From Xiphias gladius (Eukaryota; Chordata; Actinopteri; Istiophoriformes; Xiphiidae), in contig NC_053417.1 in NCBI RefSeq assembly GCF_016859285.1, positions 22,219,706-22,283,705 of the forward strand: a stretch of 64,000 nt of DNA, given 5' to 3'. The notes below the pieces were generated by a model. It was not told where the DNA came from. It did no database searches and saw nothing but the letters and a program-made list of their open reading frames with translations. Below, piece after piece: positions 1 to 64,000 of this stretch. Made by a program: the position numbers and the translations under genes. Positions within the stretch are counted from its first letter, which is position 1. Each line of letters opens with the position of its first letter.

Positions 1-783
1 CCATGTTTGAAAAGATGCTACCTCTGGAACAAAAGCAAACAGCGAGGCAGATGTTCCTAATGAGGAAAACCTAGCCGGGGAAAATGGGATCATTCAGCTG
101 GTAGTGGCTAAAGTGAACGTGTTTTACGCTTACATAATCCAGGGGGAGTGTGAAAAGACATGACAATGCCCTGGCAGGCGCAGGTCGGCTGTTTTGTCAT
201 GAGCACCGCGTTGCCATCGCTCTATAGAAATCTGTGCACCGTCAGACGTCCGGGTTGCACAACGGCGGGTCAGAAGCTCTTTGTGCGGTTGCTGTTCATT
301 AGCAGGCAGCCCTCTGCGATGCGCGGCTCTGCTGCTGCAGGGGTCTCTTCAGTGCATGGAACCGGATGGTGAGCGGAGAACACAGCGGGGGCTGGGCACT
401 GCAATGTACTGCAGTACTCGTAGCTCTGCTATGCACACCCACTCTCTTCCATTCTTGCTCTGCCTGTGACAATCTCTCAATCTCTCGCTCTATCTCTCAC
501 CCTCTATCGGCTACGCTCGTATCATTCGTCCTGCCTTCCTCTCTTCACTTTCTTCTCATTGCTTTTGTCCTTTCCTTGCCAATTTTTCTCCACACTCTTA
601 AAGCTGACCGTAATCCATGTGTCAAACACCGTCTCTTACATTCTCCTTTTAAACTACGCTTCCCTCTGTCCCTCACATGTAGACTTAGAAACACATTTAC
701 ACAAATACGTACACAAATGGATCCTGTAACCTTTCCCTAGAGAGTATGATAATGTGCCCTCCTTCTCCCTGGTTATGGAGAAG

Positions 784-815
784 GCACACACACACTCACC
801 CACACACACACACAC
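784..815. repeat. (CA)n microsatellite
   Basis: About 32 bases of CA dinucleotides, interrupted by two short CTCACC/CCA breaks. This is ordinary simple sequence. Confidence 0.85.
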
Positions 816-3134
816 CATGCTTCCAACACTTCACTGTATTTATCAAGGTGTCATTTTTAGTATCCCCAAGAGGGTCTTCTCGCCTATTTTCATCTGTACA
901 ACCTAGACCACTATTACACCTAAAACACTATTTCTGGCTGTTTGGTGAGTTTGCACATCACTTTTTTCTCGTCCTGACACGGAGAGGTTTGGGATTGTTG
1001 CTAACTGTAGCATATCTTAGTGACAGCCGTTGCTGCTCCACTATGTTGCCAACACCGTCGTTTACAGGGGCACACTAAACGCCCGTGTCGCGCAGCCTGG
1101 GACAGAGGGTGTTGTACACGGAGGATGAGCAATGACGGGCCCGACAGCTGCTCACTTCCTCCAAAAGAACCCCACGACTCTTTGAAAGAGGTACAGTGTA
1201 TAACCTCGACATACACCGGAAAAGACTACACGAAAATAGACCTTGAAAGGCAGCCTGCTTATCCCACCGGCAATGCTTTCCCAGCATTCCCCGAATCCAG
1301 GTCTGGCTGTTTAAACCAGTCTTTCTATCCAATGAGAAGTAGTTAAACCGCCTCCATCCCTTGCACCCTGTCTCCATCCTAAAGTGGGATACTGGCTAAT
1401 TCGTGCGAACAGCAAGGGGTCCCATTTCTGTTTCCCGCTAAAGAGCTGAGGTTTCTGATCATCGATATCTAAATGAGTTTCTCAGTGTGCTGGCTGCGTC
1501 CTGCGGAGACACTTTGCTGGTCGCTCTCAACCATGACATGAAACAAAGCTTTGTGTCACAGCGGGTGTCAGAAATGTATGGGCCGCAGTCGTTACATATT
1601 TTACGGGTTCTTTTCACCGATTTTAACATAACACTGCTGTCTTTTAGCATCTCCTCAACTGTTTTGTGATTGATTTATGGGAAACATAAGTAGTTACTAG
1701 CCACTAATAGCACACAAAAAGTATAATTTCTGCTGTTTATAATACTATTATTATAGCTCTGTGTAATAAGCAAATGTCAAACCTGAATGATTTTGTTGCT
1801 ACAGTCAGTTTCATCCCACAGTTTGATGTGTCATTCTGAGCTGTGAAGTGAAAAGGAAAGTAGAACGAAACCACAGTGATGATGCTCCCACTTTGGGCAT
1901 ACGGTCATAATCCAGGTAGACGAGGACGGACCAGTGCTTTTCAAAATGAAAAAAGCTAGGAGCTGAGTTTTCAGTCTCTCTGCAAAAACATAGTTCTCTC
2001 TAAGATGGACAGTGTTCTAGAAAAGGAGAGGTCCATGAATAATGAACAGTGTTTTCTTCATGTCTTCAAACGGAAAAAGCAAAAGAACAGATGTGCACAG
2101 CCAACTGCAATATCAAATAACGAGCTGGGTATGCGCATTGCCAGGCAGTTTATTAGGTCAGCTGACTAGACATAGTTAGAAGAATTACTTTTGCCTCAGA
2201 CTGTCGTCTAACCCTCATTACTTAACACTGATTTGCTTCCGACTATTTGAGGGAAGCACTTATCAACGGTCTTTGCTCTGCACTCTGTCCATGGTGCTGA
2301 ACTGGGTTACATTTCCTCCCCGGCCCACTCCGCCTCCCTGCATATAACTGAGTCTTGAATAATTGGTACATTATTCAAAACCAGTCCCTGGGTTCAACCA
2401 TTCTGGCCAGGTTCATGCATGCCCTGTGCTTACATCTGGTATAGGAGGAATGAAAGGTATTAACCTTGCCTCCAAGTGATATGCACACACCAGTACATAC
2501 TGTACTCTTCATCCCGTCTAGCAGCGCTTTTCAGTGTGCCCACATGAAACACCGTAAGCCGATCTGTTATTTCCTCCCATTCTGCAGCAGGCCAGTGGTC
2601 ACAGACATTTTCAACAGAGAGAAACACACAGTGCCCACTGCTGGACAGTGTGATTCATTTTACGAATGATGAAGGTCAGACTTTCAAAAAAAAAGACAGT
2701 GGGGGTTTAATAAATGAACTGTGATTGTGCACAAAGAAAAGCAGATAACTAATGCACAGTGAAAAAAAAACACACATACGTTGGCATGAATCCCCTGTCC
2801 TTTGCTGGAAACAAACAAAGCTTCACTTTACTTTGTTGTTTGGGCTAATTTTAGAATTATAATGAACGTGTATAAATAACCCAGTAAACGTACACAGACA
2901 CGAGAGTACTATTTTTTACGTTCCTTTGGCACAGTGTAGTCAGTCAAGCCTAGTTCGGCCAATCAGAGAGCCTACTTTTGCTGCAGGGTCAGACTGAAGG
3001 AAGTCCCAGAACGCAGGATAAACAAAACGAAAACTCATCACGGGGCTCAAACACTATCGGAGCCAATTCCATCTGTTTCCTAAGCATCCCCACCGATGCG
3101 CAGAATACACAATGAGAGCATGCATGGTCTCGTT

Positions 3135-3159
3135 GCCACTCTGAGCCCCTCAGAGTGGC
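3135..3159. repeat. Perfect 11-bp inverted repeat with 3-nt loop
   Basis: GCCACTCTGAG is followed by CCC and then CTCAGAGTGGC, which makes a perfect hairpin. No T-run or gene end adjoins it and its function is unknown. Confidence 0.7.
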
Positions 3160-3622
3160 CTGAATCTGGTATATAAAGGACAAAACTTTGCTCTTATCCC
3201 AACCCGGGATAATAAACCAGTTAAAACAGTGACAGTCATTTTATAAAGCTGGTAGCTGGTTTGAGTCGCTCCGCCTGGCACTGGCTGGATGCTGAGGCAG
3301 AGCCACTCAGGGATGTAATGGGATACTGCAGCACTAGAGAACCGTGTGCACAGAAACTTGCCTGGAAGCATCAGGGAGTCCCGCACTAACCTTCCCCCTC
3401 TGTTCTCTATTCCTTCGCCTCTCCTGCTGCTTCATTGTCAAGTCTTTACAAAATGTGAGAAATCACTGAAGTATAAAGCCTTTTTTTTTTTTAAATGCAA
3501 TTACACGCAAAAGACCAAAAATACACTGACAAAAACAACAACAACAACAAAAAAACCCCAAACAACTTCAGAAGTGTAAAAACCCAGCATGCCTGCGGTA
3601 GTTGGAGAACACAGCTGCTCAC

Positions 3623-3686
3623 CTTTAGTGCAGGTTGCTCTCTCCTGGACACCGAGCTCTTCCCCTTCTCCACGGGCTCCAGGACA
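3623..3686 (-). other. Exon-like segment on the minus strand, gene unknown
   Basis: Read on the minus strand, a strong pyrimidine tract (TTATTTTTCTCTCTATCTCAAAG) leads into 64 bases that end at a good GTGAGC donor. One frame stays open and gives 21 codons beginning VLEPVEKGKSSV; one frame is closed by a stop. The segment lies about 0.4 kb downstream, on the minus strand, of the GC-rich block at 3.95-4.64 kb, so it could be a second exon of a minus-strand transcript starting there. I do not recognise the peptide. It could also be a chance pairing of splice signals. Confidence 0.25.
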
Positions 3687-3949
3687 CTTTGAGATAGAGA
3701 GAAAAATAATCAATCTCCTCTTACTTTCTTTTATTTCCAGATTCAGAATGAATAAGTGGGGGAGTCTAACACAGCCTTCTAGACACACCTTTACTCTGTC
3801 CCCCTGTAAACTCTGCCACATATACACACACGGACAGCCATTCAAATGCACCTCAACACTGGAGTGCCCAAATTGATAAAGATCTGCTCAGGGGAGGGAT
3901 AAAAAAAAAACTACACACACTCACACACTGCAGTTTTTTTTTTTTTTTC

Positions 3950-4640
3950 CCTTTCCTCTTGCCCACTCGCTCTGCTGCTTTTTTCCTCCTGTCTTTGCCT
4001 GCACCGCCTCCTGATTGGCTGAGCTGCTCTTCAATAACATAAGCTCTCTTCTTTAATTGGAAGGGGGCCAGTTATGTGGTGCACCAGAAACCCTCCCGCC
4101 CAGCTCATCTCTTTCCCCCCCCCTCCTTTTTCTCCCTACGTACCCGTGGAGAAGAACGCTGAGCTCTGCAATTTCATACGCATCGAGCAAAGGGAGAAAA
4201 AAAAAGGAATGGAGGGCAGAGGGAGGTGGGGGTGGGGGGGCCGTGTCAGAGAAAAGGAGTGGGAATGGGAATGGGGGAAGAGCATCGGAGGCGAATCGGC
4301 GGACCGCAGTGGGACGAGCATAAGCTGCACGGAACAAAGAGACGGGGGCCCATGAGGTGGGGTCGGGGGGCGGATTCGGGTGCACCGTCCACGGGCCGCA
4401 CCACGCGGGATCGGACGAAGGGAGCTTTGCCCGCGCTCACTGCAGCGCAGCCAGTTTGGCTCTGCTGCAGTGTGGAGTCTTAATTGCCAGGCATGAAGGG
4501 GGATGGGAAGGGAGGAGGAGGAGGAGGAGGAGAAGAAGAAGAAGAAGAGCGGGGGTTGGTCGCAGCGATGCCGAAGTACGGTCTTGCAGCCAGCATGACT
4601 AGATTGGGGGGGGGCAGCCGCAGTGGTTAAAGCCTTTTCC
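3950..4640. promoter_or_regulatory. GC-rich, CpG-containing promoter-like block
   Basis: Base composition changes abruptly: GC-rich with many CpGs (about 4260-4440), a GGA/GAA purine tract at 4510-4550, and ATTGG/CCAAT-type pentamers at 4013-4058. Such blocks usually mark vertebrate transcription starts. No long coding frame with a credible start begins here. The exon-like segment at 3623-3686 would fit a minus-strand transcript, but direction is not proven. Confidence 0.4.
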
Positions 4641-5474
4641 TCATGAATTATTTAAAGTTCCCTGAAGGAGAGTGGGAGGGTCACAGGCGGCAAACTACTG
4701 AGCCGGTTCAGACACACTCAGTCTCACTGCTTCTGAGGTTTATGATAATTACTAACACTTGAAGTACATGTTGTCAGATTGTTAAATGGAGACCCTTTAG
4801 TTAGACTATTTAATCCTACTAATAAAACGCCTTGAATGGGGACCGTGTGGTCTTAGCTTTCTGCTTTCCACTTCAGATTCATGATGTGTTAAAAGCCTTT
4901 CCGATCCTGGAGAAAAAGGGATGTATGGGATTGACTTTGTGGTGTCGGACTCCCAGCCCCTCTGTGTCTAACCGACATCTGGTACATCCATTGTTTCCCG
5001 GCTGCATTAAAGTACAATACCCAATTGGCCAGAGCAATAACGGATCATACAACGCCTCAACCACCTGCAGAGGCTTCGGGGAGCACTCAAGAAGTTAAAC
5101 GGTGACCGGATAGAAACGCAAATACACTGTTGGCTCAGTCAACATCATAATTGCCTGGTGGGTGATCGGGCAAATAGAGAGTTACCTGATATCTTAGGCT
5201 CAGTGTCCTGGTGTAAAATACCATTTGTGATGCTAAACCAGAAGGTACAGGTGAACAAAAATCGAAAGAAATGTCTAGATTTAGTGATGAATGTAGATGG
5301 GCATGTTTCGGACGAAGCCCTCATGTTTTTAATAAATAAATAAAAATAAATTGCAGAAAACTTAACTAACTTCAGATACAAATAATAGATTGCCAGTAGA
5401 ATTGCGTCCTATGTGTCATCCGCTTGCAGAATTTCACCAGGGTTCAAATGACTTTGATGTACAAGAAAGGAATA
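4641..5474. other. Intergenic, nothing recognised
   Basis: AT-rich sequence between the GC-rich block and the 3' end of oard1. I see no splice-bounded coding segment or repeat family that I can name. Confidence 0.5.
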
Positions 5475-5480
5475 TTTATT
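5475..5480 (-). promoter_or_regulatory. oard1: Candidate polyadenylation signal of oard1
   Basis: AATAAA on the minus strand about 120 bases beyond the oard1 stop codon, the first such hexamer downstream. Confidence 0.5.
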
Positions 5481-5601
5481 TCCATATAATCTGTAGCATA
5501 ACATTTTCTCACTGAAAAATCATCATCGTGGGCACATACTTTGGGAATAATACAGAAAAGTGCATAAACTAAATAATACAATAAACAAACGTTTCCGTCA
5601 G

Positions 5602-7832
5602 TCATCTGCGCATGTTTTCCTTCATCACTTCGGCCTCTGCTTTCACTGGAAGGCTGTAGACTGTGATGGAGATGTTTGTGCGTTTGAAGACCTGTTCCAG
5701 TATCTCCGACACTCTCGCCCACTCCAGTCGATCAAGGCCACAGCCAATACTGTCAGTGGGAGAGAGGAAAAGAAAAAAAAAAGAAAAAAACACTGTTCAG
5801 CTGTAACAGTAAAAAGAACCAACACAAAACCTAGTCATTTTTCAAATAAACGAAGAGAGCAAATGAATATTTCTCTCTTGATAAAAGGATTTAATGACTG
5901 GAAATGATACGAACCGAGGCATTGATATTTTTGTTACTCCATGTTTTACACAGTGCAACTTCATGTCCTCAAGGCTCAGTCTCAGGCTGTCATAGGTGGG
6001 TTTTTGGCTGGCCTTTTTCTTTGTGATCTGCAATAACATAACAGGACGGCGACAATAATATTTAATACAATGTATTTTAAATTAGTTATCTTAATTTATC
6101 TAGGGGTGTACATCTGTATCCTCAAAATTTTTTTTTTTTTTTTTTTACATCTTTACCAGATAGTAGATGAAACGGCCGTCTCTTTTCAGTACAGCGCACT
6201 GTCCTGTCAGCTTTTCTGTTCGGATATAAATAAAAAAGTTAATATCCACATCAGAAAAAGACACAATACAACCCCAAATATAATGGGTTTTTTTTTTTAA
6301 ACCCCTTCGGCCTCACTGCCCCGCTGCAGAGCAAGCCATTACAAACTAATAGTGTACAGCAAAAAAAGAAAAACGTTTCAACCATGTCTATTTTAAATTC
6401 TAGTGGTTATTTGTCAGCATGAATGAGTACAAAATGAAGCATAAGACATCAAGAAGAAGACTAGGCTTGCAGGTAGGAAGGCAGACAGGCAGGCAACACA
6501 CAAGAAGTAGCAAAAACACTACTAGCAGGCAAGGTAACAAGGAGAGGCCAAAAAAATAAAAGGACACAAAGGAAGACACACACAAACACACACTGAGACA
6601 TGTGAAACAATCTGGCAACTGACTGGTAAAAAAAAAAGAACAATACGGGGGAGCAAATGAGGAAAATGAGGAACAGGTGTGGAGGGGTAGGCGGAGAAGT
6701 CCTAGTGACTGGGAGGGGGAAACGGGTGAGCGGGGGGATCTGGGAACAGTGGGAAAGTCTGAGGGCATCTGGTGGGCGGGTGGACTATACCAGGAGACGG
6801 AAGCAGGGTGGCCAACACACTGGTAATAGTGCTGACACAGGCGATGGGAGGGTGAAACCACAGAGGCATCCAACCCCCTGTACCAATTCAGAATATATAC
6901 AGAACTGTGCAAAAGATTTAGGGACTAAAAGTAAAGTGAGGATTTATAAACTAACTTCATACAAAGGTGCCGTAAGCGGGAAAAAACCTAAATCAAATCA
7001 GTATTTGGTGTGACCTCCCCTTTGCCTTTAAAGCCACACCAAGGTTTTTCAATGCACTTTGCAGGTGGGTTGTTCCGAGCATCTTGGAGAAGCCGCCACA
7101 GCTCTTCTGCGGATTAAGGCTGCCTCAGTGCCTCCTGTCTCTTCACGTGACCCCAGACTGACCTGATGATGATGATGATGATAATGATGATGATGATGAT
7201 GTTGAGTCATGCCGCAGAATGAATTTGGGAACAACCAGGGACCTCCCTGCTGGCACGGCATGATGGATGAGAACCTAGGCATCTGAAGCGCCTAAAGCTC
7301 TTGCACAGCACTGTACGTGACATGGCCAGACAGTGAGGAATCAGATTACTTTTTTACCAACTGCGAAGCCAGGTATTTAATAGACCTGGGACAAAAGCCA
7401 ATCCAGTTTCTCAGTGCTGAACATAGTGTTGGAATCAATGCCTCCAAAATGAGACGTTTTTACTCCCGATGGATTTTGAATTTAAATAAAAATAAAAAGG
7501 GCTGACTCACTCTGTTCCTTTAACTCCGCCACCCCTCTGAACCTCTGCTTGAACGTCACCGCTATGCCTGCCCCCATGCGGCAGTCCTCGCTGATGCAGT
7601 GGGCCAGAGCCTCCTCCGTGGGGCAGGAGAACAGGTTCCCGCTGACATAGCTGAGTCCCCAGCTGTCCTCCGCGGGCTGGCCGGGAGGGGGCAGCGTTAC
7701 AACCGTGTGACGAGGCACGACCACGACAAGCGCTGAACAGCTGAGCAAGAAATGAACCGCCCCTCCTGCCTAAGTGTCGGGATTTACCTCGATTTTGTCG
7801 GCGGCGACTGGCGTCTGAAGTTCGGACGACAT
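5602..7832 (-). CDS. oard1: oard1: O-acetyl-ADP-ribose / ADP-ribosyl-glutamate deacylase (macrodomain)
   Basis: Five coding exons on the minus strand: 7788-7832, 7511-7676, 6157-6215, 5915-6027 and 5602-5749. Phases join exactly to a 176-residue protein, close to the roughly 150 residues of human OARD1 (C6orf130). The start [15 protein letters not shown] ends at a GTAAAT donor; exon 2 follows a pyrimidine-rich acceptor. Family hallmarks seen are GNLFSCP (about 24-30), [15 protein letters not shown] (about 37-51, the macrodomain ADP-ribose loop), [24 protein letters not shown] (catalytic-loop region, with the conserved Asp in GCGLD) and ITVYSL near the end. The enzyme removes ADP-ribose from glutamate side chains and hydrolyses O-acetyl-ADP-ribose in nucleus and cytosol. 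The C-terminus runs about 15 residues past the human one. Intron 2 carries a small Tc1-type element. No breaks are seen. Confidence 0.93.
6898..7315. mobile_element. Internally deleted Tc1/mariner-type element in oard1 intron 2
   Basis: The left end reads TACAGAACTGTGCAAAAGAT and the right end is its imperfect inverted counterpart (CTTGCACAGCACTGTA), with TA at each outer edge as in Tc1 elements. The body keeps stretches familiar from Tc1 transposase ends (TATTTGGTGTGACCTCCCC, GTTGTTCCGAGCATCTTGGA), but only about 418 bases remain against some 1.6 kb in full copies. A (GAT)n tract at about 7166-7201 has expanded inside it. It is non-autonomous and old. Confidence 0.75.
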
Positions 7833-8220
7833 CGGCGACGGCGACGCCGGGCGGAGCGCGGTGTGCGGCGGTGTGACTCGGTGTGTCCGGTCGTCGACGC
7901 GCATTCACGCAGCGCGGGGTTACCGGCTTTCGGCCAGGGGACCCGTCCACCAGCTTTTTATGGCGCCGCCGTAAAGTGGCCCGCGTGTTTTACGGACAGC
8001 TGACTGCGGGTGGCGGTTTTTTTGAAAAAGCCAGACAAGGGGACTCTCGGGACGCCCCTCCGGCCGCTCGGCAGGCTGGTCAGCGGCAGGAACCGGGGAG
8101 GCCACGGTGTTTATCCGTCCTCTCGCGAGACTGGAGAAGCGGCACCAGCCGAACCGCCGACAATGACCCGAATCGGGAAAACTCCCGAGAGTTACTCCTA
8201 AAAATGCTCTGAAGCCACAG
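7833..8220 (-). promoter_or_regulatory. oard1: CpG-rich promoter region of oard1
   Basis: Dense CpG content directly upstream of the oard1 start codon (minus strand), falling back to AT-rich DNA after about 8.2 kb. It probably holds the 5' UTR and transcription start. I see no plus-strand gene starting from the same block. Confidence 0.5.
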
Positions 8221-9404
8221 CTTAAGAGTAAAAATGTTCTTTGCTGAGTGTGAGCAGTAAGGCACATTTATCAAGTGACTCGCTCCTACTTACATGAGGG
8301 TGAAATTAGCAACTCTCAAGGGATCACATGTATGTCTAGAGAAGGAATAGCCAGTCGTAAATATAGAATGACATTTGCCATATTTTACATCCCCCCCCCC
8401 CCAATACTTTCAGTTTATTCAGTGGTATGGAGTGGAAACAAAATTCTGCTCCGAGACATTCTGCGGTTGGTAGGCAAGGTAGCCAGAGAAATCGTATAAT
8501 AATGTGAATGTAGCACCACACTGACAAGTTCAGACAATGAAGATGCTTAGACGGTGATTTTAAATAAAAATCGGTGTCAGATTTATTGTTGATGTTCGTT
8601 TGCACCCCTGAAAAAAAAAAAAAAGTTGTGCAACATCCTATCAAATGTTCTCATGCAAATGACAGACAAAAACTACACTATTCTTAATCATTCTGTCACT
8701 GCTAATGTCTTTTTCCTATCATTATCATCATTATTATCATTATTGTTGTGACTTGGCTCTTTTTTTCTGCACTGCAGTTCATCTAGGTTCTACTCTTAAT
8801 CAACTTAAGAGACTACTGGAGCTTTCCTAAATGTAAGACTTTTTAAGTCAAAAGAAGTTTGATAAATAGCTTTTTATTCTTAGGTTTGTGAGTAGGAGTA
8901 AAAGAGACCGTCTCTGCTAGTATTTGAATGGGATTGCAAGACGTACAACCAAATGTTGTGGTACTCTAAAAAGAAGAAGGCTTGTAAAATGCTAAATGTA
9001 TGTACTTTATTTCATATTTTTCTGTAACACTCTTGTCAATTATGATACTGTGATGCATCATTTCTGTCTCAGTCCTTTTGTTTGTTGTTGCTGTTCAATA
9101 AAATAGAAATTTAAAAAGGGAAAATGCTGAAAGGTCTGTGGGTGATATTCTGTGGGCTACACACAGCATACAGAATATTAGAAGAGAAATCCATAATTTG
9201 ACTACCTATTAATACAAAACATTTGCACAAAAATATTTTTTTTAAAACTGAAACCTAGCACCGCTTATTTTTTAGTTGGTGCTAGGTTTCATCTTTAATA
9301 ATCTTGATATTTGTTATGTTGTAGTTTTCAAATGTAATGTCTAAAAAAAACCAACCAAGTAATGTGAAATTGGTATTTATTTTGTCTTTTGTGTTTAAAG
9401 ACCT
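8221..9404. other. Intergenic, AT-rich, with one hairpin
   Basis: No coding exon seen. It contains a 12-base C homopolymer near 8391, ATT/ATC-rich tracts around 8720-8750 and the inverted repeat at 9250-9290. Confidence 0.5.
9250..9290. repeat. Perfect 13-bp inverted repeat
   Basis: GAAACCTAGCACC (9250-9262) and GGTGCTAGGTTTC (9278-9290) flank a 15-base AT-rich loop. It could be a stem-loop RNA or the residue of a small foldback element; nothing else identifies it. Confidence 0.7.
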
Positions 9405-10493
9405 CTGAAGGTTTCCTTTGGTATTAGGCACCACGTAAGCATCAGGTTCTTTTAAGTCCTGTTAGATGCGAGGTGGGGCCTACATGGATTAGACTTGTCT
9501 TTCCAGAACATCCCACAGATACTCGACTGGATTGAGAGATCTGGGGAATTTGGGGGCCAAGTCAACACCTTGAGCTCTTGTCATGTTACTCAAACCATTC
9601 CTGAACAATTTTTGCAGTCTGGCAGGGCGCCTCATCCTGCTGCCCTTACCGTCGCCAGGAAGGGGGCGTACATGGTCAGCAACAATGTTTAGGTAGGTAG
9701 TACGTCGCAAAGTAACATCCACACGAATGCCAGGACCCGAGGTTTCCCATCAGAACATTGCCCAGAGCATCACGCTGCCTCCACCAGTTTGCCCTCTTCC
9801 CATAGTGCATCCTGGTGCCATCTCTTCCCCAGGTAAACGACGCACATGCATGCAAACAGTCCGCATAATGTAAATGAAAACGTGATTCATCAGACCAGGC
9901 AACCTTCTTCCATTGCTCCATGGTCCTGTTCTGACACTCACATGCCCACTGTGGTTGCTTTCGGCGATCGACGGGTCAGCGTGGCCACTCTGACCGGTCT
10001 GTGGCTACACAGCCCCCATACGCAGCAAGCTGCGATGCACAGTGTGTTCAGACAGCTTTCTATCATAGCTTGAGGTTTTCAGAAATTTGTGCTAAATCGC
10101 TCCTCTGTGGGATTGGACCACACGGGCCAGCCTTTGCTCCCCATGCACATCAGTGAGCGTTGGGCGCCCATGACCCTGTTGCCAGTTCACTGGTTGTCCG
10201 TCCTTGGACCACTTTTGGAAGGTACTGGCCACTGCATACTGGGAACACCTCATAAGACCCACCCTTTTGGAGATGCTCTGACCCAGTCTTCTAGCCATCA
10301 CAATTCTGCCCTTTTCAGAGTCGCCTAGCTCTGTAAACCTGCCCATTTTTCCAGCTTCCAACACATCAAGCATTGACTGTCTAATATATGCTTCCTAATA
10401 TATCCCACCCATTGGCAGGTGCTATTGTAACGAGATAATCAATGTTATTCACTTCACCTGTCAGTGGTTTTAAATTTAAGGCTCATCGGTGTA
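9405..10493 (-). mobile_element. Degenerate Tc1-like transposon with transposase remnants
   Basis: Minus-strand translation gives Tc1 transposase pieces: an N-terminal helix-turn-helix part (MGRFTELGDSEKGRIVMARR, then a GRP..T linker motif), a middle part (HEWNKVAW-like: MEQWKKVAWSDESRFHLHY, holding the first catalytic Asp of the DD(34)E triad) and a C-terminal part (FPRSLNPVEYLWDVLERQV, around the catalytic Glu). They fall in different frames and are interrupted, so the copy is dead. The right end GGCTCATCGGTGTA matches the terminal repeat of a widespread teleost Tc1 family. I cannot see the left terminal repeat, so that end looks truncated. Confidence 0.85.
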
Positions 10494-11067
10494 TGAAAAT
10501 ACAAATTGGCCTTTCCCTGATAGATGAAACAAAGCTGAAATAAATCTCAGTATGCACATGACCACAAAGTCCCAAGAAGAGGTCTGATCATCCTAAACAA
10601 GTAAAAAACACTTCTGTAGGGTGGACCATGAGTGTGTAAGGGCTTTAATTATTCGTATTAAATCAATTTTATGATTATTGTATGACACAAAACAAAAACA
10701 AAAAAGAAAATCATGTGCCTTATGACTGCAGCATCTATAAAACACAGACACAAAAACACTTACAACACCACAGGTAGCCATAAATAAGTTCAAAGCTACT
10801 GTTGCTCAGTTGCTACACAGCTTGACTAAATGTGAAACCTAAACCAAAATGAATGAACAGAATAAACCCCATTACAGGCAAAATACAGCATTGTTGTCTA
10901 GATACATCTAAATCTTACGCGTGCGTACGTAGCCTACAGTTCCAGGGTGACTGCGGTGTTGTTTTCTTTTACGTACATATAAACTGCAGTGGATACAAAA
11001 TCACCACATGATTGGTCACACATGAAGGATGTGCATATGTGATAGAATGACAGTCCATGTTACAGCC
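10494..11067. other. 3' flank / 3' UTR of guca1b
   Basis: AT-rich non-coding DNA downstream of the guca1b stop codon on the minus strand. It probably includes the 3' UTR, but I find no convincing polyadenylation hexamer. Confidence 0.4.
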
Positions 11068-12713
11068 TTACAAGTCAGCACCTTCGCATCTTCGCTCATT
11101 GATCCAGTCCCCAGGGTTGACGTCCATCTGCAGCATCTTCATCACCCACTTGTCCCTCCGCGCGCCGTCGATGAACTCGTCCAGCGAGAGCTCCCCTAAG
11201 GGACGAGGGACAGTTATTCTCTGGGCTTATTTCACTGTACATCTCTTCATTCCTGAGTTCATAATTCTGATAGGAAGAGGACCGTTGTAGAGCTGATGCC
11301 CACCTTCCCCTTCAATATACACAAAACACAATGAACTCGTGCACTTTTACATTAACACCCCACAAGGCCATTACAGCGGCCCCTTTAGATCATCCGTGAA
11401 GCATTTTAAACTGTCAGAAAACTCTTACAATCACTTACCATCTCCATTTTCATCCACCAGCTCAAATATCCGGTCAACCACTTGGTCTGGGGTCAGCAGA
11501 TTGCATTCTTCATCCAGCTCTCCGTGGCAGGCTTTCTTCAGCCGATAAATAGACTGAGAGTGAGGGGAAAAGGATGTTACAATTAATCTTGCTTTGACTG
11601 CTGTTCATCAAAGCCCACTGATTTTTCTTGAAATATTCCTTAAAATGTCTTGAATGCTTAAAATACTAAATATTACCTCCACAATTTCAAGAAGCTCTGT
11701 TTTATCAATGCATCCGCTTCCGTCCTTATCATACATTTTGAATGTCCATTTAAGCTTATGTTCCAGTTTACCCCTAAGGACTAAGTTCAAAGCTGCCACG
11801 TACTCCAGAAAATCAATGGTGTTGTCCTGTGAACATGGGGTGGAAAGAGTTCAAATGTTATGAAGGGACACTTTGACATAATTTATGAGCAAAAATATTT
11901 CTTTACTTTTTGACAGGCAAAATGTCTGTAATGTAATATAAGAGATAGAATTGAAGGAGTCTTCTTACTAGAAACACCAATCAAAAATATGTGGGGCTGC
12001 AACTAATAATTATTTTCATTGTTGATTAATCTTCCAACTATTCTCTTGATTAATCAATTAATTATTGCATGTCAGAAATGACTTATATAATTATTATAAT
12101 TATATTATTTCCCAGGGCCCAAGTTGAAGTATTCAAATTGCTTGTTAACATATTCAGATTATTTTAATAGAAGACTTACGAAAACCAGCAAATATTTACA
12201 TTTAAGAAGATGGAACCTGTAATTTAAGGGTTTTTTTCTTTTTTGGCGTCTTGATCATAGAATGAATTACACAATTAATCAACTCCCAGAATTGATACAC
12301 ATTAATTTTCTGTCTGCTGACTAATCAGGTAATCAACTCATTGTTTCAGCTCTAAAAACATGTACTCAATAATGGGCATTAGCAGCAATTGTCACAAAGG
12401 CTTCCAATCGACAAATCTGTTACTGTGATAAATGTAGTGTCAATACTAAAATAAGACAAATGACTAGATACAACTCTTGTATTTCCACACAACAGAAGTT
12501 TGTACTTACGCCATTCTTGTCAAAAGCTCGAAACATGTTTTCAATGTAATCTGCGGCCTCCTTGTTGTTAGTGACGCCAAAAAAACTCTTGAACTCGTGC
12601 ATGAAGAGAGTTCCACTTGGGCATTCCACAACAAATTTTTTGTACCATTCCTGCAGCTCTGCCACATCAATTTCCTTGTCTGGGTCACTTTCCTCACTTA
12701 GGCGCTGACCCAT
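11068..12713 (-). CDS. guca1b: guca1b: guanylate cyclase activating protein 2 (GCAP2)
   Basis: Four exons on the minus strand, 12510-12713, 11677-11826, 11439-11553 and 11068-11195, join in phase to 198 residues, the usual GCAP length. The protein starts [20 protein letters not shown]; Gly2 fits N-myristoylation. EF-hand 1 is degenerate ([17 protein letters not shown], with the Cys-Pro typical of GCAPs). EF2 ([12 protein letters not shown]), EF3 ([12 protein letters not shown]) and EF4 (DENGDGELSLDE) keep calcium-binding residues. The stretch [15 protein letters not shown] is closest to GCAP2 rather than GCAP1 or GCAP3. In rods and cones GCAPs activate retinal guanylate cyclase when calcium falls, restoring cGMP after light. 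Intron 1 holds a hAT-like MITE. No breaks are visible. Confidence 0.93.
11994..12353. mobile_element. hAT-like MITE in guca1b intron 1
   Basis: Begins GGGGCTGCAACTAATAATTA and ends CTCATTGTTTCAGCTCT, with several ATTAATC/GATTAAT motifs inside. These are the ends and interior of a non-coding element very common in teleost genomes. Related copies occur at 34.3-34.8 kb and 37.1-37.4 kb in this window. It encodes nothing. Confidence 0.65.
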
Positions 12714-14498
12714 TGTGGAAGTAATCCCTCCAACACCCTACAGACTGGAATTACTTGTCACATTACGTGAAAACCATATGACTTGGTTAACTCTTTTTAA
12801 ACTTCCCTCTACATTATAAAATCTATAAATCTCAGTCCTCAGTTACGAGCCAGTTGCTGCAACTAACTTGTGCAAATTGGCAAAAAGCAAAATGATCAAA
12901 TGGTCCTAACAAGCTGAATTGTTATTAGGCTCTCTATTGCGGCGAATCCCCTCTGAAGTGAAGATGAGACACAGATTGTCAACGATCACATGATAAGGGA
13001 TTAGATATGGACACTTGTCAGAATCAATTAGTTTGCAGATAGATCATGAAAGGACTTCCTTGTGCCCCTGCTTCTACCTATCCTCACCAAAGAATAGTGC
13101 ATGAACTGAATGTTTGCTTTTCAGAAACACACTCACTTATAATAAATTTCAAGTACCTCAATGGTATGAGGTACTTGAAGTTAATAACAATGTAATTATA
13201 CTGTATGATTAAACAAGCACATACATTTCCAGAGGAGGGAACTCTGCCAATTTTGTATAGTAAATGTCAGTTTGCTATTCACAGAGGTTCACAGTCTGAG
13301 AGGGTCTAATGAAAACATAATATTAGCTACATTATGGTAATTGCATGGGTTCCAGCGTTTTTAAGAGCTTGACCGATACTCTGTACTAAAATTAAGGACA
13401 CGTCAGGTACTGCTGCTTAGATTTTTTTTCAATTCTTTTAAAATTTGTCTCTTACAAGTTCCCAAATTGTATGGAAGTGGAATGGTAACTTGTTGATGTA
13501 CTCCTTTAAGTAGTCTTCTCTGGTACAGGAAGCTCCTGACCAGTCTGATGAATCACACAGGCCAAATGTTAAGTTATCACAGAAAGGTCTGACCTTCAGG
13601 TGCCAGGTTATCTAACCTGATTACTGTTTACATGCCTGCTTCAGTCTCACTGATATATTACACCTTAGACATTTAGAGGGCAAAATATTTTTGATAAATG
13701 GGAGGAAACATTTTCTAGCAAGCCTTTGGCAATGTTAAAATATCAGCAATGGAGTTGTCAGTGGCAATTTGGAAAATACTACATGTTTTCTTGGAATAAC
13801 AGTGTCATTGTTAGTGGTAACATAGCCATTGTTTACAGGTTAAAGCTTGGCTTGGCCCAATACATTCCTGGCCCACGATATTTGCTGACAGCAGGGACAG
13901 TGATAATCATGGCTTAGAAGTGTCAAGGCCATCTGAACAGTCACTGGATGTTATCCTCACACGATTACAATGATTGACACCTTCTGTTCTTACACAAGAG
14001 ACATTTTAAATCTCACCCATATATCCAATTATGTTACACAGGTTTGTTCTCCTGTACCCAGGGCAGGTAAAAACATACAACCCACCATATTTGTAACCAT
14101 GGCTGGTGATTTTCACTCCTGTGTCATCTCTGTATCACTTTTACGTATTCTACTGTTTTGTAAAAATAAAAAACAATCTTTCAAAAACAAGACTACCAAC
14201 AAGCTTGCTTACATGCTAATACGTAGAATGTGGTGAATGTTAGCCCGCTAACGTTAGACACTAAATGGCTAATGTTGAATTGTTAATGTGAGCTGGCTAC
14301 TGTACATGAAAACAAATCTAAGCCATTAGCGAAGGTGAGCTGAAAAGTAAATTTTTTTCCTAGAGTCCGACCTCATGGCTAAAAAGTAATTCCCAGAATT
14401 CACTGTCCCTATATTGTTCTACAGCTATGAAACAAAACTGGATTTAAAGAACTCCCCCCTTTATATTAATTGAGCATACTAAACTTTAAGTTTTAGCA
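12714..14498. other. Intergenic between ppp4r2 and guca1b
   Basis: AT-rich sequence with no coding exon recognised. A 12-bp perfect inverted repeat lies at 13148-13179 and a GCTAACGTTAG motif, common in teleost DNA, at about 14250. Confidence 0.5.
13148..13179. repeat. Perfect 12-bp inverted repeat
   Basis: TTCAAGTACCTC and GAGGTACTTGAA are separated by 8 bases (AATGGTAT). It is isolated, between the guca1b promoter side and the ppp4r2 3' end. Its role is unknown. Confidence 0.7.
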
Positions 14499-14504
14499 TT
14501 TATT
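14499..14504 (-). promoter_or_regulatory. ppp4r2: Candidate polyadenylation signal of ppp4r2
   Basis: AATAAA on the minus strand about 960 bases after the ppp4r2 stop. It would give a 3' UTR of about 1 kb. Nearer signals may exist. Confidence 0.35.
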
Positions 14505-15401
14505 GCTTTCCATGAATACTATGATACAAGCTCAAGCATTCATTCAGTTTCCAGCGATTATCAGTTTTACGAAGGCAGTGGACATGTATTACAAGTCTAC
14601 AAAAACTGATTTACAGATATGTACTGTAAAAATCCTAGCTATCAAAAGGGACAGCTGTACAACCAAGGTATGACATACAGAAAGTGTAAAAGTACCTTGT
14701 GGTCTGTTGACAGAATTCGATGCAGAAATGGCTACCCTTAAGCCAAACCCATATTCTGTCTGACCAATCTGGTTGCTACTGGCAATATTTTGTGTCAATA
14801 TTAGCTTTATACAGTGACGAAGTAGAACTGTGATTTTCCACATCCTTCAAAGGGTCAATGCTAACAAATGCAACATAATATTAATAAGAAATATGTCATA
14901 TGGTATGTGCTTCACCGAAAAAGCAAACAGACATCTCTGAAGTTTTGCTTTGCATTCTTAATGGCAGATTTCCTCATTCACCTGGAGAAAGACACATTCA
15001 TCAGAGAGAATGTCAAAACAACTATTCTTAGGCCAAAACACAACTCAAACTGTCAAATGTGTGTTCTTGAAATAACATGCCAAATGATTAATGAATAATG
15101 AAATGGAAAAATATGGAATACATCAGTTATCAAGGTTAAATTAAAACGCTCAGATATAAAAATCAGGAAAAAAAGATTAGAAAAACTTTTAGTCAACAGT
15201 TAAAAAAGCTGAGTCTCCATAATATTCTTTGAATAATTTTCCTTCTAGTTTAAGGACCAGGTGATGTGTAGCCTTGAGTAGTTGAAACTGAAGAGGACAA
15301 AAAGATCCGTCTGTGAGGAATCTCAGGGACCACATCGCTCCTGGTCCTAAAGTCTAAAGGTCCACAGTGCTACAGATATACCCTTGGTGTGGTATCATAC
15401 A

Positions 15402-15405
<4 letters not shown>

Positions 15406-15434
<29 letters not shown>
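15406..15434. repeat. Long A/T homopolymer in the ppp4r2 3' UTR
   Basis: A run of about 29 A (T in the transcript sense) begins about 30 bases beyond the ppp4r2 stop codon. Confidence 0.8.
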
Positions 15435-15436
<2 letters not shown>

Positions 15437-15465
15437 AAAAGTCAGTTGGCAGGCTGGGCTTCAAG

Positions 15466-18400
15466 TTATTCATGTTCCCCAGGTTCTATTGCAGTCTCTA
15501 TGCTGTTTGAATTGTCAGCATCGCCCTCTGTTGTCAAGTCAGGTGAACTGCTAGAAGAGGAGGGGACCTGTTTTTCACTAGGCAGGCCCTCTCCATCACC
15601 GATGTCGCTGCTGCTCTCCCCATTGTCCTGCTCAAAGCTTGTACTCTTCTCTGACGGAGGAGGCGGCTCAGGTTGGTCCACAACGTTGTCATTCTTCTGA
15701 CTGTGGACATCTCCCGTCTCAGAGGAGTCTCCTTCCCTTTCAGATGTTTCTGTCTGTGTGCTACTGGGCTCTGAGAAGCAAAGTGGACAACATCTTACTG
15801 TTAGATTCTGAGTAACAAACAGTCTGCGATTGTTAACTAATCAATTCAAGGCTATCTTTATTTGGAGGTATCTGAAGCTGGATGTGTGAATTGAAACATC
15901 ACTGTTGTAAAAAGAGGATAGCATCTGAGACCGGCATGTCTGTTACGAGGGAAATAATTCTGTAAAAGCTACATACACGATTTTGCTGTGGTAGTACAAT
16001 ATTACATCGAGAGATATCTAAAGCAATTAAAGAGCTAAAGATACATTTAAAAGTCAGAGTAAAAGTTGGTTTAAAGCTGGATTTATAATTGACACAAGGG
16101 GTTTTAATGGGAGTCCCATCATTTTTGGCAGGTTTTGATTTATACTTGACAGTTGGATTTCACCTGTTGATATAATTACTGCGCCACTTTCTTTTACTTT
16201 GTGATACAGAACGACGCCGGGATATACACATACTCATCAGAAACTTGTAGTAGAGAAAAGCAGCCCATGCTGACCAATCACAGTTCTTGCAGTTCCCATG
16301 GGGTATCTCCGTCTCTGCTGTAGCCCCGATGTGTACATTTTGAGGAGGCACACTTCAGCAGTGTAGCCTATGCCATAACCAAGGAGCCAATGCACGTAAC
16401 TGCTTTAAGGTATGGTATAATTCCTTAATGAAACTTAGAGACCTCCATCACTTTTACTGTGTACATCAAAGATGCCCTCAAGCAGAGACTTTTCAAAGTG
16501 AGCCCCTTTATCTACAAATGTATAATTTACCGTGTCGAGATAACAAAGACACTCAAAGACAAGGAATTCTTGGAGAGTGATCAAAAATGCAGTGGGATGC
16601 AGCCTGCAGGAGGCTTCGTTGACAATCTCTCGTCCCACATTTGGGTGTGGCTTTTTTCGAAATAGGTATAAACACTAGTTTGTTTCAAGCATACTAAACC
16701 ATTAAACCTCAGTCAGACTAGTTTACTACAGAGTTATATTTCATTGTATGCCCAATAAATGTAGCACTGCTGAAATACTAAATCAGAGTATTGTGCATCT
16801 ATTCTAATACCCACATGTTGTTTACTTGTTTCATATTCACTTTGTAATGCAGAAGAGTAACAATACCAGCCAAAAGATATGTGCCGGAAAGATCTACGTT
16901 GACTGTGCAGCTCCCTCTGTATAACATTTGTGAAAGGGTGCACCTAAACTACAACGTAGTTGTCTGTCCATAACGACACCACACGTACTGTACCCACAGT
17001 GTTTGTACTGCAACACTTTGACATTCAACACATTCACATTCATCAGCCACAGTGATCATGAGTTCACACTTACCATGGTCTTCTGAATTAGAAGGTGTGT
17101 CACAAGATGTTCCACTTTTGTAGTCTTGACCACAAGAGTCTTCTGAAGACTCCGGTGTCTCTGACAAGCTATCTGACCCTTTATGACAAGATGACTCCTT
17201 TTCTTCACTTTCTGTTTCATCCGCTTCCTTTTCATCAAACTTGAGCCTCTTGACCTCTTGCTTGTCGGCATCAGAATCCTCCTCCTCCTCCTCTTCCTCC
17301 TCGGGGTGTTTGTTTTTTATACCGCTGTTTGGTGTTATTTCACCTTCTGATTGCGTGGAATCACTGCAGTAATGACAGAGATACAGGGAAATGGTTCATC
17401 AACATTTAAACCAAAGTGTAGCTGATTGGTTTTCTGTTAAAGATGGGGTCTTGAGAAGATCTGCTTATGGCGGAAATGACATTTCTAGTCAGTAGTTTTT
17501 ACTTAAATAGTTCTTTTTTTTTAACTATTGAGGAGACTAAATCAGTACATCACACACTCTAGAAAACTTTCTGTATCTCACCCTAAAAGCCACCATTGTA
17601 GAACATGTGCAAAGTGCCACATTTATATACTATTACCTGATATGGTGCTCCTCAACCTCTTCGGCGATTGGCTCTGGCTCTTTGCTGACGGGACAGTCAG
17701 GGAGCCCGTTGGTGGAAAGCGAAGTAGACAATGACAGCTTTGGTCTGTTGAGTGGTTTTGGTGTGCTTGGTCCATTTACATTTCGACTGCAAGAGAAGCA
17801 AATTACCATTTCTTATGAAAGTCATATCACAAAGCACCCTTTCAGCAGAACTACTAAGACCAAAACTGACTGGCAAGACAGATCTGTCCTTACTATACAC
17901 TGGTTGTCTTCGGGTTTTTTGCTCTAAATGAATTCAACATTTCAACTCCTGCGTATGAGGTAGTTTCAATTTGGTGAAGTCAATCACTGACTGACCCTGA
18001 CACATGTATGTTGCTCCCACCTGTCTGAATATAGAGAAGAGTTACCAGGAAACATCACTCCATTCATTCTGTTTACACTGGATGCCCCATTTTTCCTTTG
18101 AAAGAAGTAGAAAGGCACAAAAAACAACTGGCATAAGCAAGTTCAAGGGAGCTGTCAATGTGCATGAGAAGCAGAAATATTATAGCCACCAGAGCAAGGG
18201 GAGAATACGTTTAACAGCTTTTAAGATATACTTACTCTGATGTGGGATAGACACAGCTGACCACCATTACATTCTGCAATACATAAACAGTAATATATAT
18301 ATTTTAGAATTCATTTTAAAGCCATGGAAAGTACATTAAATCAGCATTGATAAATATCACTTATCTTGAGCCATAACACTTTGTATTAATTTGTGTGGAC

Positions 18401-21400
18401 TTTAACACAAAGTAGTCTAGTGTAATGCTCACCTTCTCCAAACCCCTGAGAAACTTGTCTGTCCCGGTGTAGTTACGCTTGGGGTCCATAAGGAGTTCAC
18501 ACAGACGCTGGATGGTGAATGGGATTCTAGAAAAGTCATCGAGAAATATATTTAGGATTAGTCTCAAATAGCCATTTCACAGCCAGGTACAACACTGTTT
18601 TTGAAAATTTGCCAAAGCTGGCAGCACCGGAGCTGAATGAGAAAAAAAAACAAACTCACCAGTCCAGACAGATCTTTGACTACTTTGATAATACACTATA
18701 ATACCCTAATATACCTATATCAATTTTTTTTTTTTAACTATTGAGGAGACTCAATCAGTACATCACACACTCTAGAAAACTTTCTGTATCTCACCCTAAA
18801 AGCCACCATTGTAGAACATGTGCAAAGTGCCACATTTATATACTATTACCTGATATGGTGCTCCTCAACCTCTTCGGCGATTGGCTCTGGCTCTTTGCTG
18901 ACGGGACAGTCAGGGAGCCCGTTGGTGGAAAGCGAAGTAGACAATGACAGCTTTGGTCTGTTGAGTGGTTTTGGTGTGCTTGGTCCATTTACATTTCGAC
19001 TGCAAGAGAAGCAAATTACCATTTCTTATGAAAGTCATATCACAAAGCACCCTTTCAGCAGAACTACTAAGACCAAAACTGACTGGCAAGACAGATCTGT
19101 CCTTACTATACACTGGTTGTCTTCGGGTTTTTTGCTCTAAATGAATTCAACATTTCAACTCCTGCGTATGAGGTAGTTTCAATTTGGTGAAGTCAATCAC
19201 TGACTGACCCTGACACATGTATGTTGCTCCCACCTGTCTGAATATAGAGAAGAGTTACCAGGAAACATCACTCCATTCATTCTGTTTACACTGGATGCCC
19301 CATTTTTCCTTTGAAAGAAGTAGAAAGGCACAAAAAACAACTGGCATAAGCAAGTTCAAGGGAGCTGTCAATGTGCATGAGAAGCAGAAATATTATAGCC
19401 ACCAGAGCAAGGGGAGAATACGTTTAACAGCTTTTAAGATATACTTACTCTGATGTGGGATAGACACAGCTGACCACCATTACATTCTGCAATACATAAA
19501 CAGTAATATATATTTTAGAATTCATTTTAAAGCCATGGAAAGTACATTAAATCAGCATTGATAGATATCACTTATCTTGAGCCATAACACTTTGTATTAA
19601 TTTGTGTGGACTTTAACACAAAGTAGTCTAGTGTAATGCTCACCTTCTCCAAACCCCTGAGAAACTTGTCTGTCCCGGTGTAGTTACGCTTGGGGTCCAT
19701 AAGGAGTTCACACAGACGCTGGATGGTGAATGGGATTCTAGAAAAGTCATCGAGAAATATATTTAGGATTAGTCTCAAATAGCCATTTCACAGCCAGGTA
19801 CAACACTGTTTTTGAAAATTTGCCAAAGCTGGCAGCACCGGAGCTGAATGAGAAAAAAAACAAACTCACCAGTCCAGACAGATCTATGACTACTTTGATA
19901 ATACACTATAATACCCTAATATACCTATATCAATTTTTTTTTTTTTAACATTTAATGCACATCTAAATATCTCTCTTTGTGGCTATGTTTTCATTCAGTT
20001 GATAACATGCACGAAGTACCCTAATAATGTAGTGGGCAGGCATCGATGGATGCATGTAACTGAATTGCTATATTATTTAGTTTCATATATGGAGTTGTGA
20101 GGGAGGATTTGTTTGCAATTTGAAAAGTGGCTTATTATCAGCTTTACTCACCCATTGTAACCATCAACTATTTTTAAGATCCTCTTCTTCATCTCTTCAA
20201 AGGGAACATACTCTACATTGGGATTATGTGGTCCTCTCTGCTCTGGTGTTGAAGCGTGGAAATCATCCATGACTTTTTCCAACTTAAACATGAAGTAAGT
20301 TTTGAACTGGGACCACGGGATCCTAGAAGATATCGGAAATGCAAGTCTGCATGTCATCCACTCGAAAGAATGAGAAGTTTTGGAACACGGTTTTAACAAA
20401 ATCCTTGATAAGAGTGACAAAATGTTCACCAAGAAGATTTCATTGGCAGGAAAAATTCGAAGGAGTCTCAGTGTTTTAAGCTATGTGACAGCCTCTAGTT
20501 GCTACTCACAGCGGCTGCCCTGTCTTGGCAACATGACACAGGAATTGCTCTAGTACGGGACAGGTCTCTTTCTTCCCTTTCTTCTCAAAATCTGTAAATA
20601 CGCAGATGAAAAAAAAAAAGAAAAATTAGCTTTTTGGTAACAAATCTGACCCGAATCTAACCAAACAAATGTTTGTACTTGCAAAACCATTAACTTAAAG
20701 TTGGAGGTTTTTTAAAATGGCTCAGAAAAATGTTAAACCCTGTTTAGTTTAAGGCTACTTCTGGCACATTAATTCTACATTGGCAATGATTAAATCATTG
20801 TAAAGTGTCACAGATCGGCCGCAAAAAACGGATGTAAGCATTAACCAATAATTGTAGCTAGAAGTAGTAACAGTGTTTGCCAAAGGTCTGACAGTGCTAA
20901 ATGAAACTCCAAAAAAAAAAAAAAAAAAACGGTACCGAACAGCATCACAATTCGCTGAAGAAAAAAAAAACAATCCCACTTTTAGTTTAGAGACAGCCTG
21001 CAATTGGGAAAGTTTCTGCTTGTTCACCAAATTAAATTTAGGACTTTCTAAGACCTTTTTAATTGAAGAGAGAATATTCTATAGCATAGAGCATAGCATA
21101 CAATGACCACTTGGGACAATAAGGCCTACAATTATTTATTAAGTACATTAATTTATTTACATTTGCATAACATTTTTGTCAGTATTTTCCAGCTGTATAT
21201 AACAATAATTCCTAGTAATATAATTAATCCGTTAATGTGACATGGATCCATGTAGGGATTACTGAACAGGCACAGACCCTGGGGTCCTTGGGTCAGAGCC
21301 TCTGTATGAAGTGACTTGTAATATTTCTTGTTTTAAAGAGCACAGAGCTCAATTAAAAGGCTACTAAATCAGGCAAAACTATCCGAAAGAGACACAGAAC

Positions 21401-22596
21401 GACCACACAGGGAAGCAAACCAACCACCAAGAGGCATGAAATGACTTCAAAGAGACACAAAATGACTAAAAAGACACGTAAAACAACCACAAATATGCTC
21501 AAAACCGAAAGGAGACACGGAACGACCACCAAGAGACACAAAAATGATTACAAAAAATCTGCATAATGACTTGAATGAAAAATAAAATGACAACAATTGA
21601 CGCGGCTGTGGTTCCTATGAGGGAAGGGGGACCTTTTACTTGTCTCTGCCCAAGGACCGGTTGTCCCATAATCTATCCATGCCTAGACCCAGATAGGAGG
21701 CAGCAAATTGGTGACTTGATTAACCAGTTTTTTTTTAAAAAATTAAAAAAGTAATTGATTTGAGAATTTATGTTTTTGTTAAGATCAACCAAATCTTATC
21801 CATTATGAGTCGATGAGCTTCCCTGCAACTATCATCCTACAGCCAAAAGTTAATTAATGTTACTTTCTACGGCAAGACCAAAAAATAAATAAATAAATAA
21901 AAAGCCCAAAATGAATTTTAAGACTGTAATACCTTCTACGGGCTTTTATGAGTTAACTGAATTGAATGCCTTTTAAGACATTTCAAGACCTGCAGGTGCC
22001 CTGAATCGGATACAGACAATTCTTATAACTAACTAACAACTACCTATCGCAGGCGAGAAAAAAAAGCACACTAAAGACTTTTATAATGAGGGTTAAGACT
22101 TTTTGATACCTTCTAAGTCCCCTTTTTTCGGCAACTGAATTCAAAGCTTTTTAAGACTTTTCAAGCGCTGCAGATACCCTGTCAAACACCAATTTCAGTT
22201 GACTACATGGAAAGTTATCGTGAAAGTTAGTAAGTTAGCTTGTTGTTGTGACGTTAACCCGCTAGCTGTTTACTTAGTCGCATCTGTGTCAGTGAGAGAA
22301 TAAATTCATCAAAAGAGAAAACTACGACCAACTTCTTTCTTGCAGAGAACAACATTAAGCTAGCTAACGTTAGGCCAGGCAGAAAATGAGTTCAGTGTCC
22401 CCTGGTGCCTCTTCTAAGCGCTAGTCGATGTTGGAAGGCTAAGTTGCGGTAACGTACGTAACGTAGTTAGCAAACATTACAGGTTTTACCGAGAGCATCA
22501 AAACAAATGTAAAACTCAATAGCTAATGATGAATCACTTATTTGGATAACTGTGAATATTGCCTTGAAACGCTTCCAATAACGCGTCGATGTCCAT
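15466..22596 (-). CDS. ppp4r2: ppp4r2: protein phosphatase 4 regulatory subunit 2, with tandemly duplicated exons
   Basis: Minus-strand exons: 22563-22596, 20510-20591, 20152-20322, then a three-exon set present twice (19644-19737, 19449-19486, 18850-18999 and again 18433-18526, 18236-18273, 17637-17786), then 17074-17363 and 15466-15770. With one set the product is 387 residues; with both it is 481, still in frame. Recognisable PPP4R2 segments are [78 protein letters not shown] and [12 protein letters not shown], followed by an acidic Glu-rich tail. PPP4R2 forms a trimer with the PP4 catalytic subunit and PPP4R3, acting in DNA-repair dephosphorylation (gamma-H2AX, RPA2) and centrosome/snRNP work. 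The ATG exon ends CAAG|GCAATA, so intron 1 appears to be GC-AG. I cannot tell which exon set is spliced. Confidence 0.93.
17523..18735. repeat. Tandem duplication, copy 1 (three ppp4r2 exons)
   Basis: A unit of about 1213 bases that starts and ends in T-runs and is repeated directly at 18736-19946. It contains ppp4r2 exons 18433-18526, 18236-18273 and 17637-17786. By eye the copies differ by three substitutions (near 17540, 18352 and 18685), a TA deletion and single-base changes in A/T runs, so they are over 99% identical. Exons are identical in both copies. Confidence 0.95.
18736..19946. repeat. Tandem duplication, copy 2 (three ppp4r2 exons)
   Basis: Direct repeat of the preceding unit, carrying exons 19644-19737, 19449-19486 and 18850-18999. 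Both junctions fall in poly-T tracts, as expected if misalignment of those tracts caused the duplication. A false duplication in the assembly is the alternative. Confidence 0.95.
21355..21560. repeat. Degenerate minisatellite in ppp4r2 intron 1
   Basis: Imperfect repeats built on AAGAGACACAAAATGAC / ACGACCACCAAGAGACAC, a pattern familiar from teleost minisatellites. The copies have drifted apart. Confidence 0.6.
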
Positions 22597-23218
22597 ATCT
22601 GTGTCCAGTCACTGGCAGGAAATACTTGCTAGTTAGCAGTTAGCAGGTAGCAACCCAACAAAGCTAGTGGCAGCGAAGACCGCGCATGTCTACTATTACG
22701 TATTCACATTTGCGGAAGATGCGTTCCAGTTCAACCTGAGATCAACAAAGCGTTTGAATACCCTCGTAGCAACGGGGGAAGTGGCCAGCATTAAGATATT
22801 GTTTTTGTTTTTTTTTTACAGCGCAAATAATGATATTTCAAGTTGACGTATGCGCGGACTTCAGTGACAGAAACTTCTGGGGAGCTCTGGTTGCTCTGTA
22901 GGTGCCGCAGGCAGGCAGGCAGGCAGTCAGTCGGCGGGCGTCATCGTTTCTGTTGTTTTGACGGCGCAAACCCGTGAAGCGACCAATGAGTCAGCAGCTG
23001 ATCGGGGTTAATTTTACCTAACCAGCCTAGATATATATATATATATATTTATATATACATATATATATTTATATATATAACGATAACAGCCCTGGTGAAA
23101 ACATCTGCAAAAGAGGTCTGCTCGTTTTTTTTGTTTTTTGTTTTTTGTTTTTTGTTTTTGCCTTGGTTTTTTTTTTGTTTTTTAACTAAGTCATTCGGTT
23201 TTCAGGGGTAACCTAACA
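22597..23218. promoter_or_regulatory. Shared head-to-head promoter interval of ppp4r2 and eif4e3
   Basis: Only 622 bases separate the ppp4r2 start codon (minus) from the eif4e3 start codon (plus). CpGs and a (GGCA)n stretch lie at 22.8-23.0 kb, followed by a TA-rich microsatellite at 23032-23082 and a (TTTTTTG)n tract at 23124-23160. An arrangement this tight suggests a bidirectional promoter. A TTTTCAG just before the eif4e3 ATG may be the acceptor of a 5' UTR intron. Confidence 0.6.
23032..23082. repeat. (TA)n-rich microsatellite
   Basis: About 50 bases of TA repeats with a few TTT/C breaks, inside the shared promoter interval. Confidence 0.85.
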
Positions 23219-26189
23219 ATGGCAGTTCCAGTAGCTGCATTGCAACTGAGCACATCATCCAGCCCGGTTCTGCTGGAGCACAACGTCCACATCAGCGACA
23301 GAGATTTGGGAAGGATTTCAAGTAACAGTGAAAACGACACTCTGCCTTTGCATTCTCCGTGGACCTTCTGGCTTGATAGGTGAGACGTTGCCTCGGTTCG
23401 TCGTTTCCTCCATCTTTATGTCACCAATCTTCAGTCACTGACAAGTAGGTGAACTCTTTGTAGCTGACCTTTCAGTGGGAACAAAGGCAGGAGCGGACGA
23501 ATTCGCCGGGCTGGGTTTAAAGTAAGACACCGCGACCCAGATAACAGTGTTTAATAGTGTTTGACAGCGACACGGGAGTTGTCTGTCATAATAAATAACA
23601 GAGAAAACAACGAAAACTGCCTGTTAATGGTGCTGATGGAGCTTTTCTACCAACTTGTTTCCTCGTCGACCTAAATACCCAAGTCCTTTACTTAGTGGGG
23701 TCTTAAAATAAACAGAAGTACCTAATTATGACTAACTGGCTAAATATAATAACTCGACTTGATTTCAGATAAGTTCAGTTTCAGCCTCCTCCTTAGCCTT
23801 TACTTATACTTTTTATGAGCACAGATGGTATTGTTAAAAAACAAACAAACAAACAAACAAAACAAAACAAAAACTTGTCGAGTCACTGCTCATGTCTCTG
23901 TTGCCAGAGGTTTAGAAAATCATTATTTATTCTGTTATTTCAACTACAGCGGCTCAAACTTTCCGTCATTACACACAAACTTCCCGGTTTAAAAAATCAG
24001 ACCTTTGCATAACACTGATTTCAAAAAATGACTGTGAACTAATCACAGCAGAGTTGAACAGAAGAACAGGGTTTGTATAAATCAGAGGGTGTTGTTTTCA
24101 AATGGGGTCAGTGTTGTTTACTGTTTACTGGCTAATTTGTCATCTGACCCCCTACCCCCCAACCCCCACCTTCCAACCTGTCTGCTCAGAGGATCCTCTC
24201 CTCTCTCAAACATGTCTCAGTAATGTAGCAGCTTAAAGAAATGTATCTAGAACATGTCAAGTGAGAGAAGCTGAGATCTTTACAGGAGGGAAATTTGTAA
24301 AAGAAGCAAATAAAATAATTGAAATTTCCTTAAATTCCTTCATATGTTGTTTGTTGTTTTTGCCAGATCTCTACCAGGAACAACGGCTGCTGAATGTGAG
24401 TCAAACTTGAAGAAAATCTACACTGTGGAGACTGTCCAGGTAAAAATGCTTTACAGTTGGAGTTGAGCAATCACACATTTCAGTGGCCGACTGCCTTATT
24501 TCCACTGAAATCCAGGTTGTGTGCTAAGATGTTTATCCTCACGCAGCTGCTGGAGTTGTATCTTTTTTTTTTTTTTTTTTTCTCCCAAATGCACCAAGGT
24601 CACAAACTAACATCGTGTCTGAAGCTTTGAGTAACACTGAACACTGAGACACTGAATGCTTGGTGTTCCGCTGATGTCTATGTACCTGAAAGTTAACAGA
24701 GTGTGTAGGATTTAGAAGAAGCACTAACGCCAGTAGCACTTTTACATGATGTGTACACAGGCCATCTACATTTTACACCGCAATCAGCCTGAGCATTTTC
24801 AAGCTGTTTTGAGTGTATGCTTGTTTAACCATTATTTTTTTGGGTTGTTTTTTTTTTTTTTCCCCCAATGTTCTGTCAACATGATGTGTGACGTTATGTC
24901 ATCATGTGATATAACTTACCAAGACAGAGTTTAGAGAGCTCCTGGCCATGTATTAAGACAAGGCTGTTGATCAACATGTTAATCTGTTTAATTACTAATG
25001 ACCTAATTAGCACGCAAGGTTATTTTTAATCTGTTACAGTAATTATGACAGGATGTCGGAGAGCTCAAGGACCCTGTTATGAATCCCTAACCGCGACTGT
25101 GTTGGGTAAGATTTCCATAAATGAGGGGGTTTTTGTGTGGTTAAGAGCAATGAGGAAAAGACCTTTGGCCGTTGTTTTCTGCACCACGACAAATGTGAAA
25201 AATTAACAAAGCCGGCCGTCCGTACCCCCTGTGCCAGTAAGTGGTTCAGTGAAATAACTTGTTTCCTCTGTTCACCTGGGCACTGGAGTAGAACTTTTGG
25301 AGAGTTTACAACAACATACCCGGTGTCTCCAGCTTACCACTGAGATGTAGCTATCATCTGATGAGAGGAGAAAGGAAACCACTCTGGTGAGTTTAGCTTG
25401 GAGATGAGTGTGCAGGCACATATTGTTTAAGGCTATTTAAAATGTGTAATGTTGCCTACTGGCTTGCTTACAGGGAAGAAGAAAGCAATGCTAAAGGCGG
25501 TGTTTGGAAAATGAAAGTACCGAAAGAGTGCACTGTAAGTGATATAACACAAATTAAATATTTATTATGTGCTACTTACATATTAATCATCTGCTGCTTT
25601 CATGACTTTTTAACAAATTTGTCTCATATTTACAGTCTGTTGTATGGAAGGAGTTGCTGTTGGCTACTATTGGAGAACAGTTCAGTGATTATTGTGCATC
25701 AGGTAAATTTCTTGATTGATATATGTGACAATACTTTGGCTTAAATTCTAGCAAATAAATTATCACTTTTTTTTTTTTTTTTTTTTAATTAAAATGGCAT
25801 CGGTATAATATTTGCACAATACTGTAGGTGTGAAATGCATTGAACTCATCCTCTGTTGCTGTTCTTGCAGACGATGAAGTGGTCGGTGTCAGTGTCAGTG
25901 TAAGAGACAGAGAAGATGTCGTTCAGGTCTGGAATGGAAATGCTTCTTGTGCTAACGAGTCAAACATCTTAGGAAGGATCTATGAGCTTCTTCCGCAAAT
26001 ACCTTTTAAGGCAGTGTTTTATAAACGTGAGTATTTGCTCTGTAAATTAACAATGATACGGTGTAAAATGGATTGGCAATAACACCATAGAACGATAATA
26101 AAAAGTAACGTATGTAGTTGTTTTTGTTTGCTTATATTTCAGCACATGAGGAGCACCACGCTTTTGAAGGAGGGCGATCAAGACATTAG
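23219..26189 (+). CDS. eif4e3: eif4e3: eukaryotic translation initiation factor 4E type 3
   Basis: Seven exons join in phase to 219 residues: 23219-23379, 24367-24439, 25292-25386, 25474-25534, 25636-25702, 25871-26026 and 26143-26189. The ATG sits in AACAATGG and exon 1 ends WTFWLD(R) at a GTGAGA donor. Cap-binding core segments are clear: [64 protein letters not shown] and [18 protein letters not shown]. The first cap-stacking Trp of canonical eIF4E is replaced by Cys (about residue 64), which defines class III eIF4E, while the second (PLWEEE) is kept. Class III members bind the 5' cap unconventionally and modulate translation in the cytoplasm. The protein ends [11 protein letters not shown]. 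It is close to human EIF4E3 in all but the N-terminus. Confidence 0.95.
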
Positions 26190-28130
26190 CACATTTTGCA
26201 CATCAGAAACACGGAGATATACGATATTTTTCTTTGCTTATGAACTTGTTTCAGACTATAATATATGGGCAAATTTTGAAGCAATTGAGTTCATAGTTGC
26301 TTATCATCTTAATTACCTCGAAGTATAGCCCACGTATTAATAAACTCAGTCGATGCAATTTCCCATCTTCTGAGCACTACTGTCATTCATAACAATATCC
26401 AAAATACTTTTATTTTAGCCAAATGCAAAAAGGAATTTTAGTTTAATTTTATCAATGGCAGTGTTTGTATGTTTTTATACTGCAGAGTTTTGCAAAAACC
26501 GTAACTAGAACAGCAGATCATGTACAGTCAGGTTTTTTTTAGAGGTATTTTAGCATATTTTGTGCAGTTTCCTGAGCACAGACAAAGCCAGGTCTCGGAA
26601 TTAAATCTCATTTTTTGGATCTAAGAGGAGGCCTAGTTCCACAAAGCAAACCCCTTTTCTTAACAATACATTACAAGGCTTTTCTAGTCAGCTCTTTTCT
26701 CTGTTTTGTATGTAACAGCTAAAATACTATTGCCTGTACAAGAAAACATAAATATTTAGTATGCTGTAATGCTAATATATGAACAGAGAATTGCACCTTA
26801 TTTTTTTATTTTCTTCTTTAGTATACGAGAGAAGTATGAAAGGAATATGTTCTTGTTACAATAAAATGACCTCAGTACACAAAACATCATTAGTAGATGC
26901 TGAGAGATATATGCAATCATTTCTATTCTGTAGAATTTGTGGCAAATTTGCAGTGGTGTTGTTGTCCTAAATCAAGCACTTTCTTTCTTACTGTATATGT
27001 AAAACATCAGATAGTCCCTCCAGGATCATATGGACTTGTGATAACTGAGACCAAATACAATTTGGCTTTGTGTCACCTTTTCTGATGAAAGTGTGAAGCT
27101 GTTTTTCTTTTTGTTCATTTGTTATGAGTTTCTCTTTTCTGCTTTTTAATACTAGCTGAGAAATGTGGATGACAAAGTTGAAATTCTATGTTTTTACGTG
27201 TTCATATGACCAGAGTTAAATTTCTGAAACCTGCCCTTTGTGAAGCAAATGAAACTGTCCCCAGGAACAATAAACGAGTGACAGAGAGAAACCTGTCACA
27301 TGGGCACAAAAAATAAAGATGTTGCTCTTTCGGGGCTATTTTAATGAATTTGTACAAATCACTGGTGTTTGCTGCAGTTATGCAGTCAGTGCAGCAGGGT
27401 CAAATCTGTTTGAAATAAGTTAATAAGAGATGGTTTGCTACTGCTGCACCAAAACAATTTCAGTGTCTCAAATCCATAGATTTAAAGGTTGGTTTTTTTT
27501 TTTTTTTGTGGTCTTATATCTAATAGGTTGTATTTATGTTATTGAAATTTAGGAAGATTAACTATTATACATGTCACCAGAGGCACCTTTGCCGTCTGTT
27601 TCGGTCTGAGACAGTGTATGAGTGAGGGAGTGAGATTGTCTAATCTAGGCTGCATAGAACAGAGCAGATTTTCTTGAATGCTGGTACTACAATACTAAGA
27701 CATTGTAGGCAGTCTTTTCAGAGATATGGAGTATGCATTGAAATCCACAAAAAAACACTGCTGTGATTCATCAATCAAATCAAATATTTAAGTATTTATA
27801 ATGCTGGTGTCTCTACAACGCAAGAATAATCACAGAATTTAGTTTTCACACCACTGACTTTTCCAAGCCTGCTTTACCTTCCTTGTATTTTTTTATGTAA
27901 TGATTTTAAAAGTACATACTGTAGGATAAGAGAAAAACAATACTGTCCACCTGCACATGCACAGTTCACCACTCGCTGCAGATCTCAGACCTTGTATCCA
28001 AATGTTGATCTCTGATGGTGCCTTGTGTTCACCAGCAGCTCAGAATGTTACAGTCATACGTGTTCAGCATGTTGGACTTGTATCTGTCATGTTTCTCTGT
28101 TAGTTTTATGTGTTGTTTGAAAAATAAAGT
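26190..28130 (+). other. eif4e3: Probable eif4e3 3' UTR
   Basis: No coding exons. Plus-strand AATAAA hexamers occur near 26337, 27312 and 28123; the last (GAAAAATAAAGTCACG) would give a 3' UTR of about 1.9 kb. The true end is not determinable by eye. Confidence 0.4.
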
Positions 28131-30130
28131 CACGTTAACTTCAACCTTTTTCTGTTTTGAATACTTACTGTATATGTGTTAAGGATTTCAATATTGCAAA
28201 AAAAAAAAAAAAGCAAAAAACATTGGATTGGATAAGATCTCTAGAAATGATGGTCAGGTCCCAGTTTGCATGGATTTATTCATATTTTATTTTGACTTGA
28301 AGTGGCTTTTTGCAGTGCATCAAATATCAAATATTAAATATTGTAATTTATTAATAAATGCAAGGCTTTGCATAACTATGGTGATAACACTGACCACAGA
28401 TTTTTAAGTGAGCTACTGAAAAGCCTTAATTTCATACTGAATCAAATATGTAAAGGTCAGGTAATAGGACGCTAACGTTTCATGACAACCAGAAGGAAAC
28501 TGTCTCCCTCCTGTGGTTGCATGGACACAAAAAATAAGAATGTAGCCTTCTTTTACAATAACTATATAGGGTTATAGGACTGTATTGCATATATGAATTT
28601 AAATACATACAGATTATTAGTTTCTATTTTTATTTTGCAGTGACTACGTTTATAGTCACCATCATTCTATGCAGCACCAATGTGCCCAGGCTGCACTTGT
28701 ACAATCTGATCAGCCTATATACACCACACCTGCTTAGGTGCCATCTCTAGATAGATTGTAAAACTGGATGAAGTGCCTTTTAATGTCAGAGAGCCTGTAT
28801 GGTCAGTGATGCAGGGAGACATTGCGCATCTGCCTCTCCACTGGACTGAGAAGCCCCCCTGCATGCTGTGTGCTGCCAGCTTTAGTTTAATGGGGAATGT
28901 CAGAAAATGTACATTTAAAAACATAGTAATAACAAATATCTAACCAATAATATCACATCTTCACGGAGGATAATGTGACTTCTTATTCTTCCTCAAAAAC
29001 TGTGCTAATAAAAATAAATTTCCATTTTTCAATTTATCATAAAGATGTTGAAGAGGCCATTGTGTCCGTTTCCAGGGGATTTGCGTTTCTTCATAGAGTT
29101 AATGGCAGAAGTAATTTACAGTTACAGAAATGTGTTGCCTAATGTTTTAAGATCATCAGAGATGTTTTACAGGATGTACTGTTTTGAAACTTCATTCAGT
29201 TGTGACATATGTAGACTTTTGTAAAAAACAATTGTTGATGGAACCTTGTAAATATCGTTATCAATCTTGAATGCTGTGATATTTTTCCTTCTAGCCTTTA
29301 TTTTTTCAGGAGCAGAAGAATTAATTAATATTTTTCTCTCCCTGTTTTAGCCATTTGCCTTTGGTCTGATAGAGGTCCCTTTGCAAAGTCCATACAGAGG
29401 TAATTCAATTGTATCTGCTCTATTGTAGATAATGTTGATTTACCTAGTAGATAATAGTTCATTTAATTTCTCTCTGAGTTAGATTTTTGTAATTTCTTTG
29501 CTTCTTTAAATTGCCAGTTTCCTTATTTTGAAATGGAAATAATTCAAATTTTGCATATAACTCATAGTAGAGTCCTTCAGCATAGAAGTTTTTAATTTTA
29601 CCTCTGCTATCAAAAGGATAACGTTACTTTTTTTGGGAACGTTTCTCATTTTTTCGCATTTGCATCGAAATTCAAGATACATTTTAATTTTTCTTTTTTT
29701 AGTGCAAGATAGGAACAGAACAACTGCACAAACATACAGGTAAACAAGAGGTTCAGCACGGCATTGTAAAATGTAAAAATCATTGTAAAAATCACAGGTA
29801 TCACACAAGTATGACTGTCACAAAAAATAAAATGAATAAGAATACGAAACAGTATAAGCAGTGAAAATCAGTAAAAATGAGAAGAGAAAAGACAGAGGCA
29901 CATACATATGAGGCAAAATTCAAATAACGCATAATAGTAAATAAGTTGTTCATGGAAAAACAAAAGATATATGAATCCAGCAATATTGTGGATTTCTTAT
30001 TTTTAAGCAATTTAACAGAAGTGAGTTAGGAATCTATTTGAGCCAAGAAATGAAAAATATTTCGTACATCGTTTAGTACTCTTTGCTTGCGTAGAAAGAA
30101 TTTTAGACTAAAGAAATTAACAACAAATTC
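28131..30130. other. Intergenic, AT-rich
   Basis: No recognised gene. A 49-base segment at 29351-29399 is flanked by a strong acceptor (CTCTCCCTGTTTTAG) and a GTAATT donor, but I cannot connect it to any gene. The right part may be the tail of the LINE fragment next to it. Confidence 0.45.
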
Positions 30131-30141
30131 AAGTCTTTGAT

Positions 30142-30420
30142 TCAGCAGATATTTTTGAGGCTAATGGAGTATGTGGAATAGACTTTGGCAAACAAATAAA
30201 GCAAATCCTCCCAAAATTTCAAGGTCGTCTCCCAGGTAAAGAACAGGTGAATAGGGGTTTCTTCACATTTTCCACAGTAAGGGCAAGGGCTGTCAATATC
30301 TGTAAATTTAGCTAGAAGTGAGTAGGAGGGATGGTTCTGGAGAAGAAGTTGGTTTTCCTCACTTTGTTGGAAATGCAGTATTTGTGAGGTAAAAGCCAAG
30401 CCTTCTTCAAGCAATTACAC
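30142..30420 (-). mobile_element. LINE (L1-like) ORF2 C-terminal fragment
   Basis: Minus-strand translation gives CPYCGKCEETPIHLFFTWET and then FWEDLLYLF. This resembles the Cys/His-containing C-terminal segment of L1/Tx1-type reverse transcriptases (CxxC...HLFxxC...FW). Only about 90 codons survive, without the reverse transcriptase domain, so it is a 5'-truncated fossil insertion. Confidence 0.6.
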
Positions 30421-30424
30421 TCCG

Positions 30425-30864
30425 TTGGCAGTTTATTAGGTACACCTAGCTAAGGCTAATGCAGTCTGAAACAGCAGTCCTGTAATAAATCCAGCCTTCA
30501 TGAAGGTTGTAATGTTCAGTTTTTATTGAAATTGTTTCAGAGAGGTGCTGATTAAGATGTAGTTTGTGGTGCTGTTGAACTGTGGTGCGTTATAGAAAGA
30601 GGTGTTTCTGTTATTTAGCCAAGCCTCACTGATTATAAATGGGGTGGACAAAATAATAGCAACACCTGTCTGCATAACGCAGTACAATTCAGCAGCACCA
30701 CAAACTATAGCCTCCAAAATGACCATAAAGCTGAATCGACACCTCTGAAAGAGTTTCAACACAAACCTAACATTAGAACCAACATGGAGGGAGGATTTAT
30801 TGCAGGGGTTCCGTATTAGACTGCAGTGTTTAACTAGGTGTACATCCATAATAATCTACCGTTA
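30425..30864. mobile_element. MITE with about 65-bp terminal inverted repeats
   Basis: The left end (GTTTATTAGGTACACCTAGC through to GTCCTGTAATAAATCC) is inverted at the right (GGATTTATTGCAGGGG through to AACTAGGTGTACAT). Total length is about 440 bases and it encodes no transposase. TTTATTAGGTACACCTAG motifs are frequent in teleost genomes. The superfamily is not clear from the sequence alone. Confidence 0.7.
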
Positions 30865-31023
30865 GGTCTAACTTGGTTGTCCCCATGTGTGAATTCAATT
30901 CCATTCAATATCAAAGGAGGTAACATCCAGGGGCTTCCCTGTCTCCACACACCAGATTACATTTAATTATGCGAAATTCAATGGATGGCACGGGGAAAAC
31001 CCCAACTACTCATACACCGCTCG

Positions 31024-31263
31024 TAAGATAATGCAAGCGATTTTTTTTTTTTTTTTTTTTCCAAAAAAGCCGAAGAACCAAAATTCAAGACGATCTGAAA
31101 CAGTCCCGCGTGTCGACATGACATCACCATTGTTTACTTTTACCCAAGCCACGCCCTCCGCTAGCAAATCGGTGGCTAGCTCGGTTCAAAGGAAGGCACT
31201 GCTCCGAGGTCCGCTCCTCAGACACCACCCCGAGTCAAAGACTGTCCGTGCGCACACAAACCG
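31024..31263 (+). promoter_or_regulatory. foxp1: Promoter and non-coding first exon of the foxp1-like gene
   Basis: After a T-run the sequence becomes CpG-richer and ends in CACAAACCG|GTGAGTAAAC, a strong donor at 31263. The next plus-strand exon with an acceptor is at 33991 and carries the foxp1 ATG, so this is the best candidate for an untranslated exon 1 with its promoter. Confidence 0.5.
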
Positions 31264-32407
31264 GTGAGTAAACATCAGCCCAGCGGCGCGCCGGTACTCA
31301 CCGAGAGAATATTGGCTTTTAAAGTGAGATTCGCAGTGACGCTGGCGGGTGATAAGACGAAGCGGGGAAGGAAACGTTGGAGCTAGCGTGAGGACGGGCT
31401 GCTAGCTTTTGTTGTACTGTTAACGTAAACGCCACCCGCAAGGTTCGTCGAAAACTGTTTGCCAGTGTAGCATAACGTAGGTTGTAAAGACCGCGAAGAA
31501 AAAAAGACTAGGTAATCTGTAAAGTTAACATACTGACCTCCGAAACCCTCCTTTTTCCACCGGATATATGCTTAGCTAAGGCTCAAGTCCTCTACGCAAA
31601 CCTCTAGACTGCGATGGTTGGTGTTAACGGATACTGATTCCATTCATATTGCGTTAAGCTAACAAATGGCGTTGCAGTAATCAACAAAACTACGGTCACG
31701 TCAAATAACATCGATTCAGAAAAGTATAACGTTTTAGGTGTTGATTGCCCGGTGATATGCGAGTTCTCCCGGGGGCAGGTGTAGCTAAGTTGACTTAGAA
31801 CAGTATGAGACCAGCTTCCTAAATGTGTCGGACTATATTATTGAAACAGAGTTTAACAAAGATTGTAACTTTCTGCAGTATTAAATCTACACGGGCCGCC
31901 CAGCCAACCCATTGCTGTTTGAATGATCGCACTGACGAGGGTCAGTCGAGCAAGGCAGACTGACACCGAGACCGACTAGCTGGTTGAGTGCACCACAAAC
32001 TAAGTATGCGAGGGTTCGGATCGAGACAGGTAGAACGCCGTAGGTTTACAGAGTAAAGTAATGCTAGGCTAAAACCCGTTGGCTAATGGGAAATGTGGAT
32101 AACAGCGGTGACATCTGTTGTGATGCGTCTTTACCTTCCATAAAATGCGGAAATTGTAATGCACTGCAGCAAAAAAAAAAACCCATATGTAATTGATTAT
32201 CATAGACACAATTATTCTTTTGTTTATTTGAAGTTAGTCAAATGTATGTAACTTATTTAAATGTAATGTTAACAAAATGTTAACTAAATAAATTGTTTAT
32301 TCTGGTCAGTTGTGGAGAATCTTGTGGATTAATCTATATAATTCCCTTCACATTTTAGTATCACTGATTTCACAGTTTTATTTATCATGTTTTTTTCTTT
32401 TCTCAAA

Positions 32408-32438
32408 GGTATTTCCTAATTAGGTATTAGGAAATACC
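32408..32438. repeat. Perfect 13-bp inverted repeat in foxp1 intron 1
   Basis: GGTATTTCCTAAT, TAGGT loop, ATTAGGAAATACC. A third copy of GGTATTTCC follows at 32446. It has no recognised role. Confidence 0.7.
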
Positions 32439-34005
32439 CTAAAAAGGTATTTCCTTATCTACTTTGACATGGGTTACCATAGCCATCTTGATGGTACAGA
32501 CTAATTGTGCCTCTGTAAAAACCAGTTGTTAAGAAATATTCTTGAAGTCTGTTTTTTAGCGAGGAGGTGGATGTTGTTTGCCCTTTCTTAAGGAAAGGTC
32601 TGTTTGCAGTGTTTCCTTTATTTATTTGAAAAGTGGTGACCCCCACTGCTGAAGAGTTGCTCATGTGGTGAGAATGCTTTAAATACAGTAAAACTTCATC
32701 ACGGGCTTATTATTCAGCCCATTCCAAAAACAGATGCACTGCAGCACAACTATTCAATTTTTATAATCTTACAGTATCTAGATAATATCTGATTTCACTC
32801 CAGTGTAATACATACTGGAACTGATGTGGAAGTAACCCAATATTCAGCGTGATTCTTAAAACCAAAATCACCACCAACGTCTTCAAAAATGTCTACAGGA
32901 AACACTGCCCTTTGTCTTGAGAGCTAATCCTCATCCTGAAAGCAAAAGTAAACAGAGTGGAAATCTTACCAACAACTGCCTGTTTTGATTAGATAGGTTT
33001 TAGTTTCCGATCGCAGGAATTCCCTCAGTTTTAACCATATAAGTTACAACATGTCTATGAATGACACATCACTGCAGCTACACATAAATGGCGACTCAGA
33101 AGTCATCTACTAGTCATTTTCAAATGCAGGAAGCACTCTGTGTTTTTTCTGCTATAATTGGTTTGTAGCTAACAATTGGTACATTTTTGTTCATGAGTTT
33201 ATCAGAGTGTACATGTAAATAGTATAGTCTGCTCATTTGTGAAATGTCGCCAAAATGTTGATGTTGGCTCTCAGTGGTGCCCAACTGATTGACTGATTGA
33301 TTAACAGATTGATTTCAGCACGTGAATTTGACAGTAGGGTAGCCCTGAAGATAATGATATTACCCTTGAGGCTACGTGGTCCATCTCAATTGAGGATTTG
33401 TGTGTAGGTTTCCATCTGTGCACATTATTTGTTTGCCTATTTTATTTACCTTTTGTTTATGCTGCTTAGCTTTTGACTCACACACTCCCAACCTGTATAC
33501 ATAAAAGCCTACTTGTGCATTGTACTACCTGCCACAGCCGTTTATCGCACCACCTGGTTAATGGTAAATTGTTCCAGAAGGAAGATATGTTTGCACATAA
33601 ACACGGAGCCAGGGCCCCTGTGTTTACAGTAGTCATGGCAGCACTCGGTTATTCAACAAATAGACGTAGCATGTTCCCCTCTCACTTGTAGAAGAGAATG
33701 TTTGTCTTGGTGGGTAGAGCGATAACAGTGTAGTTCTTAACTTTTAGTTCTGTAGCTTTTTACACTCAGAACTATTACTTTCAGATGATGAATAACTACA
33801 TTTTTAGGTCATTACAGAGACTATTGTATACTTTTGAATTTTGCTCAGAGAATCAACCTTTAATTACCTTGTGAAGTGACAAATTTGTCACAAGTATTCA
33901 GAACGTACTATTGTTCATTTTCTCTCTGTATTTCATGATATTGTTTTGCTTTATCCAGTTGTTGTCATTCACACTCATTTCTGTTCTCAGGTCAGTGAAG
34001 TCCAG

Positions 34006-37000
34006 ATGCATGAATCTGGGTCAGAACCAACAAGCCACACCATTCCAGCAAGTCAGACAGAGAACGGGAGTCATACTGAGAATGAGAGTCGACTGAGCAG
34101 CAGCCAGACTCCTCCCCCAGAGGCACCAAGGGTCAGTCTTCCTTAGCTGCATCTGTTCAACACATTAGCCTTGGTTTTTAAAAGAATAATTAACAAATGC
34201 AGTAACACATGTAGTGCTGAGTCTTCGCATATTCCACAAAAAAATAAAACATAATGATGACAACGTATAATATGTAGAGCTGGAACAGTTAGGAAATTAC
34301 TCGATTAATTGTTCCAAATTGTAATGGGCATCTTTTTCTTTTCTGTGACATTAAAAAATAATCAGCAGATTAATCAGGAATTAAAAGGATCTTAAGTTGT
34401 AGCCCTGTAAACTGTATGTGTTTTAAGAAGCTACTTTTCTCCACGCATATTGCTGATATTAACATTAGAAGAATTTGCTCAAAACAGGCAAGTTTGTAAC
34501 TGTGTGGTAAAGTTGAAAACAAGGAACACAGAAGTTTGCATAGTCTTAATCTTGGAGAGCTAAGTCTTGATGCCTGACAATCTTTGGTTTTAAAACTTGG
34601 GACACAAGTAAGCCATTTGAGACTTCTAGCGTCTCAGTTGTGAGGATTTGCTGCTTTTCGTGGTAAACTGAATATTTTTGTGTTTTCGACTGTTGTTGGA
34701 CAAAACAGGCATTTTCACGATGTCACTCTGGGCTTCAGAAAACCGCGATGGACGTTTTATTGAAACGTCCATCCATTTAACGATTAATCGAAATAATGAT
34801 TGGCTGATTCATAGATGATTCCTAGTTGCAGCTTTGAAGCAAATGATTGTGTTCAGAAAAGCTTTGACGTTCTTGCTGTTGAGTGCAGTTACTTTATTAC
34901 AACAGCATACAGCTGCAGGGGGCATGTGTAATAGTGCTGTCAAAACTGGCCAAAAATGACTTTCGATATTCCTTTCTTAAAAGGCCACATAGGTTTGAAC
35001 CAATCGAATATCTATTTTTGCACAAACCAATACGCAGAGAAAGATAACTACTTGGCTGCATATTTTGCTTGCACTCAGATTGCAATTGCTGGAGTGGTTG
35101 GCTAACTGTAGCTTACATAGCTAGCATACAACTTTATCTCAAGGTTCCATTTTGCTGTCTACTGACCAAAATCCGAAGTATTTCCAAATGTAGCTTTTTG
35201 AATTGTTCGGAGTGCAAAGCACTCTCCCTGTGGCTGTGTTGGGTTTTGACCTCTCTGCCATCATTACCACACGGTTGTTGTTGGATTATTTGCTCATTTC
35301 AGCTTGACGTACATTTCATTTTCAAACAAACGAAATTGACGTGTGACTCCTGTCGGTCATGCAGTGCATTCAGTGTAACCACCCAGGCCCATGCGAGAAC
35401 TCATGAAGCAGACAGCCATGGTAGTGCTGGTTTTTTATATACACAATAAAATATTAATTTTCACAATTGAATTTTTTTTTTTTAACAATTCAATTATATA
35501 TTTGAATTTAGAATATTTGATGACAGCCCCAATGTGTAAATGTGTGTTCTCAACACTGCAAATATGCGTTGCAAATGATGCATCTGCTTTGCGTCACTAA
35601 AGTGTGAATCACAATTAGTTATGCTACATTTGAATTTATGTTCAGCTGTTTTGGTCTCCAAACACCATACATTTTCTTGTCAGTATTCTTACACATACCA
35701 TGTAGTTGATGATACCGAACGCAGGGCACACAGCTTACTGGTATATGAGAATTTAAGGTTCTTTGTTATGTGTTTTTTACATGTAAAGGTATCCCTGAAC
35801 CACTCACTTTGTCTGTCTCAGTTTCAACAAAACTGCAGTGTTTAATATTTATGCTGGAGGGGAACACGGGTATGGGGGGACGTTGTACTGAGGTTTGGAA
35901 GGGGAGGTAAAGCACAACTCCTGCTGGGCAGAGTGATCAGTGTCATATTGTTGGTTTTGTTTTTGCTCACGTCATGTAGGTTTTGCAAGGCTCTATTCTA
36001 CATCATAGAATCATAGATCATAATCAGGCTTTAACATTTTGCTATGGTAAAATGTGTATATGTGTATATGGTTGTGTAATTACATATTTTTAGCTCTTAC
36101 CTAATTAAATCATCAGTTGATTTTATTAACAAGTATGTGTGTTTTTGCAAATGTCACTCTCTCTCCGGCTACACCCATCTGGGCATATTAGTACGTATGA
36201 AACCTCATAAGAAGAAGCATATTGTGTTTGTTTTTCAGCAAGTTTTCAGCATTTCTATTTGCTGTCAGTCATCTCAGAGTTCACAAGACCAGTCTTGCGG
36301 GAACAGATCTGTGTTTACACTCAGTTGCTCACTGGTATGACTTTCAACAATAACAACAACAGAAGATGTTTGGACTTGCTGGCTACCATGGCAACAGGGA
36401 TTATGCAAAGGCTGTTGTTGTGTTGATGGTGTCCACAGAAAAATAGAGGGGCCAACTGGCTCTTTCTGTGGGATAGACCTATTTTCATTGCTTTGCTGGC
36501 CACCTCTGCAGCATTGAATTTCATAAGAGAGGACAAACTAGGAGGCAGTCATCTGTTATTGTTAGCTCAAAGCCTGTGTGAAATTCACTGTCAGTTTGTT
36601 TACCCGATTCAAAACAGACTCTGCCTTGGAGAGAAATGTTTGTTTGTGGTTCAGACCTTAATTAAAATACGAATCTCAAGTTCTGTTTTTGTAAACAGGC
36701 TCTGTATGCTTTTTTTATTCATTATTTATATCTCTGTGCAATTTTGATCACTCTGTTTATGTTTACTGTAAACATCCCCTGAGCTGTGAGGCTTGACAGT
36801 GAGGGGGAGGGTGTGGTAATTGCTGCATGCCTAGCAGAGGATGTTGTTGTTGTTTTTGTGGTACTGGTTGTTGTTGTTGTTTTGATGGAGTTCTAATTCC
36901 CCTAAGCCAGCCAGTGTTGTTGTTATTTCTGTTTGGTTCATTTTTAGCTGAAATGGCAATAGGGCCAAGCACAGAATGCAAGATTGACCAGGGAAGTGGA

Positions 37001-40000
37001 AATAATAAATAAGCAGAACTGTGAGTAACTAACAGTTATTTTTTTGAATTTGAGCAAGGGGCATAGGAGTAGAGCTACACCGATTAATCGATTAGTTGAT
37101 TAACATAAAATTAATCGGCAGCCATTTTGATTACTGGAAAAATAATTTTAGTCTTTTTTTTAAGCCACAATTTCAGGCCTTCTTTCATTTGTCATACATG
37201 ATAGTAAACTGAATATCTTAGGGTTTGGGATTATTGGTCAGAAAAAGCAGACATTTGAAGACGTCCCCTTGGGCTCTGGGAAATTATAAAACATCTTTTA
37301 TATTATATTTAAAATATTTTTCCACTATTTTCTGACATTTCATAGACAAAATGAGTAATTTGTTGATTGAGAAAATAATCAGCAGATTAATTAATAATGA
37401 TTAATCCCTTTTCACAGCTTTGAACTTGCCCAACCTAATGGAGACTGCTAGGTCTAACTTATTTAACATTTACTCAACTTGGAGTCTGTTCCAAACTAAT
37501 TGACACTATATCAGAGATGTTGTCAGTGAGGCTGCATTTTCTTAAAACGGATAACTGAAAATTTGAGTGTAATCTTTGCAAATAGCAGTTTCAGTATGAA
37601 ACAGTTAAGTTAAAAATGATTTAATATGCTAAAAATACTAGGTTTTTACACTTATTTATAATTCAGTTGGGCTAATAAGGCTACCAGGTAGAGTGCACTC
37701 AGTGCACTATGGCTGATTTAGTTAATCATTGATAACATGCAGATTGTTTTTTTTCCCTCCACCCATCGATTGGTTGAAGAGTAGGTACGATATCAGTCGA
37801 CCAAGATTTTCTTAGACTGACTACAGCCCTAGATTATAATCGTCAGTTGCAGCCCTACATAGGAGTATGTCTGATAGATTAACATTACGTGTGTGTATTG
37901 TTGTCCACAACAGATCATAGACCATGTACTGCAGTCTACAGAACACTCGCTATGTTTAAATGACTGAAATTACAGGGAAAAATGAGGGAAAATCAGATAA
38001 TGTGTTGATCTATACTGATATAACACGAGTACTGCAAATTTTCTGTACAACAAATGTAAGATTGCATTTGTTGGATGAGTGTTTTTAGATATTTTTAATT
38101 AGTTTTTTGTTTTTTTTTCATTCTTTTTTGTGTTTTGTAAAGTGTATTGACACACCTGTGACCATGTAAACTACCTTCTTATTCTACCTACTACCATATC
38201 ATTTAACCTAGGCTGACATATATTAAGTGCGTAATAGTTATTATGCTGCATCCTGAAGAGTTTTTTTCGTTTATATGAGAGCAATGGGACTGACGTTGCA
38301 TTTCAGTGAGATAGCACTGTAGTGAGAGAGCACATCATTTTTCCCGTGTGTTTGCGTGATATATCCCACTGTTTATCTGTGGAAATTCACGTAGACTTGT
38401 TTATTTCAGTTTTGGTTTTAGGCTGACGTTTGGATACATGGAGACACCGCCACAAGTAATGTTACTTCTTTTTATCCTGTCACACTGCTGTCACCGTGAA
38501 ACTTTTCAGTTCTGAAGTCTCAGTCTTGCTCATGTTAAAAAAAAAAAAAAAAAACTCTGTTAGAAACTCTGTTAAATATACAGGTATATGACCAAGGAAT
38601 CAGGTTACAGCAGAATGTAGCTGCGTCTCACAATCTCTTACCATGACCAAAGAGATATGGTTTCTTGTTTTACATGTAAATTCCCTGATTGTTTTTACTG
38701 GAATGTAATAGACTGGATGTACGTGACATGCACACACATACGCACACCCAGAACAGCCTACATATGTTGTATTTTTCTTTTTTGTCACTCTGGTATTTGT
38801 GTCCATTAAATTTCCCCTCTGGAATGTTCTGTCACAGACGTTGCATCCACAGTGTTTTCTTTATTTGTGTGCTTCCTTCTTTTTTTTCGTGGTACAGATT
38901 TTTACTGTTATGTTTTGTTTTTTTTTTTGTTTTATGTTTTTTTTGGATGATGCAGGTTCCAGTGTCATTGTCGATGATGACCCCACCAGCAGAGGCCCCA
39001 CAGCAGCTGCAGCAGACACCACAGCAGCAGGTCCTCAGTCCTCAGCAGCTCCAAGCCCTGCTCCAGCAGCAGAAAGCACTCATGTTACACCAGGTAATAT
39101 ATGTTTAGAAAAGTTATGTGTTTATCTTTGTCCACATTGAACACTGGTTTTATTTCGCTAAACTCAGATTTCACCAACATTTCTGCAGCAACAAATTCAA
39201 GAGGTCTTCAAGAATCAGCAAGAGCAGCTAAATATGCAGTTGCTACAACAGAAGAATGCAGGGATTGTTAGCCAAGAGGTAACGTTTGTTCATTATAGCA
39301 TTATTTGTTATCACTTCATGAATATTTGATCATTATAGTAATATTTATGATACAACATGGATAATCAATTCCTGAATGAGGAATAAGTCTTTTGCAGTTC
39401 AGTAGTACTAAAGATGAATTGATGGAATACTTCACACTAAAATTACTGCAATTATTATAATCAGTCACTCATGCTGGAATATTACTTTCAAAATGTCTGT
39501 TCTTTGACGACAAGGAGTAACAAATTCCAGGCTCTACATAGTATCTAAGTAATAAAAAAACATAAGACTTGAGGGACTTGTAGTTGTAGCAGTAACATAC
39601 CTGGATTGCATAGGAAGTGTTAGTGTAGTTTTGGAAGGTGCCTATTTGTGATGATTTCCAGTTAGTTTAGAGGCTATAGCGTGCATCTTTTCCACTCCGG
39701 GTGCTTTGAGTTTATTCCTTTTTAAGGTGCATCACATGTTTAGAACCTACATGTTGCTCTGTCCCAGCATCCACACTTGCGGCCCTGTGGACAAGGCAAC
39801 AGTGTGAAATGTGCTCTATGTAGTTTTTGTCCATTCAGATGAAAACAGAAGTAGGCATTTCTTTGTACAGTTTGTACACCGTCAGAATGCAGGAGAAGTT
39901 GGTTCTGATCAAAATGTTTGAAATGAGTGAATCAGTGATTTTGTTTTTCTTCTCTAAATGGCTAACATAAAGTCACATTCATTACTTTCATACTCCCATT

Positions 40001-43000
40001 TATTAATATCACTTGACTTTGTGGTTGCCCAGTGATAGCAGAAAGTACCTCTGCCTGTAAGGCCCCTAAAATGAAGGCAAAGCTGTTTGTGTGTCACATT
40101 TTGTGTGATTTCTACTGGCCCTGTACTTTTTCGGTTATCTCATCAAGCTATAATTGGTATTGGTAGTAGGAAAGGAATGTACTGACGGATGTACTGTCAT
40201 TCGTTCTGTCACAGCTGACAGCTCAGCAGATTGCCATCCAGCAGCAGCTCCTTCAGATGCAGCAGCAACATCTCCTCAACCTACAGAGGCAGGGCCTGCT
40301 GTCTGTCCTTCCCACCAGCCCCAACACGGCTCCAGGTATGCTGTCTTAAAGGTGTCACTGCATTACTTTGGCATTTTGATATGTCGGGGAAATACTTTCA
40401 CATACAGTGGTTGGTGTTCACTAGTGTCCTGTTTCAATTTGGGTCAGTGTTTCTAAGTAAACACTGCAAATGTGTGTGTGCAATTTCAGGCTGTGAGAAC
40501 GGTAGCATCCTTTCGGCTAGTGGAGACACCAGAGAGTCTTCCAGTCATCTATCTACCACCAATGGTCATCACACTCTCCTGAAGAGGAAAGAAAGGTGCT
40601 TTACAAATGTATTCATAGGAAATTGAAACATTTATTTACCTATTTATTTTATTTGAAAAAGTATACTGTCCTGTCCCAAGTTTAGCTTGAGCAGTACCTA
40701 CGTGCTGACTCTGGGATGCATCATTAATGCTTGACTGTTGTATTTGTTGCAGTGGGTCATTGGATGAAAACTCACAAAATAGCCATCCTCTGTATGGAAA
40801 TGGCATGTGTAAATGGCCTGGCTGTGAGACTGTCTTTGGAGACTTTCAGGCATTTCTCAAGTGAGTAGTGAAACTTTGCACACCTCTAAAGCTGGTGTAA
40901 TGGTTGTTAACATCTATCAGGATGTGCAGAATGATTAAAATGGCTGCTTGAAGTGTTATTTCCTCCTACTTACTACATTGTATGTCTTATTTTTTGTGGG
41001 GTGGATCTGTTTTTTTTAAGTATTAAAATATTATTAAAAATTGTTTTTCAAGTTGAAATGAAATGAATCTTGAAGTGTAATTATTTAGTTTATTTTGATA
41101 CTTGCAGGAGAGCCTTTTAGTAATTGATTGTATTTGAGCATTTTTCGCTCTTAACCACAGCTGCTGCTTCCACAACAAATGGTTTCCCTAAAGCATGGCA
41201 TGATTTTTCTATCTGCAGACATTTGAACAGTGAACATACACTGGATGACAAGAGTACAGCACAGTGTCGTGTGCAGATGCAAGTGGTTCAGCAGTTGGAA
41301 CTGCAGGTATGCATTTGGATTATTTCTTTTAGCTGAACTTTTTATATTTCTTTTTTTTAAATCACACAAAAGGGACAAATAAATCTTTCATATACTAACA
41401 GCAGTTTACTTTTACAAATATATCTTAACCAATGCTTGATGGAGTGGTGTATCCAGTCCTTTTCTTAAAACAACTGAAAAAGAAAAAGAAGAGTTTTCTA
41501 AAAACTCAAGTGAATGTCTAAATGTTTGCAGTGTTGGTGTGTTTTCACACCAGCCCTGGAAACAGAGGTGGTGTCTTCAGATAATTGCACTTCTCAGGAT
41601 TCCAGAAGAGAAGCAATTCCCACACTGAATGTCAATTCGTCATTTCACACAAGCCGTGAATTCACTAACTCTCGACTTCTATTTCGGTCCTCTTGTCTAA
41701 CACAGTTGAAGAAGGACAAAGAACGACTGCAAGCTATGATGGCTCATCTCAAGTCCTCCGAACCGAAAACCGCAGCACAGCCTGTAAGTACCTGTCAGGC
41801 CTGTTTCCTTCAATTAAAATAAATATTGTTTTGTGTGTAGTTAAACTGACGTTGTCCTGACTTAACTACTTTGTTTTTTCAGGTGAATCTTGTGTCTAAT
41901 GTATCCTTCTCCCAGGCAACATTGCCCAAAGGCCCTCCTCCTATGAGCCTGTCTCAGAGTGCCACAGCACCATCCACACCCCTGACGCCGCTCTCTGAAT
42001 CCCCTTCAGTCTTTACTCCCAATAGCATGTTCACTGGAACACCTGTACGGAGGCGGTATAGCCGCTCTGTGAGCCAAGGTAACGGTGAGATCATGAAGAA
42101 CAACTTAATTAATTGATTTTTTTTTTTTTTTTGTAAATGTATTGCTGGTTTGAGCTGAAACATACTTCTGCTAAGATACGCATAAACATAATTTCATAGA
42201 TACTCAAAGAAGGGGCTTACTTACTCATTGATAATTATTTAAATCAAATTGTATATTAGTTTTTTCATAATTTGAAATGTTTCTTCTTTGTTTCAAGTCC
42301 ATTCTATATATGTTTATGTATAAATAATGCTGGTTAATGTCTTTCTACAGATATAATTGATAATAAGGAGTTCTACTTGAGCACAGAAGTTAGACCCCCA
42401 TTTACATATGCCTCTCTCATAAGACAGGTAATGTGTTCTCTCCCTCGTTGTACACGGCCACAAAAATACTAAAACACTGCTGGAAATATGAATCCACATT
42501 TTTGCACGACAATGTTGGCCTTCCAAACAGAAATGAAGCAGATCCACGTCTTTTTATTGTTTCCAGTAAGTCTCACAAAGTCTTCATCTCTTTCAGGCAA
42601 TATTTGAATCACCCCGCAATCAGCTGACATTAAATGAAATCTACAACTGGTTCACAAGAAATTTCGCATATTTCAGGCGCAACGCAGCTACTTGGAAGGT
42701 ACTCACTCTGTCGCATATTAATTGTCATTGGATAGTCATATATAAAACAGGCAAAGTGTAGAAAACACTTGGTCATATTTACATTTGGTTTTAATGTCAC
42801 TAGATTAATGCAAATTCAGTATTTCAGGCGTGTACAGCTAATTTAATTCTTTCCTTTCATCTTCTCCTAGAATGCTGTCAGACATAATCTCAGCCTCCAT
42901 AAATGCTTTGTACGTCTGGAGAACGTGAAGGGAGCTGTGTGGACGGTAGATGAGATAGAGTTCCACAGAAGAAGGCCCCAGAAGACTGCTGGTAATGGGT

Positions 43001-44789
43001 ATGTGTACCTTGGACAGGAACCCTGTGTGTTTTCAGATGTTACCAGAAGTGACATGCCTCACAATATTTGACCTTGTAACTCAACCTCCTAAGTACACGC
43101 AGTATTTACTGTAAGCAAGTCTTTGAGTTTCAAAGGCTGGAAGTTTGCTATGAAGATAATAAAATATGGGATGTTTGTACGGGGGAGTCCATTCATTCAT
43201 TCATTCATTCATTCATTCATTCATTCATTCATTCATTCAGCCTTTATTTATAGACATTGGTCCAATTATTGCATTTCACTCTCTTTTGCACGGGCCCCAG
43301 TGTACACAGGACAATAAAAGCAAAAGCAAAAACATTAGACAAACATTAAAATTAATGAAATGATTACGGGGATAAAGAAGAGCCAGCATTTAATAAAATT
43401 TGAACATAGCAACAAGGATAAAGGCTGAGTTTATTGTAAAGATTTACAGTACACTTCACTCAGATCTTGCGGGTCCATAAATAGTGACGGGATCATGGAA
43501 GAAATCAGGTGATCCAATTTGAGAAACTGTTGCTGTTTGCACTAGCCTACAAGCCAAACTTAGACTTCACAGAACTTCGACCACTCCCCCCTTTACAAAC
43601 CACTATTAGCAATACATCAAAAATGTCATGTGGTGTCCCAGGTCCTTTAGGAATTGATATGTAATAAAATATAACTTGCTAATGTATTTGTGTACTAACA
43701 GATCTCTGCTGAAGAACCCTCAGAGCCGTCAGAGCTTAGCTGGGTCTGCTCCTCAGGTAAGACAACATCTATTTTTTTAATATGTTGAATTACAAATAAA
43801 TATTAATTGATTAATTATTTAATTAAAATAAAATATAATATAAAGTCAGGCTATTGAAGCGGGCAGACAAAGGTGAAAGGTGGCAGCAACGTGTCAGATG
43901 GCACTGCGCCCCTGCTACGGTGCCATCTGATATGTGTTGATGCGGTATTATAAACATGAAAACTGAGGATGTTACCTTTTTCAGAGTGGTGGTCTAGACG
44001 GCAACAACTCTCTCTACAACCCCGCCTCTATGGGAAGCATCCCACTGCACTCCCTCCCTCATGTCCTCCAAGAGCAGATGAATGGAGCCCTTGCTAATGG
44101 ATCTGGATACCAAAGTGACAGCAGTGCAACACAGTCCCCTCCTCAAGCTTTGTAAGCGTCACCTCCAGAGATGTGTTCCCTGACCTCTATAGTGTATTTG
44201 ACTCACTTGTGATTTAATATGTAATTATGTGATCAGAAATTTTCACCACTGTTTTCTTCATTTTTTTTTTTTTTCCTGCACGTTTATCAAACCAGCATTA
44301 AAGAGGAGCAGGAGGACGAGGAGATATGTGACAATTATCCCTATGAATCTCCGGAGAGCACAGACGAGCATGGTCACAGCCCAGAGATGAACCAAGATGA
44401 AGACAACGGCAGCCCAGAGAGGTACAGCCTTCATCTCGATCGCGTGCCTTCTCTCTGACTATGAGGTCCAGGTTCTCCAATGCAAGGCCCCCTCACTCAC
44501 AGCTGATGTGATTTTTGTATTCCAAAAAAACAACAGCTTCATCTACATAACCAAACCACTCTCCTCTTGGGGATTTTTTTTTTTTTTCATATTTATCTGC
44601 CTTTCTTATTTTTTGTTCTTAATCTAGTTCTTAATTCTTTCTGTACAATAGCGTGATATCACAAAAACGCATTTGTGAAACTGTCTGTTCATGATTTTTT
44701 TCTTATTTTATATATCTGTACTCAAAAGGACCATGATGAGCAGAGAAGCCAAGGGAAAGGGAACATTGATAGTTAGCACTTCACAGTGA
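34006..44789 (+). CDS. foxp1: foxp1-like forkhead box P transcriptional repressor
   Basis: Sixteen coding exons, all in phase, give 590 residues: 34006-34131, 38956-39093, 39189-39278, 40215-40335, 40490-40595, 40753-40860, 41219-41306, 41706-41783, 41883-42084, 42351-42427, 42597-42698, 42871-42998, 43702-43756, 43985-44151, 44296-44421 and 44729-44789. In order: a Gln-rich part ([18 protein letters not shown]), a C2H2 finger ([11 protein letters not shown]...HLNSEH, about 210-235), a dimerising leucine zipper ([20 protein letters not shown]), a CtBP-type motif PVNLV, and a forkhead from [14 protein letters not shown] to [11 protein letters not shown] (about 365-440) with the recognition helix [15 protein letters not shown]. 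It is closer to FOXP1 than FOXP4, and the neighbours agree. The N-terminus lacks the long poly-Gln block. The last exon is uncertain: reading through the 44421 donor would end 12 codons later with RVPSL. Two donors 6 bases apart end exon 41883-42084. Confidence 0.9.
34276..34836. mobile_element. hAT-like MITE in a foxp1 intron
   Basis: Starts AGAGCTGGAACAGTTAGG and ends near CCTAGTTGCAGCTTT, with CGATTAATTG and GATTAATCGAAATAAT inside. It is the same family as the element at 11994-12353, but longer and diverged. Confidence 0.55.
37071..37422. mobile_element. hAT-like MITE in a foxp1 intron
   Basis: Starts AGAGCTACACCGATTAATCG and ends CCTTTTCACAGCTTT, with the internal ATTAATCGGC / AGCAGATTAATTAATAATG pattern of the family. 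About 350 bases, non-coding. A similar fragment follows near 37790-37860. Confidence 0.6.
43191..43239. repeat. (ATTC)n microsatellite in a foxp1 intron
   Basis: Twelve uninterrupted ATTC units in the intron between exons 42871-42998 and 43702-43756. Confidence 0.95.
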
Positions 44790-45112
44790 AAAACTTCTCC
44801 CCTCTTTATAGCTACTTTCTGCTATGTTGGGGCCACACTACCTGATTTTATTTTAGTAGTCATAATATATAAAAAATTGTAGAGGAAGTAAAGAAAAATG
44901 TTACTTTAAGAATGAAAATGTTCACTGCCAACATGATCTGATATATTTGTATTTAAGGTATAATCACTTGATCAAAAGAATACGTAGCTTCTTTATACTT
45001 GTTGGTCTTTTTCACCCCTTTCATGAACATTGTTGAATTTTGCTCTAACTGAGCTTGTAAGAGTAGATATTATAGATTTACCATTATTGTAAACCAATGC
45101 ATCTCTATGAAT

Positions 45113-45118
45113 AATAAA
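45113..45118 (+). promoter_or_regulatory. foxp1: Candidate polyadenylation signal of foxp1
   Basis: AATAAA about 325 bases after the foxp1 stop codon at 44789, within AT-rich 3' UTR-like sequence. Confidence 0.45.
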
Positions 45119-46067
45119 TTCCTCATGATAAATGTAAATACTCTGTGTCTTTTATCTACCCGTATGATCGCCTGATGGTAAGCATTCATCATTGTGTCAC
45201 AGGATGAAATTATGGCCGGGTGCAGTTTTTTTTTTGTTTTTGTTTTTTTCCTTTCCCCCCTGATAACAGCTCCAGTTCTCTCAGTCAACAGCAATGACTT
45301 ATTAATGGAAGGTAATGGAAGAAAGCAAGTGGCCGGGGTGGCCAACTTTCCACTGTGGTATTGTGGTATGTCCATTTTAACATCCTATAAATCCACTTGT
45401 GTACTGTCAGCAGCTGTGGTTTTCAAAACCATTGTTGTGTTAGAAGCAATGAGTGAGACAAGATAATAAATTGCGGTAAGATCATTCTATGTAAGTCTTG
45501 TCCGTCATCACTTGAAAAATCCAGGTGTTTGATAAGTGGCTCGGCTTCGCTTTCGGTCGCTTATAACCTCATAATTGAGTGGCTCTTCTGGGCGTTACGC
45601 CATCACAGATTTGTAGTTGTGCTTCCTGACTGGCAAGTATTGATCGATGTGGAGTGTGCTCACGACGTGGGTGTGTGCATGATGATGCGATGTACTTGAG
45701 ATCTGCCTCAGAGGGGTTACAGTGCAGTTGCAGATGCTGCTTTCACACCACTGTTGGATGGTTAACCAGTACAGACAGGTAATCTTTAAAGCAAATAATT
45801 GTGCAGAATTTCTTTTTTTTTTCTTTTTTTTTTTTTCCCCCAATCTTGTTAGTTTTGTTGTCTCTCTCAGGTCAACTGAGTGAAGCATTTCTTGCATGAT
45901 TCTTATGCTTAACTCAGAAACAGTATGTTGCAGCAATGGATTATTATCTTAGATAAATTAATCTTTACTTGTGAGACTATTTAAGCTGTTCTAATGCCAC
46001 TAACCAATCAGTGCTTTGCATGCGTGTCCTACTGCATTTCTATTCTCTCCACTTTGCCCTGCACAAG
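45119..46067. other. Intergenic between foxp1 and mdfic2
   Basis: Under 1 kb, with T-runs near 45220 and 45810. No coding exon seen. It should contain the mdfic2 promoter. Confidence 0.5.
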
Positions 46068-47267
46068 ATGACAACTCCTTCCGAGCCTCCCGTGAATGAT
46101 GAGGATTGTGTGAGGCTTAAGAAACTAGGGGACCATGTTTCTGATGGTAGGCTGTTCAGTTTACTCCATGTCTGACTGAATACTTAATGTGGCCCATGCC
46201 GAGTGTTAGTGGGAGAATACAGGTATATATTTCACACGGTATATATTTTCCTCAGAACCTATTCAGCCCCGGAAACTAGATTCAAATAGAAGCTTGCTAA
46301 TCAATACGCTCCTTGCTGAAGTATTATTGAGCAAGCCTCCATTATATACTCCATGTCTCACCTCCCTGACAGACTTCATGTTAATGGTGCTCTGAATAAT
46401 TAAAACTGCCTCACAGAAGATTTGAGTGAGTAGCTTGTCTAATAGAGACTGGACTGGGTGTCGAACCAGCCCTGAATTTTTATACCACCAGTAATTAACT
46501 GAGAGTTAAATAATTTCCCCTTTTTTCTTGCATCATCCTACCAAAGGAAACACCCCCAAGCCAGTGACTGGCAGTCCGTCTAGCACGATGACGGGCAAGT
46601 TCAGTGGGGTACGCAGACTGAGCACCATCTCGGAGCAAGAGCCCGACAAGCTGGACACAGGTCCCGGTTCCCGTGAGCCCCTGGGTGGCGGCGAGTGGGG
46701 TGGTTCCGTCTTCTCTGTGTGTTCTGACAAGTTTAAGAACAGCAGCAGTCATTTCTCATCTGATGATTCATATCAGCCTGGCACCGGAGGTACTGTTGAA
46801 CTCCTCCGAGGTAGAATAGTTGATGCAATTAAACAGAAAACCCCTGAAAGGGTAGCGCTGCTCATAACAGCACTGTAATTCTGATGCTGATTTGTGGTTA
46901 GAGGTGCACTAGATGACACTTTCAGAGGGTTGAATTTCATACTAAGCAATTAACGTCCTCGTCTGATCTTCTCCTCTTCTATTCCACCCTGCCGTCACCA
47001 CCAGATGACTGTGCGGGACTTCTGCTCGCTTGTCTGCATTGCCGTTTCCACGAGTTAATGGTCCTGCTACCGGATACATGCGAGAGGGCTGTGAGCCGCT
47101 GTTTTCCCTCGTCCAGATACGTCATGGCGACCAGCGAGGGGGACCAGCAGGGGAAGGACTGCTTCAATTACAAGCTGGAGCTGGACTGTAATTTCTGTGG
47201 CTCCTGTCAGGACGCGGGGGAACTTCTAGAGCTGGCCATGGAGATATCAGAGATGTGCTATCGCTGA
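46068..47267 (+). CDS. mdfic2: mdfic2-like: MyoD family inhibitor (I-mfa) domain protein
   Basis: Three exons, 46068-46146, 46547-46789 and 47005-47267, join to 194 residues. The first encodes MTTPSEPPVNDEDC; the second contains the family stretch VRRLSTISEQEPDK; the third is the C-terminal I-mfa-like domain, from DDCAGLLLACLHCRF through CNFCGSCQD to the end ELLELAMEISEMCYR. I-mfa proteins bind and retain transcription factors such as MyoD family members and LEF/TCF partners. The position between foxp1 and mitf matches human MDFIC2 and argues against MDFI, which neighbours FOXP4 and TFEB. The domain has only about ten cysteines, far fewer than MDFI or MDFIC. The start is the first in-frame ATG before a consensus donor. 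Confidence 0.82.
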
Positions 47268-47420
47268 AACATTCCCTTTTCTGTCTTTCACCTCTGACCT
47301 GTACGTGTCATGTAACGAGATGGAACAGAATCCCCGACGTTATACATTTTAAAAAACGTGACTGCTCAACTAACAGCATTACTGTCTCATCTTTCTTGTG
47401 CTGCATATTCACACATATAT

Positions 47421-47426
47421 AATAAA
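47421..47426 (+). promoter_or_regulatory. mdfic2: Candidate polyadenylation signal of mdfic2
   Basis: AATAAA about 150 bases after the mdfic2 stop. Confidence 0.45.
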
Positions 47427-47954
47427 TTGCCTGCATTACCAAGGGTTTTTTTTTTTTTAATATAGTGGCCTCATATGGTAATAAGCTATAGCTGGTGTGC
47501 CTCAACATTATTCAAGCAGATAACTACTGCTACTCTGTGTAACAACGTGGAGTTGGTTGTTATAATAATATTTTAAAAAGCCATTAGAGTATGTGTGTCA
47601 GCCTCCACATTTTTTGTTTTTATTTTGTCAATTCTATAATGAAGAGAAGTACTGATAACTTGAAATAGGTCTTAATGCTAAAATGAATTGCTTTGTATTA
47701 TTTTTATCTTCAGACGCTGTCATTGTCTTTTTTATGGTCAAATAATATTTCATCAATTCTTTCCATGTCTATAAAGTAGGAGCTTCTGTTTTTTTCTTTC
47801 TCTCCAGTGTTTTAAAATGAGCTTCGTATAAATGAGGTAGGAAAACATAATCTGCCATCTCATCAGATGTCTTTTTTTTTTTTTGGCACTAAGAATTCAG
47901 TTTTTGTTTTACCAGTAATAGATATCAATTCTTCTTCTTTTTTTTTTTCACTTC

Positions 47955-48300
47955 TGCACAGAGCCAAAGGGAGTACATAAGGGAAAGTCATGAAAGCCAC
48001 GTATTACATGCGATGCATATCGTTGAGTTTTTTTTCTTGAGCACCACCTTATATATTCTACCAATTAATTGTTTCTTCATCCCTTCTTTAAATAGTACCT
48101 CCTTGACTGGTCCTGGTTCCAAATCATAATCTAAATCTAAAGTTTTTCAGCTGAATTTATTCTGAGGTTCTGTAAATAATTTAGCCATATTATGTATAAT
48201 TATATCCTGTAAGTGTGTGATTCCCAAGTACAGTAAAAAAAGAAATTTAGGTAACAGTATCATTTTAAATAGATTTATCCTTCTGGTTACATTTATGGCC
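47955..48300 (-). mobile_element. Probable LINE (L1-like) fragment
   Basis: Minus-strand translation shows short L1-type pieces (INLFKMILLPKFLF, resembling the NKLKILPRLLYLF region after the reverse transcriptase domain), broken by several stops. It is a short, old fragment between mdfic2 and eevs. Identification rests on this one motif. Confidence 0.4.
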
Positions 48301-48606
48301 ATAAGTCTGACCCTTCGTTATTGCTACGTTCATCGATTACTGGGAAAAAGTTATCTTTGTATAATCGATTTTCTTCAGAACTTATATAGCAATAGCAATA
48401 GCCTCCCCAGTTGTTTTCACAGCCACACTTGCCACCCCTGAGCACAGGAATCAGATGCCAACATGTATTGCTATCAGGGTGGAAGAGAGGACAGGAGCGC
48501 AGGGTGGGCATGATTACGTATGTTGAGCCATCGTCACGTCCTCTTCACTGACATCCTTTACGTTTCCGGTGTCACTCCGTAAAACATAACAGAGTAGACT
48601 GAAGAC

Positions 48607-51600
48607 ATGTGGGAGACCGAGAAATACAGGGAGCATCTTTCAAATAACAACTCCAGCCATTCACGGCAAACTGAGTTTAATCTGGTCCAAGTGAAAGGAA
48701 CATGGATCAGACAATCCGAGAAGGGTCAACTGGCGGAAGGAAAGTTATCCGAGGCTAAAATGTAAGTACTGACTGTGGAGGCGTTCATTATTCTACATTT
48801 AAATGATTATTTGACAAATGATTCTGTTTTTGTAATATTACTGGGTTTTATATGTACAATGGCAAAATTAATGAATTTAATCTGGTTGTTACACAAATTA
48901 AATAGCATATACATCAACATAATGTCATGCAACCGTAATAATAAGTATCTTTCTTTCTTAAAATAAGTTTGCATTCATAACTTGTTCACATTCATTGGTT
49001 ACACTGTGTGTTCATTATACTGTATGCTCCTTGGTTATATATTCATAAGTATGCGCCGTGGACTGGGGGAGGTGAAATACCTTTCTATTTTAGGCTGAGG
49101 TCAGTCATGTGTGAAACATGTACAGCAGTGGTGGAAGAAATGATTCAGATCCTATACTTAAAGGCCCTGAAAATATACATATTTTCTCAGTCTCAAGTCT
49201 TAGTATGAATGATCGGATCCCACATGGAAAAACACAATTTTCTGCACAAAACGTTCAGTTTTAGTGTTTTCAAATGAGTGATTTCTTTTTTTTTTTCTTT
49301 TCTTTTCTTTTTTCCCTCTGTGCTCTTCTCACCGGTTTGAAGTTGCCAGGGCTCATTTAGAAAAAAAAACTACTTAATGTGCACGAATCAGGATTCAGCA
49401 ACATTTGAATTAGACTCTGGTGTTTGGTGTCTCTCTCGAATCTGACTACAAACCACACTCACACAGTCCTGGTCAAGCAGACCAGCTGAGTTTTTGAGTA
49501 ATAAAGACTCCTGCATTGAAACTTTTAGTCCAGTAAATGCACCAAAGCATTAGCAACAAAATATACTTAAAGAAAGTATATTTATTTACATTACTAAGTT
49601 CATTACTCACAAAACAAATTAGGTGAATCCTCGAGGTCGAAAAATGTGTATTGAATGCATTTCCTTCCCCATAAAATATCGGCAAAGCCGATATTCCAAG
49701 TATTTTAAGTCCCGCATTGTTTACATGCATGTTTACGAGCCTGCAGTTTTCTCCTTCACTGCATACTGCCGGGTAGTTTAATCTATAGCAGTGCACTAAG
49801 TTGATCATATTTTTTGTATGTAAAAGCAACACTTAACTATAGCTGTTAAAAAAGTAAAGTAAAAGTACCTCAAAATTTTATCAAGTACACAACTTGAGTA
49901 AATGTACTTAGTTACTTTCCACCACTGATGTGCTGTGAGTTACAAGCAGTGTGTGATAACATTTTAGCAGGTATTTCTTTAAGTCCCTCAACGACAAAAC
50001 ACTGACCTTTGAACTGGAACTAATAGCCCATTAATTTTTATTCTTTGGTTGCTTTATTGTGAATTATCTTCAGCCATGAGAACAAGTCAGAACACGGAGT
50101 TTCCTGGACTGTGGTCAGCCCCATCGTATTCACCTACAGAGTCATTCAGTGCAAAAACGTATTGGATCCCAGCAATGACGCGCTGCTCTGGGGTCATTTA
50201 GGAGAAGAAGAGTCTAAAGGTACCATAAGTAACTCCAAACCTGTGAGGCGTTTTGTTGTCATTGATGAAACTGTCCATCATCTGTATGGCTCTCAGGTTA
50301 TTCAGTACTTTGAGGCCAGAGAAGTCGTGTACAAGATTCTCCCTCTGCCCACCACCGAAGAAAACAAGGGTATGGAGTTAGTGACCAAGATCCTGGAGGA
50401 GGTTCATGAGTTTTGCATTGACAGGCGCTCTGAGCCAATCATAGCCATTGGTGGTGGGGTTTGTCTGGATGTGGTGGGTTTGGCGGCATCGCTCTATCGC
50501 CGGAGAACTCCGTACATTCGGGTGCCGACAACTTTACTCTCTTATGTTGATGCCAGTGTGGGGGCAAAAACAGGGGTCAACTTTGCCAGTGGGAAAAACA
50601 AGCTTGGAAGTTATGTCCCACCAGTGGCGACGCTCTTAGATCGCTCATTCTTCCAAACTCTTCCACCACGTCAGATCTCCAATGGGATGGCAGAGATGTT
50701 AAAGGTGCTCGTCACGGCATGATCATTGTTTGAGAGAGTGATTTTTCCTGATGGTCTTGCATGTGGTAGCCCACGAACAACCAAGTGTGTACACCTTAAC
50801 TTCCTGCCAACCATTTTTGAAAGCACAACAACTGTTTTCAGGCTGATTTTCCTGATTTTTAGGCAGACATAGGTGGCTTTTATTGTTGGTAAGTTAGGAA
50901 AATGAATATGCTGAGGACAGAACTGCTTTATTGTGCACGGTAGTTTCATTGCAAGCAGAAATCAACTTTCTTGTTTGTGCATTAGGGCTCAGAAATCGGA
51001 CACCTGACAGCTAGAATGCCTTGCATTAACAAGCTATGTTGCTGAGAAATGGAACTAATGTGAATTTGGTTGAATATTAAGTAGTTAGTATTGTGTGCAC
51101 AAGTTAATCATTTGTGTGAAAAGGGTGTTATCCTGTTCACACAAGTTTAAAAATATCTTTCAGGACTTCGGGAGCTCCTGGATTTACCCACAAGCGCTTG
51201 AACACACCAGCAAGAGAGACAGTCAAAACAGTTTCTTGTTGCAAGTGTATTAACAAGATTTATAAGCTTCAAATCTCTTGAAGCTGATTTTCAAACTACT
51301 GAAATGTCCTCAATTCTTGGCAACAAAGGCTAAATCCAGCTAACCGCATTTGCATATTTCTAAAAACTTATATTAATTGATTTTGAAGTTTTCCCATTAA
51401 CAGTGCAAACTACCACTGTCTTGTTGTTAAGACACCTACAGCAATTTGCACAATCCCAAACGTAAAGTATATAGCAGAAGAGAGCAACAGTAGCTACATG
51501 TCGTGGCAAAAACACTTGTTTGCTAAAGGTCAACTGAGCTGGCTCTTCTCAAGCTACAACTTTGTAAAGGTAGAACTGTTTACTGCCTCACAGCAGCCCT

Positions 51601-53093
51601 GGTTTAGGCCTGAAGCATTAGTCCTCCACAGCCGAAACTCCTTTGGACTTCTCTGCCGGTGGAAACCATGGCTGAAAGCTGAAAGCTGAAACTCAACTCC
51701 CCCCCAAAGCACCAAACCTCTCTTGGTTTTCACTAACCTCTGACTTTTGGCTAAAGTCCCCCTCTACACAGAAATGTACTTTGCTCATTGTTACTTCACT
51801 TGGATGTTTGAGCGTCACTGTTCAGAATGATATATGTGCAGTTTGCTCACCTTAAATCTGAATCGAAGACATGTACAGTGTGTACCAGCATGATTTTGGG
51901 ACATCACAACTATTTTGGAAGCCCAGTTGTGTTGAAATATACAACATACACAAATGTGCTAACTTTGGAAATCAACAATATTTGCATATTAATAAAGTCT
52001 GTGTTTTTATTTGTATTTTTAAATGACTTCTTTTAAGAATTTTTATCAGGCTAATTGAACTTTTTGTGAAAAACCTCAGACACAAATTATTACCCAAGCA
52101 GAGCATTTTTATGTGTATTAAACTGGAATCTTTGAAATTCTCTGCAATGCACACATTGTACTACAACCAAGTACATGTGATTAAATAGTACTATTAGGAC
52201 ATTGCAGTTAATAATAGAGTGTGTCTGTATTTCTATTCTTCCATTTGTCTCCAACTGTCTGCTGTAATTGTCCCATTTTACCTCAGATGGCCCTGATGAA
52301 GCACCGTGGCCTGTTTGAGCTGCTGGAGGCTGAGGGCAGGAAGCTGCTGCACACCAAGCTGCAGTCATGTGAGAGCAACAACAGCTCTGAACACGAAGAC
52401 TGCGCCACAACATCGACCCGCATCGCCATAGAAACCATGCTGGAGGAACTGGCTCCTAACTTGTGGGAGGATGATTTGGACAGGCTGGTGGATTTTGGTC
52501 ACCTCATCAGTCCAGAATTAGAAATGGTGAAGAAGTGGTTTCTATTGCGTTTCTGTTTTTGAGATATAAGGTCACGGAGAGTCCCTGAACTTGCCCAGAC
52601 TGATGATTATATACATTTCCATCTTTTCTGACTGCGCAGAGAGTGTTGCCAGCATTGCTTCATGGCGAGGCAGTCAACATCGACATGGCCTTCATGGTGT
52701 ATGTGGCCCACCAGAGGGGGTTGCTGACAGCAGACGAGAAGGGCCGCATCATCCGGTGCATGCTGGGCCTGGAGCTGCCTGTGTGGCACCAGGACTGCAC
52801 TCTGGCCCTGGTGCAGAAATCCCTCAAGGAGCGTCTGAAGCACTCTGCTGGCTCTCTGAGGATGCCTCTCCCCACAGGACTGGGACATGCAGGTATACTG
52901 ATAGAATATAAAACCTGTCTGTCAACAGTCGTAGTAAATACAGGTCAAACACAATTTGTTTGTGACATCAAATACGTTGATGAACATTTTTTCTGATTTC
53001 ACAGAAATCTTCCACGACATGATCGAGGATAATATCCTCTGCCAAGCTTACCAGAAATGGACGGATGAGCTTGCTTCTTCTGCGAACAAATAA
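48607..53093 (+). CDS. eevs: eevs: 2-epi-5-epi-valiolone synthase (gadusol pathway)
   Basis: Five exons join in phase to 455 residues: 48607-48761, 50074-50704, 52287-52526, 52640-52892 and 53005-53093. This is a sugar-phosphate cyclase of the dehydroquinate-synthase superfamily. The nucleotide-binding GGGVCLDVVGLAASLYRRR begins at about residue 178, followed by TPYIRVPTTLLSYVDASVGA, KTGVNFASGKNKLGSYVPP, the NGMAEMLKMALMKH metal-site region spanning the exon 2/3 junction, and HGEAVNIDMAFMVYVAH with the second metal-site histidine. It converts sedoheptulose 7-phosphate to 2-epi-5-epi-valiolone in the cytosol; MT-Ox then makes gadusol, a UV screen put into fish eggs. Mammals lack the gene; in fish it is known to lie near mitf. 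All visible motifs are intact, so it looks functional. It sits tail-to-tail with mitf and downstream of mdfic2 on the same strand. Confidence 0.95.
49126..49927. mobile_element. hAT-type non-autonomous element in eevs intron 1
   Basis: The left end CAGTGGTGGAAGAAATGATT is mirrored at the right by AGTTACTTTCCACCACTG. The inner right part (CAAGTACACAACTTGAGTAA, then ATGTACTTAGTTAC) is the familiar end of a very abundant teleost hAT MITE. About 800 bases with no transposase. Confidence 0.7.
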
Positions 53094-53353
53094 AAACCTC
53101 AACCATTACAAGTGTAACTATAACTTGAAATACATAAAGTTTTTACTTTAAGCCCCCCATATTCAGCAATCATAAGCGGGATATAAATGTTTACTAAATG
53201 GTTCATTACACACTGTAACGTAACTCCTGTGGGCACCCACAAGTGGAGGCTGTATAAACAGATAATGCTTGACAATATAGTAAAACACAGCTTTAATTAT
53301 ATAAAATATGCCGTCACAGAAGAAATTATAATTGTTGACAAATTCTGTACATT

Positions 53354-53359
53354 AATAAA
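53354..53359 (+). promoter_or_regulatory. eevs: Candidate polyadenylation signal of eevs
   Basis: AATAAA about 260 bases after the stop. Another AATAAA overlaps the stop codon itself (53089-53094) and is less likely to be the only signal. Confidence 0.35.
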
Positions 53360-54028
53360 CACTTAAAAATGTCATATCCACTTACAACTACGTTATAGTG
53401 TGTTATAAACCTTTATTAAATGTTTGTATACATGCTATAAATGCTAAATAGTGGGACTTGAAGTGTTCGTGTTGTGGAAGAAAAAACACAAGCTCCACCA
53501 ACATCCAAATAAAACTTTTAATATTTCTCACAACATTGTTTCCACATTGAGTACCAATGAGTTCGAGTTCGCTAATCCGAAACCAGTGCGTACAGTAATA
53601 ATTGCTACATTCATCTCGTATAAACTGTAACAGTAAGAACAGTAGCAACATCAGCAGAGAACCTGTCTGTACGAACCACAGGGATGAAAGTGAGCATAGA
53701 GGTCTAAGTCGAGCTAACATGGTTCTTCATTAGTGGTTTACCCATAATGTGCCATAGTGATTAGCAGTAGGAAAAATTCATTATGAAGTCAAAGCGGTGG
53801 CTTTAATTAAGTGCCGCCACCACCACGTGTAATGCTGATGTTCATTCTAACCAGTCACATTTCAGGGTTTACATGATGTATCTGTTCCATTAGAAAAAAG
53901 CTGATCTGGGTCCAGTCAAAAGGCAGTGTTGCAGGCCTGTTTGTGTTGTCAGTACCTGGGACTGGTGTTGAACGTAACGGTCATTTTGCTGTCCACTGAA
54001 GCTGTACTTCACCTATGACAAGAAGATC

Positions 54029-54225
54029 CTAAATCGAGTTCTGCTTGCTACGTTTCTCCAGAGCTTTCAAGGCACGGTGTTCATCAGTGGAAAGTGTTTG
54101 CCCCTCGTCGGATGTGACACCGCATATACTGTTATCATGCGACTGAGGTTCCACATTTAGGTCATGTGAAGACCACCAAACAAAATCCCTCTGCTCACGA
54201 AGACTGCGAGATGCAGCTGAAAGCT
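54029..54225 (-). other. Coding-like terminal exon of an unidentified minus-strand gene
   Basis: Read on the minus strand, a pyrimidine-rich stretch (GTGGCTTTTTCCAG) leads into 65 open codons ending in TAG. The peptide contains SRSLREQRDFVWWSSHDLNV, then TSDEGQTLSTDEHRALKALE and a basic end KRSKQNSI. Composition is protein-like (polar/charged, few low-complexity runs), unlike the random frames around it. It has no ATG and no recognised partner exons upstream. It could be the last exon of a gene otherwise lost or unrecognised, an alternative mitf 3' exon, or chance. I do not recognise the family. Confidence 0.3.
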
Positions 54226-54699
54226 CTGGAAAAAGCCACTAAGTGGATTCTTGAAATAAGATTTTTGTGCACGGTCTCCAACTTCTGTGTTCAAGAATGA
54301 ACTTTCACAATGTACCTAACCTGTTTGTACCATATATATCCCCTGATCGCCATCATACTGTAGGTATTGCTTTTAATTATGAACAAGAAACACCACTAAC
54401 AAAGGTGCATCAGCCAAGCTGTTTATAGCTCTTCATATCTTTATATGAACTTGCTGTATATTTGATTTTGGCAGCACATTTTGGCAGTCATCACTGTGAA
54501 CTACATTCATACTAGTCTCGAAATGATTCGGACCATTCAGTACAACGTTCTTCAGTGTAGAATTTGACCTTTATAAAGATAAAATAAAATGCACAGCCAA
54601 AACATGTGGAGCGCCAAAGTGTTCCATACTACATAGAGAAGATATTGTGAAATAAATAATCATAAAGTATTGGATAAATTGAAATTGTGACCTGGTGAT

Positions 54700-55005
54700 A
54701 CACGAAAGGTTCAGGGATTGCCAAAGTTATTACACTTCATCCTGAGGGTGATGAGTCTGTCTGAACAGAATGTCATGGCAATGCATCCAATAGTTGTCAA
54801 GTCAAGATATTTCACTAAAAGCAAAAAAAATGTCAACCTGCTGGTGGCACAAAGGGAAAAGTCAGGGGATTACCAAGTACATGGAGATTCATCCTCTGAG
54901 CACCATGGATTTCGTAGCAATCCATCCAACAGTTTCTCATATATTTCAGACCGGACTGAAGCCATCCATAGAGCTGCTGCTAGCACAGCTAAAAAATCAA
55001 TAAAC
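54700..55005. repeat. High-copy teleost interspersed repeat
   Basis: Phrases such as GTCAGGGGATTACCAAGTAC, GAGATTCATCCTCTGAGCAC, GTAGCAATCCATCCAACAG and ATATTTCAGACCGGACTGAA are typical of a repeat scattered through percomorph genomes. The class is not certain. Confidence 0.6.
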
Positions 55006-57823
55006 CTCATCTACTTAATGTGAAATGTTTTTTTTCATCATTCTTATTTTATTAGTATTGTATTTTCCCCAATGACACTTTTTATTTCAAAACTTTTCAT
55101 GGCAGCGGAGCTTCAGCCCATCGTGCGCCTCCAGCCTCCCAGCAGGCTCAACGAGAGCTAGCCCCTTTAGCTAGGCAGCTCCAGGTGGCCACAACAGCCA
55201 GATTTCTGCTGCTTTTTTCTCCCTCTGAGGAAGATCTCGAGAAAAGCACAACATGGCCAGGAAAGCGCTCAATTAACGAGTCAGCGGCTACTGCTAACAC
55301 CGGCTCTTCACTCAGACGTGTTTGGTTCGGGATCAGTTCGCTGTTGCTGGTGGGAGCTAGCTGGCTGAATTTGGGAGCTGTCGGTGGGGAGGACTGGCCG
55401 AGGCGCCGGGGAGAATTTTTAAATTCATTCATTCGTTTTGTTCAAAGTCGTTGGGAAAAATGGCATACATGAAATAAAAGAAAGGGGGCACTTTGAAATT
55501 AACATTTCTTTACTAAATAAAAACAAAATAAATAAAACTCTGCTGCTATTAGAATAAGAACGATAAAATAACATTCCATAATAATGAATTTAATAACTTA
55601 TTAAATTATTTCAGAATTTAGTGGTTTAATTATATGTTTTACTCAACGTATATATTTTACTACTTTATTTCACAATGCCTTTTCTATTTTTTTCATATTG
55701 AACACTTTGGTCTTCTTGTTCTTATAGTGTTATCTTGTACTGAAAAAAGGCCCCTTCCTACTGCTCTGTAAGGTAAGTTAACACTCTTCAGGTTAATCCA
55801 TGAGGCACCAAACACCAATATAAACATCAACAAAATGTTGCATCGCTCTCCTCTTACATCACCAGGGTAACAGAAATGACTGTAAGGCACTTAAATCAAT
55901 TAAAAAGATAATCATGTCGATAATGTTTTAGACTAATTCATAAGGAGATCACATTGTCAAGACATGATGCTGCTCTACAGGCACAACTTCAACCATTGCA
56001 TAGTTTAACAAAATGGAGGCTGTGCTGTAACAGGGCTCTAAATATATGGCAGGTAGTTCTTTACAAAGGCATACTCATGCAATGTGCTACAACAAATTGC
56101 TGAAATATACAACAACCATACACCATAAAGATTCTACAATCTCATACAATAGTCTGTATGCATTTGAAAAGCCATATACAATAGTTAGTTTATGCTTGGA
56201 TACAAAAAAAAAAAAAAAAAAAGGCACAAAAACAAACCACGTTTCAATTTACAGAGGTCATTCCAGTGTTTTGACAATGTCATGCATTTCATACAAAATC
56301 CCAAAGCAGTCTCCTTATACTCCATGGCAATATAAATGTTCACATAATGGAAAAAAAAAATAAAACATCCTGAAAGTGAAATGTCATCCCAGTGATGTGA
56401 AAAAATGATTTAGGAAATGGATGGACAATTATAAAAACCGAGCACTGTGTGCTGGAATAGTAGCAGTTTTACCAGTTCTGTTAGTCCGATCCCTACAGAC
56501 AAGAATACAGTAAAAACTGAATTGATTCATTTTGCGTACATCAATCACATATCAAATATTTAAAGAATTACGTAACAATATTCAGATCTATCAAGTGAAC
56601 TCGGCTTCTTGTGCGCATGTCAGGGCTACTATATAGCCTTATTTTGACTTGAGCTAAGATTCTACTAGTTTTGAGACTTTGAATCATAAAAAAAAAAAAA
56701 AAAAAAAAAATCTTGGAAGTTTGTTTTAAATTCTTTAAGTAAAGTATTTCAGCGGTTTTGGTAGTGAGGAATGTATTGGTAATATACAGTATGTATCTGG
56801 TACACACTGCTGGATCAATCAGCACTGGGTGGTTTAAAGGACGCGTGGTGAAGCATGTGGTGAAACGTGACCTCTCTCTCTCCTTACTGGATTGCTGTGC
56901 TCCATCTTGACATTATGACACTGAATAAAAAAACTAAAATTACCAATTATTGATGCTGATTTTGTTCATTTTAATTATCTAGAGGGAGACGTTTTAGCTT
57001 AAGATTGTTTTAAATGTGCTTTTATTTATTATCCCGGGCTCTTTTAAAAGCCTTGTTATAAATTAATATTCAAGGGGAATGTGTACATAAAGTCCTGTTT
57101 ACATAGATACATAAATAAGATCAAATCTACAAATGATTAATATTTGTCAAGGAAGAAATTTCAACTGGAAGACTGACAAAGACTCAGCTAACAGCCAAAA
57201 CATGTGCATAGCAATACAACATCGATGTATACACATCTCAATAAGGCATTGGCACATTCAAGTTCAATCTAAGACACAAGGAGTGTAAAGCACTATAGTA
57301 ATAAATAGATTTGTTTCTTCTATTATTGCTAGTGATTTAAAAAGCAGTGTTCATCTCACCACAAAATATCTACATTTCTGACCATGATTTATAACTTCCC
57401 TAGATTCTTTGGAATCAATAGAAATAAACATAATCTAGCCTCTATCCAAAGATAAATGCACATTTTGTTAAATATAAAAACTTCTATTTTTGTAACTCAT
57501 TGTCATCAAAGTATTGATTAAAGCAAACATACTTTAAAATCAGTCCTTGAAATCAAGGTTGAGGGCTTGAAAAGACAAAGATATCACAAAAAACTAACAC
57601 ACAAAAAAAAAAAAAAAAACATGAATGGAAAAGATTGAATACATGTAAACACAAGTGGTGGGGGAGGAAAAAAAACAAAACAAAACAACAACAGAACAGA
57701 ACGAATGGCACAAAGAGGAGAAAGCCTGTCCAGCAGCTGAGAGTGAGTTAGCTACTGACAGGAACGTGTGCAGGAGGATGGAGGGGTTGGAGATGCAGGT
57801 GAGATGTCTTCCAGTAGGGGGTG

Positions 57824-63799
<5,976 letters not shown>

Positions 63800-64000
63800 T
63801 TACAGTAATCTGATCCGTCCAATTTAAAAACAAAAAAAAAGTTCAACTTCTGTGTTTAACTTCTATCTAAACTAAAGAGTGCTAAAGCTGGTTTCTTCTT
63901 GTTTGCACCAGAAGACTAAGCTTGCTAGTATGAGGACAGACACATCCAGCTCATCTTTTAAAAGGCAAGAAAAGTAATTAGTTATGCATGTCAAGGAATC
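63800..64000 (-). promoter_or_regulatory. mitfa: 5' UTR and proximal promoter of the mitf M-form (cut by window edge)
   Basis: Directly upstream of the M-form ATG on the minus strand. A TTTTAAAA TATA-like box lies at about 63955-63962. The M promoter of vertebrate mitf is driven by SOX10, PAX3 and LEF1; the roughly 200 bases available do not allow me to assign those sites. Longer mitf forms, if present, start beyond the window. Confidence 0.4.

Follow-up and report, generated by a model that had tools for sequence, protein, structure and literature searches.

The locus raises the question of whether a 1.21-kb unit standing twice inside the ppp4r2 gene of the swordfish is a real duplication of coding exons or a product of the assembly, and what it would mean for the encoded regulatory subunit. 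The assembly comprises 1298 sequences and 690,834,319 bases; the stretch of DNA analysed (the window, 64 kb in length) occupies positions 22,219,706-22,283,705 of one of these sequences, which is 30,564,377 bases long. The ppp4r2 gene was found on the minus strand and looks complete, having nine coding exons if the repeated block is counted once. Coding exon 1 (22563-22596) carries the ATG at 22596 and uses a GC donor; coding exons 2 (20510-20591, 82 nt) and 3 (20152-20322, 171 nt) precede the block, while coding exons 8 (17074-17363, 290 nt) and 9 (15466-15770, 305 nt, with the stop) follow it. With a single block the reading frame has 1239 nt including the stop codon and gives 412 residues. 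This product matched PF09184 (PPP4R2) with 344.5 bits over residues 7-271, taking in profile positions 2-282 of 282, so that the domain covers the N-terminal part as expected of a PPP4R2 gene. The PDB sequence search returned no PPP4R2 chain, and the four sequences at E up to 1 were weak GPR84 matches, one of them in a fusion. The search for relatives of the protein gave 43 pattern matches in genome contigs and 4 in viral contigs, none of which was confirmed.

The surroundings of the gene were also analysed. Two neighbours in the window are presumably eif4e3 and foxp1, recognised by eye, and the Pfam search on the pieces tried for them (25397-25741 and 41850-42113) gave no match. The genes mdfic2 and mitf in the window are supported by Pfam. 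In Nile tilapia, according to PMC8488396, a single region has overlapping windows that take in ppp4r2, eif4e3, foxp1 and mdfic2, and the neighbours of ppp4r2 in the swordfish agree with this arrangement.

The unit itself was delimited on the minus strand of ppp4r2 as two head-to-tail copies, with approximate positions. Copy B (17523-18735) is second in the transcript and ends in the junction's T12 tract; copy A (18736-19946) is first in the transcript and ends in the T13 tract of the right outer breakpoint. The offset from copy to copy is 1210-1213 bases, a direct repeat far beyond chance. The self-comparison of the 64-kb window (blastn with a word size of 16 and low-complexity filtering, E cut-off 1e-8) printed this pair as its only self-match, aligned over 1233 columns at 99.27% identity with 4 mismatches and 4 gap openings. 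Within the unit the copies differ by three substitutions, at 17539/18752, 18353/19564 and 18676/19886, by two bases in the length of an (AT)n run, by one base in that of a poly-A run and by the T-tract lengths of 9, 12 and 13, so that all the length differences fall in simple repeats. The repeat that the sequence-only reading of this DNA had placed here, with about three substitutions and a few indels, was thereby confirmed. All four exon pairs of the two copies are identical in sequence, and copies A and B also agree in the short stretches compared at their splice sites. In the 64-kb window neither Rfam (at the gathering threshold) nor a tRNA scan gave a hit.

The substitution divergence of the copies is 0.25% (three in about 1205 sites, a denominator set by hand; 95% interval 0.05-0.73%), which makes them about 99.75% alike by substitutions alone. 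At assumed substitution rates of 2 to 8e-9 per site per year, the point estimates for the age of the duplication are about 0.16 to 0.62 million years. A difference-free run of about 750 bases could be taken as a hint of gene conversion (P = 0.043 for five differences placed randomly), but it was considered post hoc and was set aside as too weak to use.

The exon content of the unit had to be revised. Three exons of 282 nt per copy had been proposed, and each copy was found to hold four, of 94, 38, 75 and 150 nt, which together make 357 nt or 119 codons. In copy A these are exon 4 (19644-19737), exon 5 (19449-19486), exon 6 (19234-19308) and exon 7 (18850-18999), and in copy B they are exon 4 (18433-18526), exon 5 (18236-18273), exon 6 (18021-18095) and exon 7 (17637-17786), all on the minus strand and all eight with AG/GT borders. 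The previously proposed exons at 18850-18999 and 18433-18526 were recovered to the base. The additional exon of 75 nt, absent from that proposal, stands between the 38- and 150-nt exons and has AG/GT borders in both copies. Its omission lowers the PF09184 score of the 412-residue product from 344.5 to 280.7 bits. The peptide of this exon with its border residues (26 aa) taken alone gave a weak match to profile positions 139-160 (E 0.034), its 14.1 bits lying below the curated cut-off of 27.4.

Because of the fourth exon, the block would add 119 residues and not the 94 that the sequence-only reading had expected from full splicing; the frame is kept as expected, and an insertion of 94 residues, which would require that neither copy contributes its 75-nt exon, was rejected. 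As regards that reading overall, the repeat, its position and its breakpoints stood, whereas the number of exons and the length of the insertion did not. Full inclusion of both blocks gives 531 residues in place of 412 with no internal stop, and PF09184 matches this joined protein with 486.6 bits in two stretches. The second copy makes up residues 215-333, which repeat residues 96-214, and is entered through EEHHI-R-IPFTIQ. The duplicated unit begins at profile position 92 of 282, inside the conserved region of the family, so that a fragment of this region and not a whole domain is added. In the predicted protein the first copy would complete the N-terminal PPP4R2 domain, and the second stretch of 119 residues would then follow; the interaction with PP4 is expected to survive, probably with some loss of stability.

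The borders of the unit were compared for the origin of the repeat. The left outer breakpoint (17514-17525) is T9-AAC with a 12-base microhomology, the junction between the copies (18724-18738) is T12-AAC, and the right outer breakpoint (19934-19949) is T13-AAC. The left flank reads C-T9-AACTATTG, the junction reads A-T12-AACTATTG and the right flank reads A-T13-AACATTTA; the 12 bases TTTTTTTTTAAC are common to both outer breakpoints. This placed the breakpoints in T tracts, as had been claimed. When 3000 pairs of 51-base windows lying 2,423 bases apart were drawn at random, 3 of them had a common string of at least 12 bases. The window has 29 T tracts of at least nine bases, and AAC follows in four, three of which are the sites of the repeat, against 1 of the 26 others. 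An assembler that relied on a short overlap would produce a junction of the same appearance.

The junction is a hybrid, having right-flank sequence before the T tract and left-flank sequence after it, which is what one tandem duplication between T-AAC sites is expected to leave, and the TTTTTTTTTAAC string shared by both outer breakpoints fits a single microhomology-mediated tandem duplication. The reading as a tandem duplication, already put forward from the letters of the window, was retained. Such an event would have started from two T-AAC tracts about 1.2 kb apart, one in intron 3 of ppp4r2 and the other in intron 7. A replication or repair event may have switched between these tracts and copied the stretch once more, and this switch would account for the hybrid T12-AAC junction; the junction and the 12-base microhomology are themselves observed. 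The junction lies within introns, so that the new intron of 323 nt (18527-18849, minus strand) combines the donor of intron 7 with the intron 3 acceptor. The main reading, with a probability of about 0.6, is that ppp4r2 underwent a real and recent intragenic tandem duplication. Given a divergence of about 0.25%, the duplication is probably either polymorphic or fixed only recently, and it is probably nearly neutral or mildly harmful rather than the source of a new function. The event was most likely an ordinary kind of copying accident.

The main reading has to be weighed against an assembly artefact, in which two parental haplotypes about 0.25% apart would have been laid end to end and joined at the T tract, each chromosome carrying one block. 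The usual range of heterozygosity in fish takes in a divergence of this size, the length differences all lie in simple repeats and could be sequencing errors, and contig ends overlapping at the T tract would produce a hybrid junction just like this one. The warning of the sequence-only reading about collapse or haplotype duplication keeps its force, and the size and identity of the unit fit merged haplotypes too. In a survey of four vertebrate assemblies (PMC2864568), most false duplications were shorter than 2,000 bp, their median identity was 98.1% and few exceeded 99.5%; the present unit is below 2 kb and its BLAST identity of 99.27% lies within that range, while its likeness of about 99.75% by substitutions alone speaks slightly against an artefact, with little weight as the measure used in that survey may differ. 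This class of error, including false exon gains within genes, is documented in PMC9516828 and PMC2864568, and according to the former the copies are most often separated by a gap, although a gap is not required. No N was found between the copies or anywhere in the 64-kb window, which argues against an artefact, although gaps can be wrongly filled according to the same text (PMC9516828).

The searches outside the unit also disfavoured an artefact. With a 567-base query (18433-18999), which is a part of the unit, no third copy or separate haplotig was found in the 691-Mb assembly, the three candidates obtained all being scored and all lying inside the repeat; the first-look step of this search is not exhaustive. 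With the 7.3-kb gene as query, which was swamped by an intron 1 repeat of ppp4r2, 40 of 830 candidates were scored, and with respect to flanking haplotigs this search is not exhaustive. In 263,706 bases (5,000 N included), made up of the window region and ten further stretches, self-BLAST, in which every far stretch was compared with itself, gave no second direct repeat of at least 200 bases at 85% identity or more. No second near-identical tandem pair thus occurred in the sample outside the window, which is a small fraction of the genome (20 stretches, 199,706 bases, with 99,706 beside the window and 100,000 from C1-C5), and the window itself had been chosen because of its repeat. A run of 5,000 N stands directly after the window. 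On this evidence a real, young and probably polymorphic duplication is considered likelier than an artefact, and the latter is kept as a tentative alternative of real but lesser probability.

The effect on splicing was then derived from the exon map. The phases of introns 1 to 8 of ppp4r2 are 1, 2, 2, 0, 2, 2, 2 and 1. Since introns 3 and 7 are both of phase 2, the frame is kept by the block, and the claim of the sequence-only reading that the block enters and leaves in the same phase was upheld whether the 75-nt exon is in or out. The same phase is found in 11 of the 28 intron pairs, so a duplication that keeps the frame is unremarkable; its in-frame length was discarded as a sign of selection, as any of these 11 pairs would have given the same. 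By default all eight exons of the two blocks are predicted to be included, giving the protein of 531 residues, and the inclusion of both blocks is the simplest expectation because the splice-site stretches are the same in both copies. A variant of the real duplication, in which skipping of the second block or degradation of the transcripts normally leaves the protein as it was and the duplication silent, is rather improbable. It would be eased by the reading frame: among 36 tabulated ways of skipping exons between exons 3 and 8, 22 keep the frame and 14 shift it, and five of the 22 remove exactly 357 nt, each restoring the 412 residues. Inclusion is nevertheless simpler, given the equal splice-site stretches and a composite intron of 323 nt that is intermediate between the undoubled introns 7 (273 nt) and 3 (414 nt).

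A functional innovation, that is, a longer PPP4R2 of 531 residues or a regulated choice of blocks maintained by selection, appears very improbable. The intact frame and splice-site dinucleotides and the identical coding exons would suit it, but youth alone explains the identity: the probability that none of three substitutions falls in exonic bases (357 of 1201) is 0.35, and the identity of the exons thus needs no selection. The start of the unit at position 92 of 282 of PF09184, by which the whole domain is not copied, and the fold and inverted-repeat tests of the region also tell against it. The composite intron folds no better than its shuffles (z 0.50; 69 of 100 shuffles at least as good), and a search of 17364-20151 for inverted repeats of at least 14 bases (10-base exact seed) gave none. 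Nothing was therefore seen that points to an exclusive choice, and exclusive splicing by competing RNA structures, unsupported by the fold test and the inverted-repeat search, was set aside. Since the exons are identical, an exclusive choice of whole blocks would in any case leave the protein unchanged, and the mutually exclusive use suggested by the sequence-only reading found no support. Among the papers searched, none dealt with ppp4r2 together with exon duplication. Nothing was found in support of a new function or of a new form of the PP4 regulatory subunit. A real duplication that is spreading or fixed, with all eight exons used and a 531-residue PPP4R2 (residues 96-214 repeated as 215-333) tuning the assembly of PP4 as a species-specific change in an otherwise well-conserved subunit, would be a long shot.

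The locus was compared with known systems. The head-to-tail copies of whole exons with AG/GT borders would place it, if real, with tandem duplications of exon blocks. Exon duplications known as disease alleles, such as that of the RYR2 promoter and exons 1-4 (PMC7455073), likewise double consecutive exons of one gene; the swordfish case differs in affecting ppp4r2, in keeping the frame and in having no known phenotype. Near-identical adjacent copies of about 1 kb in one gene are also seen in false exon gain and haplotype misassembly (PMC9516828, PMC2864568), whereas the ppp4r2 copies stand without the gap that is usual though not required there, and no separate haplotig was found for them. Mutually exclusive tandem exons (PMC9741552, PMC9013439) are likewise duplicated in frame and in tandem; most of them are ancient, and they exchange one homologous region for another, in contrast to the four identical exons of ppp4r2, which lack the diverged copies that give different proteins. 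Among fish the number of dsRNA-binding domains in PKR ranges from one to three (PMC2291453); there too a repeated protein part varies in number, but what varies is whole domains, while the ppp4r2 unit begins inside a conserved region.

If the repeat is an artefact, it would mean a false gene model of 531 residues and a false exon gain in the annotation. If it is real, as is favoured here, whole-block splicing outcomes would stay in frame, so that the loss, drift or use of the extra block could be followed in populations. The swordfish ppp4r2 would then present the first step in the growth of an internal protein repeat, with its copies still undiverged, in a subunit that regulates PP4, a phosphatase of DNA repair.

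The two copies of the head-to-tail 1.21-kb repeat in the ppp4r2 gene were compared along their length. The alignment of 17540-18292 with 18753-19504 revealed a run of about 750 bases with zero differences, and all five differences between the copies flank this identical run on both sides (P 0.043, for a pattern that was spotted after the fact). The run may reflect either patchy conversion or chance.

The donor of ppp4r2 intron 1 (20592-22562) appears to read GC (GCAATATT) in place of GT, and the intron would be of the GC-AG type, provided that exon 1 is correct. An interspersed repeat lies inside this intron at about 21011-22185. It gave at least 55 further matching rows of 65-91% identity on 18 sequences of the same assembly between C1 and C24, a lower bound as 40 of 830 candidates were scored.

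Two groups of minus-strand frames were recognised by eye. The broken frames at 9489-10394 look like the remnant of a Tc1/mariner-type transposase and those at 11608-12737 look like an EF-hand guanylate cyclase activator; the Pfam search of one piece of each (9492-9749 and 12423-12737, respectively) gave no match. A perfect (CATT)12.5 microsatellite was observed at 43190-43239 within the foxp1-like region. Exactly 5,000 N adjoin the right end of the window, outside it, and are perhaps not an assembly gap.

The plus-strand stretch 46917-47264 is probably mdfic2, as it matched PF15316, the domain of the MyoD family inhibitor, with 56.1 bits. The minus-strand stretch 57827-58243 is probably mitf; it carries DUF3371 (PF11851, 138.7 bits), which is the C-terminal region of MITF/TFE proteins. 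Between the mdfic2-like gene and mitf, Pfam matches showed plus-strand reading frames with 3-dehydroquinate-synthase domains at 50063-53000, with PF01761 scoring 113.1 bits and the DHQS_C pieces 18.9 bits (under its cut-off) and 31.5 bits. These frames are probably EEVS, the gene that serves gadusol synthesis in fish and has MT-Ox as its partner.
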